Part shown: piece by piece, positions 1 to 64,000 of the stretch
Numbering within the stretch: the stretch's first letter is position 1
How the letters are laid out: every line of letters begins with the position of its first letter
Assembly: GCF_013626205.1 (NCBI RefSeq)
Contig: NZ_QHJE01000001.1
Coordinates: 806,001 to 870,000, forward strand
DNA: 64,000 bases
Direction: 5' to 3'
Source of the DNA: Hyphomicrobium methylovorum
GTDB lineage: Bacteria; Pseudomonadota; Alphaproteobacteria; Rhizobiales; Hyphomicrobiaceae
Made by a program: the position numbers and the translations under genes
Notes under the pieces: model-generated
What the model saw: only the letters and a program-made list of their open reading frames with translations
Told to the model about the DNA's origin: nothing
The model's database searches: none

Positions 1-278
1 ACGTCAAACCCAACAAGTTTGAAGCGCGTGAGTGGGCGACCGTCGTCAGCCAAAACCAGATTGATGCTGCCCGTAACGACGCTCAATTCCCCGCTTCTAT
101 AAATATCGTCCTTCACCGAGGTCATAAACTCAATGGTGCAGGCGATGAGCTTGTCTTGAGATTTAACCTGATTGACTTTCACCTGAGGCTCTAAAAATCC
201 CTCATGCGCGAAAGCGGTCTCTGCACAGATTGCGCAGAGAAATGAAGCGAGAACTGCCGCCCCAGCCAATATACGCAT
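1..278 (-). CDS. Secreted protein of unknown function, C-terminus cut by window edge
   Basis: An open frame reads leftward from an ATG at 278 and has no stop before base 1, so only the first 92 codons are visible. The start MRILAGAAVLASFLCAICAE, followed by TAFA-HEG, is a typical Sec signal peptide with probable cleavage after AFA. The mature part begins HEGFLEPQVKVNQ and is rich in beta-forming residues; I do not recognise a family. A purine-rich stretch (GAAAGAGAAAA) precedes the ATG. It is transcribed away from the copper-related genes on its right, so it may or may not belong with them. That a secreted protein is encoded here is fairly secure; the function is not. Confidence 0.6.
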   Translation of the reverse strand, partial: MRILAGAAVLASFLCAICAETAFAHEGFLEPQVKVNQVKSQDKLIACTIEFMTSVKDDIYRSGELSVVTGSINLVLADDGRPLTRFKLVGFD

Positions 279-816
279 TGATTTTTTCTCTTTCGACTTG
301 AGTTGCGTCCAGCTTATTTCCGGAAACAAAAAAGCGGCTATCCGTTTTAATCCCGTGCTCGATGCGATGCCTTGAGGCTACCGGCAACCACAAGTCACTC
401 AATTGGATCGGGCGACTGCATATACTCAACGACTAGCTTCGCGTGAATACGTATATGGCGCGCTCCATGGTGCTCGCTGTCAATGCCGGCTCGACGGGCC
501 GGTGCGAGGGATGGCTTAGCGGGCTGCGGCCGAAAGCGTCGCTCGATCCTCCGGCGTTGCGGAACACGTTCCGTCACTTCTTCTGCCATAGAGAGAGTCA
601 AAGAATTTTATCTGAAGCGTAAGGAAAGCCGAAAGAAGGTAGTTCTACGTAGTTACTTTGAACGGTGCGGCTCGCAGTCTCGGCAAACGGCTTGTTGCAG
701 TATTGCTACGTCTGCTGAATGTTTGTCCGGCATTCGGCTTAATGAGCTTGCGGCGCGTCGGATGTATTTCCTAGCCTCAAGGAAGCATCTGTTGGTGCGA
801 TGAGGTCTCAGACGGA
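279..816. other. Intergenic region without a convincing gene
   Basis: About 540 bases lie between the divergent secreted-protein gene and the DUF2946 gene. The short open frames here (for example 483-803 plus and 395-601 minus) have no ribosome binding site, no signal or domain, and Arg/Cys-rich translations typical of noncoding frames. Promoters for both flanking genes are expected here, but I cannot point to convincing -35/-10 boxes or an operator. Confidence 0.4.
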
Positions 817-1224
817 ATGTCGATCTGCGCAAATGCAGGCGGAGCGCGGCGCGCGGGAGGGTGGATTGTCCGCCTCCTGGCGATTGCGTTTGCCTTGCGA
901 TCGCTGGTCCCCGTCGGCTTCATGCCCGACGTCGCCGCCGCCCAGGATGGAAACTTCCGAGTCATCATCTGCACCGTGCACGGCATGGTGGCGGTCGAGG
1001 TGGATGAAACCGGCAAAATCGTGCCGGGTAAAACCGATGCCAAGACCGGCCAGCAATGTACGTTCAGCGTCCTTGGAACGCTGCTGCTGCCGACGCTTGA
1101 TGGCGGCGTAATACTGTCCGTTCGACGTGTCATTGCTGCAGAGCTTCCGATGCTTGCGGTCGATCTGCCGCCCGTACGCGCCGGGCCTCAGCTTGGGTCC
1201 CGCGGTCCCCCAACAATCTCCTGA
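817..1224 (+). CDS. DUF2946 family protein, probably membrane-anchored/exported
   Basis: The 135-residue product has the DUF2946 layout. A hydrophobic N-terminal segment (residues 16-30) runs into the family hallmark LRSLVPVGFMPD, then ICTVHGM, a charged stretch, QQCTFSVLG, and a C-terminal RGPP motif. DUF2946 proteins are small exported or membrane proteins found next to copper-related TonB receptors and periplasmic copper proteins; no biochemical role is established. The gene ends about 60 bp before the receptor start, in the same direction, so co-transcription is likely. The two cysteines (in ICTV and QQCTF) could bind metal, which is inference. Confidence 0.7.
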   Translation: MSICANAGGARRAGGWIVRLLAIAFALRSLVPVGFMPDVAAAQDGNFRVIICTVHGMVAVEVDETGKIVPGKTDAKTGQQCTFSVLGTLLLPTLDGGVILSVRRVIAAELPMLAVDLPPVRAGPQLGSRGPPTIS

Positions 1225-1286
1225 ACGCCGGAATCCACCGGGTGCGGACGTCTGCGCCCGAATTCGATCTTTCAGGAGTTTTAGCA

Positions 1287-3590
1287 ATGTCATCACGAAT
1301 TCGCCGTCACCCGGCGATCATATCCGTATGTGCGGTTTCTGTTGTGGCACTCGCTGCATTTGTCACGAATGCGCGCGCTCAGGAGGCCGATGTTTCGGCG
1401 CAGGCCGATCCAATCGAGGCGCCCGGCGCGACTTTGCCCGCGGTCGAGGTCGTACAGAAAAAGAAGTCACCTTCATCCACGCAAAAAGCCCGCAAACCGC
1501 GTGTAGCAGCGAAGGAAGGGCAGCAGAGCATTTCGGCCGGCTCTCCGGTGCCGATGGCGCCCGATGAGGACGCCAATCAAGCCGCTATGAGCGATGGTCC
1601 ACGCCAGGCCAGCGGAATCCCGGCGCAGCGTTCAGGCAGCTTATCGGTGCCGACGGTGGCCGAAGCCCGCGCTGAAATTCAGCAGACGCCGGGAGCGGTG
1701 GAAGTGGTGGCCGGAAGTGAATTCCAGCGCTCGACTCCTGCCGTCACGATCAAGGATGCGCTCAACTATGTGCCGGGCGTATTCGTCCAGCCGAAGTGGG
1801 GAGACGACACGCGCCTGTCGATCCGCGGCTCAAGTTTGTCGCGTAATTTTCATCTCCGTTCCATCCAACTCTACATGGACGGTATTCCGATAAACACGTC
1901 GGACGGTTACGGCGATTTTCAGGAAATCGATCCGAGCGCATACCGTTACCTTGAAGTCTACAAAGGCGGCAACGCCTTGCGCTTTGGCGCCAACTCGCTT
2001 GGCGGCGCGATCAACTTCGTGATGCCGACCGGTTATGACGCGGATTTGTTCGGAGCGCGCGTCGACATTGGCAGCTTTGGGTTCCACAAGCTCTCGGCAA
2101 GCTCCGGTGCGGTTTCCGGACCAGTCGATTATTTCATGGCCGGCACTTGGCAGGAAGCCGACGGGTTCCGACAGCATAGCGACGGCCACAGTGTTCGCGG
2201 CTCATTCAATATCGGCTACCGTTTGTCGTCGGATGTCGAGACGCGGTTCTATGTCAACGCCAACGAAGTTCGACAGCGCATTCCTGGAAGCGTTTCGCGC
2301 GAGAGCGCATTGACGACGCCGGAGACGGCAGCGGCAAACAACGTTAGTGGCGACTGGCAGCGGAATATCGACACTGTCAGGATCGCGAACAAAACTGCCG
2401 TCCGCATGGCGCCGGGTACGCTCTTGGAATTCGGTGCGTTCTACGTTGATCGCCACCTGATGCATCCGATCTATGAGTGGCTCGATTATCAATACAACGA
2501 CTACGGCGGGTTTGCCCGCCTGACCGACACCAGCCGAATTGCTGGGCATGAAAACCGTCTCGTCGTCGGCGCCAATCTGCTCAATGGAGCGATTGATACG
2601 CGGCAGTATCAGAATATCGGCGGAAAGAAAGGGAATCTGACGACCGATTCCAACGATCTGGCGCAGAATTTCTCTGCATATATCGAGGATCATTTCTACA
2701 TCCTACCGAGCGTCGCACTTGTCGGCGGCACGCAGTTCCTACATGCGACACGCACCCGGCATGATCTCTTTCTGTCGAATGGCGATCAATCCGGACGTAC
2801 GGAATTCAATCTGTGGAGCCCGAAAGGCGGCATTCTCTGGAATCTCGATCGATCGTCTCAGGTGTTCGCGAACATCTCTCGCAGCGCGGAAGTTCCGAGC
2901 TTCGGAGAGTCCATTTCCGGAATGGCAGGACCGGTCACCCCATTCACGGAAATCCGTGCACAGCGCGCGACGACGTACGAGATCGGCACGCGCGGTGATT
3001 ACGAAGATTATTCTTGGGATTTCACCGCCTATCGAGCCGAAATCAAGAACGAGCTACAATGTCTCTACAGCGCGTTCGGAAACTGTAACGTGTCGAATGC
3101 CGATCGGACGGTTCACCAGGGACTTGAGATTGGCGGCAGCGCGGTGCTGGCGAAAGGCATATTCGCGAAAGGGTACACACCGGACAAGCTTTGGCTGCGC
3201 GCAGCCTACACGCTCAACGACTTCTATTTCGACAATGATGCCAAGTTCGGGAACAACACATTGCCGGGTGCTCCACGGCACATGCTGAATGCCGAACTGC
3301 TTTATAAGCATCCGAGTGGGGTCTACTTCGGCCCGACGACGGAAGTGGTGCCGGAGGCTTATTTCGCCGATAGCGCCAACACGCTGACGACTTCAGCTTA
3401 CGCGATCTGGGGCCTCAAGCTCGGATTTGATAATAACGGCCCGATCACGGCTTACATCGAGGGCCGCAATTTATCCGACGAAGCTTACATCGCGAGCACG
3501 AGCATCATTGACCGCGCGAAATACGACTCGCCGCTATTCGAGCCGGGCACAGGTCGCGCCGTCTATGCTGGCGTTCAGGTTAAGTGGTGA
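1287..3590 (+). CDS. TonB-dependent outer-membrane receptor, probably for copper
   Basis: The product of about 767 residues has a signal peptide (MSSRIRRHPAIISVCAVSVV... ending NARAQ) and a TonB-box-like LPAVEVVQ. A Lys/Pro-rich linker leads to a plug domain (about 120-240: TIKDALNYVPGVFVQ, RLSIRGSS, YLEVYKGGNALRFGANSLGGAINFV), and a beta-barrel ends in the terminal aromatic motif VYAGVQVKW. I chose the ATG at 1287 because AGGAG lies 8 bp upstream and the signal peptide begins there; a longer frame from 1242 is possible. It imports a substrate using TonB energy. The substrate is inferred as copper from its neighbours, DUF2946 and the small protein at 3601; the barrel alone does not show it. 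It could also be an iron-chelate receptor. Confidence 0.85.
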   Translation: MSSRIRRHPAIISVCAVSVVALAAFVTNARAQEADVSAQADPIEAPGATLPAVEVVQKKKSPSSTQKARKPRVAAKEGQQSISAGSPVPMAPDEDANQAAMSDGPRQASGIPAQRSGSLSVPTVAEARAEIQQTPGAVEVVAGSEFQRSTPAVTIKDALNYVPGVFVQPKWGDDTRLSIRGSSLSRNFHLRSIQLYMDGIPINTSDGYGDFQEIDPSAYRYLEVYKGGNALRFGANSLGGAINFVMPTGYDADLFGARVDIGSFGFHKLSASSGAVSGPVDYFMAGTWQEADGFRQHSDGHSVRGSFNIGYRLSSDVETRFYVNANEVRQRIPGSVSRESALTTPETAAANNVSGDWQRNIDTVRIANKTAVRMAPGTLLEFGAFYVDRHLMHPIYEWLDYQYNDYGGFARLTDTSRIAGHENRLVVGANLLNGAIDTRQYQNIGGKKGNLTTDSNDLAQNFSAYIEDHFYILPSVALVGGTQFLHATRTRHDLFLSNGDQSGRTEFNLWSPKGGILWNLDRSSQVFANISRSAEVPSFGESISGMAGPVTPFTEIRAQRATTYEIGTRGDYEDYSWDFTAYRAEIKNELQCLYSAFGNCNVSNADRTVHQGLEIGGSAVLAKGIFAKGYTPDKLWLRAAYTLNDFYFDNDAKFGNNTLPGAPRHMLNAELLYKHPSGVYFGPTTEVVPEAYFADSANTLTTSAYAIWGLKLGFDNNGPITAYIEGRNLSDEAYIASTSIIDRAKYDSPLFEPGTGRAVYAGVQVKW

Positions 3591-3600
3591 GGTGCCAAGA

Positions 3601-4092
3601 ATGACGCGCACGTACTCACATCCGCGGAGGAGGATGGTTTCTTTCTCCGCCATCGGCGCATTATTGTTCGCGGGCTTTGCCATTGGCGTATCTGGGGGAC
3701 TGGAAGCCCGAGCTGATAATCAGTCGAGTGACGAAGACCAAATCTCGCTTCTCATCAAGACGACGTGGGAGAAACCCGATCAGCCGATGTCGGTTGCGCC
3801 GATTGTGGTCAGCGGGACCTATGCCGTCGCGGGATGGTCTGAGAAAGCTCGCGGTGGCCGCGCTCTTCTAAAAAACGGCGATGGCCGATGGCGTGTTATC
3901 CTGTGTGCGGGTGATGGGATCCGCACGGCGCCCGGATTGGTGGCGGCTGGGATCCCCGCAGAAACGGCGGAAGCGCTCGCGACGCAAATCGCCCAGCGTG
4001 AGGCCGAGCTTCCGCCAGATCAGGTGGCGAAATTCTCGCTGTTCGAAGGTGTAGTTGATATGGGCGGCGGAGAGCATCACCACCCCCATTGA
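3601..4092 (+). CDS. Small periplasmic protein resembling copper-uptake-associated proteins
   Basis: The 163-residue product has an N-terminal signal (RRRMVSFSAIGALLFAGF... ending EARAD), then DQISLLIKTTWEKPDQPM, VAPIVVSGTYAVAGW, GGRALL and WRVILCAGDGI, ending in a His-rich GGGEHHHPH tail. I recall this pattern from proteins annotated as copper uptake system-associated in Rhizobiales; the His tail and single Cys would suit metal binding. The ATG at 3601 follows GGTGAGGT within the end of the receptor gene, 10 bp after its stop, so the two are almost certainly co-transcribed. The exact biochemical role is unknown. Confidence 0.65.
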   Translation: MTRTYSHPRRRMVSFSAIGALLFAGFAIGVSGGLEARADNQSSDEDQISLLIKTTWEKPDQPMSVAPIVVSGTYAVAGWSEKARGGRALLKNGDGRWRVILCAGDGIRTAPGLVAAGIPAETAEALATQIAQREAELPPDQVAKFSLFEGVVDMGGGEHHHPH

Positions 4093-4152
4093 TACTTTCC
4101 AGGATTTGCCGCGCTAGAACCGTGCGGCCTTTCCTGGATCACTTAAAATTGT

Positions 4153-4190
4153 GAAGGGTGATGGCGTCTACTCAGACGCTGACACCCTTC
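4153..4190 (-). terminator. Hairpin between convergent genes
   Basis: GAAGGGTG (4153-4160) pairs with CACCCTTC (4183-4190), and GCGTCT (4164-4169) pairs with AGACGC (4174-4179) around a 4-base loop. Read on the minus strand the hairpin is followed by ACAATTTT, a U-rich tail fitting termination of the oxidoreductase gene. A second inverted repeat, TCCAGGA (4098-4104) with TCCTGGA (4132-4138), probably serves the plus-strand operon. Confidence 0.6.
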
Positions 4191-4194
4191 GCAA

Positions 4195-5502
4195 TTACCG
4201 AGCAGCTTCAGAAGCGTTTGTATTGAGAGCGGGCTTTCGCCTAGCAGGCTCGGTCGCAGACAGAAATTCAATTGTCATGCGCGCGGCGCGTATGGCGCTG
4301 GCAGCCGCAGCATCGGCGAGCATGCCTTCACTGCCAACCCAGTCGCCAGAAATGAATATCCCTTTCGCGTCGGTGACGACCACATCAGGACGGGGACGAT
4401 CCGCCCGTGGCAATCCGTGCATAACCGTCATGCCCCTCAGTTGCTGGCGCGCGACTTCCTCAATGCGCCAACCCGGTAATACGAGATCGGCCACGCTCTC
4501 CAGTTCTTGAGTTGCGTTGCTCCCCGGCCCTACGTTGATCGGAAGATACTTTGCCAAGTGGACGAGAGCGCCTCCGTCCGGAGCAAGGCTGGCGGCGCCA
4601 GAGTGGAGCGAAACATAGAACGGGACATCGATGCCGATGGCGAATTCATGAGCACCCAATGGCCATCGCTGAAGCGCAAGGTCGAGCGTGTTGACGCGCA
4701 CGGACCTTGCTTCGTCCGCTTCCCGCCCCAAGCTGACAATTCCCGGCGCGAGACTCGCAGCGTCACGCGGTCCGATAGCTAAAATTGTTGCATCAGCCAG
4801 ATGCTCGCTCCCATCGCGCAGCTTGAGCTGCGAAAATTCATCCGTTGACACCAAATGCATCGCTGCCGATTGGCGATTGATGCGCACGCCCGCACCGATC
4901 GCCGCGTCCGCTAGGGCCGCAACTAACGACGACCAACCGCGGTCCACATAGAGCGTGCCGCCTAGTCCGATCTTCATTTGCTCCAGCATCTTCGTTGCTG
5001 AAACAATCGCAGGAGCGTTTGCGTAGCTCTGCAGACGCGCCAGGGACTCGGCACCTTTCCGTACGGCTGGCGATAACAACTGCGCATCGAGCCATTCGGC
5101 ATATGTTCCAGGACCGGTCGCGCCTTTGGCTATCGTTTTGAGCAGTCGCACAAAGGCAAGCTTATCGCGCATCCCGAACAATCGCGTGTACAGGAGCGAT
5201 GTCATCGTGTCGGGAAGTTCATACAATTTTCCCTGCAGAATCGCCTTGCGCCCTCCTGACAGTGAAGCCGCTCCCGTGTAGCCGACTTTCAGTCGGTCCA
5301 GCTCTCGCTTGAATGCGCCGTTGCAATAGAGCGCGTGCGGACCCTGATTGAACCGAAACCCTTGCACTTCCCGCGTGCGAGCGCGGCCACCCAGTTCTGT
5401 CGCCTTCTCAAAAAGCGTCACTCTTAGTCCGCTTCGCGCCAATTCAATTGCGGCTATGAGGCCCGCGATCCCGCCGCCAACGATGTTCACATTACGCGTC
5501 AT
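4195..5502 (-). CDS. FAD-dependent amine oxidase/phytoene-desaturase-like oxidoreductase
   Basis: The 435-residue product starts with a Rossmann dinucleotide-binding motif, VNIVGGGIAGLIAAIELARS, and the conserved LFEKATELGGRA of the amine-oxidase/phytoene-desaturase/protoporphyrinogen-oxidase superfamily. It ends with the second FAD contact (GIFISGDWVGSEGMLADAAA). A flavin-dependent oxidation of an unknown, probably hydrophobic substrate is expected. It is divergent from an Rrf2 regulator; a 17-bp palindrome at 5523-5539 lies 20 bp upstream of its start, so Rrf2 repression is likely. No carotenoid or heme genes sit nearby to indicate the substrate. Confidence 0.75.
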   Translation of the reverse strand: MTRNVNIVGGGIAGLIAAIELARSGLRVTLFEKATELGGRARTREVQGFRFNQGPHALYCNGAFKRELDRLKVGYTGAASLSGGRKAILQGKLYELPDTMTSLLYTRLFGMRDKLAFVRLLKTIAKGATGPGTYAEWLDAQLLSPAVRKGAESLARLQSYANAPAIVSATKMLEQMKIGLGGTLYVDRGWSSLVAALADAAIGAGVRINRQSAAMHLVSTDEFSQLKLRDGSEHLADATILAIGPRDAASLAPGIVSLGREADEARSVRVNTLDLALQRWPLGAHEFAIGIDVPFYVSLHSGAASLAPDGGALVHLAKYLPINVGPGSNATQELESVADLVLPGWRIEEVARQQLRGMTVMHGLPRADRPRPDVVVTDAKGIFISGDWVGSEGMLADAAAASAIRAARMTIEFLSATEPARRKPALNTNASEAAR

Positions 5503-5522
5503 CTTGATATCTTACGCCTTCT

Positions 5523-5564
5523 CGGATATTTTTTGTCCGCTTTATATCGGATATTTCTTATCCG
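5523..5564. promoter_or_regulatory. Two 17-bp palindromes, candidate Rrf2 operators
   Basis: CGGATATTTTTTGTCCG at 5523-5539 and CGGATATTTCTTATCCG at 5548-5564 are imperfect and near-perfect inverted repeats spaced 25 bp apart. They sit in the 87-bp gap between the divergent oxidoreductase and Rrf2 genes. A third related copy precedes the next Rrf2 gene (6204-6220). Position and repetition suggest the operator of one or both Rrf2 repressors; binding is inferred. Confidence 0.65.
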
Positions 5565-5589
5565 CAATAGGACAACTGGAACCAAGCAT

Positions 5590-6078
5590 ATGAAGATGAG
5601 CGATGGAGTTGAGTGGACGGCGCATGCGTGCGTTCTGCTCTCGGCGCTGCCCGCGGGCAGAGGTTTGCCAGCGAACGCGTTGGCCGAGTTCCACGCTTTG
5701 CCACCAGCCTACATGGCCAAGCACATGCAAGCGCTTGCTCGCGCGGGGATCGTCGATTCGATTAAGGGACCGACTGGCGGATACCGTCTTGCACGACCGG
5801 CAAGCGCGATCTCACTGTGGGACATCGTTTCGGCCATCGAAGGCGATGGGCGAGCGTTTCGATGCTCTGAAATTCGCCAACAGGGGCCATGTGGTGGAAA
5901 TGCCGGCGACTTCCGCCGGCCATGCGGTATCCACGCGGTGTTCAACAGAGCAGAGACTGCGTGGCGGGCCGAACTCCGCGCTGTTTCAATCGGTGACCTC
6001 GCCGCCGCCGCTGTGGCCAGCACAACGGCTCGCAGACGCGATACACTCCAGCATTGGCTGACGGAGAAGCTAGCTTAA
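5590..6078 (+). CDS. Rrf2-family transcriptional regulator (first copy)
   Basis: The product of about 162 residues has the Rrf2 winged helix: helix-turn-helix LPANALAEFHALPPAYMAKH, then wing GPTGGYRLARP, then SLWDIVSAIEG. A three-cysteine cluster follows (FRCSEIRQQGPC...PCGIH, spacing C-X8-C-X10-C), like those ligating an Fe-S cluster in IscR/NsrR/RirA-type members. The ATG at 5590 follows the operator-like palindromes. It is divergent from the FAD oxidoreductase and lies 150 bp before a second Rrf2 gene. The signal sensed is unknown; redox, iron or NO are the usual candidates. Confidence 0.85.
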   Translation: MKMSDGVEWTAHACVLLSALPAGRGLPANALAEFHALPPAYMAKHMQALARAGIVDSIKGPTGGYRLARPASAISLWDIVSAIEGDGRAFRCSEIRQQGPCGGNAGDFRRPCGIHAVFNRAETAWRAELRAVSIGDLAAAAVASTTARRRDTLQHWLTEKLA

Positions 6079-6203
6079 ACGCCTCGACGGTCGTCTCTCA
6101 CAATTATCGTCCTGCAGAGCAACTGCACCTGCTTCGACGAAGTGCGTCACTTTTCCCATAAACGCGGACTTGTTTAGTCTTAGTTCTTCTTGACGAAATA
6201 ACT

Positions 6204-6220
6204 CGGACTGATATTATCCG
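6204..6220. promoter_or_regulatory. Third 17-bp Rrf2-type palindrome
   Basis: CGGACTGATATTATCCG lies 4 bp before the ATG of the second Rrf2 gene. Its reverse complement matches the CGGATA...GTCCG form of the site at 5523. A site this close to the start codon would block transcription or early elongation, suggesting autorepression of the regulator-pump operon. Confidence 0.6.
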
Positions 6221-6224
6221 CGTT

Positions 6225-6755
6225 ATGGCACATATAACAACCAGCGTCGAATACGCGATCCACTGCCTGTTATGGCTTGCAGTTCGCGATGATCCCGCGA
6301 TGAGCAGTCGAGACCTTGCCGAACTCCAGGGCGTCTCTCCGACCTTCCTCGCGAAGATTCTGCCCAAGCTTGAAAGGGCCGGAATAGTTTCGGCACATGA
6401 AGGTGTCCGCGGCGGTTATCGATTGGCGCGCCCACCTGCACAAATCACTTTCCTCGATATCGTCGACGCCATCGAAGGCGAGAAGCCGCTCTTTGATTGC
6501 CAAGAGGTGCGCCGGCGCTGCGCACTGTACGGCGACTGCCCTCCACGCTGGGCCTCAGGCGGTGTGTGCGCGATCCACGGCGTTATGCTGCAAGCAGAGA
6601 AGGCGATGCGCTTGAGCCTTGCATCTCAATCGCTCGGCGACATCGCAAAGCGGTTCAGCAGAATAGCTCCCGCGACGTTTTTCGATGAACTGGACGGCTG
6701 GGTCGACCAGCGAATGTCCGACAGAACTGTTCGCGGCAGTAAGGCGGACTCCTAA
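6225..6755 (+). CDS. Rrf2-family transcriptional regulator (second copy), pump-linked
   Basis: The 176-residue product begins MAHITTSVEYAIHCLLWLAV, followed by HTH (SSRDLAELQGVSPTFLAKIL), the wing GVRGGYRLARP and a dense cysteine cluster (FDCQEVRRRCALYGDC...GVCAIHG) with spacing C-X6-C-X5-C-X9-C. The extra cysteines suit an Fe-S cluster or thiol sensing. It is followed after 21 bp by an RND pump gene pair in the same direction, so it probably represses its own operon through the palindrome at 6204-6220. It is clearly paralogous to the regulator at 5590 and may share operators with it. Confidence 0.85.
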   Translation: MAHITTSVEYAIHCLLWLAVRDDPAMSSRDLAELQGVSPTFLAKILPKLERAGIVSAHEGVRGGYRLARPPAQITFLDIVDAIEGEKPLFDCQEVRRRCALYGDCPPRWASGGVCAIHGVMLQAEKAMRLSLASQSLGDIAKRFSRIAPATFFDELDGWVDQRMSDRTVRGSKADS

Positions 6756-6776
6756 TTAAACGGATTGTGAATCACA

Positions 6777-7967
6777 ATGAGTATGCCTGTGTCGCATCTG
6801 AAGACATCGCTGTGCGATGGACGTTCGCGCCGGTTGGCCCGCGCCAAACGTATATCGGTCGCCTTCGTCTTAGCCTCTCTAGGTTTTGCATCCTCCTTGA
6901 GCGCAGCAGAGCCACAGGCAGTGAAGGTCGATGTTGCGCCAGTGCTTGCGAAGCTCGTTCGCCAGTGGGATTCTTTCCCCGGTCGCATTTCGGCTGTTGA
7001 GACCGTCGACATTCGACCACGGGTCAGCGGCTACATAGAGAAGATCTCTTACAGGGAAGGCTATGACGTTCGCCGCGGGGACGTGCTCGTCACAATCGAT
7101 CCTCGTCCGTATCAGGCAGCATTGAACAGCGCGAAAGCGAGATTGGAACGGGTGCGCGCCGCGGTCTTGCTCTCCGATATTCGTCACAAAAGAGCGCAAC
7201 AACTCCTTCCTAATAGGACGATTTCGGAAGACGAGGCAGAGTCGCGCCACGCGATTTATCTGCAAAGCAAAGCTGACGTTCTGGATGCCGAAGCCGCAGT
7301 TGAAATTGCAAAACTCAATCTTGAATTCACACAGGTTCGCGCTCCGATAGACGGCCGCGTCGGTCGCGCTGAGTTGACTGTCGGCAATCTGGCGATTGCG
7401 GACCGGTCGCTGCTAGCTACTGTCGTGTCGCAGGATCCCATCTACGTTGAATTTGATCCCGATGAAGATAGCTTCCTTCGCTACCGCGCACTCGCAACGC
7501 GACGTGGGATAGACGGTCTGCCGGTGCGCGTCGGCCTTGTTGGTGAAGCGGGCCATCCAAGCCGGGGCACGCTTTATTTTGTCGACAACAAAGTCAATTC
7601 GACAACCGGCACAATCCGTCTGCGCGCCAAGCTGCAGAACGCGGACAGGAAATTTACCCCTGGACTGTTTGCGCGCGTGGAGCTTGCGAATGCCGATGAA
7701 ACGCAGGTTGTTCTCATCGACGACAAGGCCGTGTTGACGGATCAGGATCGCAAATACGTCTACGTGCTGGGCGCTGCGGGCACCGCTGAGCGCCGGGATG
7801 TTGTGTTAGGGCGTACAGCGGAAGGTCTCCGCGTCGTCGACAAGGGATTGTCGCGCGGCGACAGGGTGATCATTGGCGGCCTGCAACGGATCTACGCGTC
7901 CGGCACACCGGTCGATGCGTCGGAAGTGCCAATGGTTGACGCTACGCGCGTTGGGGCGAAGCTATGA
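6777..7967 (+). CDS. RND efflux pump periplasmic adaptor (MexE/AcrA type)
   Basis: The 396-residue membrane fusion protein has an N-terminal signal ending SLSAAEP, a lipoyl half (ETVDIRPRVSGYIEKI, GYDVRRGDVLVTID), an alpha-hairpin at about 105-175, the second lipoyl half (FTQVRAPIDGRVGRAELTVG), beta-barrel and membrane-proximal domains. It links the inner-membrane pump to an outer-membrane channel. Its stop overlaps the next gene by 4 bp (ATGA), which indicates translational coupling. No outer-membrane factor is encoded nearby, so the pump must borrow a TolC-like channel. Confidence 0.9.
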   Translation: MSMPVSHLKTSLCDGRSRRLARAKRISVAFVLASLGFASSLSAAEPQAVKVDVAPVLAKLVRQWDSFPGRISAVETVDIRPRVSGYIEKISYREGYDVRRGDVLVTIDPRPYQAALNSAKARLERVRAAVLLSDIRHKRAQQLLPNRTISEDEAESRHAIYLQSKADVLDAEAAVEIAKLNLEFTQVRAPIDGRVGRAELTVGNLAIADRSLLATVVSQDPIYVEFDPDEDSFLRYRALATRRGIDGLPVRVGLVGEAGHPSRGTLYFVDNKVNSTTGTIRLRAKLQNADRKFTPGLFARVELANADETQVVLIDDKAVLTDQDRKYVYVLGAAGTAERRDVVLGRTAEGLRVVDKGLSRGDRVIIGGLQRIYASGTPVDASEVPMVDATRVGAKL

Positions 7968-10900
7968 ATATCTCCGGCTTCTTCATCGATCGACCCATCT
8001 TTGCGATCGTCATCTCGATTGTGATTTTCTCGCTTGGCCTGATAGCCATTCCAATCTTGCCGGTCAGCGAATATCCCGAGGTGGTCCCTCCGAGCGTCGT
8101 CGTTCGAGCCACCTATCCTGGCGCAAACCCGAAGGAAACTGCAGAAACGGTTGCCGTGCCCTTGGAAGAGGCTATCAACGGCGTTGAAGGCATCATGTAC
8201 ATGAAGTCCGTCGCGGGGTCCGACGGAAGCCTGCAGATTGTTGTTACGTTTATGCCGGACGTTGATCCGGACACAGCTGCGGTGCGCGTGCAGAATAAGG
8301 TCGCTCAGGCGCTGAGCCGACTCCCCGAACAGGTTCGGCAGTTCGGCGTTACGACGCAGAAGCAGTCGCCCACCCCTCTGATGTACGTGAGCCTCTACTC
8401 TCCGGATAATACCTACGACACTCTCTATCTACGCAATTACCTCACGCTGAACGTCAAGGATGAGCTGTCTCGCATCGTCGGCATCGGTGACGTTGGTGTC
8501 TATGGCGCCGGTGATTACGCGATGCGTATCTGGCTCGACCCAAGCAAGGTCGCCGCGCGTGGCGTTACCGCCACCGACGTTCTGAATGCCGTGCGCGAAC
8601 AAAACGTGCAGGTTTCGGCGGGGCAACTGGGTGCCGAGCCGTCGCCGCTGTCCACTGAGTTCCTACTCTCAATCAATGTTCGCGGCAGGCTGAAGACCGA
8701 GCAGGAATTCGGCGCCATCGTCATCAAGACGGGTGCTGACGGGGAAGTCGTACGCATTTCCGACGTCGCACGCGTCGAGCTGGGTGCAGGCGACTACACG
8801 ATGCGCGTATTTCAAAACGACAAAAACGCGTCGACCGTGGGCATTTTCCTTTCGCCCGGGGCCAACGCGTTGGGCGTAGCAGACGCTGTGTATGCAAAGC
8901 TGGACGAACTCGCAAAGCAGTTCCCGCCGGGCGTGGTCTATCGTGCCGTGTGGGACCCAACCGTTTTCGTCCGTGAATCAATCCGCGCGGTGCAGCATAC
9001 CCTCGTTGAAGCGGTATTTCTCGTCGTTCTCGTCGTCATTCTATTTCTGCAGACGTGGCGCGCATCGATCATTCCGCTGATTGCCGTGCCTGTCTCGGTG
9101 GTCGGCACATTCGCCTGCCTCTATATACTCGGCTATTCGATCAACACGCTGACGCTATTCGGGCTGGTTCTGGCCATAGGCATCGTCGTCGACGACGCTA
9201 TTGTCGTTGTCGAAAACGTTGAACGCTACATCGAGCACGGCCTTTCGCCTCGTGAGGCGGCGCACAAGGCCATGCAAGAGGTATCCGGTCCGATCATAGC
9301 GATCGCCCTGGTGCTCTGCGCCGTATTTGTGCCGATGACGTTTCTCTCGGGCGTGACGGGACAATTCTACAAGCAGTTTGCGGTGACCATTGCCGTCTCT
9401 ACCGTGATATCGGCGATCAACTCTTTGACGCTGTCTCCGGCACTCGCGGCCAAGCTTCTTAAATCGAATACGGAACCGAAAGACCGCCTGTCGCGCGCAA
9501 TGGATTTTGCCTTTGGATGGTTTTTCCGATTGTTCAATCGTTTCTTCCAGCGTACCGCGCAGGGCTACCAGGACGTGGTGCGGCGGTCCTTCTCTCGGCG
9601 AGGCGCTGCGTTCGCTATCTATATTGCTCTGCTGGGAATGGCAGTCTTTCTGTTTCAGCTGGTGCCTGGTGGCTTCATACCCACCCAAGACAAGCTCTAT
9701 CTTTTTTCCGGATCGAAGCTACCTGAGGGCTCTTCTCTGGCTCGCACCGCCGAGGTCGCGCAGAAAATGAATGAGCTTGCGGGCAGCATCGACGGTGTGG
9801 AGTTTGTGCCTGCGTATGCCGGACTGAATGCCTTGCAGTCAGTGAATACGCCGAACATAACGACGTCGTACGTCATTTTGAAACCGTTCGATCAGCGCGA
9901 GCGTACAGCCACCGAGATCAACGCAGAGCTCAATGCGAAGTTTGCGGGCATCAAGGAGGGATTCTCTTATGCCTTGCTGCCACCTCCTATCCAGGGTCTG
10001 GGCAACGGGTCTGGCTATTCGCTTTACCTGAAGGACCGAGGCGGACTTGGATACGGTGCGCTTCAGCACGCGCTCAATGCATTCCAGGCCGAGATCGCGC
10101 AAACGCCTGGGATGACTTATCCCGTCAGCTCGTATCAATCGAACATCCCGCAGTTGGAACTTCGGGTCGATCGCCTCAAGGCCAAAGCGCAAGGCGTGGA
10201 GCTGACGGATCTGTTCGATACGCTGCAGGTCTATCTCGGATCTGCGTACGTCAACGACTTCAACCAGTTCGGGCGCGTATATAGGGTGATGGTTCAGGCG
10301 GACGCTCCATTCCGTCAGACGGCGCAGGATATTAAGGAGCTTCGTACGCGCAACGTGCGCGGCGAGATGGTGCCCATTGGGTCAATCGTCTCCGTCGAAC
10401 CGACCTACGGGCCGGATCCGGTCGTGCGATACAACGGCTATGCGGCTGCCGACGTCATCGGCGACGCGGATGCAAACGTTCTATCGTCGTCACAGGTCAT
10501 CGATACAATTACCGAGATCGCCAAGCGCGTGCTGCCGCGTGGGATCGAAATGGAATGGACCGATCTCAGCTATCAACAAGTCAGCCAAAGCAATGCCGCC
10601 ATCATCGTATTCCCTGTGGCGATCATGCTCGTGTTTCTGGTTCTCGCATCTCTGTACGAAAGCTGGACGTTGCCGCTGGCGGTTATCCTGATCATGCCGG
10701 TTTGTATTTGTTCGGCACTGACCGGCGTGTGGTTGGCCGGTGGCGATAACAACGTGTTCGTGCAGGTCGGCCTCGTCGTTCTGATGGGTCTTGCGTGTAA
10801 GAACGCTATTCTCATTGTCGAGTTTGCGCGCGAACTCGAGTTGCAGGGCAAAAGCACGATAGAGGCCGCGCTTGAAGCGTGCCTGCTTCGGTTGCGTCCG

Positions 10901-11152
10901 ATCATTATGACATCCGTCGCATTTATCGCCGGATCGCTGCCGCTGCTGCTCAGCCAAGGCGCTGGCAGCGAGGTGCGTCACGCGACTGGCATCACCGTGT
11001 TTGCGGGCATGCTCGGAGTGACATTGTTCGGATTGTTCCTGACGCCGCTGTTTTACGTCGTGTTGAGATCCCCACGGCGGAAGAAAGTCTATCGGCAAGA
11101 CACCGGAGATCTGCACCAGCTTTCCAAAGCGGCAAGCGAGCATGAGCGATGA
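7964..11152 (+). CDS. RND multidrug efflux transporter (MexF/AcrB, HAE1 type)
   Basis: At 1062 residues the length is typical of HAE1 pumps. It starts MNISGFFIDRPIFAIVISIV, then LPVSEYPEVVPPSVVV and YPGANPKETAETVAVPLEEA. The TM4 region GLVLAIGIVVDDAIVVVENV holds the proton-relay Asp pair, and a second membrane half starts near GGFIPTQDK. It exports drugs or small toxic molecules using the proton gradient. It is translationally coupled to the adaptor and lies downstream of an Rrf2 repressor, so expression is probably induced by whatever that regulator senses. Confidence 0.93.
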   Translation: MNISGFFIDRPIFAIVISIVIFSLGLIAIPILPVSEYPEVVPPSVVVRATYPGANPKETAETVAVPLEEAINGVEGIMYMKSVAGSDGSLQIVVTFMPDVDPDTAAVRVQNKVAQALSRLPEQVRQFGVTTQKQSPTPLMYVSLYSPDNTYDTLYLRNYLTLNVKDELSRIVGIGDVGVYGAGDYAMRIWLDPSKVAARGVTATDVLNAVREQNVQVSAGQLGAEPSPLSTEFLLSINVRGRLKTEQEFGAIVIKTGADGEVVRISDVARVELGAGDYTMRVFQNDKNASTVGIFLSPGANALGVADAVYAKLDELAKQFPPGVVYRAVWDPTVFVRESIRAVQHTLVEAVFLVVLVVILFLQTWRASIIPLIAVPVSVVGTFACLYILGYSINTLTLFGLVLAIGIVVDDAIVVVENVERYIEHGLSPREAAHKAMQEVSGPIIAIALVLCAVFVPMTFLSGVTGQFYKQFAVTIAVSTVISAINSLTLSPALAAKLLKSNTEPKDRLSRAMDFAFGWFFRLFNRFFQRTAQGYQDVVRRSFSRRGAAFAIYIALLGMAVFLFQLVPGGFIPTQDKLYLFSGSKLPEGSSLARTAEVAQKMNELAGSIDGVEFVPAYAGLNALQSVNTPNITTSYVILKPFDQRERTATEINAELNAKFAGIKEGFSYALLPPPIQGLGNGSGYSLYLKDRGGLGYGALQHALNAFQAEIAQTPGMTYPVSSYQSNIPQLELRVDRLKAKAQGVELTDLFDTLQVYLGSAYVNDFNQFGRVYRVMVQADAPFRQTAQDIKELRTRNVRGEMVPIGSIVSVEPTYGPDPVVRYNGYAAADVIGDADANVLSSSQVIDTITEIAKRVLPRGIEMEWTDLSYQQVSQSNAAIIVFPVAIMLVFLVLASLYESWTLPLAVILIMPVCICSALTGVWLAGGDNNVFVQVGLVVLMGLACKNAILIVEFARELELQGKSTIEAALEACLLRLRPIIMTSVAFIAGSLPLLLSQGAGSEVRHATGITVFAGMLGVTLFGLFLTPLFYVVLRSPRRKKVYRQDTGDLHQLSKAASEHER

Positions 11153-11173
11153 GAGGGGCGTATAGACGTTCGT

Positions 11174-11196
11174 CGGCGGCGCTACCATGGCCGCCG
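11174..11196. terminator. GC hairpin between convergent genes
   Basis: CGGCGGC (11174-11180) pairs with GCCGCCG (11190-11196) in the 50-bp gap between the RND pump and the acyl-CoA dehydrogenase. It has no clear T-tract on either side, so it may only be a weak bidirectional terminator. Confidence 0.35.
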
Positions 11197-11202
11197 TCGA
11201 GG

Positions 11203-12408
11203 CTACTTTCCGAGTAAGCGGTCGCTGATGATGCGGCGCTGGATTTCGCTGGTGCCCTCGAAGATCGTGGTGAGGCGTGCGTCGCGCCAGTAGCGCTCCA
11301 CGCGGCGTTCGGTTGTGTATCCATTGCCGCCATGAAGTTGCATGGCTTGGTTGGTGACGCGCACGGCCATCTCCGTGGCCAAAAGCTTCACCTGCGCGCT
11401 TTCTGTTTCTGCGGGCTCGCCCGCGTCGAGCAGATGCGCGACCTGATGCCAATAGGCTCGCGCTTGCGCCACATCCGCCGCCATGTCGGCGAGCGCGAAA
11501 CGAAGGGCTTGGAATTCCGCAAGCGCTTGTCCGAATTGCTCGCGCTCTTGCAGATAGGCCCATGTGTCTTCCAAAGCACCCTGCGCGACGCCGACTGCTC
11601 GCGCTGCCGTGTGTACGCGCGCGATGTTGAGGCCGCGCTGCACCGACGCAAATCCGCCCGCGTCCGCATCGGCGCCTTGGTCTCCATAGAGGCCTGTGAG
11701 GCGGTCGGCTTCCGGAACGCGAACGGCGTCGAGTTCGAGTTGGTACGTCATGAAGCCGTGATATCCGACCTTGTCGATCACGTGTCCGGTCATGCCCGCA
11801 GGAAACGTGCCCGGCTTTTTGACAACGAGAAATGGCTCTAAGCCCGCCGACCGCGGTTCTCCTTCTTTCGGATCTCGCGTGCGCGCCAGCACCTCAATGA
11901 AATCCGCGTGGAGCGCGAAGCCAGCCCACCGCTTTGTGCCGGTAAGAAGCCAGGTATCGCCGTCGCGGACAGCCCTCGTCTCAACTCCGGCAAGGTCCGA
12001 TCCCGCCTCCGGCTCACTTAATGCGATTGAACCGATCCATTGACCGCGCGCAGATTTTTGCAGCAAGGCAGCGCGGCGATCCGGATCAAGCGTCTGCGTG
12101 CCTAATCCTTGTCCGCGCGCAAGAATGCTGCCGACGGACAACCACGCGCGCGCGAGTTCTTCCGAGACGAGGCAATATTCGAATATGCCGAGGCCAAGGC
12201 CGCCGCTGTCTTCCGGGATCGTTATTCCGAACCAGCCCTTCTGTCCGATGGCATCTATCAATGAGCGGGGCATCTCGCCCTTTTTGGGATCAAGCTCATC
12301 GGCGATAGGCAGAACCGTCTCACGCGCGAATGCACGGGCGTCAGCTTGCAAAGCGACACGCTTTTCCGTGCGCCAAGGTGACAAGAGCTCGGGTGGGCTC
12401 GCCTGCAT
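11203..12408 (-). CDS. Acyl-CoA dehydrogenase
   Basis: The product is about 401 residues and has the whole acyl-CoA dehydrogenase fold: N-terminal helical domain (DARAFARETVLPIADELD, GITIPEDSGGLGLG), FAD-binding middle domain (IALSEPEAGSDLAG, WLLTGTKRWAGFA) and C-terminal domain (LHGGNGYTTERRVERYWRDA, then TTIFEGTSEIQ with the catalytic Glu). It oxidises an acyl-CoA to the enoyl-CoA and passes electrons to ETF. I chose the ATG at 12408 because GCGAGG lies 6 bp upstream; the ATG at 12411 is nearly as good. No other fatty-acid genes are adjacent, so the chain length is unknown. Confidence 0.9.
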   Translation of the reverse strand: MQASPPELLSPWRTEKRVALQADARAFARETVLPIADELDPKKGEMPRSLIDAIGQKGWFGITIPEDSGGLGLGIFEYCLVSEELARAWLSVGSILARGQGLGTQTLDPDRRAALLQKSARGQWIGSIALSEPEAGSDLAGVETRAVRDGDTWLLTGTKRWAGFALHADFIEVLARTRDPKEGEPRSAGLEPFLVVKKPGTFPAGMTGHVIDKVGYHGFMTYQLELDAVRVPEADRLTGLYGDQGADADAGGFASVQRGLNIARVHTAARAVGVAQGALEDTWAYLQEREQFGQALAEFQALRFALADMAADVAQARAYWHQVAHLLDAGEPAETESAQVKLLATEMAVRVTNQAMQLHGGNGYTTERRVERYWRDARLTTIFEGTSEIQRRIISDRLLGK

Positions 12409-12506
12409 CATGTGCCTCGCTTGTATGACGGAGTTTTGCGGCGATCGCCGCAACCGCCAAACGCGGAGCACGCGCGTTCGGTTTCATCGTGCTGGTACGA
12501 AATTGA

Positions 12507-15500
12507 CTAGCCGCTGACTGGCTCTGGCGCCTTCACACCTTTTTCAGCCCACTCGAACCAAGCGACATACAGAGTTGGCAGAAGAACGAGCGTCAGAATA
12601 GTCGCGACCAAAAGACCGCCCATTATTGCAAAGGCCATTGGCCCCCAGAAGACGGTTGGAGCTATGGGAATCATGCCGAGAACGGTCGAGACGGCCGTCA
12701 GCATGATTGGCCGGAAGCGCGTTGTACTCGCGTCGATTGCCGCTTGGCGCACGTTCTTTCCTTGTGCTCGTTCGCTCTCGATCTGCCCGATCAAGATGAC
12801 CGCATTCTTGGTAATCATGCCGAGCAGCGCCAGAATGCCGAGAATAGCAACGAAACCCAGCGGACGTCCGGACACAAGGAGGGCCACCACGACGCCTATC
12901 AGGCCAAGCGGTGCGATGCTCAAGACGATCGCCAGTCTTTGGAAGCTCTGCAGCTCAACCATCAGTACCGTCAGCATGATCAGAAGCATGAGCGGAACGA
13001 CGGCTACGACCGAGGCTTGCGACTTCTGACTTTCTTCGACAGTTCCGCCCGTTGCAATTCGGTACGGCGGCGTCAACTTGCTTTGTAAGCTCGCGACGTT
13101 TTCAGCAAGCGCTTTGACGACGGATTCCGGGAGAGCGCCAGATTTGACACCAGCTTGCACAGTGAGCGTCGGAACGCGATCCCTCCTCCAAATTCCCGGG
13201 AAATCCTGAGTGTATTCAAATGTTGCGAACTGGCTGAGTGGAACGGTCCTGCCGTTTGCGACCGGCACCTGAATGTTGCGCAGGGTTGCCAACGATACGC
13301 GCTGTTCGTCGACCGCACGCGCAACCACATCGACGAGATAGATGTCGTCGCGAACTTGGGTAATCGGCGTTCCGGAAACGACTGTATGCAGAAGCTGAGC
13401 GATAGCGTCGGAACTCAACCCGAGTTGCCGCGCTTCGTCCTGATCAATTGCAATGCGAACCTCTCGAGTTGGCTCCATCCAATCGAAATTGACATTCACC
13501 GCATCGGGGCTTTGGGAAATGACCGCGGCAAGCTGGAACGCGATATCCCTCACCTTCGCAACATCGGGGCCGCTTACGCGATATTGGATCGGCCAGCCAA
13601 CCGGCGGCCCAAGCTCAAGTGGATAGATGCGGCCGACAACAGACGGCAATTCTTCCGCAAGTGTTTTTTCAAGCTTGGCGTGAAGTCGATCTCGCGCTTC
13701 AACGTTCTTTGCGACGATGACTGTTTGCGCGAAGAAGTCATTCGGAAGCTGAACGTCGAGCGGTAGATAGAAACGAATAGCGCCACGTCCGGCATATGCG
13801 CTCCATCGTTCGACATCGGGATCGTTCTTCAATAATTGATCGACGTGCGCAACCACCCTGCTGGTTGCATCGATCGATGCATTCTGCGGCAGGCGTAGAT
13901 CGACGAGAAGCTCTGGCCGGTCCGACGCTGGGAAAAATTGATTTGGAATGAGTGGCATCGCCAGAACGGCTCCCGCAAACAGCGTAAGAGTTGCGGCGAT
14001 CGTGAGCCATTTCCTCTGCACCGCTCCATCGAGCAGCTTCCGAAACGTGCTCATAATGCGGCCCGGTTCCGCGCCTTTTTCTGTCTTCGGTGGCTTCAGA
14101 ATAAAGATGCCCAAGAGAGGCGCAAAGACAACCGCGACAAACCACGAAACGATCAATGCAATACTGACGACCGCGAAGAGAGAGAATGTGTATTCGCCGG
14201 CAGAGCTTGCAGCGAACCCGACCGGCACAAATCCGGCCATCGTTACGAGCGTGCCCGCCAGCATTGCAACAGCATAGGTTTTGAAAGCGAACGACGCGGC
14301 GACTTGAGGTGCATCGCCCGCCGCCAGGCGCGTCAACGTTGCGTCCGTTGTCGTCATGGCATCGTCGACAAGCAAGGCAAGCGCGATGATGAGCGCGCCT
14401 AGGGAGATGCGTTGCATATCGATGTTTGCCAGATCCATGATCGCAAACACGATGGCAAGTGTTAGAGGAATAGATAGCGCGATAATCAGACCCGGCCGGA
14501 CTCCCAGGCTGATGAAGCTGACAACCAGAATGATCGCTATCGCCTGCCAAAGTGAGGTCATGAACTCCGAGATCGCCGTCTCGACCGTGACCGCCTGATC
14601 GGCAACGAGATGCGGTTCAATTCCGATCGGAAGTTCCGCCTTCGCCTCCGCGATGGCGCGCGTGACGTTCTTCCCTAACGCCAGAATATCTCCGCCTTCC
14701 TTCATCGCAATCGCGAGACCTATCGCGGGCGCACCATTCACACGGAACGTCGGTTGCGGCGGATCGGAGAAGCCACGCCTTACCGTCGCGATATCGCTTA
14801 GGCGGACCATGCGACCGCTGACCGAGAAATTGACGTTGGCGATGTCGTTCTCGGTTTCGAACGTTCCTGTTGTGCGAAGTGATAGTGTCTCGTCTCCCGT
14901 TTGAATCGTGCCGCCGGGCCGAACGATATTCTGTGTCTGCAATGCGTTGATAAGTGCAACGCGATCAAGGCCTAACGCAGCAAGCTCTTTGATCGAAAAT
15001 TCGATGAAGATCTTCTCGTCCTGAGCGCCGAGGATTTCGATCTTGGAAACGTCCGGAACATGCAGCAATTTCGAGCGGATTTCTTCGACGTAGTCGCGCA
15101 ACTCGCGGAAAGAGAATCCGTCTGACGTGAAACCGTAGATGATGCCGAACGTATCGCCGAATTGATCATTGAAGCCGGGGCCGATAACCCCTGCAGGCAG
15201 GGTGCCACGGATATCGCGGATACTGTTGCGCACGTGCTGCCATATCGTTGGAACCTGCTGCGCAGTTGTGCTTCCTTTGAGATTGACGAAGATCGTTGTT
15301 ACCCCGGCACGCGTGAAGCTTCGCAGAAAATCTAGCTCCGGCGTTTCCTGAAGCTTCCGCTCCAGCCGTTCCGTTACCTGCTTTTGTGTTTCTTCGATCG
15401 TTGCACCGGGCCACGCCGCGTGGACCAGCATCGTCTTGATCACGAACGTCGGGTCTTCGGCTCTTCCGAGCCTGTTGTAGGAAAATACGCCAGCAGCAAC

Positions 15501-15569
15501 CGCTACAAGCATGAGATAGATGACGAGCGACCGGTGATTGAGCGCCCAGGTTGAGAGATTCAGCCGCAT
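12507..15569 (-). CDS. RND efflux transporter permease (second pump)
   Basis: The 1020-residue protein begins MRLNLSTWALNHRSLVIYLM and carries RND landmarks: HAAWPGATIEETQKQVTERL, a TM4 segment GALIIALALLVDDAMTT with the paired Asp, a second periplasmic half, and a C-terminal TM block (GILALLGMITKNAVILIGQI). It is divergent from MexF-type pumps, resembling the smaller HAE1 subgroup with lipoprotein adaptors. It is encoded immediately after its adaptor; the adaptor stop and this start overlap at 15569. It probably exports toxic small molecules, but the substrate is unknown. Confidence 0.9.
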   Translation of the reverse strand: MRLNLSTWALNHRSLVIYLMLVAVAAGVFSYNRLGRAEDPTFVIKTMLVHAAWPGATIEETQKQVTERLERKLQETPELDFLRSFTRAGVTTIFVNLKGSTTAQQVPTIWQHVRNSIRDIRGTLPAGVIGPGFNDQFGDTFGIIYGFTSDGFSFRELRDYVEEIRSKLLHVPDVSKIEILGAQDEKIFIEFSIKELAALGLDRVALINALQTQNIVRPGGTIQTGDETLSLRTTGTFETENDIANVNFSVSGRMVRLSDIATVRRGFSDPPQPTFRVNGAPAIGLAIAMKEGGDILALGKNVTRAIAEAKAELPIGIEPHLVADQAVTVETAISEFMTSLWQAIAIILVVSFISLGVRPGLIIALSIPLTLAIVFAIMDLANIDMQRISLGALIIALALLVDDAMTTTDATLTRLAAGDAPQVAASFAFKTYAVAMLAGTLVTMAGFVPVGFAASSAGEYTFSLFAVVSIALIVSWFVAVVFAPLLGIFILKPPKTEKGAEPGRIMSTFRKLLDGAVQRKWLTIAATLTLFAGAVLAMPLIPNQFFPASDRPELLVDLRLPQNASIDATSRVVAHVDQLLKNDPDVERWSAYAGRGAIRFYLPLDVQLPNDFFAQTVIVAKNVEARDRLHAKLEKTLAEELPSVVGRIYPLELGPPVGWPIQYRVSGPDVAKVRDIAFQLAAVISQSPDAVNVNFDWMEPTREVRIAIDQDEARQLGLSSDAIAQLLHTVVSGTPITQVRDDIYLVDVVARAVDEQRVSLATLRNIQVPVANGRTVPLSQFATFEYTQDFPGIWRRDRVPTLTVQAGVKSGALPESVVKALAENVASLQSKLTPPYRIATGGTVEESQKSQASVVAVVPLMLLIMLTVLMVELQSFQRLAIVLSIAPLGLIGVVVALLVSGRPLGFVAILGILALLGMITKNAVILIGQIESERAQGKNVRQAAIDASTTRFRPIMLTAVSTVLGMIPIAPTVFWGPMAFAIMGGLLVATILTLVLLPTLYVAWFEWAEKGVKAPEPVSG

Positions 15570-16654
15570 CAGTTTCCAGATCCTAGAATGCGAATTCTCT
15601 GGCCTGGATGGAGCGCCTGGACTCCAGCCGTCACGATGACGTCGCCGACTTCGAGTCCGTGAGAGATGCGCACAGTTGCCGGATTGAATTGCGCCACATC
15701 GACGTTGTGTAGGAGCACTGTCTGCTTCTCGGTATCGACCAGCCAGACAGCGGGCCGATTGTTATCGTTCGTCAGCGCCGTCGCCGGGACTTCGATATGC
15801 CCCTCGTCGGTCGTGTCTACGCTGCCTGTTACAGCAGCCCCCAGCCGCATTTCCGTCTTCGGATTCTCAAGCCCGACTTTTACTTCAAATGTTCTCGTTA
15901 CCGGGTCTGCTTGAGCCGCGACCTGCCGGACCCTGCCTATCGCCGAAACGTTTGCGTCATTTGCCAAGCGAATAACGATCTTTGAATCGGCTGGCACCGC
16001 TCGAAGTACTTGCGCCGGAACGTCGAACACGGCGTCGCGTCCGTCCTGGCGCGCCAATCGAACGATCATTTGCCCAGCTTGAACAACCTCGCCGGATTCT
16101 CCGCCCGTTTCCGTGACGATCCCGGGTGCGTCGGCGTGGAGCTCCGTGAAGCTCACCAGGTCTTTCGCCTTCTGCAAGCGCGCTTCCGCAGAATCGACTT
16201 GGGCCTCTGCTGTTTTGAATTCCCGCTCGGCTTGATCGTGTATGGCCCGCGTCGTCCAGCCTTGGCTCAACAGTGTTTTCTGGCGATCGAACGCGTTTCG
16301 TGCTTCCGTAAGCCTCGCGTTCGCCGCGGTGAGATTTGCCTGCTCCGAGCGCAGTGCGTTCATCTCATTCTGCGGATCAAGCCGCGCGAGCAACTGTCCA
16401 CCTTCGACGCGCTCACCGACACTGGCTTTCTGCTCGATCATGCGCCCGCCGATGCGAAAGCCGAGCGCGGCCTCGTCCGCTGACTCGATGCGGCCGGTAA
16501 ATGTCAAAGGCGTCGACGCCTTGCTCGGCTCAACCGTGACGGTTCGAACCGGACGCGCAATCGCGTGATCCTCGGCGGCTTTTTCCTTACATCCGGAAAT
16601 CAAAAGCGCGCCTATCGATAAGAGCGCCGAAAATGCAATCTTCCTGCCGCGCAT
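15569..16654 (-). CDS. RND efflux adaptor lipoprotein
   Basis: The 361-residue product has a lipobox signal (ALLSIGALLISGC, lipid-modified Cys at about residue 22). A membrane-fusion body follows: TGRIESADEAALGFRIGGRM, an alpha-hairpin at 90-165, a second lipoyl half (ADAPGIVTETGGESGEVVQAGQ) and a beta-barrel. It forms a pump with the permease whose start overlaps its stop by one base. The upstream side is a long intergenic region shared with the divergent antiporter operon. No dedicated outer-membrane channel is present. Confidence 0.88.
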   Translation of the reverse strand: MRGRKIAFSALLSIGALLISGCKEKAAEDHAIARPVRTVTVEPSKASTPLTFTGRIESADEAALGFRIGGRMIEQKASVGERVEGGQLLARLDPQNEMNALRSEQANLTAANARLTEARNAFDRQKTLLSQGWTTRAIHDQAEREFKTAEAQVDSAEARLQKAKDLVSFTELHADAPGIVTETGGESGEVVQAGQMIVRLARQDGRDAVFDVPAQVLRAVPADSKIVIRLANDANVSAIGRVRQVAAQADPVTRTFEVKVGLENPKTEMRLGAAVTGSVDTTDEGHIEVPATALTNDNNRPAVWLVDTEKQTVLLHNVDVAQFNPATVRISHGLEVGDVIVTAGVQALHPGQRIRILGSGN

Positions 16655-17064
16655 TCTTGAACTCCGTAGCCGTCGTCAGAGTCATATTCGACCGTGAAAG
16701 CGACGCCCGCTATAACCTCGTAGCAATCGATGACTTACGACGAACTTCATCAAACGCGACTGGAACGCTCATCGTTTGGTTATCATTTGGTAGTTCACCA
16801 TACTGATCACCTGCCGGAGCACAGAGCGGCGGCGCGCCACCACCGATCTCCAATTTTAAGTGATATCGATAATAGCAGGCGAATGACGCTGGTGCGGGTG
16901 GACACCCAGACCAAGTTCATAAAAATTTAGAATAGAAGTCGGAACGACCGAAACGCCAAATTAATTCGTGTACACACCGTTGTCCATTGGGCGTTTTAGA
17001 TTTAATCTAGCGCGTAATACCGCCGACAAGTACGCGATCGGCGGCTGAGTAACGGTAGGGGCCC
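16655..17064. other. Divergent promoter region between RND pump and Mrp operon
   Basis: About 410 bases without a supported gene; short frames such as 16730-16930 lack ribosome binding sites and domains. The right half is AT-rich (16910-17010) and contains a perfect 13-bp palindrome, TAGATTTAATCTA (16997-17009), 55 bp upstream of mrpE, a candidate operator. Both flanking operons must start here. Confidence 0.5.
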
Positions 17065-17547
17065 ATGCCAAAGGGTTTTTGGGGACTGTGGTTCTTATTG
17101 TTCTTTATCTGGCTCGCGATCAATTCATCGCTAGCCATTGAAACTATTTCGGCGGGTGCGTTCATTTCATTGGCGCTCTCAATTTTCTTCGTGCGAAGCA
17201 CCAGTGTTTGGCGGGGTTTCAATTTCAATTCCGCGCAGGTCCTACACTTCATTAGATATACAGGCGTTTTCATCGTCGAGCTGGTGCGTGCAAACATTGA
17301 TTTGATGCGCCATATCTATTCGCCCGCCCTCGACATCCGTCCAGGCACCGTCAAGCTCAAAACGAATTTGAAATCGCCCATCGGGCGCTTAGCAATCGCA
17401 AACTCTATCGCGCTGACGCCGGGATCGCTGGTTTTGGGGATGGATGACGACTGCCTTCTCGTTCACTGCCTGAATGCCGACGCCGAGACGGCGTCGCAAA
17501 CAATCCTGGAACCTTTCGAGAAGCATTTGGAGCAGGTCTTTGGCTGA
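17065..17547 (+). CDS. mrpE: Mrp antiporter subunit E
   Basis: The 160-residue protein has two or three N-terminal membrane helices (GLWFLLFFIWLAINSSLAIE) and the MnhE/MrpE core: VFIVELVRANIDLMRHIYSP, then NSIALTPGSLVLGMDDDCLLVHCL. MrpE is a small inner-membrane subunit of multisubunit Na+/H+ (or K+/H+) antiporters. It is the first gene of a compact operon running to 22591; its last codons overlap mrpF. A GGTAGGGG ribosome binding site precedes the ATG. Confidence 0.9.
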   Translation: MPKGFWGLWFLLFFIWLAINSSLAIETISAGAFISLALSIFFVRSTSVWRGFNFNSAQVLHFIRYTGVFIVELVRANIDLMRHIYSPALDIRPGTVKLKTNLKSPIGRLAIANSIALTPGSLVLGMDDDCLLVHCLNADAETASQTILEPFEKHLEQVFG

Positions 17548-17800
17548 TCGTATTCTGCTTGTCGCTGCAGTGCTGATCTTTTTCAGCGTGGTTTTCGGCG
17601 TTGTTCGACTGGCGCGCGGACCGACCGTCATCGATCGCATCGCGGCGCTCGACATGCTTACAATCGTCTCGACGTCTTTGATCGTCCTTTACGCGCACGT
17701 ATCGGGCCGCTTCGTTTATCTCGATGTGGCTCTCATCTACGGCGGATTGAGTTTCCTTGGCGTGCTGGCGGTTGCTCGTTATCTTGAGCGGGGGCTTTAA
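17540..17800 (+). CDS. mrpF: Mrp antiporter subunit F
   Basis: The 86-residue product, read from a TTG at 17540, overlaps the mrpE stop by 8 bp and has GAGCAGG just upstream. It begins (M)ADRILLVAAVLIFFSVVFGV, then RLARGPTVIDRIAALDMLT, the MnhF signature, with three predicted helices. A longer upstream frame exists but its translation there is Arg-rich and out of keeping with the family, so the TTG is preferred. It acts in the antiporter complex. Confidence 0.85.
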   Translation: MADRILLVAAVLIFFSVVFGVVRLARGPTVIDRIAALDMLTIVSTSLIVLYAHVSGRFVYLDVALIYGGLSFLGVLAVARYLERGL

Positions 17801-17801
17801 G

Positions 17802-18044
17802 ATGCTTGAGCTGCTAGCAATCCTGCTCTGCGCCAGCATGCTGGCAAGCGCTCTTCTTGCCGTGCGTCTCTCAAGCGTTCTTGCGGCTGTCGTGTGCGCG
17901 GGCCTTTCGAGCCTGTTCGCCGCCGTCTGTTACGTCCTGCTCGCTGCGCCTGATGTCGCTATGGCTGAAGCCTCCATCGGATCGGGGCTCTCCACGTTCA
18001 TCTTCCTATTGGCACTCCGCCGAACCGGATACGCGAAGGAATGA
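17802..18044 (+). CDS. DUF4040/MbhD-like antiporter subunit (MrpA C-terminal segment)
   Basis: This is an 80-residue protein of three helices with LAAVVCAGLSSLFAAVCYVL and LAAPDVAMAEASIGSGLSTF, the DUF4040 (MbhD) signature. In classical Mrp systems this segment is part of the C-terminal extension of the large MrpA subunit; in archaeal Mbh/Mbs complexes it is a separate protein. Here it is separate, starting 1 bp after the mrpF stop. The APDVAMAEA glutamate is part of the proposed ion path. Confidence 0.82.
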   Translation: MLELLAILLCASMLASALLAVRLSSVLAAVVCAGLSSLFAAVCYVLLAAPDVAMAEASIGSGLSTFIFLLALRRTGYAKE

Positions 18045-18047
18045 CAC

Positions 18048-18389
18048 GTGCTTGAGTTGATCGGAAGCATCTTCGTTCTGCTCGGCGCGGGCGTTCATTT
18101 CTCGGCCGGCCTTGGCCTCATCCGCATGCCGGACGCGTTTACGCGACTACAAGCGGTCACCAAGGCGACGACACTTGGCAGCACGCTGATCGTCCTTGGC
18201 ATCGCTTTCTACCATCCTGGCTGGACCTGGAAGCTACTGATTATCGTCTACTTCATCTTCATGACGAACCCGATCTCCTCCCATGCCCTCGCGCGCGCGG
18301 CATTGGCACTCGGAGTGCCGATGTTTGGCGGCGGTGATGCGAAGAGCCTAGACAACGACGCACAAGCGATATCGGGGGGCGATCGGTGA
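18048..18389 (+). CDS. mrpG: Mrp antiporter subunit G
   Basis: The 113-residue protein read from a GTG with GAAGGA 7 bp upstream. Motifs LIGSIFVLLGAGVHFSAGLG, IRMPDAFTRLQAVTKATTLG and FMTNPISSHALARAA are diagnostic of MnhG/MrpG. It has three helices and a hydrophilic C-terminal tail. Its stop overlaps the start of the next gene (GTGA), so the two are translationally coupled. Confidence 0.9.
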   Translation: MLELIGSIFVLLGAGVHFSAGLGLIRMPDAFTRLQAVTKATTLGSTLIVLGIAFYHPGWTWKLLIIVYFIFMTNPISSHALARAALALGVPMFGGGDAKSLDNDAQAISGGDR

Positions 18390-19081
18390 GACACGCTTTT
18401 GTCGTGCTGGCCATTACCCTGCTTGGAGTTCTGTTCGCTGGCATTGACGCGAATGTCATCGTGCGGGACGTGGCGACTCCCCTCGGGCAAAGTCTTTTGA
18501 CACTCGTTCCGCGCGACCTCGGTGCGCCGAACGTCGTAACCGGCATTCTCCTTGCCTATCGAGGCTTCGATACAATCGGCGAAGTTGCCGTTCTTTTCAT
18601 GGTAGCTGCTGGCGTCGGCCTCGTTCTTGGCGAGAGCAACCAGCGGCGGCGCAAAGTCGACGCAACGCTGCCACCCGCCCAACCCGCCACGGAAATCGTA
18701 GAGAACGGCGCACGGATCCTACTTCCGATGATAGCGATATTTGCTGCCTACATCATCATGAACGGACACCTGTCAGCCGGCGGCGGATTTCAGGGCGGCG
18801 CCGTGATCGCGTCAGGGATTTTGCTGCTCTTGCTGGCATTGCCAAAAGTTGGCGTCGATCTCGCGTTTCTCAGCGCGACAGAGTCGATTGCGGGCATCCT
18901 GTTCGTTTTAGCCGGTGTAGCTGGATTGGTGTTTGCGAGCGGATTTTTCGACAGCCGAATCCTCCCGCTCGGAACCTTCGGCTCTCTCTTCAGCGCCGGA
19001 TCAATTCCGATTCTCTCTTTGTTGCTCGGGATAAAGGTCGGCTGCGAGCTGGGCGTGATTATTGTTCGGTTCCGTGGCTGA
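18386..19081 (+). CDS. mrpB: Fused MbhE-like (MrpA C-terminus) and MrpB subunit
   Basis: The 231-residue membrane protein has two parts. Residues 1-80 match the extreme C-terminal region of MrpA/MbhE (LLAYRGFDTIGEVAVLFMVA). Residues 105-231 are MrpB/MnhB (GARILLPMIAIFAAYIIMNG followed by HLSAGGGFQGGAVIASG). Fusion of these two modules fills the junction that MrpA and MrpB share in the classical order. The GTG start at 18386 overlaps the mrpG stop. Confidence 0.85.
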   Translation: MRHAFVVLAITLLGVLFAGIDANVIVRDVATPLGQSLLTLVPRDLGAPNVVTGILLAYRGFDTIGEVAVLFMVAAGVGLVLGESNQRRRKVDATLPPAQPATEIVENGARILLPMIAIFAAYIIMNGHLSAGGGFQGGAVIASGILLLLLALPKVGVDLAFLSATESIAGILFVLAGVAGLVFASGFFDSRILPLGTFGSLFSAGSIPILSLLLGIKVGCELGVIIVRFRG

Positions 19082-19103
19082 CGCGTGAAGTCAGGAGCGT
19101 TTC

Positions 19104-19475
19104 GTGTTCGATCTACCTATATCGAAGCTCGTGTTGGGGACTGGCTTCCTGCTGATCTTGATTGGTCTGTGGGGGATGCTGACACACCGAAACATTCTGC
19201 GGATCATTATCGGCTTCTCGCTCATTGATACCGGCATTCACGCCGTCATTGTGTCGCTGGGATATGTTGCGGGCGGCACCGCCCCCATTATCGATCGCGC
19301 CTTGCCGATACAGGAGGCTTCGACACGGGCTGTCGATCCCGTTGCGTCGGCGCTTGTGGTTACAGCGATCGTCATCGGTCTTTCGGTCACCGCTATGATG
19401 CTCGCGTATGCGGTGCGCCTTTACGATTCCAAGAAGACCCTTTCGATTGATGCGCTTGCGGATTCCAAATGGTAA
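19104..19475 (+). CDS. mrpC: Mrp antiporter subunit C (NuoK-like)
   Basis: The 123-residue, three-helix protein, read from GTG, is homologous to NuoK of complex I: LLILIGLWGMLTHRNILRII, GFSLIDTGIHAVIVSLGY, DPVASALVVTAIVIGLSVTA. MrpC helps form the ion channel beside MrpD. It is preceded by AGGAGCG and overlaps the next gene by 7 bp. Confidence 0.9.
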   Translation: MFDLPISKLVLGTGFLLILIGLWGMLTHRNILRIIIGFSLIDTGIHAVIVSLGYVAGGTAPIIDRALPIQEASTRAVDPVASALVVTAIVIGLSVTAMMLAYAVRLYDSKKTLSIDALADSKW

Positions 19476-22400
19476 CCGCGCTTCTGCACCCCCTGAATAT
19501 CTTTATTCTCGGTTTCGGAGGCGGCTTTCTCATTCCGCTGCTGAACCGCGTGAGCAAAGCGTGGGCTGGCTTCGCGCTGGTGTCAATTCTGATGGCAATG
19601 GCGTTGATTGTCATCGCGACGCTCATTTCGCTTTTGAGCGGATCGCCTGATGTCGAGATACTGACGGGCGGCAGCACGCCTCCCTACTCGATCAATCTTC
19701 GAATGGGCATTGCAGAATGTATTTTCTGCTTGGGCGTTCTCACGATCGCACTGCTCGGCACCGTTTACATCTTGCACGAAACGTATTCGGTTTTCCTGAT
19801 CTACCTCATCATCGTAACGGGCTTGCAAGGCCTGGTGATGACTCGGGATCTCTTCAACCTATTTGTGTTTATCGAGGTTGTTTCGATAGGCACGTACGGC
19901 CTCCTCGCGCTTGGAAGCCGCCCCGCTGCGCAGTCTGCAAGCTTCAAATATATCATGGCGACTGTGCTCGCCTCGGCGTTTCTTTTGCTCGGCATCGCTT
20001 TACTCTACGCCGCGACCGGGCTTCTCAATATCGACTTCTTAATTGCTCGCCGTAGCGAGATTGTCGGGCTGATTGCATTTGCTGGGCTCGCCTTCATTCT
20101 TGGCGCTTTGCTCGTTGAACTAAAGCCATTCCCCGCAAATGGTTGGGGTCTCGACGTTTACGAGACGGCGCCCGCGCCAATCGCCGCTTTTATTTCTGCT
20201 GCTGTCTCCGCTGGTGTTTTCTTCGCGCTCTATAAACTCCTGCCTCTGTTCGACACACACCTGCACCTCATTGCGTTTCTCGGCGTGGTCACGTTCGTTT
20301 TTTCGAACATCGTCGGGCTCAGGCAGGATAACGCGCAGCGCCTTCTTGGTTGCTCTTCAATCGCACAGATGGGTCTGCTCGTTGCGGCACTTGCTCTGCT
20401 GTACCCTACAGGCGGCGGTACCATGCCGCTCGTCGTGGTTGGCCTGTTCGTCAATCATCTGCTGGCTAAAGCCGGTCTTTTCTGGATTGCTGCCTATGTC
20501 GGCAAGCGATCGATCGATGACTTTGCAGTTCTCATGAAGCGGCCGTTGCTGCTCATTACGTTCTGCGTATTCTTTGCCGCCTTAGCGGGCCTTCCTCCAT
20601 TTCCAGGTTTTTGGGCCAAGTGGCACCTCGTGTTGACGCTCGCCGCCGCGGAAAATTATAGCTGGATTTTTGCTATCCTCGTTGGCTCGCTGCTTGAGGC
20701 TGCCTATCTGTTTCGCTGGTTCGGGCGCGTCGTTCACTTGAATTCGGATACTGCGGATCATCAAACGGATCACAATCCGTGGCTTCTCTTGCCGCCCGTT
20801 GCCGCGGCGCTTTTCCTACTGGTTTGTGGATTTTATGGAGCCGTGCTTGCGGGGCTTTCTCAGCACTGGCTTGTTGTGCCAATTTTGGGGGGCATCGGCG
20901 TCTATCTGATCGACGCACTTCCTGGCCGCACAAAGTCGGCGATCGTATCGCTCATCATATTGGCTATCGGCTTCTGGTCCGTTGGCGATCTTTCCGGGAT
21001 CAGCTTTTTGTTCGCCGCGCTGCTATCCGCTGGCGCCTTCGTTCTCTCGCTCGCCTGTCTTTATCGCTCCGACAGACGTCCCGGCTTTCATGCGCTGCTG
21101 ACGGTGATGTTGCTGTCTCTGTTGATGCTCCCTCGTTCGACGACGAGCCTCGAGTTCTTTTTTGTTTGGGAGTTGATTACGCTCTCATCGTATCTGCTGA
21201 TACTTCGTGGGCGCAATGCCGAACACGATGCGCAACGCTACCTTCTGTTTTCACTCGTCGCTGCGTTCTTCCTGCTCGCAGGATTTGCTATTGCGGCAGC
21301 TGTATCTGGAACCACCGACCTCACCGCGCTTCGCTCTGCGGGATCTGAAAGTGCGGCCTCCTTCCTGCTCTTTGCCGTTGGCTTTCTCATCAAGGCTGGC
21401 GCGATTGGCGTACACGTTTGGGTCGCCGGGGCGTACGCGGAAGCCGAGGACGACCTATCTGCGATGCTCTCCGCGCTGGTCAGCAAGGTGCCAGTATTCG
21501 GCTTGCTGATTGGGACGTATATCGCCATCCGCTCAGAAACGAACCTCAATATCGCCTATGCCGTCGGTGTGATCGGCATGCTCACCACATTGCTTGGGGC
21601 AATGCTGGCGCTCCGCGAAGATGACATGAAACGTATGCTCGCCTATTCGAGCATGAGCCAGCTCGGATACATCGTCACCGCGATCGCCCTGACCAGTCAC
21701 CTTGGCTGGGTGACAGCTTTTTATCTGACTGCGCATCATCTGATGGTGAAAGGCATCCTATTCCTTTCGGTTGCGGCCATCATTCTGCGAACCGGCGTTC
21801 GCCGCTTTTCGGATCTCGGCGGTCTTGCGCGCAGGATGCCGTTGACGTTTGCTCTTTCTGCCTTTGCAATTCTCGCGATGTCTGGATTGCCGCCGCTGAC
21901 AGGCTTCGGCGGAAAATGGCTGCTTCTGAGCTCCATGATGGGAAAGCAATGGTACGTGCTTGTTGTCGTGGGCGTGCTGTCGACGTTTGTCGGCTTTCTC
22001 TACATGTGGCACTTCCTTTCTGCTGTCTTCGTTGAGAAGCCTCGCCGCAACGTTGAACAAATAGACGAAGCGCCATGGGCGTTACTGGTGCCTCAAACGC
22101 TTTTGGCTTTGGGCATTATCGTGATGGCGTTCTATCCGAAATTGCTTCTCGAACCTTTATCTCAGGCAATCGATCCCTACTTCGCGTCGACGCTCATTTG
22201 GTATGGGATGTCGCTTGAGCTCATCTATGGCGCATGGAACCCTCTGCCGACGATGTTGTATGCGGTCGCTGGATCAGCGGGATTATTCGGCCTCATTCTA
22301 TTCATCAGACGTTTGCGACGGAGCAACGACGTCGGACGGTCTCCTGAGGCGCTTTCGCCATCGGGCAACGAGAGCGTCTACGATTATTGTACGTCCGCTT

Positions 22401-22591
22401 GCAGCACTCTGACTCCGCCATGCGCAGTTGGATTCTGGAACGCGGTTGCCGCCGGAACGATGGCATGCTCGGATTGGGTCCGGCGCATCTATAATGGCGA
22501 TGGGCAACTCTATAATCTGTACGTTCTCTATTATCTCATTCTGCTCTTCATCGCTTGCGGCGGCGCGCAAGAACTATGGCGTCCTCATTAG
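19469..22591 (+). CDS. Tandem fusion of two MrpD/NuoN-like proton-translocating subunits
   Basis: The 1040-residue polytopic protein contains two complete antiporter-like modules. Module 1 (about 1-480) has the TM5 glutamate in LFVFIEVVSIGTYG, lysines in VELKPFPANG and NHLLAKAGLFW, and the TM12 lysine in PGFWAKWHLV. Module 2 (about 500-1040) repeats them: FFFVWELITLSSY, FLIKAGAIGVHVW, LVSKVPVFG, HHLMVKGILF and GFGGKWLLL. It ends in the RIYNGDGQLYNLYVLY tail typical of NuoL/HyfB proteins. Both modules keep the charged residues needed for ion translocation. This single gene seems to replace separate MrpA and MrpD. No frameshift or stop is visible between modules, and the linker (about 475-520) is membrane-like. 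Confidence 0.85.
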   Translation: MVTALLHPLNIFILGFGGGFLIPLLNRVSKAWAGFALVSILMAMALIVIATLISLLSGSPDVEILTGGSTPPYSINLRMGIAECIFCLGVLTIALLGTVYILHETYSVFLIYLIIVTGLQGLVMTRDLFNLFVFIEVVSIGTYGLLALGSRPAAQSASFKYIMATVLASAFLLLGIALLYAATGLLNIDFLIARRSEIVGLIAFAGLAFILGALLVELKPFPANGWGLDVYETAPAPIAAFISAAVSAGVFFALYKLLPLFDTHLHLIAFLGVVTFVFSNIVGLRQDNAQRLLGCSSIAQMGLLVAALALLYPTGGGTMPLVVVGLFVNHLLAKAGLFWIAAYVGKRSIDDFAVLMKRPLLLITFCVFFAALAGLPPFPGFWAKWHLVLTLAAAENYSWIFAILVGSLLEAAYLFRWFGRVVHLNSDTADHQTDHNPWLLLPPVAAALFLLVCGFYGAVLAGLSQHWLVVPILGGIGVYLIDALPGRTKSAIVSLIILAIGFWSVGDLSGISFLFAALLSAGAFVLSLACLYRSDRRPGFHALLTVMLLSLLMLPRSTTSLEFFFVWELITLSSYLLILRGRNAEHDAQRYLLFSLVAAFFLLAGFAIAAAVSGTTDLTALRSAGSESAASFLLFAVGFLIKAGAIGVHVWVAGAYAEAEDDLSAMLSALVSKVPVFGLLIGTYIAIRSETNLNIAYAVGVIGMLTTLLGAMLALREDDMKRMLAYSSMSQLGYIVTAIALTSHLGWVTAFYLTAHHLMVKGILFLSVAAIILRTGVRRFSDLGGLARRMPLTFALSAFAILAMSGLPPLTGFGGKWLLLSSMMGKQWYVLVVVGVLSTFVGFLYMWHFLSAVFVEKPRRNVEQIDEAPWALLVPQTLLALGIIVMAFYPKLLLEPLSQAIDPYFASTLIWYGMSLELIYGAWNPLPTMLYAVAGSAGLFGLILFIRRLRRSNDVGRSPEALSPSGNESVYDYCTSACSTLTPPCAVGFWNAVAAGTMACSDWVRRIYNGDGQLYNLYVLYYLILLFIACGGAQELWRPH

Positions 22592-22865
22592 CCATCTTTT
22601 TTCATGGCGCCGCGCAATCCGCAGTCGCATCGACAATTATGTTCCGCTTACAGACTGTTTTTGCTATCGTGCTTTTGCGCTTCGTGAAACCTGTTCAAAT
22701 TATCCATTATCAGGCCTTTTAAACGATCAAACAATTAACCGTCTGATCGCCAATTCCTTGAGCACAGTTTCACTGCGCACCTAATGCCTTCTCCTTCTCG
22801 TCCAATTCACTCGCTGCGACCCTCACGAACCACGCTGATCTGATTGCGTATTGCAGGGGAATACA
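22592..22865. promoter_or_regulatory. Intergenic region, presumed arc operon promoter
   Basis: The stretch becomes AT-rich at 22690-22750, as expected for a promoter before arcD. I looked for FNR (TTGAT-N4-ATCAA) and ArgR-like boxes and found no convincing match. No gene is supported here. Confidence 0.35.
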
Positions 22866-24296
22866 ATGGCGTCGAACTCGGCACAGAAGCTGTCGCTGTA
22901 TGCGCTGACAGGCATGGTCGTTGGCTCCATGGTTGGCGCGGGCATCTTTTCCTTGCCGCGAACATTCGGCATTGCCACGGGCCCCTTTGGGGCCTTGATT
23001 GCCTGGAGCATCGCGGGCACCGGAATGTATTTGCTTGCTCGCGTCTTTCAGTTCCTCGCCGAGCGCAAACCCGATCTTGACGCCGGTGTGTATGCCTATG
23101 CCAAAGCTGGCTTCGGCGACTATCCCGGGTTCCTTTCGGCCTTTGGTTACTGGGTCGGAAGCTGCATCGGGAATGTGTCGTATTGGGTTCTAATCAAATC
23201 CACCTTGGGCGCGTTCTTTCCCGTCTTCGGCGACGGAAACACAGCTATAGCGATAGTTGTTGCCTCGCTTGGGATCTGGATTTTCCATTTCATGATCCTG
23301 CGGGGAATTCAGCAGGCGACTTTCATCAACACCGTCGTCACCATCGCCAAGATCATTCCGATTCTGGTCTTCATTCTCATCCTGTTCCTGGCGTTTAAAT
23401 TCGATCTGTTCCGTGCGAACTTCTGGGGCGGCACAAACATGCCGGAAACGAGCCTGTTCGAACAGGTTCGTGCGACCATGTTCGTGACTGTCTTTGTCTT
23501 TCTCGGGATCGAAGGCGCGAGCGTCTACTCGCGCTATGCCAAGCAGCGCTCGGACGTCGGAACCGCGACCATCTTGGGATTTGCCCTGGTCACGTGCTTG
23601 ATGGTTTTGGTCAGCATGCTGCCCTACGCGGTTCTGGAGCGTGCAGATATTGCTGGAATGCGCCAGCCGTCCATGGCCGCCGTTCTTGAGTCCGTGGTCG
23701 GACATTGGGGAGCTGTGTTTGTCAGTATCGGGCTACTCGTATCAGTCCTTGGCGCGTATCTCGCATGGTCCCTAATTTGCGCCGAAGTTCTTTTTACGGC
23801 TGCTCGCACCAACGATATGCCCCGGCTCTTTGCGAAAGAGAACGCCAACAAGGTACCTGCCGCTGCCCTGTGGCTGACCAACATCGTGGTGCAGCTCTTC
23901 GTTATCACCACCTATTGGTCGCAAGACGCCTTTGCATTGATGCTCAATCTCACAAGCGCGATGGCACTCATTCCGTATCTGCTCGTTGCCGGGTATGGCC
24001 TTCTCATGGCCCATCGAGGCGAAACCTATGAGGGCCAAGCGCAGAAGCGCACGCGCGATATGATTATCGCTGCGGTCGCCGTTCTCTACACGATCTTTCT
24101 GCTGTTCGCGGGCGGCACGAAGTTCCTTCTTCTTTCCGCGATTTTATACGGCCCGGGCACCGTTCTTTATATCTGGGCGCGGCGCGAGCAGAACAAGCAA
24201 GTCTTCAGCACAACGGACTGGATCCTTTTTCTCATCGCGGCGGTCGGCTGCATCGCGGGAGTATACGGTCTGTTGAACGGTTCCATCACCATCTGA
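22866..24296 (+). CDS. arcD: Arginine/ornithine-type antiporter, APC family
   Basis: The product is about 476 residues with twelve or so membrane helices and APC/ArcD motifs: [69 protein letters not shown]. ArcD exchanges arginine for ornithine, or in some members citrulline, to feed the arginine deiminase pathway. I chose the ATG at 22866 over the upstream TTG because AGGGGA lies 5 bp before it. It is first in an operon with arcA (16 bp gap) and nhaC. As arcB is absent from the window, arginine/citrulline exchange is a realistic alternative. Confidence 0.85.
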
Positions 24297-24312
24297 GTTG
24301 GAGTGCATTAGC

Positions 24313-25557
24313 ATGGCAGCGCTAACAAACTACGGCGTCTATTCCGAGGTCGGCCAGCTACGCAAGGTCATGGTGTGCGCCCCGGGAATTGCGCATCAGC
24401 GTCTCACGCCTAGCAATTGCGATTCCTTACTCTTCGACGATGTGCTTTGGGTTGATAACGCCAAGCGAGACCACTTCGACTTCACGCAGAAAATGCGCGA
24501 TCGCGGCATCGAAGTCGTTGAGATGCACAACCTGCTGGCAGAGACGGTCGCTATTCCGGAAGCAAAGCAATGGATTCTCGACAACCAGATTGTTCCCGAT
24601 CAGGTTGGCTTGGGTTTGATTGACGAGATCCGGAGCTATCTGGCCGGCCTGCCACCGCGCCAGCTTGCGGAAACGTTGATCGGCGGTTTATCGACCTACG
24701 ACTTTCCTGAAAGTCACGGCGGCGAAACACTGCAGCTCATTCGCGAAGCTGCCGGCGTAACGGAGTATTTGCTGCCGCCGCTTCCCAACACGCTCTATAC
24801 CCGAGACACGACATGCTGGATCTATGGCGGCTGTACGCTCAATCCGCTTTATTGGCCTGCGCGGCACGAGGAAACGATCCTCACGGCATCGATTTACAAG
24901 TTCCATCCTGACTTCGCCGGAAAGGTCAACGTTTGGTGGGGCGATCCGCTTCACGATCACGGTCTTGCAACGCTTGAGGGCGGCGATGTGATGCCGATCG
25001 GTAAAGGCATCGTCCTCATTGGGATGAGCGAGCGGACGTCCCGACAAGCCATCAGCCAGCTTGCGGCAACGCTCTTCAAGAAGGGCGCGGCCGAGCGCGT
25101 AATCATTGCAGCAATGCCCAAGCTTCGCGCGGCCATGCACCTCGATACGGTCTTCACATTTGCAGATCGCGATTGCGTTCTCATCTATCCTGATATCGTC
25201 GATAAGATAACTGCGTTTTCTTATCGTCCGGCTGACACGCCGAGTGGCATCGAACTCCGCAAGGACAATGGACGTTTCGTTGACGTTGTCGCCGAATCTC
25301 TTGGCGTCAAGAATATGCGAGTGGTGGAAACGGGCGGCAACGCTTACATGCGCGAACGGACGCAATGGGATAGCGGCGCCAATCTCGTTTGCGCTTCGCC
25401 GGGTGTCGTATTTGCGTATGATCGAAATACCTACACGAACACACTTCTCCGAAAGGCTGGCATCGAGGTCATCACCATCAGTGGCTCGGAGCTTGGCCGC
25501 GGCCGCGGCGGCGGACATTGTATGACGTGCCCGCTCATTCGTGACGCCGCCGACTGA
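24313..25557 (+). CDS. arcA: Arginine deiminase
   Basis: The product is about 414 residues, the full length for the family. It begins [20 protein letters not shown] and contains [53 protein letters not shown] split over the Glu region, [14 protein letters not shown] with the catalytic His, and [13 protein letters not shown] with the nucleophilic Cys. It converts arginine to citrulline and ammonia in the cytoplasm. Ammonia release raises pH, and with ArcB/ArcC the pathway would yield ATP. Those two genes are not in this window, while a Na+/H+ antiporter follows directly, which hints at a pH-homeostasis role. Confidence 0.95.
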
Positions 25558-25576
25558 TCGGACCGGTCCACCATAG

Positions 25577-27061
25577 ATGGACGTCAGCCCAATGAGCGAT
25601 AGCGGCAGATCTCGGCCGACGCTGCTCGAAGCTCTGATTCCGATCGCAAGCCTCATCGTGCTTGTATCGTTGTCGTACTACTTATTTGGAGACGCAGGCT
25701 CGAAGGGGCCGAACCAAGTTGCACTCACACTTGCGACGCTGGTTGCGTTATTCATCGGTTGGCGTAACGGCTTTACACTCGAAGAACTCAAAGCCGCTGC
25801 AATATCCAGCGTGAGTTCCGGCCTCGGAGCGATATTTATTCTCTTCGCTGTCGGCGCGCTCATCGGAGCATGGGCGTTGAGCGGAACGCTCGTGGCCATG
25901 GTGTATTACGGTCTTGAACTTCTCAGCCCGAATTATTTCTATTTGAGTTCCGCTTTGATCTGCGCGCTCGTTTCGGCAAGCATCGGTAGTTCTTGGACGA
26001 CTGTCGGGACGATCGGGGTCGGCCTGATGGGCATATCCCACAGCATGGAACTCAATCCCGCAATCGCAGCAGGCGCGATCATTTCGGGATCGTATTTCGG
26101 CGATACCACGTCGCCTCTATCGGACTCGGCAAATCTTGCGGCGGCCGCAGGCGGAAGCGATCTCTATGTCCACATTCGGGAGACTGCATTCATTTCCGCC
26201 GTAGCGTTGGCAATCGCGATGGTGGTCTTCGCGATGCTTGGAAACCCTGGCGAATTCGACGCAAGCGAAAAGATCTCCGCTATCGAGCGGGGATTTCGCA
26301 TGTCGCCGATTTTGTTTCTGCCGCTCGTGGTGGTCATCGGCTTGGCTATTCTCAAGTATCCGCCATTCATCGCCATCTTTATCGGTGCTCTTGTCGGCGG
26401 CGCTCTCGCTGCCATCGTCGCGCCAGAGCGCGTCATCGCATTCGCCGGAGGTGATGGGAGTCTTCCGAATCCCCTGGCACTTCTGAAAGGCGTTTGGCTT
26501 TCTCTTGCCAGCGGCTACACCTCAAGCACCGGCTTCGCGCCCATCGATGAACTCGCGTCGCGCGGTGGTATGGAAAGCATGCTCGACACGGTGTGGCTGG
26601 TCATTACGGCACTTGCATTCGGTGGCGTTGTCGAGAAGGCTGGAATTCTCGATCGCGTCATCACGTCAATTCTGAACGCGGCGAAATCGGCGGCGGCGTT
26701 GGCAGCGTCACTGGTTGCAACGGTCTTCACAACCAACGTTGTGACTGCGGATCAGTATATGGCGGTTGTGCTTCCGGGCCGCATGTTCAAATCCGCTTAT
26801 GCGAACCGAGGCTACACGCCGGTTGCGCTGACGCGCGCGGTCGGCGCGTCCGCTACACCGTCTTCGGCGTTGATCCCCTGGAATAGCTGCGGCGCCTACA
26901 TGGCCGTTACACTCGGTGTTCCAACGCTTAGCTATGTGCCGTATGCGATCTTCAATATCGCGAGCCCTTTGCTCGTCATCGCCTTGGCGTACTTGCAAAT
27001 CAGGACGCTTGAGGCACCGCAGAGTGCCGCGTCTTCTGCGCCGAGCAAACTTGATCCGTGA
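25577..27061 (+). CDS. nhaC: Na+/H+ antiporter NhaC family
   Basis: The 494-residue polytopic protein shows NhaC signatures: ISSVSSGLGAIFILFAVGAL, IGAWALSGTLVAMVYYG, SASIGSSWTTVGTIGVGLMG, SGSYFGDTTSPLSDSANLAA and TNVVTADQYMAVVLPGRMF. It exchanges sodium for protons across the inner membrane; some NhaC relatives exchange organic acids. It lies 19 bp after arcA in the same direction, so is probably co-transcribed. The ATG at 25577 is used; an internal ATG at 25592 is equally plausible and neither has a strong ribosome binding site. Confidence 0.9.
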   Translation: MDVSPMSDSGRSRPTLLEALIPIASLIVLVSLSYYLFGDAGSKGPNQVALTLATLVALFIGWRNGFTLEELKAAAISSVSSGLGAIFILFAVGALIGAWALSGTLVAMVYYGLELLSPNYFYLSSALICALVSASIGSSWTTVGTIGVGLMGISHSMELNPAIAAGAIISGSYFGDTTSPLSDSANLAAAAGGSDLYVHIRETAFISAVALAIAMVVFAMLGNPGEFDASEKISAIERGFRMSPILFLPLVVVIGLAILKYPPFIAIFIGALVGGALAAIVAPERVIAFAGGDGSLPNPLALLKGVWLSLASGYTSSTGFAPIDELASRGGMESMLDTVWLVITALAFGGVVEKAGILDRVITSILNAAKSAAALAASLVATVFTTNVVTADQYMAVVLPGRMFKSAYANRGYTPVALTRAVGASATPSSALIPWNSCGAYMAVTLGVPTLSYVPYAIFNIASPLLVIALAYLQIRTLEAPQSAASSAPSKLDP

Positions 27062-27080
27062 CGCCCAACCGGCTGCACCG

Positions 27081-27326
27081 TCAGTTGCCAGTGTCCTTCG
27101 GTGTCGTTGTCTTTGGTTTCACGGCTGCGTCTGGCTTTCCAGTGTTGTCCAGCGACCGAAGTCTCTTCAAGCGATGCTGCCGCATATCTGCGCGCTGGAC
27201 GTCGCTATCGAGGCGCCGCTGACGATCAGCCGGGCCGCGCCGCTCCGCACTGAATGCTGTCGTATCAGCCCAGATGGTAGCCGCAAAAACAATCAGCATT
27301 GAGATCCCGAGCGAACGAGGTTTCAT
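27081..27326 (-). CDS. Small secreted basic protein, unknown
   Basis: The 81-residue product has a strong AAGGAGA site upstream of its ATG and a clear signal peptide (MKPRSLGISMLIVFAATIWA... ending AFSAE), then a very basic hydrophilic tail (RRGPADRQRRLDSDVQRADM). The gene follows the beta-barrel gene after 11 bp, so it is probably translated from the same message. I recognise no family. The ribosome binding site and signal peptide make it a real gene. Confidence 0.6.
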   Translation of the reverse strand: MKPRSLGISMLIVFAATIWADTTAFSAERRGPADRQRRLDSDVQRADMRQHRLKRLRSLDNTGKPDAAVKPKTTTPKDTGN

Positions 27327-27337
27327 GGATCTTCTCC

Positions 27338-28132
27338 TTAGAATGCAAAATCGAGCCGCGGCCCGACTTCAATCATCCGGTAGTCCAACCCTGGGCGGTT
27401 CGAATTGCCGGCCTCATAAACGACTTCCGTCGTGATCGACGTGTTGTCATCGAGATTGTACTTCAAGCCCAGTCCGGTCGAAAAAATCTGATCGTTGCGT
27501 CCGACGTTCCTTCCGTCTGTGAAGTAGTACATGTCAATGAAGGATTCTGATACGAGCGCCCACTTCGTATTGATTGGGATCTCGATACCGAGCCAGATTT
27601 CGACCCGATACCTGTTCACATCATCGACGTCGCCGCGACGGTAACCCAGCAGAAGCGCCGGCGTGACGGTGGCGGTGCCGATGGTGAAATCTCGTGTCGT
27701 CACGCCAATGATATCGTTTGCGTTGAACGTGCGCTCCCCATAAACGCCGTCAAACGCCATTCGGTTCTCGTAGCTTAGGTTCCACGTCCATTCCCAGAGA
27801 TTTCGAGACAACCGGACGCCAACGAGAGCGAAGGACGAATTCGCACCCACCTGCTCCGAGAATGCGTCAAATGTGGTGCGCGCGTAGAGCCGATAGAAGA
27901 TGTCGTCGGTCAGCGTCCCGTCGAGCCGCAACACCAAATTGGGTTCGAAATAATAATCGCTCTGCCGGTCTTTTGGGGCAAAGAAAGCATTGTCGGTATG
28001 CGTGCCTTCGATGCTTCCAACGACGCTGAAAGTTGGCTTTGAGGGACTGAAGACGCTGCTGATATCGTCAGCCTGCGCCGAATAAGCTCCCAAGACCGCG
28101 AGAACAGGGAGGATTGCTGGCCATATCCGCAT
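27338..28132 (-). CDS. Outer-membrane beta-barrel protein, unknown function
   Basis: The 264-residue product starts MRIWPAILPVLAVLGAYSAQ with cleavage near AQA. The rest is alternating amphipathic strands rich in Tyr/Trp/Arg (YYFEPNLVLRLDGTLTDDIF, YRVEIWLGIEIPI), ending in DFAF as expected for BAM-assembled barrels. It resembles autotransporter-like or surface lipid-A-modifier-style small barrels, but I cannot name a family. The ATG at 28132 was chosen because the signal peptide starts there; the frame continues upstream without a hydrophobic segment. Confidence 0.6.
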   Translation of the reverse strand: MRIWPAILPVLAVLGAYSAQADDISSVFSPSKPTFSVVGSIEGTHTDNAFFAPKDRQSDYYFEPNLVLRLDGTLTDDIFYRLYARTTFDAFSEQVGANSSFALVGVRLSRNLWEWTWNLSYENRMAFDGVYGERTFNANDIIGVTTRDFTIGTATVTPALLLGYRRGDVDDVNRYRVEIWLGIEIPINTKWALVSESFIDMYYFTDGRNVGRNDQIFSTGLGLKYNLDDNTSITTEVVYEAGNSNRPGLDYRMIEVGPRLDFAF

Positions 28133-28265
28133 TGCGATTCCGCCCCAAGAAATCGAATCAGAATATCTTGGCCGATTGTATCCTAAGGCATCATTGGGGA
28201 TACCCGTCATCTCGCGTCGCGAGGATGACAATCCGTGGGCAAATCATAATCGGTGTCGGGTTTGG

Positions 28266-29027
28266 CTAGCTTCTCTGGAAGATCATCAATTCCGTAACGC
28301 CGGGACGCATTGGCACGATATGGCTCGCCTTTAGCGAGAAGCCGTGATCGCCGAAAAATCGGGTCGCCAATTCTCGTGGCATAGCCGTCGGGAACGAGCC
28401 GTTTCGAATTCCCGATTTTGCCCAAACCGAAAGCGCATCTCCCTCCAAGCATCGTTCAGTCATGATATCGAATACCGCCCAGCCGCCGGGTTTGACGACC
28501 CGAACCATCTCGTTCCAATAGCAGCAGGACATCATGAAAGTTACGGTATTAAAAACCTTATGAGCGTGGACTAAATCGGCGCTCATATCCGGCGTTTTGG
28601 AAAGAGAGAAGCCATCGGTTTCCTGCGGCACGACATCGTAATTCTGCGCCAGATAGGTTAGCCAGGGACCGGCGGTTTCGTAGATTTCGTAGCGCCTGGG
28701 GTGAGCGGCCTTCATTGTCTTTTCGAGATACCGCCCCGTGCCTGGACCGATCTCCACGACGGTATCAAGTTCATTTGCAAAGACTCCCGCCGCTGCCATT
28801 AAGTCGACAGTGGCTTGGGACGAACCAGGTGATTGGTTCATCACCGTATCGACGTAATCAGCGATAGAAAACCCCGCTCCCTGAGCTGCCCGAGCTGTTT
28901 CCTCGAAGGGGATGAAATTGCGCGTGTCCTCGTGCCAGCCACTACCGGCTTTGGATATCTGCAATCCAACGGGCGCAAGAATGGCATTCGCCGTCGACTT
29001 GATAGCGCGCAAAACGACATTGGCCAT
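28266..29027 (-). CDS. SAM-dependent methyltransferase
   Basis: The 253-residue class I methyltransferase has motif I VVEIGPGTGRYLEKT, an acidic loop (RRYEIYETAG), DLVHAHKVFNT, and the post-motif VVKPGGWAVFDIMTE. It transfers a methyl group from SAM to an unknown acceptor in the cytoplasm. The N-terminal 60 residues resemble proteins in cell-surface or sugar biosynthesis clusters, but no such genes are adjacent. It lies 133 bp upstream of the outer-membrane barrel gene on the same strand. Confidence 0.75.
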   Translation of the reverse strand: MANVVLRAIKSTANAILAPVGLQISKAGSGWHEDTRNFIPFEETARAAQGAGFSIADYVDTVMNQSPGSSQATVDLMAAAGVFANELDTVVEIGPGTGRYLEKTMKAAHPRRYEIYETAGPWLTYLAQNYDVVPQETDGFSLSKTPDMSADLVHAHKVFNTVTFMMSCCYWNEMVRVVKPGGWAVFDIMTERCLEGDALSVWAKSGIRNGSFPTAMPRELATRFFGDHGFSLKASHIVPMRPGVTELMIFQRS

Positions 29028-29499
29028 AGAATGCTCTCGGCTAAACTATTGCTGGATGGAATGTTCGTGAATGAAGTGGGTCGTTCGTATGCGCAGATAT
29101 CGAAGGGAGTGATAGATATCGCGAAGTGCAGGCGGCCGCGCTTGCTGGAATGCCCAGCGATCGCGTAGCGTTGCAAAAAGCGGGCGTCGACCACGTTTGG
29201 GATCACGCAGAGACGGCCTGTGGCGCAGGGTGTTAATATACAAAAAGCGATTTCGCCACTGAATTCGCACGTCGAAACTGAGCTGCACCGCCTAATTTTA
29301 TAGCAGCGTAAATTCTCCCCTCCCCTATCCTCCGGTCGGCCGGAGCTCGTGCACCCGTTCATCCTCTCCCGATGCAGGAGTGGCGTTCTTCCCAGGGGAA
29401 ACTCATTGCAATTCACTGCTTCATTGCGAAGGCTCGATTTGCGAGTGAACTTTGATGTGGCGTACTGAGTTTATGGCCTAGTCAGTGGAGGACGTGCGC
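29028..29499. other. Intergenic region, nothing recognised
   Basis: About 470 bases between the divergent methyltransferase and chaB. All frames here are short and lack ribosome binding sites. It is AT-rich around 29235-29310 and likely holds the promoters for both sides, but I found no palindrome, riboswitch or RNA gene. Confidence 0.35.
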
Positions 29500-29718
29500 A
29501 TGCGATACCCTTCCAACGGCGATCTTCCGGCACCCGTTCGGGATCGCCTGCCGACAGCGGCCCAGGACATTTACCGCACAACATTCAATAACGCCTGGGA
29601 TAACCGCGCGAAGAATCCTATCGAGGAAGCTGCCGCGCACGCACTCGCTTGGGATGCTGTTGCGAAAGCGTTTGTGCACGAAGGCGGTGAATGGATTCCG
29701 CGCGGTGTGCCCGGGTGA
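29500..29718 (+). CDS. chaB: ChaB family protein
   Basis: The 72-residue product MRYPSNGDLPAPVRDRLPTA continues AQDIYRTTFNNAWDNR, AAAHALAWDAVAKAFVHEGG and EWIPR, the full ChaB pattern. ChaB is a small cytoplasmic protein once called a cation transport regulator; its real role is poorly defined. GGAGGA sits 7 bp before the ATG at 29500. No ChaA antiporter lies next to it. Confidence 0.85.
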   Translation: MRYPSNGDLPAPVRDRLPTAAQDIYRTTFNNAWDNRAKNPIEEAAAHALAWDAVAKAFVHEGGEWIPRGVPG

Positions 29719-29925
29719 GCGGTGCGACGCGCTGCAAAGGGCTTTTCACCGGATCTGAATGGCGTTCGATATTGTTTGCGCTCAAACCCGTTCAATCGGG
29801 CGAAGCTTTACGCCTCACGCTGACGGAATTGAATTCGATGGGATCGCCGTCGTTACGCCGTTGCATCTGGAATTCGGCGGGTCTGATGCCCATATAACTT
29901 TCAGGCAAGCTTAGGAGGAGTCCCC

Positions 29926-30051
29926 ATGGCATATCCTTCTCATCACCCAACTCATACCGATAATATCGGAGCGCTAAATAGCGTCTTCAACTTGCTGGTC
30001 ATTTTCGGCCTGCTCGGCTTCGGTATCCTCTCTACTTACTTCCTCCATTGA
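29926..30051 (+). CDS. 41-residue single-pass membrane peptide
   Basis: A short gene with an excellent ribosome binding site (TAGGAGGAG, 29912-29920). The product begins MAYPSHHPTHTDNIGALNSV, then one hydrophobic helix (FNLLVIFGLLGFGILSTYFL) ending in His. A strong hairpin terminator begins 6 bp after the stop. Site, terminator and a clean hydrophobic segment argue for a genuine small membrane protein; the function is unknown. Confidence 0.6.
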   Translation: MAYPSHHPTHTDNIGALNSVFNLLVIFGLLGFGILSTYFLH

Positions 30052-30057
30052 CAAATC

Positions 30058-30088
30058 GGCCGGCCCTCTAGGAGGGACCGGCCTTCTC
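30058..30088 (+). terminator. Strong stem-loop terminator
   Basis: GGCCGG (30058-30063) pairs with CCGGCC (30078-30083), and CCCTC (30064-30068) pairs with GAGGG (30072-30076), followed by TTCTCTCC. It closes the small membrane peptide gene. Confidence 0.7.
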
Positions 30089-30291
30089 TCCGAGTTTGCG
30101 CTATGACGGGCTGTGCGGCTGTCCGCATCAGCTGATCTTTTGTTTTTGCCCAAATGTGTTGGAATTGCCCGCGCGGCTTCGGCAAGTCGCTGGAACTGCT
30201 GCGCGAAACGGCGCAGTTCGCGACATTGCTCTTTCGAACGCGCACTATCTGACTTATGAGCGCCGGATCTCTTTGAAGGCGCATTCCCGAA

Positions 30292-31914
30292 ATGATTCAT
30301 CTCGACAGCATCAGCAAGCAGAACGGCCACCAGATCGTTTTCATCGAGGCTTCAACGGCCCTCTACAAAGGTGAAAAGATCGGTCTCGTCGGACCGAACG
30401 GTGCGGGCAAGACAACGCTTTTTCGGCTCATCACTGGGCAAGAGCAGCCCGATGAAGGGCAGGTATCGGTCGATCGTGGCGTTACTATCGGCTATTTCAA
30501 CCAAGACGTTGGCGAGATGAGCGGGCGCAGCGCCGTTTCCGAAGTGATGAACGGGGCCGGACCTGTCAGCGATATCGCGGCCGAGCTTGCGAAACTTGAA
30601 GCCGATATGGCGGACCCGGATCGCGCCGACGAGATGGAAGAGATCATCGAGCGTTACGGCGAAGTTCAGGGGCGCTTCGAAAGCCTCGGCGGGTATGCGC
30701 TGGAGGGACAAGCGCGCGAAGTTCTGGCTGGCTTGAGCTTCAGTCAGGAGATGATGGAGGGCGACGTCGGCGCGCTCTCAGGCGGCTGGAAAATGCGCGT
30801 CGCGCTTGCGCGCATTCTATTGATGCGCCCCGATGTGATGCTGCTGGACGAACCGAGCAATCATCTCGATATCGAAAGTCTCATCTGGCTTGAAGAGTTT
30901 CTGAAGGGTTACGAAGGCGCACTGATGATGACCTCGCACGATCGCGAGTTCATGGATCGCATCGTGACGAAGATCGTCGAGATCGATAGTGGAACGCTAA
31001 CGTCGTATACCGGCGATTATGAATTCTACATGCAGCAACGCGCGCTGACGGAAAAGCAGCAACAAGCGCAATTTGACCGGCAGCAGGCCATGCTGGCCAA
31101 GGAACTGAAATTCATCGAGCGATTCAAGGCGCGCGCTTCGCATGCTGCTCAAGTGCAAAGCCGGGTAAAGACGCTCGACAAGATCGAACGGGTCGAACCG
31201 CCGAAGCGCCGACAGAGCGTGATGTTTGAATTTCCCTCTGCGCCGCGATCCGGCGAAGATGTTGCGACGCTCAAAGACGTCCACAAGAGTTACGGTTCGC
31301 GGAGCATCTATGAGGGGCTGACGTTTCAGGTTCGCCGCAAAGAACGTTGGTGCGTTATGGGCATCAACGGAGCGGGAAAATCGACACTCCTTAAGCTGGT
31401 TGCCGGTTCGACCCAACCCGATGCTGGGTCCGTCGCCATCGGCGCAAGCGTGAAGATGGGTTATTTCGCTCAGCATGCGATGGATCTTCTCGACGGAGAT
31501 CAGACCGTGTTTCAATCGCTCGAATATTCGTTCCCTCAAGCCGGACAAGGTTCGCTGCGCTCGCTCGCGGGATGCTTCGGTTTCTCCGGCGACGATGTTG
31601 AGAAGAAGTGCCGCGTTCTTTCCGGCGGCGAGAAGGCCCGGCTCGTCATGGCCAAGATGCTGTACGATCCGCCGAACTTTCTCGTGCTCGACGAGCCGAC
31701 GAACCATCTGGACGTTATGACGAAAGAGATGCTCATCGCTGCGCTCTCGCAGTATGAGGGCGCGATGCTATTTGTATCGCACGACCGGCATTTTCTGGCG
31801 GCGCTGTCGAACCGGGTTTTGGAACTGACGCCGGATGGCATTCATCAGTATGGCGGCGGATATACGGAATACGTTGAGCGCACCGGCTATGAAGCACCGG
31901 GTCTGCATAGCTGA
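30292..31914 (+). CDS. ABC-F family ATPase (ribosome-associated type)
   Basis: The 540-residue cytoplasmic protein has two ABC domains and no membrane segments. Domain 1 has Walker A GPNGAGKTT, signature LSGGWKMRVALARIL and Walker B LLDEPSNHLD. Domain 2 has GINGAGKST, LSGGEKARLVMAKML and LVLDEPTNHLD. They are joined by a basic linker (about 240-310, RALTEKQQQAQFDRQQAMLA) corresponding to the P-site tRNA interaction motif region. ABC-F proteins act on stalled or antibiotic-bound ribosomes or in translation control. It is most like the YbiT/EttA-like housekeeping subgroup rather than a resistance determinant. An isolated gene with its own terminator. Confidence 0.9.
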   Translation: MIHLDSISKQNGHQIVFIEASTALYKGEKIGLVGPNGAGKTTLFRLITGQEQPDEGQVSVDRGVTIGYFNQDVGEMSGRSAVSEVMNGAGPVSDIAAELAKLEADMADPDRADEMEEIIERYGEVQGRFESLGGYALEGQAREVLAGLSFSQEMMEGDVGALSGGWKMRVALARILLMRPDVMLLDEPSNHLDIESLIWLEEFLKGYEGALMMTSHDREFMDRIVTKIVEIDSGTLTSYTGDYEFYMQQRALTEKQQQAQFDRQQAMLAKELKFIERFKARASHAAQVQSRVKTLDKIERVEPPKRRQSVMFEFPSAPRSGEDVATLKDVHKSYGSRSIYEGLTFQVRRKERWCVMGINGAGKSTLLKLVAGSTQPDAGSVAIGASVKMGYFAQHAMDLLDGDQTVFQSLEYSFPQAGQGSLRSLAGCFGFSGDDVEKKCRVLSGGEKARLVMAKMLYDPPNFLVLDEPTNHLDVMTKEMLIAALSQYEGAMLFVSHDRHFLAALSNRVLELTPDGIHQYGGGYTEYVERTGYEAPGLHS

Positions 31915-31939
31915 CGTTAAGCCCTGCTGAGATGACTGT

Positions 31940-31969
31940 GGCCTGGCTGAAAATGAAACCAGCCAGGCC
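31940..31969. terminator. Bidirectional stem-loop terminator
   Basis: GGCCTGGCTG (31940-31949) pairs perfectly with CAGCCAGGCC (31960-31969) around an A-rich loop. It sits between the convergent ABC-F and PepSY genes and can serve both. Confidence 0.75.
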
Positions 31970-31982
31970 GCAAATCTAAGTG

Positions 31983-32261
31983 TTAGTCGTCATAGCCAAC
32001 GAGGACCTGACCGGTCGCGGGATGTGCATGGCCTTCGACGCGGACGCCATCCGCATTGGTGGCGTCGAACTCATACGCGCCATCATCGGCTTCGATCTTG
32101 GTTACCTTGTAGCCCTGCGCCGAAAGCTTCTGAATAACCTCCGAAACGCTCAGCCACTGGTCAGCCGGGACATTGAGGCGACGTCCATCATTGTCGGCGA
32201 ATGCCGGTGTGGCGAGACCCATCATGACGACGAGGGCGGAAAGCGACAGAACTTTAGACAT
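31983..32261 (-). CDS. Small periplasmic PepSY-domain protein
   Basis: The 92-residue product has a signal peptide (MSKVLSLSALVVMMGLATPA-FAD). A single PepSY-like domain follows: QWLSVSEVIQKLSAQGYKVT, KIEADDGAYEFDATNADG, ATGQVLVGYDD. PepSY domains are thought to bind or inhibit peptidases or to sense ligands at the envelope. It is divergent from a second PepSY gene followed by a two-component system, a frequent arrangement in which the PepSY proteins are targets or accessories of the kinase. Confidence 0.8.
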   Translation of the reverse strand: MSKVLSLSALVVMMGLATPAFADNDGRRLNVPADQWLSVSEVIQKLSAQGYKVTKIEADDGAYEFDATNADGVRVEGHAHPATGQVLVGYDD

Positions 32262-32403
32262 CTCTGAAATTCCTTGTGTTAGATTTGGTGTTGGCTTGCC
32301 GACGTCGGCTAGCCAATAGCCGCACCCTCGCTGATCGCGGCTGACAGCGCCCTGATGGCAGCCGTCAGCGAATTGTCAGGAAGCCTGTTGCATTGATCGA
32401 ACG

Positions 32404-32739
32404 ATGAAAACGCATCTTCGAAAATTGCTCGCATCGTTCGTGGCTGCCGCTCTTCTCGCCGGCGGCAGTGTCGCCGCCGTGGGAGATGATGATGCACGAG
32501 ATCACGAATTGGCACGTCAGGCCTTGCTCGAGGGCCGCATCCGTCCACTGATCGAGATTACCGCCGAGTTCAAAGCACAGTTCGCCGGGGAGATCCTTGG
32601 CGTTGAACTCGAAGTCGAAGACAAGGCGGGGACCAAGTTCGTCTACGAGTTTAAAGTTTTGACGCCCGACGGGAAACTGAAGGAAGTCGAGGTCGACGCC
32701 AAAACGGCGAAAATTCTCAAAATCGAGGATGATGACTGA
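32404..32739 (+). CDS. PepSY-domain protein, first gene of two-component operon
   Basis: The 111-residue product has a signal peptide (LRKLLASFVAAALLAGGSVA) and a PepSY domain at 45-108: ALLEGRIRPLIEITAEFKAQ, EILGVELEVEDKAGTKFVYE, VEVDAKTAKILKIEDDD. Its stop overlaps the response-regulator start by one base, so it is part of that operon. Presumably it modulates or reports to the histidine kinase in the periplasm; this is inferred from position. Confidence 0.82.
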   Translation: MKTHLRKLLASFVAAALLAGGSVAAVGDDDARDHELARQALLEGRIRPLIEITAEFKAQFAGEILGVELEVEDKAGTKFVYEFKVLTPDGKLKEVEVDAKTAKILKIEDDD

Positions 32740-33404
32740 TGCGCATCCTCGTCGTCGAGGACGAGCCGAAGATCGCGTATTGCATCGCCACCGCCTTAGA
32801 GGCTGCGTGCTATCAGGCCGACGCGGCGATGGATGGCGAGACAGCTTGGTTTCGCGGCGATACCGAGGACTATGATCTCGTTATTCTCGATCTTGGCCTG
32901 CCGAAGATGGACGGTCTTTCGGTGCTCAAACGTTGGCGGGCTTCGGGCAAGATGATGCCGGTTCTGGTGCTTACAGCTCGTGGCGCCTGGTCGGAGCGTG
33001 TTGATGGGATCGACGCGGGGGCCGACGATTATCTTGCCAAGCCGTTCCATCTTGAAGAGCTTATGGCGCGTGTGCGGGCACTCATTCGCCGTTCCACCGG
33101 ACACGGCTCGGCCGTTCTATCGGCTGGCGAGTTGTCGCTTGATACGCGGCAGATGCGTGTATCGGTGAGCGACGAACAGGTTGCCGTCTCACCGCTCGAA
33201 TACAGGCTGATCAGCTATCTTTTGCATCACAAGGGGCGTGTCGTCCCTCCGTCAGAACTCATCGAGCATCTGTACGGGGATGATGACGCACGCGAAGCAA
33301 ACGCGCTCGAAGCCGTTGTGACGCGCCTGCGCAAGAAGCTTGGCCAAGGTCTTATCGAGACGCGGCGAGGATTTGGCTATCTCTTGGCGGACGACGCGAA
33401 ATGA
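32739..33404 (+). CDS. OmpR/PhoP-family response regulator
   Basis: The 221-residue protein has a receiver domain (acidic pocket VVEDEP, phospho-acceptor Asp51 in LVILDLGLPKMDG, switch Thr in VLVLTARG, Lys in DDYLAKPF). A winged-helix DNA-binding domain follows (VSPLEYRLISYLLHHKGRVV, then ANALEAVVTRLRKKLG, RRGFGYLL). It overlaps the kinase gene by 4 bp. It probably regulates the divergent PepSY gene and its own operon; no direct repeat could be confirmed as its site. Confidence 0.93.
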   Translation: MRILVVEDEPKIAYCIATALEAACYQADAAMDGETAWFRGDTEDYDLVILDLGLPKMDGLSVLKRWRASGKMMPVLVLTARGAWSERVDGIDAGADDYLAKPFHLEELMARVRALIRRSTGHGSAVLSAGELSLDTRQMRVSVSDEQVAVSPLEYRLISYLLHHKGRVVPPSELIEHLYGDDDAREANALEAVVTRLRKKLGQGLIETRRGFGYLLADDAK

Positions 33405-34786
33405 GCTTCAGATCGTTGAGGCTGCGGCTGCTTCTCGCCGGTGCTCTCTCGGTTTTCATCGCGCTCGGTCTTGCTGCATTCGGCCTGACGGTTCTATTCA
33501 AGCAGCACGTGGAACAGCGTGTCGATGCCGAACTCAACGTTTATCTCAATCAGCTTGCGGCAAATCTAGCGGTGGCGCCGAATGGGCAGTTGATCGTTGA
33601 ACGCCCTCCTGCCGATCCGCGTTTCGATGAGCCTCTATCGGGGCTCTATTGGCAGATCGCAATCGACTCCGGCGGCAAGGAACTGCGCTCGCGTTCGCTC
33701 TGGGATAGCTCGCTCTCGCTTCCGACCGAGTTAAATGTCGACGATGCGATTCATCATCATCTGATCGCGGGGCCCGATGGTGCAAAAGTTTATCTATTGC
33801 AGCGGAACATCGAGCTGCCTGCGCGGCTTGGCGGCTCAAAAGCGCGGATCGCGGTCGCCTGGAATGCGGCGGAGGTGCAGACGTCGGTCCGGAGCTTTGC
33901 CTCCGAACTCCTGCCCTTCTTGTTGCTGATTGGCGGACTTCTGCTCGTCGCCTCCTGGGCGCAGGTGACCGTCGGGCTGCGTCCGCTCGCGGCTATTCGT
34001 AAGAAGCTGACGGCAATCCGATCCGGTAGCGAGCGGCGACTGGAAGCGGGTTTCCCCGACGAAGTTCAACCCTTGGCGGATGAGATCGACGCGCTGCTCA
34101 ACGAACGCGAACTGGCCATCGAGAAAGCAAAGGGGCGTGCCGCCGATCTTGCGCACGGCCTCAAGACGCCGTTGCAGGTTCTGCACGGTGAGACGGAGCG
34201 GTTGAAAGCTAAGGGCGAGACGGAAATCGCCGCTGACATATCCTCACTCGCTGAAACAATGCGCCGGAATGTCGATCGGGAGCTTGCACGCGCGCGGCTT
34301 GCTTATGCTGCCCGCAATGCTTCGGCGAATGTAAAGGTGGCCGTCGATCGTGTTGTCCGCGTCGTTGAGCGCACGCCTTCAGGCCAGAAGCTTGATTGGG
34401 TGATTGATGTGCCCAAGGATCTTGCGGCGCGCATTCATGTCGATGACTTGGCCGAGGCTTTGGGGAACGTCATCGAGAACGCGGCGCGGCATGCGCGCGG
34501 CCAAATATCCATTACGGCGGGCGCCAATGACCGGGACACAACGATTGCTATTGCGGATGACGGTCCGGGGATCGCGGAAGAGCTTCAGGGCGAGGTTATT
34601 GTCCGCGGCGCGCGGCTCGATACGAGAAGCGAGGGAGCGGGACTTGGCCTCGCAATCGTTTCCGATATCGCCGACGCATGGGGCGGAAGCATGGGCCTTA
34701 AGAACGGAGGATCGGGGCTGATCGTTACCCTGCGTTTTCCAAGCAGCGCGCGCAAAAAAAACAGCGCCACGCCGGACGCTGTTTGA
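33401..34786 (+). CDS. Sensor histidine kinase (PhoQ-like architecture)
   Basis: The 461-residue membrane kinase has TM1 at 9-31 (LLLAGALSVFIALGLAAFG), a periplasmic sensor at about 35-165, TM2 at about 168-190 (LLPFLLLIGGLLLVASWAQV), and a HAMP-like linker. The phospho-acceptor His sits in RAADLAHGLKTPLQVL, the N box in NVIENAARHA, and the G boxes are DDGPGI and GAGLGLAI. It responds to an unknown envelope signal and phosphorylates the adjacent regulator. Its last codons also form the terminator of the convergent MFS gene. Confidence 0.92.
   Translation: MSFRSLRLRLLLAGALSVFIALGLAAFGLTVLFKQHVEQRVDAELNVYLNQLAANLAVAPNGQLIVERPPADPRFDEPLSGLYWQIAIDSGGKELRSRSLWDSSLSLPTELNVDDAIHHHLIAGPDGAKVYLLQRNIELPARLGGSKARIAVAWNAAEVQTSVRSFASELLPFLLLIGGLLLVASWAQVTVGLRPLAAIRKKLTAIRSGSERRLEAGFPDEVQPLADEIDALLNERELAIEKAKGRAADLAHGLKTPLQVLHGETERLKAKGETEIAADISSLAETMRRNVDRELARARLAYAARNASANVKVAVDRVVRVVERTPSGQKLDWVIDVPKDLAARIHVDDLAEALGNVIENAARHARGQISITAGANDRDTTIAIADDGPGIAEELQGEVIVRGARLDTRSEGAGLGLAIVSDIADAWGGSMGLKNGGSGLIVTLRFPSSARKKNSATPDAV
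34754..34784 (-). terminator. Intrinsic terminator inside the kinase 3' end
   Basis: On the minus strand AAACAGCG and CGCTGTTT (34784-34777 and 34766-34759) form a stem followed by eight T (34761-34754). It lies 22 bp past the MFS stop and is embedded in the coding end of the histidine kinase gene on the other strand. Confidence 0.75.
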
Positions 34787-34805
34787 GTCTACCGGCGAAT
34801 GGCGG

Positions 34806-36116
34806 TCAATTGGCCCCTGCCGCCAACGACGACTGTGCATGTGCGCTGGCATTTCGGCGCAGACCGAGAAGAGCCAGGAACGTCAGAGCTGCAGCTCCTG
34901 CCAGATAGTAACCGACAGCCTGGATCCCGTACTGCGTCGCCAGCGACGTTGCCACATAGGGTGCCAGCGACGCACCGAAGATACCGGCGAGATTAAAGGC
35001 CAGCGACGATCCGGTGTAGCGCACACTGACAGGAAATGGCTCGGACAGCGCCGTGCCGAGCGGGCCATAGGTAAGGCCCATGAGTGCCAACCCGATAATC
35101 ATAAAGACGAGCACGCTTGTGATTTGTCCGGAGCCAAATAGCGGCTCGAACAACAGCCCGAAAGCGGCGATGAGCGCGGTGGACCACAGCAGCACCGTGT
35201 TTCTACCGAAGCGATCCGCCAACAACGCCGAGATCGGAATCGTAATCCCGAAGAAAATCACGCCGATCATCTGAAGGGGCAGGAACTGCTCGCGCGTAAA
35301 CCCAAGCGAACTGATGCCCCAGCTGAGAGCGAAGACGGTCATCAGATAGAACAGAACGAAGGTTGCGAGGGCGCCAAAGGTGCCAAGAATAAGCAACCAG
35401 ATGTGCTGCGTGAAGACCGTCAGCAAAGGAACGCGCACGCGTTCGTCGTTCTTGATCGCTTCTTTGAATGCGGGCGTCTCGGAAATGCGGAGGCGCACGT
35501 AGAGGCCGACGAAGACGAGAATCGCGCTCGCGACAAACGGGATGCGCCAGCCGAAGGATTCAAACTGCTCGTTTGTCAGCGTTTCGGTGATCAGAAGGAA
35601 AATGCCAGTCGAGCACAGGAAGCCGATCGGGGCACCAAGCTGCGGGAACATACCGAACCATGCCTTCTTGGATTTCGGCGCATTCTCGGTCGCCAGCAGA
35701 ACGGCGCCACCCCATTCTCCGCCAAGTCCCAACCCTTGGAAGAAGCGGCATGTCGCCAGTAGGAATGGCGCCAAAACGCCAACGGACTCGTATGTCGGCA
35801 AGAAGCCGATCGCGACCGTCGCCAGTCCCATCGTCAACAGCGCCGCCACGAGGGTTGCCTTGCGGCCGATCCTGTCGCCGAAGTGGCCAAACAGAATTGC
35901 GCCAACGGGGCGTGCGAAAAACGCGATGGAGAACGTTGCGAACGACTGCAGCATCGCGGTCGTCGGATCGCTATTGGGAAAGAAGAGTTGCGGAAAGACC
36001 AGCACGGCCGCGGTTGCATAGATGTAGAAATCAAAGAACTCGATCGTCGTTCCAGCAAGGCTGGCGAAGAGAACGCGGCGCGTCGAAACGTTCTTTGGTT
36101 CGGACAAAGGGCTCAC
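34806..36116 (-). CDS. MFS transporter, metabolite:H+ symporter (MHS) family
   Basis: The product is about 436 residues with twelve helices and MHS motifs: STRRVLFASLAGTTIEFFDF, FFARPVGAILFGHFGDRIGR, CRFFQGLGLGGEWGGAVLLA, GWRIPFVASAILVFVGLYVR. Family members import osmolytes, dicarboxylates or aromatic acids by proton symport. The frame extends upstream, but the family normally begins a few residues before STRRVL. I therefore chose the GTG at 36116 and am unsure of the exact start. The substrate is not predictable here. Confidence 0.85.
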   Translation of the reverse strand: MSPLSEPKNVSTRRVLFASLAGTTIEFFDFYIYATAAVLVFPQLFFPNSDPTTAMLQSFATFSIAFFARPVGAILFGHFGDRIGRKATLVAALLTMGLATVAIGFLPTYESVGVLAPFLLATCRFFQGLGLGGEWGGAVLLATENAPKSKKAWFGMFPQLGAPIGFLCSTGIFLLITETLTNEQFESFGWRIPFVASAILVFVGLYVRLRISETPAFKEAIKNDERVRVPLLTVFTQHIWLLILGTFGALATFVLFYLMTVFALSWGISSLGFTREQFLPLQMIGVIFFGITIPISALLADRFGRNTVLLWSTALIAAFGLLFEPLFGSGQITSVLVFMIIGLALMGLTYGPLGTALSEPFPVSVRYTGSSLAFNLAGIFGASLAPYVATSLATQYGIQAVGYYLAGAAALTFLALLGLRRNASAHAQSSLAAGAN

Positions 36117-36334
36117 CTGGCTCTGGTGTGGGAATCGAAATCGATTGGGCGGCGCGAATATTTCAGTCAACAGGCGAGTCGGCAAGTCGAAGTTGCAGAT
36201 CCTGCCGATTGAGCGCTTTCCGACCAGTCGTGGATTAGCCAGAGACGGCAACCAGACGGCGTTTGCTACTGCAGATGCGGCGGCTGCGAGGTCAATCGGG
36301 CAATCCGGCGTTGCTGGCACCAAGCCGTCGAACG

Positions 36335-37855
36335 TCAGGACGATGACTTGGCTTCCAATGCTTGCCTCGTCGCGCTCATTGCGCGTTGATCGGCCTTACG
36401 AGCGAGATAACGCCATCCGACAACGATGCCCGATATCGAGATAATGATACCGGCGATGCTCAGCATCCAAATCAGAATGTCACGGGCTGGCTGGTAGCGG
36501 AGCAGGACCGGCAAATCGAAGTCATGCAGAAAGTTGAACAACCATCGGTGCGTTCGTTCGCTTGTGTCGGACAACCCGGCCAGGTCGCCGGTTGCTGGGT
36601 CGATATGGATCCAAGTTGCGTTCTCGTCGTCAAATACGAAGCGTAAGACCGGCAGCGGACGGGTATGATGGTGCGAGTACCAGTAGATGTCCTCTTCCGT
36701 CAGAACTTCCGTTCGCGTGAGATGCGCCTTGGGGAGTAAACCTTCCGCCGCTTCGGTCAGGCGTTTCGGATCAAGTGTGCGGGACGTTCCCGTCGCTCCG
36801 TCAAACAGCTGCTTTTGCTGCGGGCTGCTTTTCGCGACGATTAGCGACTCTCCGGAAACGAAGTTCATCTCCAAAGCCGTGACTGGCGATCGCGCCGCTG
36901 CCTTCAACGCGGAGATCGGAATGCCGAATTCTGATTTTGCACCGGTGTACCTCTGCTTCAGCTCGAGCGTGAATTGCGTGCGCGCGAAGAAGCCGAACGG
37001 ATTGACCGATAACCAGCCGCTGAAAATCCACGTCGTCAAAAACACGCCGCCGACGAGTCCGCCGATGTGATGCCATTTCATCCAGCCGCGATAGGGCGTC
37101 ATGCGGCCGCGCGAGTATGGTCTGCGCAGGCGCAGCCGGAGAATTCCGATCCAAAGCCCCGTGATCCCCCCAATGATGAGCGGACCAGATAGCCACATAA
37201 CTGCCTGGCGCCAGAATTCGCCGTCTGTACGGATGGGCGTGAAGTAAACCCAATGCGGAATGGCGCCGAGCCAATTCCAAAATCGCTCATTGTAAGTTGA
37301 ATTCTGGACGATCTCTCCCGTTTTTGAAGAGACATAGATGTTCGTTCCTGCCCGGTCGCCGAGCGTAAAAAGATAGAGCGGCCGGTGGCCATCGAAGCGC
37401 CTCGTTACCGTCCATTGATCGCGCTCGACCGGGCCGAGATAATCGATGCTTGCTTCAGGGTATACCGAAGCGAGACGCGCTCTTGCTTCATCCAGCGAGA
37501 CTGACGAGATCAAGCGGCCAGCGACAGCAGAAACAGCTTGCGTGCTTTCTCCGCGGCCAAGGCGATAGACCGGTTCGGTTCCGTACATTTCGAGACGGAC
37601 GTTTGTCGTCTGTGCTTTCAGTCCTGCGACGGCCAGCGCCTCATCTGGCGTCCGCGCGATCTTCTCGACATCGATTGGGTGCAATGTTGCGAGACGTTCC
37701 GCTTCGGTCCACGCAGGGAACTGCACGTAGACCATGACGAGACCCGAGATGAACCAGATCAAGCAGAATATACACGTGATAATTCCAAGCCAGCGGTGCG
37801 CGAAATAAAGCGCACGCTTGCCAGCTCGGATGGCCGTTTTGGTGCCTGTTAACAT
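36335..37855 (-). CDS. PepSY-associated transmembrane protein (putative reductase-like)
   Basis: The product of about 506 residues has an N-terminal helix (LYFAHRWLGIITCIFCLIWF), a PepSY domain at about 60-185, paired helices (MWLSGPLIIGGITGLWIGIL), WMKWHHIGGLVGGVFLTTWI, a second PepSY region near 395-455, RTHRWLFNFLHDFDLPVLLR and a C-terminal helix. Histidines in helices (FAHRWLG, WHHIGG, THRWLFNFLHDFD) resemble heme ligands of PepSY-TM proteins paired with siderophore receptors, proposed to reduce or release imported metal chelates. It lies 67 bp downstream of the TonB receptor and presumably shares its riboswitch-controlled transcript. Confidence 0.78.
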   Translation of the reverse strand: MLTGTKTAIRAGKRALYFAHRWLGIITCIFCLIWFISGLVMVYVQFPAWTEAERLATLHPIDVEKIARTPDEALAVAGLKAQTTNVRLEMYGTEPVYRLGRGESTQAVSAVAGRLISSVSLDEARARLASVYPEASIDYLGPVERDQWTVTRRFDGHRPLYLFTLGDRAGTNIYVSSKTGEIVQNSTYNERFWNWLGAIPHWVYFTPIRTDGEFWRQAVMWLSGPLIIGGITGLWIGILRLRLRRPYSRGRMTPYRGWMKWHHIGGLVGGVFLTTWIFSGWLSVNPFGFFARTQFTLELKQRYTGAKSEFGIPISALKAAARSPVTALEMNFVSGESLIVAKSSPQQKQLFDGATGTSRTLDPKRLTEAAEGLLPKAHLTRTEVLTEEDIYWYSHHHTRPLPVLRFVFDDENATWIHIDPATGDLAGLSDTSERTHRWLFNFLHDFDLPVLLRYQPARDILIWMLSIAGIIISISGIVVGWRYLARKADQRAMSATRQALEAKSSS

Positions 37856-37922
37856 AGCTCTCAACGAATATTGTGTGGGCTTAACCGGGCGAGCCCGTAT
37901 GTGGCCCGCCCAGTGATGTCAT

Positions 37923-40277
37923 TCAGAATTTGATGCGGTACGCAACTTCGGCGGAACGTGGACGGCCGAGCGTCCAGCTTCGCGTCGAACCGTCAGAGTT
38001 GGCACCGCCGCCCGTGGCATAGATCTCGTCGGTGAGGTTGTATCCGCGGACAGACAGCGTGCTGTTCTCCGTCACCGCGTAATCGATCCCTGCATTAAAG
38101 AGCACGTAGTCCGGGCGCGAACTGCGGTTTGCCTGATCGTTATAAGTTGTTCCAACCCAGCGAACGCCGCCGATCAGATCCCAACGCGGTGCGAAATTCC
38201 ACTTCAACCAGAGATTTGCGACTTGCTGCGGAACGTTCGTCGGCACCTTTCCTGCGTAGGAAACTCCGTTCACCCAGAACTCGTCATATTGCGCTTGAAG
38301 CACTGCGATGTTGCCCTCTGCCCGAAGCGTGTCGGTGAGCTGCAGCGCTGCAGATAGTTCCAAACCGCGTGACGATTGCTGTCCCACCTGCTGCGTGATC
38401 TGCGAGTTGTTCGGGTCCTGCGTCAGCAAGTTTTTCTTGACGATATCGTAGGCCGCGAACGTCCACTCTCCGCGACCGTTCCAGAAGTCCTGCTTGACGC
38501 CAACCTCGACTTGCCGACCCGTCGCCAGATCGAAAGGAACCTGCGCTTGCGAGAGCGTGATGAGGTTGCCCAGCGCGTCGACCGCGGTCGAGTACGAACC
38601 GTAGAACGCGAGACCAGGCTGCCACGTGTAGACGGCACCAGCGCGCCATGAGACGGCCGAGAAGTCCTTATCGAAGCCCTTTCCGGTTATCAGGCTCATC
38701 CGCTCAATGGATGGACGTTCCAGACGAATGCCGCCGACAAGCGCGAGCTTTTCGGTGACGGCCAGACGATCTTCAGCGAACAGCGAATACTGGAAGGTAT
38801 CTGTCTTGAAGCTCGCAACGGTCGGGGGAAGATTGATTGGATCGTAGAACGATCCCGAATTGAAATTGTACGGATTAACCCAGCTCGTGCCGCTGTACGG
38901 CGAATTGTTCGAGTGCAGGAAATTGATCTTATTGACGTCGAAACCCGCGACGACTTCGTTCTTCATGCCGAAGAGCGAGTGCCTGAGCGTTGCGTCGAAG
39001 CGATCACCGATCTGCTCCTGATTGTGGTAGATCTCGATATAGTCGTCGCGCTTGATCTGGCCATAATGGGGATCAGCGAGATTAGAGACATAGGCGTAGT
39101 TTTCGATATTGCGCCAATGCCGATGGCTGGTGAGCCGATAGGCGGTGTTGCGGAATGTGAGAGCGTCGTTTGCCTGCCACTCTGTCTTGAATTGAGTCCA
39201 GTTGTCGCGATAACGGACCTCGCTGTCCTCGACGTTGAAATTCTTGAAGCGGATGCGTTTATCCATACGCCCGTCGATGAATGGCATACCGAAGTAGCGC
39301 AATGGCTCCTGGTAGCCGTAGTCGTTCGATAGAGTGAATGTCAGTCCCGGCGCGGCCTTGAGCTTAACGGCACCAGACAAGGCTAGATTCTGAAACTCGC
39401 CTTCCTGCTTTAGCCAGCCATCAGACTGTTCGCCCGCAACGTCGATCCGGTACGACAGCCGGTCGTTGATCGGTCCGCCGGAACCGAGCCCGATACGACG
39501 CGAAAAATCCGTGCCGACGGCGACTTCCGCTTCGTTGACGAAATAGTCCGTCGGCTTTTTCGGAACGACGTTGATGACGCCGCCGATTGCACCTTCGCCA
39601 TAGAGCACGGATGCCGGTCCACGCAGAACTTCGATGCGATCCGCAGTCCAGGTGTTGAATGGAAATGTAACGGTGCCAGAACCGACGTACATGCGTGTGC
39701 CGTCGTAGAGCTGCATGACGGAACCGTGGCCCGAGAAGCCGCGCGTTGCGAGACCGGTTCCGCCGTTGCCTGGAGAAGCCGTAGATGTAAAGCCAGCCGC
39801 GTTCTGCGTAACGGCATCGACGACGCTCGTCTGGCCCCGTTCGCGGATCGTCTCGCCAGAGATCACTTCGACGCTGGCGGGCGTTTCGAGAGGCGTTAGG
39901 CCGAGGCGGCTGCCGCTCGTTGCGGGCTTCGAAAGGTTCAGGCCAGACGGATTTGTTTCCCTGGACTCATTCGTGGCATCGGTTTCATTGCCGTTGTTGC
40001 CCACAACGGTTGGATTCTCAGAAGCTTCCGCCGCGGGCGATTGAACGACTTTTTTCTTCTTGGTCGTTGGCTTCTTTTTTTGCTGGGTCGAGACGACGAC
40101 GCTCGGTAGTGGAACGGACGAAGAGTTCGCGCTTGGCGTCCCTTCCTCGGCTGGCGGCGATGCGTCCTGTGCGCTTGCGCTAAATCCGAAGCAAGAAGAG
40201 AGAGCGACAAAGGAAATTGAGGCGAGCAAGCGACGCCGTTCGGAAACGGAGCCCGCGCGAGAAAACAGAGAAGACAT
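37923..40277 (-). CDS. Siderophore-type TonB-dependent receptor under a cobalamin riboswitch
   Basis: The product of about 784 residues has a signal peptide (LLASISFVALSSCFGFSASA), TonB box PSVVVSTQQ, a Lys-rich linker, and a plug domain (TPASVEVISGETIRERGQTS, TADRIEVLRGPASVLYGEGA, IGGVINVVPKKPT). The barrel ends RPRSAEVAYRIKF. By sequence it belongs to the FhuA/FhuE/FcuA hydroxamate siderophore receptor group. A cobalamin riboswitch lies upstream, so the physiological cargo may be a corrinoid or a cobalt chelate rather than iron. The ATG at 40277 has AGGAC upstream. Confidence 0.88.
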   Translation of the reverse strand: MSSLFSRAGSVSERRRLLASISFVALSSCFGFSASAQDASPPAEEGTPSANSSSVPLPSVVVSTQQKKKPTTKKKKVVQSPAAEASENPTVVGNNGNETDATNESRETNPSGLNLSKPATSGSRLGLTPLETPASVEVISGETIRERGQTSVVDAVTQNAAGFTSTASPGNGGTGLATRGFSGHGSVMQLYDGTRMYVGSGTVTFPFNTWTADRIEVLRGPASVLYGEGAIGGVINVVPKKPTDYFVNEAEVAVGTDFSRRIGLGSGGPINDRLSYRIDVAGEQSDGWLKQEGEFQNLALSGAVKLKAAPGLTFTLSNDYGYQEPLRYFGMPFIDGRMDKRIRFKNFNVEDSEVRYRDNWTQFKTEWQANDALTFRNTAYRLTSHRHWRNIENYAYVSNLADPHYGQIKRDDYIEIYHNQEQIGDRFDATLRHSLFGMKNEVVAGFDVNKINFLHSNNSPYSGTSWVNPYNFNSGSFYDPINLPPTVASFKTDTFQYSLFAEDRLAVTEKLALVGGIRLERPSIERMSLITGKGFDKDFSAVSWRAGAVYTWQPGLAFYGSYSTAVDALGNLITLSQAQVPFDLATGRQVEVGVKQDFWNGRGEWTFAAYDIVKKNLLTQDPNNSQITQQVGQQSSRGLELSAALQLTDTLRAEGNIAVLQAQYDEFWVNGVSYAGKVPTNVPQQVANLWLKWNFAPRWDLIGGVRWVGTTYNDQANRSSRPDYVLFNAGIDYAVTENSTLSVRGYNLTDEIYATGGGANSDGSTRSWTLGRPRSAEVAYRIKF

Positions 40278-40396
40278 GACAGTCCTGACGTACAAATGGG
40301 CACGTCACCGCGAGCGAAGCCGTTTGAGCGCGCGGACGCGTTCATTCGCCAACGATCGAGGCACCCCGCCCGACGCGTTCTCGCGTGTGACCACGA

Positions 40397-40570
40397 CTGT
40401 CGGCAGGTCTCCTGGCTCGCGGGTCTTAGACTTCCGGACTACCTTCCCAGAAACTCTCGCTCCCAGTGGTAATATCGCCGACGTCTCGCCGCTTACAGTT
40501 GCGGGGGCAGCTGCGGCTTTTGGCGAGAGCCAGTACCGCATTCCCTATTGTTTCCCCGAAGGGAACCGAC
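40397..40570 (-). ncRNA. Cobalamin (B12) riboswitch
   Basis: Read on the minus strand, the core shows GGGAATGCGGTACTGGC, GCTGCCCCCGCAACTGTAAG followed by CGG, CCACTGG, GGGAAGG and GAGCCAGGAGACCTGCC, the complete canonical order of an AdoCbl riboswitch. It ends about 120 bases before the siderophore-type receptor start and would switch off that gene and the PepSY gene when cobalamin is plentiful. Confidence 0.93.
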
Positions 40571-40757
40571 GTGAACAGATTGGCCATATCAATAGGCCTG
40601 TCAATTGACGTCGGCCGATTGTTTGAGCGGTTGTGTCTCTAGCAACACCCCGCGCTTTGGGCTCCGTCGTGCCAATTGATTTGATCGCAAGGAACGAAGT
40701 GCAGAGTATGCGGCAAGCTCCTATGTTTCATGCATGTTGGCAGAGAGAGCAACGGCA

Positions 40758-41861
40758 ATGGCCCTCGCGGTTCCGAAATCCAAGACTCTGAAATCGTCTT
40801 CGATGACGGATGAGACGTGTTGGAACGCCGTGAAAACACGCGACGCCAGCTTTGACGGCCAGTTCGTTTATTCGGTTGCGACGACAGGTGTCTTTTGTCG
40901 GCCTGCGTGCCCATCGCGTCTGGCCAAGCGTGAGAACGTCCGATTCTATGCGTCTGCTGCGGATGCAGAAGCCGCTGGCTTTCGGCCGTGTAAGCGCTGC
41001 CGGCCGACGGAGCCGCCGCTTCATAAACACTACGCGGAGATGATCGCGGCTGCGTGTCGCACAATCGAGACTGCGGACGATCAGCCGAGTCTCGAAACCC
41101 TTGCCGCCAATGCTGGTCTTAGCTCGTTTCACTTCCATCGCATTTTCAAGATCGTCACCGGAGTGACACCAAAGGCCTACGCAATTGCAAATCGCCAGAA
41201 GCGCGTTCGAGATAATCTCAAGCAGAGTTCTTCTGTGACAGAGGCGTTATACGACGCGGGGTTTAATTCCAGCGGCCGCTTTTATGCCGACGCGCCGGAC
41301 GTGCTTGGCATGACGCCGACTGACTTCCGCTCTGGCGGAGCCAATACCGAAATTCGGTTCGCGGTGGGGCAGTGTTCGCTTGGCGCTGTTCTGGTTGCGG
41401 CGAGCGCCAAAGGCATTTCGGCGATAACTCTGAGTGATGATCCGCGCGAACTCGTGCACGATCTTGAGCGCCGCTTTCCCAATGCGACTCTGATCGGGGG
41501 CGACAGCGAATTCGAAGCCATCGTTGCTCAGGTCGTCGGCTTGGTCGAAAGGCCCGGGAAGGATTTCAATCTTCCGCTCGACATTCGCGGCACGGCCTTT
41601 CAGCATCGCGTCTGGCAGGCGCTCCGAGAAATTCCATTCGGCATGACGGCAACATACGCCGAGATCGCTGCACAGATCGGTATGCCGAAAGCGGTGCGCG
41701 CAGTTGCTGGCGCCTGTGCAGCGAATGAGATCGCTCTTGCCATTCCTTGCCACCGCGTTATTCGCAGCGACGGCGGTATTTCAGGCTATCGATGGGGCGT
41801 CGAGCGCAAGCAGGTGCTGCTCGAGCGTGAAGCGAACGCCACGAAGAAAAAGAAGACCTGA
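40758..41861 (+). CDS. ada: Bifunctional Ada: methylphosphotriester/O6-methylguanine repair and regulator
   Basis: The product is about 367 residues with three parts. The N-terminal zinc domain has all four cysteines (VFCRPACPS and PCKRC at about 47, 51, 78, 81), with the first as methyl acceptor. An AraC-type helix-turn-helix pair spans about 95-190. The C-terminal methyltransferase spans about 200-360 with the active Cys in AIPCHRVIRSDGGISGYRWG. It removes alkyl groups from DNA and activates the adaptive response. I place the start at the ATG at 40758; an in-frame ATG at 40734 has no better ribosome binding site. No alkB or ogt lies alongside. Confidence 0.93.
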   Translation: MALAVPKSKTLKSSSMTDETCWNAVKTRDASFDGQFVYSVATTGVFCRPACPSRLAKRENVRFYASAADAEAAGFRPCKRCRPTEPPLHKHYAEMIAAACRTIETADDQPSLETLAANAGLSSFHFHRIFKIVTGVTPKAYAIANRQKRVRDNLKQSSSVTEALYDAGFNSSGRFYADAPDVLGMTPTDFRSGGANTEIRFAVGQCSLGAVLVAASAKGISAITLSDDPRELVHDLERRFPNATLIGGDSEFEAIVAQVVGLVERPGKDFNLPLDIRGTAFQHRVWQALREIPFGMTATYAEIAAQIGMPKAVRAVAGACAANEIALAIPCHRVIRSDGGISGYRWGVERKQVLLEREANATKKKKT

Positions 41862-41889
41862 GCCTATTCGTTCCGGAAAGGCGGCGGCT

Positions 41890-42768
41890 CTATACGCGAA
41901 CGTTCGTCAAGCTTCGGGACGCAGGCGCACCGAATGTTTTCCGGAAATCGTGAGCGAAGTGGGATTGGTCGGCAAAGCCTGCGGCGTGTGCTGCTTCGGT
42001 GAAGCTTGAGCCAGCAGCGATTTCATCGATTGCGCGAAGCATGCGAACCCAGGCACGATAGCGCCGGAACGAAACGCCCATCTCTTCGCTGAAGAGATGC
42101 TGCAAGCGAGAGACCGAGAGACCTGCCGCCTGCGCTGCGTTGGTGACGGACACGAGAGTGTCGGGCTCAGCGGATTCCAGCACAGAAATGGCGCGGGAGA
42201 CGCGTGCGTCCAACGTGCGACGGGCGCGTGTTTGTGAAAAGTCGACGAGATCGGTTATCGCCGCATCAACCCAGTTGAGCGATGCGCGGTCTTCGTAGAG
42301 TTCGCGCATCAGGCCGGTTTCACCTGTTGCGCCGACCAGAGCACCACCCACTTCAATGGCATTGCCAACGAGAGGCGCGAGCGCGTGTGCGTTGCCGACT
42401 GTGGGCTCGATGTAAAGCACCGAAACCGGCTCGCCCGCGAGATCGAGTTCATGCGGGACGCCTGCTGGAATCAAAGCCGCCCGACACGATTGCCAGGGAT
42501 TTTCTCTGATCCGCAAACGGAAAGAGCCACAGAGACCCGCCAGATACACCGGCGCTCCGTGCTGATGACTCGCATTCCGGTCCAGCGTTCCGGCGAACAG
42601 CGTACGGCCCTGGTGGAGCCGCCACAGCGGCCGCAGCGGTTCGGCATCGGGCGTAGCGGAAACGTACAAGCGCCACCTCTTCGGCTCAGCCAATGATCCA
42701 ATCGCTACGGCCGGAGCCGGTTGCATGACGGACGGTACTTCACCCGGCTCAAAAAGCTCAAGCGTCAT
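41890..42768 (-). CDS. AraC-family transcriptional regulator
   Basis: The product is about 292 residues. An N-terminal cupin-like sensing domain contains HQHGAPVYLAGLCGSFRLRI and LIPAGVPHELDLAG. Two C-terminal helix-turn-helix motifs follow (TNAAQAAGLSVSRLQHLFSE with MGVSFRRYRAWVRM, then TEAAHAAGFADQSHFAHDFR). It is divergent from the Tat-exported metallo-hydrolase, so probably controls it. Upstream in-frame starts at 42792 and 42819 exist, but the latter would overlap the divergent gene, so 42768 is preferred. Confidence 0.85.
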   Translation of the reverse strand: MTLELFEPGEVPSVMQPAPAVAIGSLAEPKRWRLYVSATPDAEPLRPLWRLHQGRTLFAGTLDRNASHQHGAPVYLAGLCGSFRLRIRENPWQSCRAALIPAGVPHELDLAGEPVSVLYIEPTVGNAHALAPLVGNAIEVGGALVGATGETGLMRELYEDRASLNWVDAAITDLVDFSQTRARRTLDARVSRAISVLESAEPDTLVSVTNAAQAAGLSVSRLQHLFSEEMGVSFRRYRAWVRMLRAIDEIAAGSSFTEAAHAAGFADQSHFAHDFRKTFGAPASRSLTNVRV

Positions 42769-42809
42769 ATCGGTCACGAACCTTCGCGCCATCCAGGGAG
42801 TGCAATTGC

Positions 42810-43817
42810 ATGTCGTCATCCAATACCGGGACTTCGCGGAGATCGTTTATCGGAGCGGCGGCGCTTGCGCTTGCTGCCCCAGCGATACTGCGCCAGACCA
42901 AACGTGCGACTGCTGCAGAAGGCGCGTTTCTGGGCGCATCTGAACCCCCATTCCGGCGCTTCCAGTTCGGCAAATTCGAGATCACCGTGCTTTCCGACGG
43001 CGGCGCGATGGTGGACGGCCCTTGGCCCATCGTCGGCGAGGATAGACCCAAGGAAGAGGTCGCGAAGCTCATGCGCGACAACCTTCTTCCCGAAGCGAAG
43101 TTTCGCCCGGGCTTCAGCCCCGCTGTCGTCAATACGGGCAAAGAGATGATTTTGATCGATACGGGCAACGGTGCCGGGGGATTCATTCCTCGCCCGGCCG
43201 CAGGGCGGCTGCGCGAGAGCCTCGCGGCGGCGTCAATAAAGCCGGAGCAGATCGACATCGTTGCGATTACGCATTGCCATGTCGATCACATCGGGGGGGT
43301 GTCGGAAGCCGGTGTTCCGGTGTTTCCGAATGCGCGCTACGCCGTGGGTCAGGAAGAGTATGACTTCTGGTCGAAAGAGGAGCGGCTTGCAGGTCCACCG
43401 GACCAGAATGAATACAAGTCGGGGAAGATGTTCCGCGATGTGATGCTGCCGCTCGTTGAGCGAACTTTCTTTCTAAAGTCCGGGCAAGACGTCGCCTCAG
43501 GGATCGCCGCGTTCGCGGCGCCAGGGCACACGCCCGGTCACCTTGGGTTTCATATCGAAAGCAATGGCAAGCGATTGCTTGCATGGGGCGACTGCGCACA
43601 CCATGAGGTCGCCTCGCTCGCGCATCCGGAATGGAGCGCTCTTTTCGACATGGACAAGGCTCAAGGCGTCGCAACGCGCCGCAAAGTCTATGAGATGGCG
43701 GCAACCGAGCGGCTGCCGATCCTTGGATATCACACGTCATTCCCGTCGCTCGGGATGGTCGAGCGGAGCGGCACAGCGTATCGCTGGCTTCCGATCACGT
43801 ATCAGTTCGAGGACTGA
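42810..43817 (+). CDS. Tat-exported MBL-fold metallo-hydrolase
   Basis: The 335-residue product has a Tat signal (SRRSFIGAAALALAAPAIL). A metallo-beta-lactamase fold follows: MILIDTGNGAGG, zinc motif THCHVDHIGG (H-X-H-X-D-H), APGHTPGH, WGDCAHHE and a final His in LGYHTSF. It hydrolyses an unknown substrate in the periplasm; relatives include lactonases and quorum-quenching-type enzymes. AGGGAG precedes the ATG. It is divergent from an AraC regulator with a 41-bp intergenic gap and ends overlapping the convergent GAF gene by 16 bp. Confidence 0.85.
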   Translation: MSSSNTGTSRRSFIGAAALALAAPAILRQTKRATAAEGAFLGASEPPFRRFQFGKFEITVLSDGGAMVDGPWPIVGEDRPKEEVAKLMRDNLLPEAKFRPGFSPAVVNTGKEMILIDTGNGAGGFIPRPAAGRLRESLAAASIKPEQIDIVAITHCHVDHIGGVSEAGVPVFPNARYAVGQEEYDFWSKEERLAGPPDQNEYKSGKMFRDVMLPLVERTFFLKSGQDVASGIAAFAAPGHTPGHLGFHIESNGKRLLAWGDCAHHEVASLAHPEWSALFDMDKAQGVATRRKVYEMAATERLPILGYHTSFPSLGMVERSGTAYRWLPITYQFED

Positions 43818-44266
43818 GGGACGCCGCCTTGCCGTTGTTGGGCAAGCGCACGCCCAGCGTTCGTCAGACTCGCGATTTCATCGTCGGTGAAGGTTCGCTC
43901 GGTGCGGTTCGCCACGCCCAACGCACCGACGATGTCTTCGCCGGAGAAGATCGGCACGACCACGGCCCCCGCCATTGCTGTGGCGCGCGCACCTGGGCGA
44001 ACGTCTCCGCTCGAATCGGTTTGGATGTTGCAGGCATTGACCGCCTGCCCGCGTTCGACGGCCAACCCCGCCATGCCCTTTCCGACCGGAATTGTGCGGA
44101 TAATGGACAAAACCGCGTCCGGCATTCCCGCGCTCGCTGAGAACAGGTGCAACAGTCCGTCATCGCCGAGAAAATGAATCGTTCCGCTGTCTGCTTTAAA
44201 TTCAGCGACGATGCGGGCCAACGCCTCCTCACCGCTTGACGTGCTCAGCGTATCCCAGTTCGTCAT
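43802..44266 (-). CDS. GAF-domain protein
   Basis: The product is about 154 residues and is essentially one GAF domain: ALARIVAEFKADSGTIHFLG, RTIPVGKGMAGLAVERGQAV, VVVPIFSGEDIVGALGVANR, RTFTDDEIASLTNAGRALAQ. It has no output domain, so it presumably binds a small molecule or acts as a regulatory partner. The ATG at 44266 has AAAGGA upstream; a longer frame from 44299 or 44374 is possible. The single Cys (NACNIQ) does not match free-methionine-sulfoxide reductase. Confidence 0.75.
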   Translation of the reverse strand: MTNWDTLSTSSGEEALARIVAEFKADSGTIHFLGDDGLLHLFSASAGMPDAVLSIIRTIPVGKGMAGLAVERGQAVNACNIQTDSSGDVRPGARATAMAGAVVVPIFSGEDIVGALGVANRTERTFTDDEIASLTNAGRALAQQRQGGVPQSSN

Positions 44267-44401
44267 GGCAATCGGTCCTTTCACAATCGGCGTATTCATC
44301 GTAGGCGATTGGCGGGGTGTTGAAACCCCACATCGCGCTGGTTGGCTCGGCGGAGCCTGAGTGATCGCCCCCACAATCGCCTGTTATGAGTTGCCTTGCA
44401 A

Positions 44402-45088
44402 ATGGACCTGCCGTTCGATCTTCGCTGCGACCCGCCATTCCTCGTCGCATCCTTTCCTGAAGTTCACCACGTTCTCAGTTGGTCTCTCACGCGGCCGGGA
44501 TTTCAGACGACCGCAACAGTTGCATGGATCGAGCTTCGCAATGCCGATCTTCCGCTCGACGCGGACCCGATTGCGCTGATTTCGGAACGGCTCGCCGCAG
44601 CCTCCCTAGCGGATGCCGTCGCGATGGCGACGTCGCGCACGATCGAGGCTCACCACCTGGCGCAAGTCACGGTCGAGGACGTCACGGCGACGTGCCTAGC
44701 AACGGTCGGACTGTCCAACGGGGAGCGTGTGGGTCAACGGCTGAGCGAGCCCATTCCGTTCGGGACGATAAACATCCTCGCGCATGTGGACCGTCCGTTG
44801 TCACAGGCGGCGCTGATCGAAGGGGTATCGATTGTCGCCTCGGCACGGACCACGGCCGTTCTCGATTCGGGCGCGCGCCGGGCTGGCGTGGCGATTACCG
44901 GCACGGGTACGGATTGCATCGTCATCGCTGCGCCAATCGGAGAACCGTGTGACGCGCACGCCGGAATGCATACTGCGGCTGGGGAAGCGATCGGCGCCGC
45001 TGTCTATCGGGCCATCGCGGAAGGCACCGAGCAGTGGCGTTTAGATTTCGCAGCCTTGCTGGCGCGCGCGAACGCCAAGTCAACTTGA
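44402..45088 (+). CDS. cbiZ: Adenosylcobinamide amidohydrolase, CbiZ family
   Basis: The product is about 228 residues. The core matches CbiZ: VLSWSLTRPGFQTTATVAWI, ATCLATVGLSNGERVG, PFGTINILAHVDRPLSQAAL, SIVASARTTAVLDSGARRAG, ITGTGTDCIVIAAPIGE, AAGEAIGAAVYRAIAEGTEQ. CbiZ cleaves the aminopropanol arm from adenosylcobinamide, or acts on pseudocobalamin, so that corrinoids can be remodelled. It is convergent with btuB, the corrinoid receptor, which supports the assignment. The start is uncertain: a TTG at 44396 is the alternative. Confidence 0.85.
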   Translation: MDLPFDLRCDPPFLVASFPEVHHVLSWSLTRPGFQTTATVAWIELRNADLPLDADPIALISERLAAASLADAVAMATSRTIEAHHLAQVTVEDVTATCLATVGLSNGERVGQRLSEPIPFGTINILAHVDRPLSQAALIEGVSIVASARTTAVLDSGARRAGVAITGTGTDCIVIAAPIGEPCDAHAGMHTAAGEAIGAAVYRAIAEGTEQWRLDFAALLARANAKST

Positions 45089-45197
45089 GCGCACGCTGTT
45101 TCCGAATTGTGAGAACCTTGGTGCCCATTTCGCCGGCACGGTTGACGCCTTTCGACATCAACCGCGCCTGCTTATGGACGGACGGGAGGGTCCGTTA

Positions 45198-47306
45198 TTA
45201 TCTGCCTTCGGCCCAGGCTTTGCTCTGGAGTTCCTCGAAGGTGAAGCGCATGCCAGCGTATGCGGCGACACCCGGCGTCGCGTAGCCGTACACTTCCTGA
45301 TAGTTCTCGTTGAGCAAGTTCTCGACGCGAACATACGATTCGACGCCAGGCATGAGCTTGTACGAGGCCGTCGCGTTGACGAGCCAGTAGGAGTCCAGGC
45401 TCACACGCACGGGCGTGTAGTCAGGCATATATGCGTTATCGATCGTTGTGCCGTTGTAGATGGCCGCCAGATTGAGATTTCCGCGCTTGTCGTTGAACGA
45501 ATAGTTGAGGTCTGCACGGCCGGCATTTCGCGGACGGCGAATTTCTGTAAGTCCGTTTGGTTCGTAAGCCAGCAGCCGCGTATAGCTCATACCGACGCTG
45601 AGATCCGGCGTTAGCATTGCACGGCCGGATATTTCCACGCCCTGCCGTTCGCTTTCGCCGTTGAGGTTGATTGGCGTATAGATCCCGCCGACCCGAATGC
45701 CGGTGATTTCATTCGTCAGATTGGCGTTGAAGTACGTCACGTCGAGGACTGCACGACCGTTCCACGTTGTGAACTCGACGCCAGCATCCCAGCCGAACGA
45801 CTCTTCCGGCAGCAGGTTCGGATTGCCCTGGAACTGGCCGAGAATACTACCAAACTGTTCGTACATTCCCGGCAATGTCACAGCCGTGCCGACGCTCGCG
45901 TGCGGGCGGGCGCCGATCTCGGGAAGCCGCAGAGACACGGCCGCGTGCCACGTCGTGTAGTCTGCGAAGCTATCGTTGTCGTCATGCCGGACGCTAACGG
46001 TAGGGAACAAACGGTCGAAATATTCGCCGCGATATTCGCCGACGTACGCCATGCGATCGCGTTTGCGTTCGAGGCCATCCGTATAAAGCGAAATCGGCGT
46101 GAAGGCTTCGTCCTCATACTGGGCCATGCCGGTCACGCTGTTGCGGAAGTCTCTGGCACCGAAGCGATACGTCGCGAGATAACCGAACTTGTTGGCTTCG
46201 CTTTCGTTTGTCGAGGGGCCGTAGTCACCACCGTCATGAGAGCTGGTCGTATTGCGCGTTGCGCGCAAGACCTGCGTGAATGCGCCGTCAAACGAGTCCC
46301 ACGTCAGATTGGCGCCGCTCAGCCAGATGCTCGTCTTGTTATGGAAATTGCCGTCAATCGCCATCAAGTATGGCTGGCCGGGCGCATAACCGAAATCGTC
46401 GTACTTAAGATTCTTATCGATGTGGTGGAGCGTGAAGTCGAGCGTCACACCCTTCAAGAGCTGCGCGCCGCCACGCACGTTCAGCGTGCTGATTCGCGTC
46501 GGGTCGTTCTCATGACCAACGGGCGAGATGTCGAAGCCGTCGACCTCGCGAGAACCGCCGCTGAGAGAGAACCAAACTTTGTCGTTGCCAGCCGAGACGC
46601 GTGCGAAGGCTTCCCGCGTTCCCATGCTGCCGCCTTCGGCGCGTGCTACGACCGTCAACGGGCCTTTGCCGTTCTTCGTGATGACGTTGATTACGCCGCC
46701 GATGGCCTTCGATCCGCCGATGCCGCTCTGGCCGCCGCGGATGATTTCGATGCGATCGATATCGTCAACGAGAAGGTTGGAAAAATCGAATTCGCCATTT
46801 GCCGTGTCGGACGCGTCGATGCCGTCGATCAAGACGAGTGTTTGATTTCCTTCGGCGCCACGGATGCGGACTTGCGTCAAGCTACCTGGACTGCCCGTGC
46901 GGCTGACTGAGACGCCGGGCTGGCTTCGCAGCGCGTCGGCGACGTAGCGTATTTCTTGCGCCTTCAACTGGGCCGCGGAAATGACGGTGACGGACGAGCC
47001 GATTTGGTCGGCCGGCACGCCGCTGATGGTTTCGGTTGCCGAAGCGCCCGCTCCTCCCTCGCCCCCGTCTACGGCGACGGGCGGGGCATCCGAATTGGAC
47101 GGCGGCACGCCGACGACAACGTCCTTTCCAGCCGCACGCCTCACGGCGATCTTCGGCTTTTCGACGGTTGCACCTTCGACGACGATCGGGGGCAATTCGG
47201 TGGTCGCCAAGTCGGTCGACTGGGCGTGTGCTTCAACGGCCGCGAAGCTGATCGACATACTCGCGAGTGCCGCACTGGCGGCGCAAATACTGGTTCGGCG
47301 CAACAT
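45198..47306 (-). CDS. btuB: TonB-dependent vitamin B12 receptor
   Basis: The 702-residue protein has a signal peptide ending EAHAQ, TonB box LPPIVVEG, and a spacer unusually long for BtuB (about 35-105). The plug follows (SSVTVISAAQLKAQEIRYVA, SPGSLTQVRIRGAEGNQTLV, DRIEIIRGGQSGIGGSKAIG) with a barrel ending in an aromatic-containing strand and a short tail. The QVRIRGAEGNQTLVLIDGI pattern is typical of BtuB. A cobalamin riboswitch lies about 240 bp upstream and cbiZ is convergent. It carries corrinoids across the outer membrane. Confidence 0.92.
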   Translation of the reverse strand: MLRRTSICAASAALASMSISFAAVEAHAQSTDLATTELPPIVVEGATVEKPKIAVRRAAGKDVVVGVPPSNSDAPPVAVDGGEGGAGASATETISGVPADQIGSSVTVISAAQLKAQEIRYVADALRSQPGVSVSRTGSPGSLTQVRIRGAEGNQTLVLIDGIDASDTANGEFDFSNLLVDDIDRIEIIRGGQSGIGGSKAIGGVINVITKNGKGPLTVVARAEGGSMGTREAFARVSAGNDKVWFSLSGGSREVDGFDISPVGHENDPTRISTLNVRGGAQLLKGVTLDFTLHHIDKNLKYDDFGYAPGQPYLMAIDGNFHNKTSIWLSGANLTWDSFDGAFTQVLRATRNTTSSHDGGDYGPSTNESEANKFGYLATYRFGARDFRNSVTGMAQYEDEAFTPISLYTDGLERKRDRMAYVGEYRGEYFDRLFPTVSVRHDDNDSFADYTTWHAAVSLRLPEIGARPHASVGTAVTLPGMYEQFGSILGQFQGNPNLLPEESFGWDAGVEFTTWNGRAVLDVTYFNANLTNEITGIRVGGIYTPINLNGESERQGVEISGRAMLTPDLSVGMSYTRLLAYEPNGLTEIRRPRNAGRADLNYSFNDKRGNLNLAAIYNGTTIDNAYMPDYTPVRVSLDSYWLVNATASYKLMPGVESYVRVENLLNENYQEVYGYATPGVAAYAGMRFTFEELQSKAWAEGR

Positions 47307-47546
47307 AAAGTCCCCCTCGGTGGATTCGACCGAAGAGGGAGCGCAGGGCAGGTGAACAGTCGCGATTAAGGGCGAACGGACTTACGGCGCGGCCGCTATG
47401 CCACGCGCGACTCAGGTTCCGTTAAAACAAAAATTCCCCACCACGCGACATTCATGACCTGACGTGACTCCCCTTCGGTTGACACATCAGCCGCCGCTAC
47501 GGGACTCCGTTCTGCCGCGCCCCACGCACGGAAGATGGGCAGCTTG

Positions 47547-47735
47547 TGGCGGCAGGTCTCCTGACTCGCGGCTCTGGCGCTTTCTCCCGCCTTCCCGGGC
47601 CTCTTCCGAGGCTTCAGTGGCATATCAGGAGTAAGCTTGCCGCTTACAGTTGCGGGGGCAGTCGCGGCATTGACACTGGCGTGTCGCACCGCATTCCCTC
47701 TTGTTGCAGCAAGCTTTTCACCTGTTGCAACACCG
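47547..47735 (-). ncRNA. Cobalamin (B12) riboswitch
   Basis: Minus-strand reading gives AGGGAATGCGGTGCGACAC, CTGCCCCCGCAACTGTAAGC followed by GG, CCACTG, GGGAAGGCGGG and GAGTCAGGAGACCTGCC, the canonical AdoCbl riboswitch order. It controls btuB, ending about 240 bases before the start codon. Confidence 0.92.
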
Positions 47736-47897
47736 TCACGCGGCCATTCAAAGTTACCGCCTCGGGTAAGTCAATTGGCCTTCGAGGCTGAGCATATATC
47801 GGCCGTCGGGCTAGATGCGGATTTGTCACTATGCTGAGAAGGCTCGGACTTCCGTCCGGGTGGAGCGATGCGGGGGATCGCCGTAGCTTCCTTGTAA

Positions 47898-47920
47898 AAC
47901 ATCGATAGGGATTATATGTT
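47898..47920. promoter_or_regulatory. Weak NsrR-like 23-bp palindrome
   Basis: AACAT (47898-47902) and ATGTT (47916-47920) frame the same 23-bp spacing as the better palindrome at 48486. It lies 33 bp before nsrR, so nsrR autoregulation is possible. Confidence 0.4.
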
Positions 47921-47953
47921 TGTGCTATCTCGACTCACCTCAAGGCGACCCGG

Positions 47954-48415
47954 ATGCGATTGACACTTCATGCCGACTATTCCTTGCGCGTTCTTATGCA
48001 CGCAGGGTTGAAGGGGGCTGAACTGTCGACCATCAGCGAGATCGCAGAGCGGTTCGACATTTCCCGGAGCCATCTGATGAAGGTGGTGCATCACCTGGGG
48101 CAGCTTGGGTATCTCGAGACGGTGCAAGGTAAAAAGGGCGGCTTCCGGCTGCTCCGCCGCCCGCAGCAAATCAACGTCGGCACCGTCATACGCGATACCG
48201 AGCAGGAACTGGACGTTATCGGTTGCATGAACCAACCGGGCTATTGCCGCATCCAACCGGCCTGCATCCTTCGCCGCGCCCTGCATGATGCAACGAATGC
48301 ATTTCTGGCCTCTCTCGATCAGTACACGCTTGAAGACCTGATTCGGCCGAAACGTGCGCTTGCAAGACTTCTCGACCTCGATCCAGACCCGCCGTCCTCA
48401 ACCCCGCCGAATTGA
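47954..48415 (+). CDS. nsrR: Nitric-oxide-sensing repressor NsrR (Rrf2 family)
   Basis: The 153-residue protein MRLTLHADYSLRVLMHAGLK carries the characteristic HTH and wing (AERFDISRSHLMKVVHHLGQ, LGYLETVQGKKGGFRLLRRP). The NsrR cysteine triad is in GCMNQPGYCRIQPACILRRA (C-X6-C-X5-C), which holds the NO-sensitive Fe-S cluster. NsrR represses NO-response genes and is inactivated when NO nitrosylates the cluster. It sits immediately upstream of the nirK operon, as in Nitrosomonas europaea. Palindromes resembling NsrR sites flank it. Confidence 0.92.
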   Translation: MRLTLHADYSLRVLMHAGLKGAELSTISEIAERFDISRSHLMKVVHHLGQLGYLETVQGKKGGFRLLRRPQQINVGTVIRDTEQELDVIGCMNQPGYCRIQPACILRRALHDATNAFLASLDQYTLEDLIRPKRALARLLDLDPDPPSSTPPN

Positions 48416-48485
48416 AAGCGACCTGCGAGGTCTGAAACGGTCGACTTCTCCGCCATCCGACGCGGTGCGGCAGACTGCTCACCAT

Positions 48486-48508
48486 AACATGCAAATGATT
48501 TACATGTT
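48486..48508. promoter_or_regulatory. NsrR-type operator before the nirK operon
   Basis: A 23-bp near-perfect palindrome: left arm AACATGCAAAT (48486-48496), centre G, right arm ATTTACATGTT (48498-48508), 10 of 11 pairs matching. Spacing and the ATGYA/TRCAT cores resemble the proteobacterial NsrR consensus. It lies 50 bp before the TPR gene, consistent with NO-induced derepression of the downstream genes. Confidence 0.7.
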
Positions 48509-48558
48509 TGAATGAGTGGCGTATAAACGGCGTCCAAAACGAGATTGGTTGGACGCCC

Positions 48559-49191
48559 ATGAAAGCTCGACTGTCGGTTCGGCAACTTGTTATCGGGATG
48601 ATGTCTATCGGCATCGGCGCAGCTGCGAGCGTTGTGCTGATACCGGCAATCACGCACCCGGCTCCGCTCACGGTTTACCAGCTCACCGGTCCGCTCAACA
48701 GCGGCGCAACAACGCTTCCCACCGCAATCAAAGGCATTCCAGCGCTTCCGTCTCTGCTGGTTGAAAAGAATGCACGCACGCAATGGGAGATCATCGGTGG
48801 CACTCTGCTGCAGACCGGATTTGCCAACGCGAGCATTTCAGCACTCGAACGCGCGATCGCCAACGATCCAGAAAATATCATGCTTCACGTCGCGTTGGGC
48901 GAAGCTATCGTTATCGCGAACGGCGGCTGGGTCAACGCACGCGCGAAGGCCGAGTTCGACATTGCTCTGCGCGCCGATCCCAACGACTTGATCGCGCGCT
49001 TCTACCTCGCTCACTGGCTGATGCAATCGGGAAAGCCCAAACCTGCGCTGGTGAAGTGGGTTGGACTGATGCGGACCGTTGGGACCGATGAAGTCTGGTA
49101 CGATAAGCTTTGGGAGGCCATGCCCGGAGCTGCCGAGCAACTCGGCATCAGCAAACTCGCGCTGCAAGCGCTTTGCTCCGCCGGCATGTAA
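48559..49191 (+). CDS. TPR protein resembling the CcmI/NrfG C-terminal region
   Basis: The product is about 210 residues with one N-terminal membrane anchor (LVIGMMSIGIGAAASVVLIP) and a periplasmic TPR region (ALERAIANDPENIMLHVALG, AKAEFDIALRADPNDLIARF, YLAHWLMQSGKPKPALVKWV) like the C-terminus of cytochrome c maturation proteins CcmI/CycH/NrfG. It follows the NsrR operator and precedes the multicopper oxidase and cytochromes, so it may help mature the two c-type cytochromes made by the operon. That role is inferred; a general assembly factor is the alternative. Confidence 0.7.
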   Translation: MKARLSVRQLVIGMMSIGIGAAASVVLIPAITHPAPLTVYQLTGPLNSGATTLPTAIKGIPALPSLLVEKNARTQWEIIGGTLLQTGFANASISALERAIANDPENIMLHVALGEAIVIANGGWVNARAKAEFDIALRADPNDLIARFYLAHWLMQSGKPKPALVKWVGLMRTVGTDEVWYDKLWEAMPGAAEQLGISKLALQALCSAGM

Positions 49192-49241
49192 TCCCGCACT
49201 CAGAAGGCATCTCCCATGAACAAACTGCCGCAGCGTTCTAT

Positions 49242-49264
49242 AACATTCATTTTAGATATTGTTT
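49242..49264. promoter_or_regulatory. AT-rich NsrR-like half-site before the multicopper oxidase
   Basis: AACATTCATTTTAGATATTG sits in an AT-rich pocket and shares AACATTCATTTTA with a better inverted repeat at 49434-49454 (ACATTCAT and ATGAATGT around 5 bp). The left arm matches 9 of 11 positions of an NsrR half-site. It could be a second promoter-operator inside the operon, or chance. Confidence 0.35.
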
Positions 49265-49293
49265 TTATACAGATGAAGTGCAAAGGTCGGGAT

Positions 49294-50490
49294 ATGGCGT
49301 GGACAGACAAATCGGGGGATCCGATGGTTTTCGAGAATGAGCTTCAACCGTTCCTTATTGGAGCCCAAGAGTCGTCCAAGCAGCGATCTACTCGCGACGC
49401 CGCACAATCGAAGTCCACTTTTTTTGCGCTTAAACATTCATTTTATATGAATGTCATGGAATTTTGGGCGTTGATGCTGGCGACAATGGTCACGCTTCTG
49501 CTGCTCTGGCCCAACCCTGCGAAGGCCGATACGCATCAATTCAGTCTCTCGATCGAAGACACAATCGTTACGCTCGTTGATAAGCAGACGTTCCACACGT
49601 TTTCCTTCAACGGCCAGACGCCCGGCCCGCTCATTCATGTCGTCGAAGGCGATGAAATCGAAGTCGAGGTCGAGAACAACACGACCCTGCCGCACACGAT
49701 TCATTGGCATGGCCTCTACCAGCGCGGAACCTGGAAGAACGACGGCGTTCCGGACACGACGCAAGCGGCGATCGCACCAGGTGAGACCTTCACGTATCGC
49801 TTCGTCGCCGCGCCATCTGGAACGATGTGGTATCACTGTCATGTCAACGTGAATGAGCACGTCGCGATGCGCGGCATGTGGGGTCCGCTGATCATCGACC
49901 CGAAAGAACCTCTGCCGGTCGAGAAGGAAGTCACCAAAGACTACATCATGATGTTCTCCAGCTGGGTTTCCAACTGGGCGAGCAAGCCGGGCCAAGGCGG
50001 CATTCCGGGTGATGAGCCGGACTACTTCACGGTCAACGGAAAATCATTTCCCGATACTCAGCCGCTTCGCATCACGAAAGGCGACGTCGTTCGCATTCGC
50101 CTGATCGGCGCAGGTGATGAGCTGCATTCGATCCACATTCACGGTCACACCTTCGACGTGATTGCGAAAGACGGGCGGCCGCTCGTCAACCCATACCCAG
50201 CCGACACGATCTTGCTTGGCCCCGGCGAGCGCTACGACCTCATCTTACGTGCGGACAATCCCGGCCTTTGGATGGTGCACGATCACATCGACCGCCACAC
50301 CGTAAACGGCAAATCGCCGATGGGCGGCATCATGACGGTGATCGAATACACCGAGATCCCTCTCGCAGAACAGTCTTTCTACAAATGGAAAGACAAGAAG
50401 TTCGCGCCCGACTTCTTCTACGAGGAGTCGCTCAAGAAGCCGCACGGAATGCACGAAAACGAAGGCTTCCAAGGCATTCCCGCTCCCTGA
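49294..50490 (+). CDS. ncgA: Two-domain (type C) multicopper oxidase, NcgA-like
   Basis: The product has a hydrophobic leader (VMEFWALMLATMVTLLLLWP...AKAD) and two cupredoxin domains. Domain 1 has HTIHWHG and WYHCHVNVNEHVAMRGM, which contains the complete type 1 copper set. Domain 2 has HSIHIHGHTF and WMVHDHIDRHT, where the type 1 Cys is replaced by Asp. Type 1 copper only in domain 1 defines type C two-domain oxidases such as the N. europaea NirK-cluster protein. The order here (this, diheme cytochrome, monoheme cytochrome, nirK, with nsrR upstream) is that of ncgABC-nirK. The start is uncertain: 49216 (AGAAGG), 49294 (AAAGG) or 49447, where the leader begins. The role may be nitrite or NO tolerance or electron transfer to NirK. 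Confidence 0.85.
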   Translation: MAWTDKSGDPMVFENELQPFLIGAQESSKQRSTRDAAQSKSTFFALKHSFYMNVMEFWALMLATMVTLLLLWPNPAKADTHQFSLSIEDTIVTLVDKQTFHTFSFNGQTPGPLIHVVEGDEIEVEVENNTTLPHTIHWHGLYQRGTWKNDGVPDTTQAAIAPGETFTYRFVAAPSGTMWYHCHVNVNEHVAMRGMWGPLIIDPKEPLPVEKEVTKDYIMMFSSWVSNWASKPGQGGIPGDEPDYFTVNGKSFPDTQPLRITKGDVVRIRLIGAGDELHSIHIHGHTFDVIAKDGRPLVNPYPADTILLGPGERYDLILRADNPGLWMVHDHIDRHTVNGKSPMGGIMTVIEYTEIPLAEQSFYKWKDKKFAPDFFYEESLKKPHGMHENEGFQGIPAP

Positions 50491-50510
50491 CGATTTGAAG
50501 GAGAATTCAC

Positions 50511-51179
50511 ATGAAACGACACCTTGTCGGCTTGGCGGGATTCATGATCGCGCTCGCCAGCCCGGCCTCTGCTGACGGTCTCGATCCAAGTTGCGCGGGT
50601 TGTCACGCATTGACGAAGCCCGCGGACACTTCTCTCGATCGGCTATGGACGCGCAAGGGTCCGGACCTTTGGTATGCGGGCAGCAAGTTCAACGCTGAGT
50701 GGCTCGTTGAGTGGCTGCAGGATCCAAAGCCTATCCGGCCTGTAGGCTATCCCTATTTCAAGACGATCACCAAAGGCGCCGAGCACGACGTTGCAGACCC
50801 GACAAAATCGCCTCCACATCCCAAGCTCGACAAAGCAGCTGCTGAAGCGGCAACCGCCGAATTGATGAAGCTGAAGGCTCCCGACCTCATCGCGGAAGGA
50901 ACCTTCAAAGGAGACAAAGGCGGCGCGCGGATGGGCTCTCTCGCGTTCAACAAGTTGCGCGGCTGCATTGCGTGTCACCAAGGAGAAGACGGCAAGGGCG
51001 GTGCGTCAGGACCATCGCTCACGGATGGCGGCGCGCGACTGCAGGCCGATTTCATCGCGGCCTACACGACAGATCCGCAGCGAATTGATCCGCACATCTG
51101 GATGCCGATCCTGAAACTCAAGGACAAGGATATCCAGCGTCTCACCGCATACGTCATCAGCCTGGGAGGCAAGCCATGA
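50511..51179 (+). CDS. ncgB: Diheme cytochrome c, NcgB-like
   Basis: The 222-residue protein has a signal peptide (GLAGFMIALASPASA) and two heme c sites, CAGCHALTKP near residue 28 and CIACHQGEDG near residue 152, each a full CXXCH. Distal Met ligands are likely in the C-terminal domain (WMPILKL). It probably carries electrons in the periplasm between the respiratory chain, the oxidase and NirK. GAAGGAG precedes the ATG; the stop overlaps the next gene by 4 bp. Confidence 0.88.
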   Translation: MKRHLVGLAGFMIALASPASADGLDPSCAGCHALTKPADTSLDRLWTRKGPDLWYAGSKFNAEWLVEWLQDPKPIRPVGYPYFKTITKGAEHDVADPTKSPPHPKLDKAAAEAATAELMKLKAPDLIAEGTFKGDKGGARMGSLAFNKLRGCIACHQGEDGKGGASGPSLTDGGARLQADFIAAYTTDPQRIDPHIWMPILKLKDKDIQRLTAYVISLGGKP

Positions 51180-51532
51180 TCGCGCGAACACTCGTCGGTT
51201 TGCTGGGGCTCACGCTGTTGATTTCACCAGCTCGTGCAGAAGATCCGTCGCCTGTCGAAAGACTTTACAACACCTACTGCGTTCAATGCCACGGCCTGAA
51301 TCGCAATGGCTCCGGCATCAATCTTCCCGGTCTTTCGACAAAACCGCGCGACCATACCGACACCAAAGGCATGGGCGGAACACCGGATGATGAACTCTTC
51401 AAAGCGATCAAGGAAGGCGGCCTCGCGGTCAACAAGTCGGTGCTGATGCCGGCGTGGGCCGGCGTTCTCTCGGACGAGGAAATCACCGAGTTGGTCAAAT
51501 ACCTCCGAACTGTTTGCAAGTGCGGCAACTGA
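51176..51532 (+). CDS. ncgC: Monoheme cytochrome c, NcgC-like
   Basis: The 118-residue class I cytochrome c has a signal peptide (LVGLLGLTLLISPARAE), heme site CVQCHGLNRNG, and a probable axial Met in SVLMPAWAGVLSDEEITELV. It ends with two extra cysteines (TVCKCGN). It is translationally coupled to ncgB. As the last cytochrome before nirK it is the likeliest electron donor to the nitrite reductase, by position and homology. Confidence 0.88.
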   Translation: MIARTLVGLLGLTLLISPARAEDPSPVERLYNTYCVQCHGLNRNGSGINLPGLSTKPRDHTDTKGMGGTPDDELFKAIKEGGLAVNKSVLMPAWAGVLSDEEITELVKYLRTVCKCGN

Positions 51533-51575
51533 AGCGGCGCAACGCCAAATGACGATTGTAAAAGGGAGAAAGACG

Positions 51576-52523
51576 ATGAATAGAAAATCTCGGCAACGCG
51601 CCTTCACTGTTGGAGGACTTGCCGCGTTGATGCTGGCCAGCGCCCCACTCAGCGCGGCGCTGGCGGCGACAATCAAGCTCCAGGTGACGGCCAAGGAAAT
51701 ACAAGTTCCGATCGACAATGAAGGCAAAACGGAGCTCGCTTGGACATTTGATGGTCATGTTCCGGGTCCGCTGTTCAGGGCGACGGAAGGTGACACGATT
51801 GAATTCACGCTCAAGAACGACGCTGCGAACCAGAAATCGCATTCGATCGATCTGCACGCGGCGCGCGTTGACGTTCTAGGTCCGTTTGGACCAGTCAAGC
51901 CGGGTGAAACCAAGACCTTCACATTCACCGCGGATAATCCCGGCATCTACTTCTATCACTGCGGCGCGGATCCAATGATCCAGCATATTGCGCGCGGAAT
52001 GTTTGGCGCCATCATCATCGATCCAAAAGATCCCAATGCTCTCCCGAAAGCAGACCGTGAGTACGTTCTGATCGAGCATCAGATGTTCGAAAATCCCGAA
52101 GACGTCAAAGCGATGATGGCCAACAACTGGAAGCACAACGCGTACAACGGCATTCCCTTCAAGTATGACCCGGTGCATGACACCAACGCCACCAAGACGC
52201 TTGAAGCGTTGCCGGGTGAGCGCGTGCGCATCTACTACGTAAACGCGGGCCCGAACGAGTTCGCCGGATTTCATCCGATCGCCGGGATATGGGATAAGGT
52301 CTATCCCTCAGGCAATCCCAAGAACGTGCTGACTGCGGTGCAGAACTATACGATTGCACCCGGCGATGCGGCGACGTTCGACCTCATTTCGCCGGTCGAA
52401 GGCGCTAACGCGCTCGTCAATCATTCGATGCGTCTTGCGCTTTCCGGCGCTATCGCAATCGTCATGTTCAGCAAAGATGCCGATCCCGAAATGGGCCGAG
52501 GCGACAAAATCCTGGTGCGTTGA
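51576..52523 (+). CDS. nirK: Copper-containing nitrite reductase
   Basis: The 315-residue product has a signal peptide (LAALMLASAPLSAALAA) and two cupredoxin domains with every NirK copper ligand: type 1 at His89, Cys129, His137, Met142, and type 2 at His94, His128 (FYHCG) and His283 (LVNHS). Catalytic Asp92 (SIDLH) and His233 (GFHPIAG) are also present. It reduces nitrite to nitric oxide in the periplasm. Its length and the IDLHAARVDVLGPFGPV sequence resemble the short NirK of Nitrosomonas rather than class I alphaproteobacterial enzymes. The ATG at 51576 has AAAGGGAG upstream. It is last in the operon, followed by a strong terminator. Confidence 0.92.
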   Translation: MNRKSRQRAFTVGGLAALMLASAPLSAALAATIKLQVTAKEIQVPIDNEGKTELAWTFDGHVPGPLFRATEGDTIEFTLKNDAANQKSHSIDLHAARVDVLGPFGPVKPGETKTFTFTADNPGIYFYHCGADPMIQHIARGMFGAIIIDPKDPNALPKADREYVLIEHQMFENPEDVKAMMANNWKHNAYNGIPFKYDPVHDTNATKTLEALPGERVRIYYVNAGPNEFAGFHPIAGIWDKVYPSGNPKNVLTAVQNYTIAPGDAATFDLISPVEGANALVNHSMRLALSGAIAIVMFSKDADPEMGRGDKILVR

Positions 52524-52534
52524 CTCTCGACTGC

Positions 52535-52563
52535 ATGGGCCTGCTTCGGCAGGCCCATTTTTT
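52535..52563 (+). terminator. Rho-independent terminator of the nirK operon
   Basis: ATGGGCCTGC (52535-52544), loop TTCG, GCAGGCCCAT (52549-52558), then a run of T to 52563. It is a textbook intrinsic terminator between nirK and the convergent ilvA. Confidence 0.93.
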
Positions 52564-52569
52564 CTATCG

Positions 52570-54081
52570 CTAACGCAGGAAGAGCCGATAGGCGTCGTTT
52601 GCTGTTTCATCCTCGTAGGGGTAGCCGAGGGAATCCATTCGCGCATTGAACCGCGCGCGATCCTCCGGCTTCACCTGAACGCCAACGAGTACGCGGCCGT
52701 AGTCTGCGCCGTGGTTGCGATAGTGGAACAGCGTGATGTTCCAGTCGGATCCGATGCCATCAAGAAAGCGCAGCAAGGCGCCTGGCCGCTCGGGAAACTC
52801 GCAACGCAGGATGACTTCGTCGTCCAAGGACGGTGCACGACCGCCGACCATGTAGCGCACATGCAGAGTTGCGGTCTCGTCGGCGCTGATGTCGACGACG
52901 CCGTAGCCCAGATCTTCAAGTTCCTTGATGATCTCGGCCTTGCGGTTCTTTGCGTCGCGCGTCTGAAGGCCAACGAATACATGCGCTTTGCCGTTCTTGG
53001 CGTAGCGATAGTTGAACTCGGTCACAGTGCGGTTGCCAAGAACCTGCACGAAGCGGCGATAGCTGCCGGGTTCTTCTGGAATCGTAACAGCCAAAAGAAT
53101 TTCGCGACTTTCGCCGACCTCGGCACGCTCCGCGACGTGACGCAGACGATCGAAGTTCAGATTGGCGCCGCTACAAATCGCAACGAGCGCGCCGGTGCGT
53201 TCCGGGTTTGCTTCCGCATAGGCCTTGAGGCCGGCAAGGGACAACGCGCCCGCCGGTTCGGCAAGAATGCGCATATCTTCGAAAATATCTTTGATCGCGC
53301 CGCACATCGCGTCGGTGTCGGCAACGAGTACGCCGTCGAGCAGGTCTCGGCAGATGCGGAACGTTTCTTCACCTGCCTGACGGACGGCAACGCCATCGGC
53401 GAAGAGACCGACGCGGTCGAGAACGACGCGGCTACCGTTATCGATTGCAGCCTTCATGCAGGCAGCGTCCGCCGGTTCGACGCCGACGACGCGGATCTCG
53501 GGGCGAAGAAACTTCACATACGATGCGATACCCGCTGCAAGACCGCCGCCGCCAATCGGAACGAAGATCGCTTCGATGGGACCAGGATGGCGATTGAGAA
53601 TTTCGACGGCGATTGTTCCCTGCCCCGCGATCACGTCGCCATCGTCGTAAGGGTGGACGAACGTCAATCCGCGTTCGGCGGCAAGTTTGATAGCCGCGAT
53701 GTAAGCCTCGTCGAACGTGTCACCAACCAGCACGACGTTTCCGCCCCAGTAGCGTACGGCGTCGACTTTGATCTGTGGTGTCGTGACCGGCATCACGATG
53801 GTCGCTTCGATGCCAAGCTTTTTGGCCGACAGCGCGACGCCCTGCGCATGATTGCCGGCAGACGCGCAGATCACGCCAGCCGACCGCGCGTCTGCCGGGA
53901 GTCGCGCGATCCGGTTGTATGCGCCGCGAATCTTGAAGGAAAAGACCGGCTGCAGGTCTTCCCGCTTCAGCAAAACATCCGCGCCGAGCCGCTGGCTCAG
54001 CCGAACCATCGGCTCAAGCGGCGTTTCGACAGCGACGTCATAGACGTGCGCGTCAAGAATCCTTCGTACGTATTCGGTCAC
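52570..54081 (-). CDS. ilvA: Threonine ammonia-lyase (biosynthetic)
   Basis: The 503-residue enzyme has a catalytic PLP domain (1-320): PLP lysine in FSFKIRGAYN, ASAGNHAQGVALSAK, phosphate loop IGGGGLAAG, and CSGANLNFDRL. Two C-terminal ACT-like regulatory modules follow (320-410 ILLAVTIPEEPGSYRRFVQV and 415-503 CEFPERPGALLRFL). It deaminates threonine to 2-oxobutanoate for isoleucine synthesis; the regulatory tail implies isoleucine feedback control. A long open frame on the opposite strand across this gene (52354-54159) is only its mirror. Confidence 0.95.
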   Translation of the reverse strand: MTEYVRRILDAHVYDVAVETPLEPMVRLSQRLGADVLLKREDLQPVFSFKIRGAYNRIARLPADARSAGVICASAGNHAQGVALSAKKLGIEATIVMPVTTPQIKVDAVRYWGGNVVLVGDTFDEAYIAAIKLAAERGLTFVHPYDDGDVIAGQGTIAVEILNRHPGPIEAIFVPIGGGGLAAGIASYVKFLRPEIRVVGVEPADAACMKAAIDNGSRVVLDRVGLFADGVAVRQAGEETFRICRDLLDGVLVADTDAMCGAIKDIFEDMRILAEPAGALSLAGLKAYAEANPERTGALVAICSGANLNFDRLRHVAERAEVGESREILLAVTIPEEPGSYRRFVQVLGNRTVTEFNYRYAKNGKAHVFVGLQTRDAKNRKAEIIKELEDLGYGVVDISADETATLHVRYMVGGRAPSLDDEVILRCEFPERPGALLRFLDGIGSDWNITLFHYRNHGADYGRVLVGVQVKPEDRARFNARMDSLGYPYEDETANDAYRLFLR

Positions 54082-54191
54082 GAGATCATTTCCATGGGAA
54101 TTTCAGGCACGGCGACGCGGCCGAGGATAGCAGGTCTACCTGCTGCCGCTGCGCGGTAAAATAGCTTACCGCCAATCCCCTGTAGGCGCAG

Positions 54192-54899
54192 TTAAGGCCG
54201 GGCCGGGATATTCAGCCCGCGCTGAACGGCTGGTCGCGCTAGGCAGCTCTCCAGCCACCGCGGGACCTCCACCAGGTCGTCATAAGCGACGATTTCTCGT
54301 GCATTGTAGAATTCGACCAGACCGCGGACCCAGCCGAGCAGCGAGATATCGACGATCGTAAAGTCATTTCCCATAACCCACTTCCGGCGGTCCAGGCGAT
54401 TTTCGAGCAACCTGAGCAGCCGCTTCGATTCCGTAACGTAGCGGTTCAAGGGGCGCTTATCCTCGTAAGCGCTGCCCGCAAACTTATGGAAGAAACCTAG
54501 CTGACCGAACGTCGGGCCAAATCCGGCCATCTGTAGAAACAGCCAAGAGATCGTTTCGTAACGCCTGCTCGACTCTGCGGGCAAAAACTTCCCGGATTTT
54601 TCGGCCAGATAAAGGAGAATGGCTCCGGATTCGAAAAGGCACAGCGGCCTTCCATCTGGACCATCAGGATCGATAATTGCCGGTATCTTGCCGTTCGGAT
54701 TGAGAGACAAGAATTCGGGAGACCACGTTTCATCCTTCCCGATGTCGATATAGTGCGGCTCGTAAGGAAGACCGATCTCCTCGAGCATGATCGAAACCTT
54801 CACGCCATTCTGAGTTGGCGCCGAGTAAAGCTGCAAGAGTTCCGGATGAGCGGCCGGCCAGCGTGACGTAATTGGAAAATTGGAAAGCGCCGTCATCAT
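54192..54899 (-). CDS. Glutathione S-transferase family protein (YfcG/YghU-like)
   Basis: The 235-residue product has an N-terminal thioredoxin-like domain (LYSAPTQNGVKVSIMLEEIG, LNPNGKIPAIIDPDG, LFESGAILLYLAEKSG) and a helical C-terminal domain (GNDFTIVDISLLGWVRGL). The TQNG motif is that of nu-class GSTs such as YfcG with glutathione-dependent disulfide-bond reductase activity. It lies 110 bp upstream of ilvA on the same strand and is probably independent. Confidence 0.85.
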   Translation of the reverse strand: MMTALSNFPITSRWPAAHPELLQLYSAPTQNGVKVSIMLEEIGLPYEPHYIDIGKDETWSPEFLSLNPNGKIPAIIDPDGPDGRPLCLFESGAILLYLAEKSGKFLPAESSRRYETISWLFLQMAGFGPTFGQLGFFHKFAGSAYEDKRPLNRYVTESKRLLRLLENRLDRRKWVMGNDFTIVDISLLGWVRGLVEFYNAREIVAYDDLVEVPRWLESCLARPAVQRGLNIPARP

Positions 54900-55138
54900 C
54901 TATCCCATCAACGTCGGTGCCGTAGGACGCGAACTCCGACTGTCTCACACCTAGACCTTGCAGACTTAGAAGCAAAGGCGATAGCCCTCATTACATCGCA
55001 TGACTCCCATCGCAAATGGTACTGTCGGACCAGTTTGCGAGGCGCGACTCGTTCTAATCTCCAACGCAGATCTATGATGCGATTGCGGACCTCTGGACCG
55101 CAGCGAACGGTGGTGCGGCGCGCTTCTTATTCAACGCA

Positions 55139-55612
55139 TCAGCGCTTTGTCGACTGCAACGCATTCTGCAACTGACGCTTGCTCATTTTTGATCGACCTT
55201 CGATGCCCTGCTCACGCGCGCGATGATAGAGTTCGTCGCGCGTTGGCTCACCTCTCGCGCGCGTCGCCGCTGCCTTTCGGCCTCTGGCCGTTAGGCGGGT
55301 CGCATTTTTTCCACCCATCGCAGGCGAACTTTCGCGACGGTCCCGAGCTCCGACGTGAGACCGGCCTTCCCGCTCCTGCTGGGCAGTTTCACCCCGTGCT
55401 TCCTTAAGTTCGGCGCGCCGTTTGTTTTTCTCGTTCTCGCGCTGGCTTCCGTATTTCGAGGCACCAGCTTCACTCAGCGCGATGGCGATGGCTTGCTGTC
55501 TGCTCTTTACCTTCCCGCCCTTGCCCTCCGGTCCGCTCTTGAGTTCGCGATGTTCGTATTCGTGCATGACGCGGCCGATCGTCTTTCGCTGGCGCGGCGA
55601 TGTTTTGGGCAT
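55139..55612 (-). CDS. DUF6496 protein with Rho-N-like C-terminus
   Basis: The 157-residue, very basic protein has an N-terminal DUF6496 pattern (TIGRVMHEYEHRELKSG, VKSRQQAIAIALSEAGASKY), a charged disordered middle, and a C-terminal SAP/Rho-N-like helix pair (TRDELYHRAREQGIEGRSKM, SKRQLQNAL). Such proteins are abundant in rhizobia and relatives and have no proven role; nucleic-acid binding is plausible from the charge and the Rho-N motif. Confidence 0.78.
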   Translation of the reverse strand: MPKTSPRQRKTIGRVMHEYEHRELKSGPEGKGGKVKSRQQAIAIALSEAGASKYGSQRENEKNKRRAELKEARGETAQQEREGRSHVGARDRRESSPAMGGKNATRLTARGRKAAATRARGEPTRDELYHRAREQGIEGRSKMSKRQLQNALQSTKR

Positions 55613-55748
55613 TTACGAACTCCATTCACTGGCGTTGGCCCCGTTCTGGCGCAACGCCAGACGCGGCGTGAAGTTCCGGATCGATCGTGCGCTGCCGGAA
55701 CCACCGTTCCGTACACGGGTTCTCTTTTTGAAGGGGTTCGCGAAGCAC

Positions 55749-56441
55749 ATGAAAAAGATGCTGAGCGTCATCCCGGCTGGCGCACAATCTGACTATTCAG
55801 CCGAGCAGAACGAAATGATCGAACACCAGCTTGTTGCGCGCGGCGTGCGCGACGAGGCGGTGCTTTCTGCAATGCGTTCGGTGCCGCGCGATCGTTTCGT
55901 GCCGTCCCGTCTAAGAGCCTCTGCCTATGAGGATGTGCCTCTGCCGATCGGTGAAAACCAGACGATTTCGCAGCCCTATATCGTCGCCGTCATGATCGAA
56001 GCCGCTCAACTCTCGAATGCAAGCCGAGTATTAGAGATTGGCGCAGGATCCGGTTATGCGGCCGCCGTCATGAGCAGGATCGCCAGGCGCGTCTATGCCG
56101 TCGAGCGGCACGGGACCTTGGCGCGAGGTGCACGACGACGCCTCAAAGCGCTCGGATTTCGCAACATCGAGATCAAGACGAGCGACGGCACGCTGGGGTG
56201 GCCTGAGCATGCCCCATACGACGCCATTCTCGTTGCGGCGGCCGGGGCATTCATTCCGCCCAAGTTGCAGCAGCAGGTTGCCATCGGCGGATGCCTCATC
56301 ATGCCTGTTGGAAGCTCGGGCAGCGGTCAGAGCCTGCGCAAGATGATCCGAACCGGCGAGCGAAGTTGGCTGGAAGAGGATCTCGGCAACGTGCTCTTCG
56401 TCCCTCTCATCAGTGAGCAGACCGAGCCACAATCCGGTTAG
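55749..56441 (+). CDS. Protein-L-isoaspartate O-methyltransferase family protein
   Basis: The product is about 230 residues, containing MIEHQLVARGVRDEAVLSAM, DVPLPIGENQTISQPYIVAV (substrate loop), SAM motif VLEIGAGSGYAAAVM, and AVERHGTLARGARRRLKALG, all PCMT hallmarks. It methylates isoaspartyl residues in damaged proteins for repair. I chose the ATG at 55749, where homology begins, with GAAGGGG upstream; the frame is open to 55422 but overlaps the DUF6496 gene on the other strand. It is not next to surE, its common partner. Confidence 0.85.
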   Translation: MKKMLSVIPAGAQSDYSAEQNEMIEHQLVARGVRDEAVLSAMRSVPRDRFVPSRLRASAYEDVPLPIGENQTISQPYIVAVMIEAAQLSNASRVLEIGAGSGYAAAVMSRIARRVYAVERHGTLARGARRRLKALGFRNIEIKTSDGTLGWPEHAPYDAILVAAAGAFIPPKLQQQVAIGGCLIMPVGSSGSGQSLRKMIRTGERSWLEEDLGNVLFVPLISEQTEPQSG

Positions 56442-56619
56442 GTCCGCTTGCCGCTGCCGCGAGCCATCTGAGCGGCGTCCCATCCTTTCCGAAACGTAAA
56501 CGATTTGCTGCGACCTTGGCCGTAGCTTGATTCGGCGTTTGGCATCTCGGCCGCAAGGTTCGGGTAAGCCAGTCTCCGCACCCTTTTTGGCGCGCGCCAT
56601 CTAATTCAACCGGGAGCGA

Positions 56620-58725
56620 ATGATGATCTCGACCTTCGTCTCCTACCGAATTCTGGCGGCAGACCTCACGAAATCTCTATCGCGGGTCGCTTCGGAAGCG
56701 CAGGTCAAGCGCGACAGCCAATATTACAAAGACAATATCGGCAAGGTGAAATCGGTCGACGATTTCATGAAAAATTCGCGCGTGTACTCCTATGCCATGA
56801 AGGCCTATGGCCTGCAGGATATGAGCTACGCCAAGGCCTTTATGCGCAAGGTTCTTGAGAGCGATCTCACCGACCCCAAGAGCTTCGTGCGAAAACTGAC
56901 CGACCCGCGCTTTCTCCAGTTCGCCCAGGCGTTCAATTTTTCGAAGACCGGCGAGGTCTCGGCGTCGCCTGTCGCGGCGCAAGAAGTTAATGACGAAGCG
57001 GACACGATCGGACTTTACTCCGATCAGCGCATCAAACGCGGCGCCGCTGCGGCGGCCGAAGCCGAATACTATCGAGCGAACATCGGTTCCATTACATCGG
57101 TCGACCAGTTGATCGCGCAGCCGCGTCTGCTCAATTATGCGGTGACTGCCTACGGGTTCGACGCGAACATCATGTCTGACACGACGCTCCGCGGCGTGCT
57201 GACGAGCGATCTTTCGGATCCCAACAGTCTCGCCAACACGCTACCGAGCGCCGGGTTCCGGTATCTCGCGGCGGCGTTCAACTTCGCAACAGACGGTTCG
57301 GTCAACGGCGCATCGGCGCAATCCGACGATAAGATCGCGGGCACGATCTATCGCAACATGGAGCTGACCGGAAACGGAAGCAGCCCCGCGGCGGCCGCTC
57401 TCAAGACGCAATATTATCAAACGCAAATCCCGCAAATCACGTCGGTCGATGACTTTCTCGCCGACGATCAACTCTTGAACTATGCGCTGACGGGCGTAGG
57501 GCTGGACCCGATCTACCAGTCCAAGCCAATGCTGCGTGATATTCTGACGAGCGACCTCAACGATCCGAATAGCGCCGCGAATCAGGCCTCTGGCGCTTAT
57601 CGCACTCTGGCGGCAGCTTTCAATTTCGGAACGGATGGAAGCGCTCCTGCGGGACAGGCGCAATCGACGACGCAGATGCAGAGCATCGTCGATACGTACA
57701 TGCAGAACTATGACGACGACGCCGTTAAGTCGGAAGAGTCCGCCACGACCTTCTACAAAGAAGCGGTCTCGGGTCTTGCCGACGTCGATGAACTCGTGGC
57801 GAACTCGCGCCTCTATCGGTACGTTTTGACGGCATACGGCCTGGATCCGAGCACGGAATCGAAGAACCGCATCAAACTCATTCTGACGAGCGATCTTTCC
57901 GACCCTGGCAGCTATGCCAATCAGAGTCGCAATACGCAGTACAAAGCCCTGGCCGCCGCTTTCAATTTCGGCACGAACGGCAAGGCTCAGACCGTGAGTA
58001 GCGCGCAGACGAACACGGGCATGCTCTCGACGGTTCAGCTTTATAACGCGGCCGTAGAAGATCCGAAGGCTGCCAACGCCTCAACCAAGGCCGAGAGCAC
58101 TTACTACGGCGATACGTTGCCGACGATAAAATCGGTTGATGGTCTTCTGAAAGACAAGCGGCTCGTCGATTACATTTTGAAAGCTTACGGATTTGCCGAC
58201 GCAAAACTCTCAAACGACGACTTGAAGAAAATTCTGACGAGCGACCCGCTCGATGAGAAGAGCTTCGTCAACAAGAAGGGTAAAACGATCTATCGCACCC
58301 TTGCGGCGGCCTTTAACTTCGATGCGGACGGGAAAGTGAGAGCGGTTCCGAGTCTTCAGGCGCAAGATCGCTCGAACATCATTTCCACGTTCGACTATTA
58401 CGCACGGCAGACACTGGAAGAAGAAGCGGGTAGCCAGAACGAAGGCGTGCGCCTCGCGCTCTATTTCCAGCGCAAAGCCAAGACGATCACATCGGCCTAC
58501 AGCATCCTTGGCGACAAGGCGTTGCTGCAGGTAACGCAAACGGCGCTTGGTCTTCCGGCCGCCATGTCGAACGCCGATATCGACCTGCAAGCGAACATGA
58601 TCACCAAGAAGCTGAAGATCGCCGATCTGCAGGATCCGAAGAAGCTCGAAGCCTTCATCTCGCGCTTTGCCGCGCTCTACGATCTCAACAATTCGCCTGC
58701 AGCGACCCCTAGCCTTATGATTTAG
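56620..58725 (+). CDS. DUF1217 repeat protein, secreted/flagellum-associated type
   Basis: The 701-residue protein is built of five DUF1217 repeats of about 110-140 residues plus a degenerate sixth. Each has a SVDDFM/SVDQLI-type segment, a tyrosine-rich AYGL stretch, and the block TSDLSDPNSLAN...LAAAFNF; these end at about residues 110, 217, 327, 450 and 567. There is no Sec signal or membrane helix. Single-repeat DUF1217 proteins occur in rhizobial flagellar clusters, suggesting export through the flagellar system. No flagellar gene is nearby. GGGAGCG precedes the ATG. Confidence 0.8.
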   Translation: MMISTFVSYRILAADLTKSLSRVASEAQVKRDSQYYKDNIGKVKSVDDFMKNSRVYSYAMKAYGLQDMSYAKAFMRKVLESDLTDPKSFVRKLTDPRFLQFAQAFNFSKTGEVSASPVAAQEVNDEADTIGLYSDQRIKRGAAAAAEAEYYRANIGSITSVDQLIAQPRLLNYAVTAYGFDANIMSDTTLRGVLTSDLSDPNSLANTLPSAGFRYLAAAFNFATDGSVNGASAQSDDKIAGTIYRNMELTGNGSSPAAAALKTQYYQTQIPQITSVDDFLADDQLLNYALTGVGLDPIYQSKPMLRDILTSDLNDPNSAANQASGAYRTLAAAFNFGTDGSAPAGQAQSTTQMQSIVDTYMQNYDDDAVKSEESATTFYKEAVSGLADVDELVANSRLYRYVLTAYGLDPSTESKNRIKLILTSDLSDPGSYANQSRNTQYKALAAAFNFGTNGKAQTVSSAQTNTGMLSTVQLYNAAVEDPKAANASTKAESTYYGDTLPTIKSVDGLLKDKRLVDYILKAYGFADAKLSNDDLKKILTSDPLDEKSFVNKKGKTIYRTLAAAFNFDADGKVRAVPSLQAQDRSNIISTFDYYARQTLEEEAGSQNEGVRLALYFQRKAKTITSAYSILGDKALLQVTQTALGLPAAMSNADIDLQANMITKKLKIADLQDPKKLEAFISRFAALYDLNNSPAATPSLMI

Positions 58726-58749
58726 CCGCGCGGTTATCCGCTTCTTTTC

Positions 58750-59157
58750 ATGCAACCGACTGCACGCTTCGGCGTTCCGTTCACAAAGGTATTTTCGAGT
58801 CTGGAGTTGCGTGTAGTGGTGGTATCAACCTCAAATCTCACTCCGATCAGCGCCTACAATCCGCGGAGCTTCTTTTCCGCGAGCGCGATATTTCGCCGGG
58901 CAGCTGAAAAACTGGCAATTCATGAAGTTGCCTCGGAGCAAGGATGCCAGCTCGCGTTGATCGTTTCGGCTATGCGCCTTAGCGCCGATGGCGTCGAGCA
59001 GCTCGCGGACAACGCGGCAAATGTCTATCGCGGGCTTTACCAGCGAGAGTTAAACCAGCCTTTTCTCGCTTCTAATGTGAGCAATCTGCACAGGGGCAGA
59101 GCGGGCCTTCTATCCGTTCCGTGCGGACGCCGCGACGGGCACGATTTCGCAAAATAA
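58750..59157 (+). CDS. Possible hypothetical protein
   Basis: A 135-codon open frame (MQPTARFGVPFTKVFSSLEL..., with EKLAIHEVASEQGCQLALIV later) without a recognisable domain or ribosome binding site. Part of the middle looks protein-like, with amphipathic helices at about 48-85, but codon use is unremarkable. It could be a real small gene or chance. Confidence 0.25.
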   Translation: MQPTARFGVPFTKVFSSLELRVVVVSTSNLTPISAYNPRSFFSASAIFRRAAEKLAIHEVASEQGCQLALIVSAMRLSADGVEQLADNAANVYRGLYQRELNQPFLASNVSNLHRGRAGLLSVPCGRRDGHDFAK

Positions 59158-59409
59158 AACGCGCGAGTGATGGCACCTTCTCTGCGCGAATTTTCTAGGC
59201 GAATTTGGGTCAGGGCTTCTTTCCTACCCAGCGAGTGACCTTAGACACTCTTTAGATCGACCCCCTTCCCGAGCGCAGCCTCAGCTTGCGCTCTTTCCGA
59301 CTTTCGCTCTACAAGCGCTGCGCGCTCGATATAGCGCCATTACAATGCCGCCCTCGCAGAAATGCGGTGCTGGCGGATGTAGGAATGCTTTCGGTCTAGG
59401 GCAGCGGAC

Positions 59410-60306
59410 TTGGCGAACGGAATTCACGATCGAACTGCGAGGCCGCGGGCCGGGTGTCGGGCGCGTGCGTTGCTGGCGTCGATCGCAAGCACATTCGCGC
59501 TGGTTTTTGCGACGGGCGCGGCGGCTGAACCGGGTCCGCATCGGGTCGTCTCGATGAATCTTTGCACCGATCAGCTCGCGATGCTCATCGGGGCCAATCA
59601 ACTCTATTCCGTTTCCTATTTAGCGACCGATCCGGAATCCTCCGTGCTCTTTGAGCAGGCGAAGCGCTATGCCAAGAACCACGGGCGTGCGGAAGAAATC
59701 TTCGCGATGGCGCCTGATCTCATTATCGCGGGCACGTACACGAGCCAGGTGAGCGTCGCGATGCTTAAGCGTCTCGGATTCCGCGTCGAGACGTTTCCGC
59801 CGACGAATTCTCTCGACGACATTCGCCAGCAGATTGTGCGCATGGGCGACTTGCTGCAACGTCCGGAGCGTGCGCAAGCGTTGTTGACCGAGTTCGATCA
59901 AGCGCTCGCTGCAATTCCAGAGCCTCTTGCATCCCGCCCGCTTGCCGCGCTGTTTTACGCCAATAGCTACACCTCTGGTGGCAGCACGCTGACTGGCGAA
60001 ATCGTAGAACGTGCGGGCCTAGAAAATCTCGGCGCGCGATTAGGACTTACAGGGACGGTTCGGCTGCCGCTCGAGATGCTTGTTATCTCGCAACCGCAGT
60101 TGGTCATCGAAGGTCAGCGCTTCGGTACGGCCCCAGCAATGGCGTATGAGGCTTTCCATCACCCGGCGCTGCAGGCGCTTTTGCATCACAGAGGCCTAAC
60201 GTCCGTGCCAGACAAATATATGGTATGCGGAGCGCCGTTCACGCTCGAGGCCGTTCGCCTTCTTGTTGCGGCCGCGCGCAAACTCGACCATAGCCAAGCA
60301 CAATGA
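59410..60306 (+). CDS. btuF: Corrinoid ABC transporter substrate-binding protein
   Basis: The product is about 298 residues with an N-terminal signal (LLASIASTFALVFATGAAAE) and a type III periplasmic binding fold: RVVSMNLCTDQLAMLIGANQ, YAKNHGRAEEIFAMAPDLII, LKRLGFRVETFPPTNSLDDI, QPQLVIEGQ. Its stop overlaps btuC by 4 bp, and the next genes are permease and ATPase. The fold is shared by heme, siderophore and B12 binders; the B12 assignment rests on surrounding corrinoid genes (cbtAB and a cobalamin riboswitch 0.6 kb downstream). The start is uncertain (TTG at 59410). Confidence 0.75.
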   Translation: MANGIHDRTARPRAGCRARALLASIASTFALVFATGAAAEPGPHRVVSMNLCTDQLAMLIGANQLYSVSYLATDPESSVLFEQAKRYAKNHGRAEEIFAMAPDLIIAGTYTSQVSVAMLKRLGFRVETFPPTNSLDDIRQQIVRMGDLLQRPERAQALLTEFDQALAAIPEPLASRPLAALFYANSYTSGGSTLTGEIVERAGLENLGARLGLTGTVRLPLEMLVISQPQLVIEGQRFGTAPAMAYEAFHHPALQALLHHRGLTSVPDKYMVCGAPFTLEAVRLLVAAARKLDHSQAQ

Positions 60307-61292
60307 GCTACCGTCTTCTTATTCTCCTCCTCGCAATTCTCACCGGCGCGCTGTTTTTCGGCTCGATGCTTGTCGGGCCAGCTAACGTCGATATTGCGAC
60401 GTCGATGCGCGGGCTGTTCACCAGTTCCGATACGGCTGCAAGCTTGGTGATGTGGGAAATCCGCATGCCCCGCGCCGTCCTCGGGCTGATGATTGGCGCA
60501 ACGCTCGGACTTTCCGGTGCCGTTCTGCAGGGCTATTTGCGCAACCCGCTGGCCGATCCCGCTGTTCTCGGCGTCAGCGCTTCGGCATCACTCGGCGCAG
60601 TGCTCGCGATCTATACGGGGCTATCGGCCGTCTTCCCGCTGGCGCTTCCGTTAGCAGCGATCGGCGCGAGCATCGCCGCCGTTCTGCTTCTGCAAAGTCT
60701 CGCCGGTGTGCATGCCGGCACGTTGACGCTCATTCTCGCGGGCATCGCGATATCGAGCTTCGCCTCTGCTTTAACGTCGCTTGCGCTCAACCTTTCGCCC
60801 AATCCATTTGCGGCGATGGAAATGATGTACTGGATGATGGGTTCGCTCACCGACCGGTCATGGCAGCACGTCTGGCTTTCGGCGCCATTCATGCTGATCG
60901 GTTGGGGCCTACTGGCGGTGCTGGGCCGCTCGCTCAATGCTTTGACGCTCGGGCCAGACGTGGCGCGGAGCCTGGGTATTCGACTGGAGCGCACGCAGAT
61001 GCTCGCCGTCTTGGGAACCGCCGCTTCTGTTGGCGCGGCGACCGCTGTTGCTGGCGGCATTGGGTTCATAGGCCTCATTGTACCGCATCTTTTGCGGCCA
61101 CTGGTCGGCGCTGAACCGAAACGCCTGCTGCTGACGAGCGCGCTGGCTGGAGCGGCTCTGCTTCTTGCCGCTGACGTTGCTGTTCGCGTCATTGCACCGG
61201 CTCGCGATCTGAAGCTCGGCGTTTTGACTGCGATTGTCGGCGCTCCGTTCTTCCTCTGGCTTGTCATCAAACACCGGAAGAATGTGCTGTGA
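60303..61292 (+). CDS. btuC: FecCD/BtuC-family ABC permease
   Basis: The 329-residue protein has about ten helices and BtuC/FecCD motifs: LVMWEIRMPRAVLGLMIGAT, LSGAVLQGYLRNPLADPAVL, GVSASASLGAVLAIYTG, VAGGIGFIGLIVPHLLRPLV (coupling-helix region) and GVLTAIVGAPFFLWLVI. It forms the membrane channel for corrinoid or iron-chelate import. It overlaps both btuF (ATGA) and btuD (GTGA). Confidence 0.9.
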   Translation: MSYRLLILLLAILTGALFFGSMLVGPANVDIATSMRGLFTSSDTAASLVMWEIRMPRAVLGLMIGATLGLSGAVLQGYLRNPLADPAVLGVSASASLGAVLAIYTGLSAVFPLALPLAAIGASIAAVLLLQSLAGVHAGTLTLILAGIAISSFASALTSLALNLSPNPFAAMEMMYWMMGSLTDRSWQHVWLSAPFMLIGWGLLAVLGRSLNALTLGPDVARSLGIRLERTQMLAVLGTAASVGAATAVAGGIGFIGLIVPHLLRPLVGAEPKRLLLTSALAGAALLLAADVAVRVIAPARDLKLGVLTAIVGAPFFLWLVIKHRKNVL

Positions 61293-62059
61293 CGAACATT
61301 CGAGTCGAAAATCTGTCGGTTGGTCTCAAGGGTCGCGAGGTTGTGCGCGACGTCTCGTTCTCGATTTCGGCCGGTGAAGTTGTCGGCCTGATCGGTCCGA
61401 ACGGCGCGGGTAAATCGACGCTGCTTAGAACGACCGCCGGGCTGTTGCCCTCGCATGGGGCGATCACTTTAGATGGCCAGCGGCTTGAAGATCTGGGCGC
61501 CCATGCACGCGCAAAACTGATCGGCTATCTTCCGCAAGAGCGTGAAGTTGCATGGCCCATAACGGCCTCTCGCCTTGTGGCGCTTGGGCGAACGCCGCAT
61601 CTGGCTCCCTTCTCTGACTTCACTCGCGAAGACCGCACGATTGCAGATGAAGCATTACGCCAAGTAGATGCGGCCGAATTTCAGGACCGTGTCGTGTCAG
61701 AGCTCTCCGGCGGTGAGCGCGCACGCGTGTTGATCGCCCGAATGTTGGCGCAGCAAACTCCCATTATCATCGCAGACGAGCCGACGGCGGGGCTCGATCC
61801 GGGGCATCAGATTTCGTTGGTCGAAATTCTTACCCGGCTCGCGGAAGACGGCCGCACGATTGTGCTCGCGCTGCATGAAGTGGCGCTTGCAGCGCGCTGG
61901 TGCACGCGCATTCTGCTGTTGAACCAGGGCCGGATCGTTGCCGACGGGCCGCCGAAGGAGGTGCTTACCAGCGGCCTCTTCGAACGCACTTACGGCGTTC
62001 GCGTGTTCGTAGCCGATGGACCGGATGGCTTCATCATTCAGCCGATAAGCAGAATTTAA
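61289..62059 (+). CDS. btuD: ABC transporter ATPase (BtuD/FecE type)
   Basis: The 256-residue protein has Walker A GPNGAGKST, Q-loop GYLPQEREVAW, signature LSGGERARVLIARML, Walker B IIIADEPTAGLD and the H-loop VLALHEVALA. It powers the BtuC channel. The GTG start overlaps the btuC stop. Confidence 0.9.
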   Translation: MTNIRVENLSVGLKGREVVRDVSFSISAGEVVGLIGPNGAGKSTLLRTTAGLLPSHGAITLDGQRLEDLGAHARAKLIGYLPQEREVAWPITASRLVALGRTPHLAPFSDFTREDRTIADEALRQVDAAEFQDRVVSELSGGERARVLIARMLAQQTPIIIADEPTAGLDPGHQISLVEILTRLAEDGRTIVLALHEVALAARWCTRILLLNQGRIVADGPPKEVLTSGLFERTYGVRVFVADGPDGFIIQPISRI

Positions 62060-62080
62060 GTTGTCGTCGCTTCGGCGGCA

Positions 62081-62644
62081 CTATTTCGACAGTGCCTGCA
62101 AAACCCATCTGCCACCGAAATAGCTCAGTTCGACGATGGACAGCGGAGCGATGTCGATACGCCGACAGGAGGCGGGGCCGGCTTCTATCGCCGTTACGAT
62201 CGCCGCTCGCATGACAGCCGGATGCGTGACAGCAACGACACGGCCACGGCCGCTTGCCACATCGGCCATCCAATCGGCAACGCGCGAGCATACCGTCTCC
62301 ATTGACTCGCCGCCATGAGGGTTGGCGGCCGGATCTGACAGCCATTCGACCAGCGCTTCGGGCTCGGCGGTTTGGATCTCGGCAAGAGCGCGGCCTGCCC
62401 AGCGCCCCAAATCTACGTCCTGCAGCCGGGGTTCGACCGTAGCGGCTAGGCCGATCGCCGCTGCCGTATCGAGCGCCCGGCGCATCGGGCTGCTCAGGGC
62501 GCTGGCAGCCTTGGTGAAATTCTGCCGCAGGCTCGTCGCGTCCTGCAGGCCCCGATCGTCAAGTCCCTCGTCATCCCTGGGAAACGCCGGGGCTCGGAGA
62601 GAGGGCGTCGAAGCGGCGCAGACAAGTGTCAGGCGCAGTGACAT
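62081..62644 (-). CDS. CobC-like histidine phosphatase homologue lacking the catalytic His
   Basis: The 187-residue product has the phosphoglycerate-mutase/histidine-phosphatase fold: SPMRRALDTAAAIGLAATVE, LQDVDLGRWAGRALAEIQ, PHGGESMETVCSRVADWM, and VVAVTHPAVMRAAI, with the second conserved His. In active members the first strand carries the RHG or CHA-type nucleophilic His. Here it reads TLVCAASTPSL, so the nucleophile position is Ala. Homologues near cbtAB are called CobC-like alpha-ribazole phosphatases. This copy may be an inactive or repurposed protein. It is convergent with btuD and divergent from cbtBA. Confidence 0.75.
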   Translation of the reverse strand: MSLRLTLVCAASTPSLRAPAFPRDDEGLDDRGLQDATSLRQNFTKAASALSSPMRRALDTAAAIGLAATVEPRLQDVDLGRWAGRALAEIQTAEPEALVEWLSDPAANPHGGESMETVCSRVADWMADVASGRGRVVAVTHPAVMRAAIVTAIEAGPASCRRIDIAPLSIVELSYFGGRWVLQALSK

Positions 62645-62689
62645 GGGGGCTCCGCGTTGACAAATTTCGGGGCGAACTTATGGTGATCT

Positions 62690-62800
62690 GGCACTATCAC
62701 GGGCAGGAAACCGGTGAAACTCCGGAACGGTCGCGCCACTGTAACGGCGAATGCATTTTCTTTCGCCGGAAGTCAGACCCTGCTGTGAAGTCCGCATAAA
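62690..62800 (+). ncRNA. Compact cobalamin riboswitch before cbtBA
   Basis: The core reads GGCAGGAAACCGGTGAAACT, CCGGAACGGTCGCGCCACTG, TAACGG, then a short hairpin (GGCGAA...TTCGCC) and GGAAGTCAGACCCTGC. The central GCGCCACTGTAACGG matches the AdoCbl riboswitch core. The 3' end pairs with the 5' CAGG (P1). It is shorter than the two canonical copies and controls the cobalt-transport genes starting at 62839. Confidence 0.88.
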
Positions 62801-62838
62801 TTCGAACGGGACGCGCAATCCCAGGAAGATCCCACATC

Positions 62839-63048
62839 ATGACCTACTCTGCGATTTCGCTCGATACCGCCGCCGCTCCCATTCCGGTGCGCGAGATTTT
62901 GCCTTGGGCCGTATTCGCCGGGCTGCTGTTCCTTATCGCGCTTTATTTCGTGGGCGTTGAAGAAGGCGCGTTTTCGATTTTCAACGGCCGCTACGTGCAT
63001 GAATTTGTGCATGACGGCCGCCATCTGCTCGGCTTTCCCTGCCACTAG
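62839..63048 (+). CDS. cbtB: Cobalt transporter subunit CbtB
   Basis: The 69-residue, single-helix protein (ILPWAVFAGLLFLIALYFVG) is followed by the diagnostic YVHEFVHDGRHLLGFPCH C-terminus with histidines that probably bind Co2+. CbtB works with CbtA in a B12-riboswitch-controlled cobalt uptake system. The gene begins about 40 bp after the riboswitch and ends 18 bp before cbtA. Confidence 0.92.
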   Translation: MTYSAISLDTAAAPIPVREILPWAVFAGLLFLIALYFVGVEEGAFSIFNGRYVHEFVHDGRHLLGFPCH

Positions 63049-63066
63049 CCGGGAAGCACACAATTT

Positions 63067-63819
63067 ATGGGACAGCTTCTCCTCCGGGGCATGATTGCCG
63101 GGCTTCTGGCAAGCTTGCTCGCGTTTGGCTTTGCGCGCATCGTGGGCGAACCACCGATCGAGCGCGCCATCGCACTTGAAGAATCGAGCGCGTCTGCGGA
63201 AGCGCCACACACGCATGACGATGCGGCGGGCGCTCATACGCATTCGCATAACGATGAAGATGCTCTTGTCAGCAGGGACGTTCAGGCTGGGCTTGGCCTC
63301 TTCGTGAGTGTCGCTGTCTACGGAACGGCGCTTGGCGGCCTCTTTGCACTCGTCTTCGCATTCGCCGACGGCCGGCTCTTTTCGCTTTCGCCGCGTGCGA
63401 TGGCGCTCGTGCTGGCGGCGATGGGATTTGCGGTGATGTATCTCGTGCCCGGCCTGAAATACCCGGCGAATCCGCCCGCTGTGGGTCACGCCGACAGCAT
63501 CGATCAGCGCACGCTCCTCTTCTTCACGATGCTGGTATTTTCGCTGGCGGCACTCGCCGTCGCGATCACCATCGGCCGTCGGCTGGCAACCTTCTCAGGG
63601 CCGTGGAACGGCGCGATTTCCGGGGGCGGCATCTATTTGCTGCTGATCGTATTATCGTCGGTCGCGCTTCCATCAATCGACGAAGTCCCGAATGCGTTTC
63701 CGGCTGAGCTCTTGTGGGATTTTCGTATTGCCGCGTTAGGAACCCAGGGCGTGCTTTGGGCATCCATCGGTTTGCTGTTCGGTGCTCTCGTGGAGGGCAC
63801 ACGGCGAAAAGCCATTTGA
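63067..63819 (+). CDS. cbtA: Cobalt transporter CbtA
   Basis: The 250-residue, about six-helix CbtA protein starts MGQLLLRGMIAGLLASLLAF. A His/Asp-rich loop at about 51-70 (HTHDDAAGAHTHSHNDED) is a likely metal-binding site. Then come GLKYPANPPAVGHADSIDQR and RTLLFFTMLVFSLAALAVAI. It imports cobalt for cobalamin synthesis or remodelling. It is cotranscribed with cbtB under the compact riboswitch. Confidence 0.92.
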   Translation: MGQLLLRGMIAGLLASLLAFGFARIVGEPPIERAIALEESSASAEAPHTHDDAAGAHTHSHNDEDALVSRDVQAGLGLFVSVAVYGTALGGLFALVFAFADGRLFSLSPRAMALVLAAMGFAVMYLVPGLKYPANPPAVGHADSIDQRTLLFFTMLVFSLAALAVAITIGRRLATFSGPWNGAISGGGIYLLLIVLSSVALPSIDEVPNAFPAELLWDFRIAALGTQGVLWASIGLLFGALVEGTRRKAI

Positions 63820-63825
63820 GGCAAA

Positions 63826-64000
63826 ATGAACGTCCAGGAAAAAGTCATAAGAAGACATTCTCCCTGCATCGGTGTTTGCCGGATCGACGAGGCGGTCGGG
63901 CAATGCGTCGGGTGTGCGCGCACGCGTTCGGAGATCACTGACTGGATCGCGATGAGCGAACAGCAGCGCGAAGATGTCTGGCGCATGCTGCCTGCACGTT
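63826..64000 (+). CDS. DUF1289 protein, cut by window edge
   Basis: The first 58 codons are visible: [20 protein letters not shown], then [20 protein letters not shown]. The four cysteines (SPCIGVC, QCVGC) are the DUF1289 signature, a small probable Fe-S or zinc protein of unknown role. It starts 6 bp after cbtA with GAGG upstream, so it is likely in the cbtBA operon. The stop lies beyond base 64000. Confidence 0.8.

Follow-up and report, generated by a model that had tools for sequence, protein, structure and literature searches.

Gene content of the locus

We found six genes in a row in the window (the whole 64-kb stretch of DNA that was analyzed), in the order nsrR, TPR protein, two-domain multicopper oxidase, diheme cytochrome c, monoheme cytochrome c and nirK (Table 1). 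An earlier note on this DNA had listed these genes, and analysis of open reading frames, families and terminators confirmed the list, its order and the closing terminator. The terminator has a 10-bp stem, a TTCG loop and a T tail; of 7 terminator-like sites between 47700 and 52800 (shuffle mean 5.6) it is the longest, and no sigma-70-like promoter was found in the same interval, against a shuffle mean of 2.0. In the window the cluster lies between a TonB-receptor gene and a threonine-deaminase-like gene. A chance gene neighborhood is excluded by sequence comparison, since the orthologous order oxidase-diheme-monoheme-nirK is kept in 50 of the 53 loci found with this NirK (one of the 53, L108, has an oxidase truncated where its contig ends).

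Table 1. Features of the nsrR-nirK region, in window positions
Feature	Position	Strand	Remarks
Palindrome N, operator-like, AACAT-N13-ATGTT, 5′ of nsrR (autoregulation)	47898..47920		Exact match, 6/11 arm symmetry
nsrR, Rrf2-family repressor, three Cys	47954..48415	+	Best NCBIfam match NsrR, below cut-off
Palindrome A, operator-like, 5′ of TPR gene	48486..48508		Exact match, 10/11 arm symmetry; kept in relatives
TPR protein, N-terminal hydrophobic anchor, CcmI-TPR-like	48559..49191	+	ORF open from TTG 48508
Box B, half-symmetric operator-like, TPR-oxidase leader	49242..49264		Counterpart of box conserved in relatives' leaders (by eye)
Palindrome C, operator-like, at oxidase start	49433..49455		One mismatch, 9/11 arm symmetry
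ncgA-like two-domain multicopper oxidase, type C, T1 copper site in domain 1	49447..50490	+	Best PDB match 3g5w
ncgB-like diheme cytochrome c	50511..51179	+	Family match, locus comparison, heme motifs
ncgC-like monoheme cytochrome c	51176..51532	+	Family match, locus comparison, heme motifs
nirK, N. europaea-type copper nitrite reductase	51549..52523 (likely start 51576)	+	Ligands, alignment, tree
Intrinsic terminator	52535..52558	+	Hairpin scan

For the TPR protein, ATG 48559 is the most likely start, since an operator-like palindrome covers 48486-48508. The oxidase frame is open from 49216, and the palindrome at 49433-49455 together with comparison to relatives points to ATG 49447 or 49456 as the true start. 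For NirK, 51576, which follows GGGAGA, is a more probable start than 51549. Between box B and palindrome C, seven relatives have a leader ORF of 17-20 codons, which matches neither the ORFs of Afipia-type leaders nor those of the window.

NirK, oxidase and cytochromes

Alignment with Nitrosomonas europaea NirK finds the copper ligands intact, in the motifs HSIDLH, YHC, HIARGM, FHPIAG and NHSM. As had been claimed for this gene, all copper ligands are present; they comprise those of the T1 and T2 sites, and the catalytic Asp and His are there as well. The oxidase has two cupredoxin domains and the motifs HWH, HCH (with the T1 Cys), HIH and HDH. HCH with its Cys lies in the first domain and HDH in the second, and T1 ligands are confined to domain 1, the arrangement called type C. 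A second-domain HDH and a single HCH recur in all 53 oxidase rows; one or two of the stricter motif patterns are missed in 8 of the 53, the window's row not among them. Heme motifs are CAGCH and CIACH in the diheme cytochrome and CVQCH in the monoheme.

Identities to the N. europaea locus (L084) are 62% for the oxidase, 53% for the diheme and 57% for the monoheme cytochrome, and 63% for NirK; a chain of PDB entry 4kns is 100% identical to N. europaea NirK. NirK scores 170.4 bits with NCBIfam TIGR02376, short of the cut-off of 296.3, so its assignment stands on orthology to the N. europaea enzyme. Orthology (53-63%), gene order, tree and PDB matches agree on the identity with N. europaea ncgABC-nirK that the earlier note had proposed.

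NsrR and operator-like palindromes

The putative repressor is an Rrf2-family protein with three aligned Cys (cluster ligands). NsrR is the best of 8 NCBIfam families for it, at 125.6 bits (below the cut-off of 182), ahead of RirA at 106 (cut-off 193). The TPR and oxidase genes both sit behind a common 23-bp palindrome of 11-1-11 type. The 3.4-Mb genome has 3 exact sites, palindromes N and A among them; the third was taken as chance, lying inside a helicase-like (by eye) coding frame. At one mismatch or fewer the window has 4 matches, 3 of them in the cluster; 4 of 100 shuffled windows reached that count, which is therefore not rare in itself, and the case depends on the positions of the sites. 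Across 11 whole genomes, 18 of 32 exact sites fall within the cluster, and a reversed control pattern gave 4 sites in total. The TPR box and the oxidase box were both found, at one mismatch or fewer, in 11 of 11 loci scanned, and an AAGAT-type 11-1-11 counterpart in 6 of 6 Nitrosomonas-type loci. The pair is absent from genomes G585 and G650, the Afipia cluster (G432) has no exact site, and an adjacent nsrR is missing at four TPR-bearing loci. These conserved palindromes are putative operators and suggest control of NsrR type, as had been claimed earlier.

The window shares with the N. europaea cluster the four orthologous genes in equal order, an Rrf2-type NsrR and an 11-1-11 palindrome 5′ of the oxidase. 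It differs in having nsrR on the same strand, palindrome arms AACAT/ATGTT rather than AAGAT/ATCTT, and the extra TPR gene with its own palindrome; in addition, a NorB-like protein was not found in the window genome, whereas N. europaea has norCBQD (PMC4940428).

Distribution and phylogeny

The four-gene set is shared by Nitrobacter, Afipia, Bradyrhizobium, Thiobacillus, Duganella, Cupriavidus and an Acidobacteriaceae genome, among others. Its occurrence outside the ammonia oxidizers, which the earlier note had pointed out, is already in print for Nitrobacter ncgABC-nirK (PMC5080386) and for a zetaproteobacterial contig (PMC3603346). Nitrobacter winogradskyi has the window's six genes in equal order (Nwi2653-2648, locus L066), and its NirK is 71% identical to the window's; the organism is a nitrite oxidizer, and its Rrf2 protein matches the window NsrR less well than that of N. 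europaea does (112 vs. 164 bits). The five tags Nwi2653-2649 have been reported jointly as ncgABC, at 2.7 to 19.9 fold (PMC5080386), which fits their being Rrf2, TPR, oxidase and two cytochromes.

Thirteen TPR-bearing alphaproteobacterial clusters form one clade (SH-aLRT 100) beside two Rhodobiaceae clusters, while Nitrosomonas falls among betaproteobacterial, gammaproteobacterial and acidobacterial rows, away from it. Neither this placement nor the wide distribution of the genes supports the earlier view, in which Nitrosomonas defines the arrangement and is the source from which it was shared. None of the 13 alphaproteobacterial clusters in the clade lacks the TPR gene. Of 248 genomes from the family of Nitrobacter, 9 have the TPR gene and the same 9 have NirK, the two being 2.4-2.6 kb apart. 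In the genomes sampled no copy was found apart from this NirK; a TPR gene unlinked to the cluster in close relatives would, by the earlier note, have refuted its view. The TPR frame of G004 contains an in-frame TAG. Plasmid carriage was rejected: NirK had no plasmid match at E 1e-50, and the sole plasmid match of the TPR protein was an annotated ccmI.

The TPR protein

A class-wide profile search with the TPR family gave matches in 176 other genomes, and the 29 examined all match the window genome's CcmI as well. PF23914 is matched by 10 of 10 family members and is the best Pfam family for the window's protein, at 30 bits (below the cut-off of 42). NCBIfam TIGR03142 (CcmI) is absent from the 10 families matched by any of the 10 members at E 0.1, and NF007692 (NrfG) is matched at 12.6 bits, far below its cut-off of 306. 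The window genome has a separate full-length ccmI; searched at E 0.001, the profile found in this genome the TPR protein only and did not recover CcmI. Structure was rejected as a discriminator, since TPR folds tie and a fold match is generic: NrfG came first in Foldseek and ninth in VIA-align, tied with many TPRs, and no solved CcmI structure was among the matches listed by either.

The protein resembles the apocytochrome chaperone CcmI/CycH in its TPR domain sequence, and we assume that it too lies on the periplasmic side. It differs in a single N-terminal hydrophobic anchor (by eye), where CcmI has two helices and a loop, and in lacking a C-terminal alpha-beta domain (PMC3884852 for the layout of CcmI); it is also encoded beside its presumed clients and falls below family cut-offs. 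With NrfG, the dedicated heme-lyase TPR of NrfA, it shares the TPR domain and a gene position beside a nitrite-handling cytochrome system, but the six cluster genes include no NrfE/NrfF-like gene and no CXXCK heme motif is present. From its kinship with CcmI we infer that the protein may bind apocytochrome c, and a dedicated apocytochrome chaperone is our best guess at its role. An unusual heme motif was rejected as the reason for its presence, only CXXCH being found among the rows listed, as was a TPR-specific C-terminal CxC in the monoheme cytochrome, which also occurs in Nitrosomonas and Thiobacillus rows without TPR. Since the motifs are standard and TPR-less clusters carry the same cytochromes (among the rows listed), a special need for the TPR protein is not visible.

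Both the linkage to the cluster and the CcmI kinship that the earlier note had claimed for this gene were thus borne out. We found no account of it in the literature consulted; what appears new here is its status as a cluster-linked, CcmI-like component, probably co-regulated to judge by the shared palindromes.

Proposed function and alternatives

The locus is rather likely to be an NsrR-controlled ncgABC-nirK module, in a Hyphomicrobiales form with an extra co-regulated CcmI-like TPR protein, serving aerobic NO/nitrite detoxification with a putative dedicated apocytochrome chaperone. This reading builds on features read from the DNA itself: gene content and order, orthology, intact ligands, common operator-like palindromes and TPR linkage. 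NO would destroy the NsrR cluster and so free the operators before nsrR, the TPR gene and the oxidase gene. From its inner-membrane anchor, the TPR protein would hold both induced cytochromes as apoproteins, ready for heme ligation by the general Ccm complex. Together with NirK and the oxidase, which is of O2-reducing type, these cytochromes may then form a short periplasmic electron chain removing NO and/or nitrite. NcgABC has been described as a putative scavenger of NO made by NirK (PMC10781756), and NirK-dependent nitrite tolerance is reported for the N. europaea cluster (PMC5080386, PMC10781756). In the window genome, none of the 5 molybdopterin proteins scored above cut-off as Nar, Nap or Nas, and no NorB-like heme-copper protein was found, CtaD and CyoB alone exceeding the PF00115 cut-off (the survey covered nitrate reductases and heme-copper proteins, and for NorB it relied on this family with no NorB sequence as positive control). 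As neither a nitrate reductase nor a heme-copper NO reductase was found, the module would here serve aerobic detoxification, possibly oxidation of NO back to nitrite, and not denitrification.

An ordinary denitrification nirK, for anaerobic nitrite respiration, is quite improbable on the same grounds. The NirK ligands are intact and some Hyphomicrobium, e.g., H. nitrativorans NL23, are described as denitrifying, but an oxidase of O2-reducing type belongs to the module and in the tree the window NirK is separated from all eight of the relatives' other NirK-like proteins that were tested, a grouping with which the earlier note would have counted against its view. For the TPR protein, a part as scaffold or copper-delivery factor for the oxidase and NirK is unlikely, though less so: its Cys206 and Met210 (window numbering), a C-terminal Cys-x3-Met that could carry Cu(I), are invariant in 10 aligned members and present in 4 more, the cluster's four enzymes include two copper proteins, and the TPR fold is generic. 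Its nearest sequence relatives are nevertheless CcmI-like, as the PF23914 and CcmI matches above indicate, and metal-chaperone families were absent from the matches listed at E 0.1.

We regard recent acquisition of the cluster from an ammonia oxidizer as very improbable. Its distribution is patchy, with ncg-type NirK in 2 of the 22 genomes of the genus sample (the window's own included) plus one remnant, and window ORFs outside the cluster had no match in the flanking sequence available for G004 and G018. Against this, the cluster does not stand out from the window in GC, and the remnant, an nsrR and a nirK stump in a congener, means that loss also accounts for patchiness; with the alphaproteobacterial TPR clusters in a clade of their own, a recent gift from Nitrosomonas is unsupported.

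The detoxification module with its own chaperone can be taken further, tentatively. The TPR protein may represent a new family, a cytochrome c maturation factor specific for its substrates and induced by NO. Such a factor would have arisen from the CcmI TPR domain and entered ncgABC-nirK a single time, in the ancestor of the Hyphomicrobiales clusters, and from then on it would have been inherited, moved and lost together with the module; it might let an aerobe build a periplasmic NO-oxidizing chain while NO harms the general machinery. A dedicated CcmI-like gene, if true, would carry the NrfG idea, that of a maturation factor with a client of its own, over to cytochromes whose heme motifs are ordinary. 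The role of ncgABC in N. europaea "has not been fully elucidated" (PMC6967387), and an aerobe with a fixed, apparently co-regulated helper, in which nitrate and NO reductases were not found, offers a cleaner setting in which to ask if the module oxidizes NO. In environmental data, a nirK of N. europaea type is no safe sign of either an ammonia oxidizer or a denitrifier.

Content, spread and phylogeny of the cluster

The earlier note's description of six genes, their order and the closing terminator was confirmed by sequence checks; the window lies at G000:C1:806001-870000 in the 3.45 Mb host genome (G000). PDB 4kns, whose chain is 100% identical to the NirK at the Nitrosomonas europaea ATCC 25978 locus, is the best structural-database match of the window NirK, and that of the oxidase is 3g5w, which we take to be the N. 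europaea blue copper oxidase.

A single scan of genome contigs with a NirK alignment gave 53 loci. The order oxidase, diheme cytochrome, monoheme cytochrome, nirK is retained in 50, including L108, where the contig end truncates the oxidase; the exceptions are L060, a cluster cut by a contig end, and the Nitrospira loci L110 and L111 (NirK 44% and 43%), where none of the other cluster genes was found. An Rrf2 gene matching nsrR is present in the DNA around 36 of the 53 loci, in some at a distance of several kb. The cluster does occur outside the ammonia oxidisers, as the earlier note held, but this is not a discovery, because Nitrobacter and zetaproteobacterial clusters are already in print (passages of PMC5080386 and PMC3603346, respectively).

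The four cluster proteins (oxidase, diheme and monoheme cytochromes, NirK) were joined for a midpoint-rooted tree, made by quick search on 53 rows and 1000 columns; L108 was left out for its cut oxidase. A branch with an SH-aLRT support of 100 sets the 13 TPR-bearing clusters apart from all other rows, and nearest to them are two Rhodobiaceae clusters lacking the TPR gene (support 99). The six Nitrosomonas-type rows share a group (support 93) with Thiobacillus, acidobacterial and other rows. The phylogeny that the note had proposed was also run for NirK alone (31 rows, including eight other NirK-like proteins from relatives; one on a very long branch); the window NirK stays among the ncg-type rows, not grouped with those other proteins. 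The cluster at L087, in a MAG named Rhizobium, falls within the Thiobacillus rows of the four-protein tree; its contig is probably mis-binned.

Linkage and nature of the TPR protein

A neighborhood search, likewise proposed, ties the TPR gene to the cluster. In Nitrobacter's family (248 genomes), hits of the TPR profile (E ≤ 1e-30) and of the NirK profile (E ≤ 1e-60) fall in the same nine genomes, with the two genes on the same strand 2.4-2.6 kb apart; as these nine are probably for the most part closely related, they do not represent nine independent events. In a class sample of 385 genomes, 177 have some TPR-profile match, only the window's own being strong (349 bits versus at most 76), and this NirK is found solely in the window's own genome. 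Besides the window genome, only the Hyphomicrobium MAG G004 has both genes in a genus sample of 22 that includes the host. The G004 TPR gene carries one in-frame TAG, which may reflect either an error or decay.

By eye, the protein has a single N-terminal hydrophobic anchor, the remainder being TPR domain; its AlphaFold2 model has mean pLDDT 78, with block means of 83-95 for residues 61 to 200 and values below 50 for residues 1-33. The best 29 class-wide TPR matches examined outside its own genome all hold a frame that also matches host CcmI. That CcmI, a 438-residue frame above the TIGR03142 cut-off, lies elsewhere in the genome adjoining a CcmE-like frame (by eye) and was not found by the TPR profile at E 0.001. 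PF23914 (CcmH/CycH TPR) matches all 10 TPR members, the window protein at 30 bits being below the 42-bit cut-off, and TIGR03142 matches none of them at E 0.1. NrfG is the first Foldseek match of the model. In the profile search it shares with YrrB the top place among natural proteins of solved structure (E 0.004), behind a designed TPR; in VIA-align it ties with many TPRs, and the NrfG family matches one of the 10 members, at 12.6 bits. The protein is therefore CcmI-like, not a CcmI. A passage of PMC3884852 reports that, in apocytochromes, it is the C-terminal part that CcmI and NrfG bind.

Operator-like palindromes and leader

A 23-bp palindrome, AACAT-N13-ATGTT, stands upstream of nsrR, the TPR gene and the oxidase gene. 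With at most one mismatch the window has four matches, three being these cluster sites; shuffled windows averaged 1.19, and 4 of 100 shuffles reached four. Exact sites number three in the whole host genome (two within the cluster) and 29 in ten other TPR-bearing genomes (16 within the cluster; G434 was omitted as a duplicate of G004 with the same palindrome places), the reversed control pattern giving 4 sites over the same 11 genomes. Afipia (G432) has four exact sites, none in its cluster. At one mismatch or fewer, both the TPR and oxidase boxes occur in all 11 clusters of the first scan; of two genomes whose clusters were added later, G650 has the TPR box only, and in G585 the sole match lies elsewhere. 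Among 26 loci lacking the TPR gene, palindromes beginning AAGAT (at least 9 of 11 pairs) were found around the oxidase start in 10, among them 6 of 6 of Nitrosomonas type; the expectation for any palindrome this strong is 0.33 per 500 bases.

In genome G433 a further exact palindrome lies where a 132-residue ORF begins; next comes a 485-residue ORF for a membrane protein. The two ORFs are presumably DUF2249- and NnrS-like, and the site is a possible second NsrR target. Between box B and the oxidase palindrome, seven Nitrobacter/Bradyrhizobium-type leaders contain an ORF of 17-20 codons ending PDG or SDG, which could encode a leader peptide. In leaders of Afipia type, a short ORF of another kind precedes a GC-rich inverted repeat (by eye).

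Expression and physiology

Table 1 of Mellbye (2016; PMC5080386) gives Nwi2648 as nirK and assigns Nwi2653-Nwi2649 to ncgABC, with fold values from 2.7 to 19.9. The six genes of the Nitrobacter winogradskyi-type cluster (L066) correspond in order to the six tags Nwi2653-Nwi2648; on this putative assignment, Nwi2652 would be the TPR gene, induced along with the rest.

The host genome encodes five proteins matching PF00384: NuoG, a formate dehydrogenase, a YdeP-type protein and a pair of DMSO-reductase-like proteins that fall short of their cut-offs. None of the five passes a cut-off for Nar, Nap or Nas. The PF00115 matches are CtaD, CyoB and a sub-threshold frame that no NCBIfam family matches. 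Within the scope of these PF00384 and PF00115 searches, aerobic detoxification is favored rather than denitrification. Alongside the observed cluster anatomy, palindromes and TPR linkage, we infer a mechanism in which NO would trigger derepression of the cluster, the TPR protein would chaperone both cytochromes, and an electron chain among NirK, the cytochromes and the oxidase would remove NO or nitrite. A passage of PMC10999283 cites a proposal that NO may be converted to nitrite by the NirK of N. europaea; hypothetically, the module could take such an NO-oxidase form.

Probable loss in a congener and flanking features

The congener G018 has an nsrR (78% identity across 143 residues) with two exact palindromes flanking it. 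Behind these follows a NirK remnant, the last 34 residues (62% identical), in a frame of 44 residues. A search of 18 kb around this site detected none of the cluster's TPR, oxidase or cytochrome genes; the site is probably the deletion scar of a lost cluster. Window ORFs of at least 120 residues outside the cluster had no match to the flanks examined for G004 and G018. A TonB-receptor-like ORF downstream of one of two cobalamin riboswitches precedes the cluster, and a long ORF lies in a region of strong negative AT skew.

Coordinates of features in the window and in compared loci
Feature	Position	Strand	Remark
Cobalamin riboswitch	window 47534-47752	-	112.8 bits; upstream of TonB-receptor-like ORF
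Cobalamin riboswitch	window 40385-40585	-	117.8 bits
TonB-receptor-like ORF	window 45198-47306	-	
AT-skewed region	window 16001-24000		down to -0.35 at 20001-22000
Long ORF	window 19451-22588	+	
TPR gene of G004	L005:1501-2175		
Palindrome of G433	L190:3811-3833		
nsrR, two palindromes, nirK stump of G018	L188:8478-9239		
Short leader ORF	L061:5729		
Short leader ORF	L062:2267		
Short leader ORF	L063:5714		
Short leader ORF	L064:5717		
Short leader ORF	L065:5729		
Short leader ORF	L066:5728		
Short leader ORF	L067:5673
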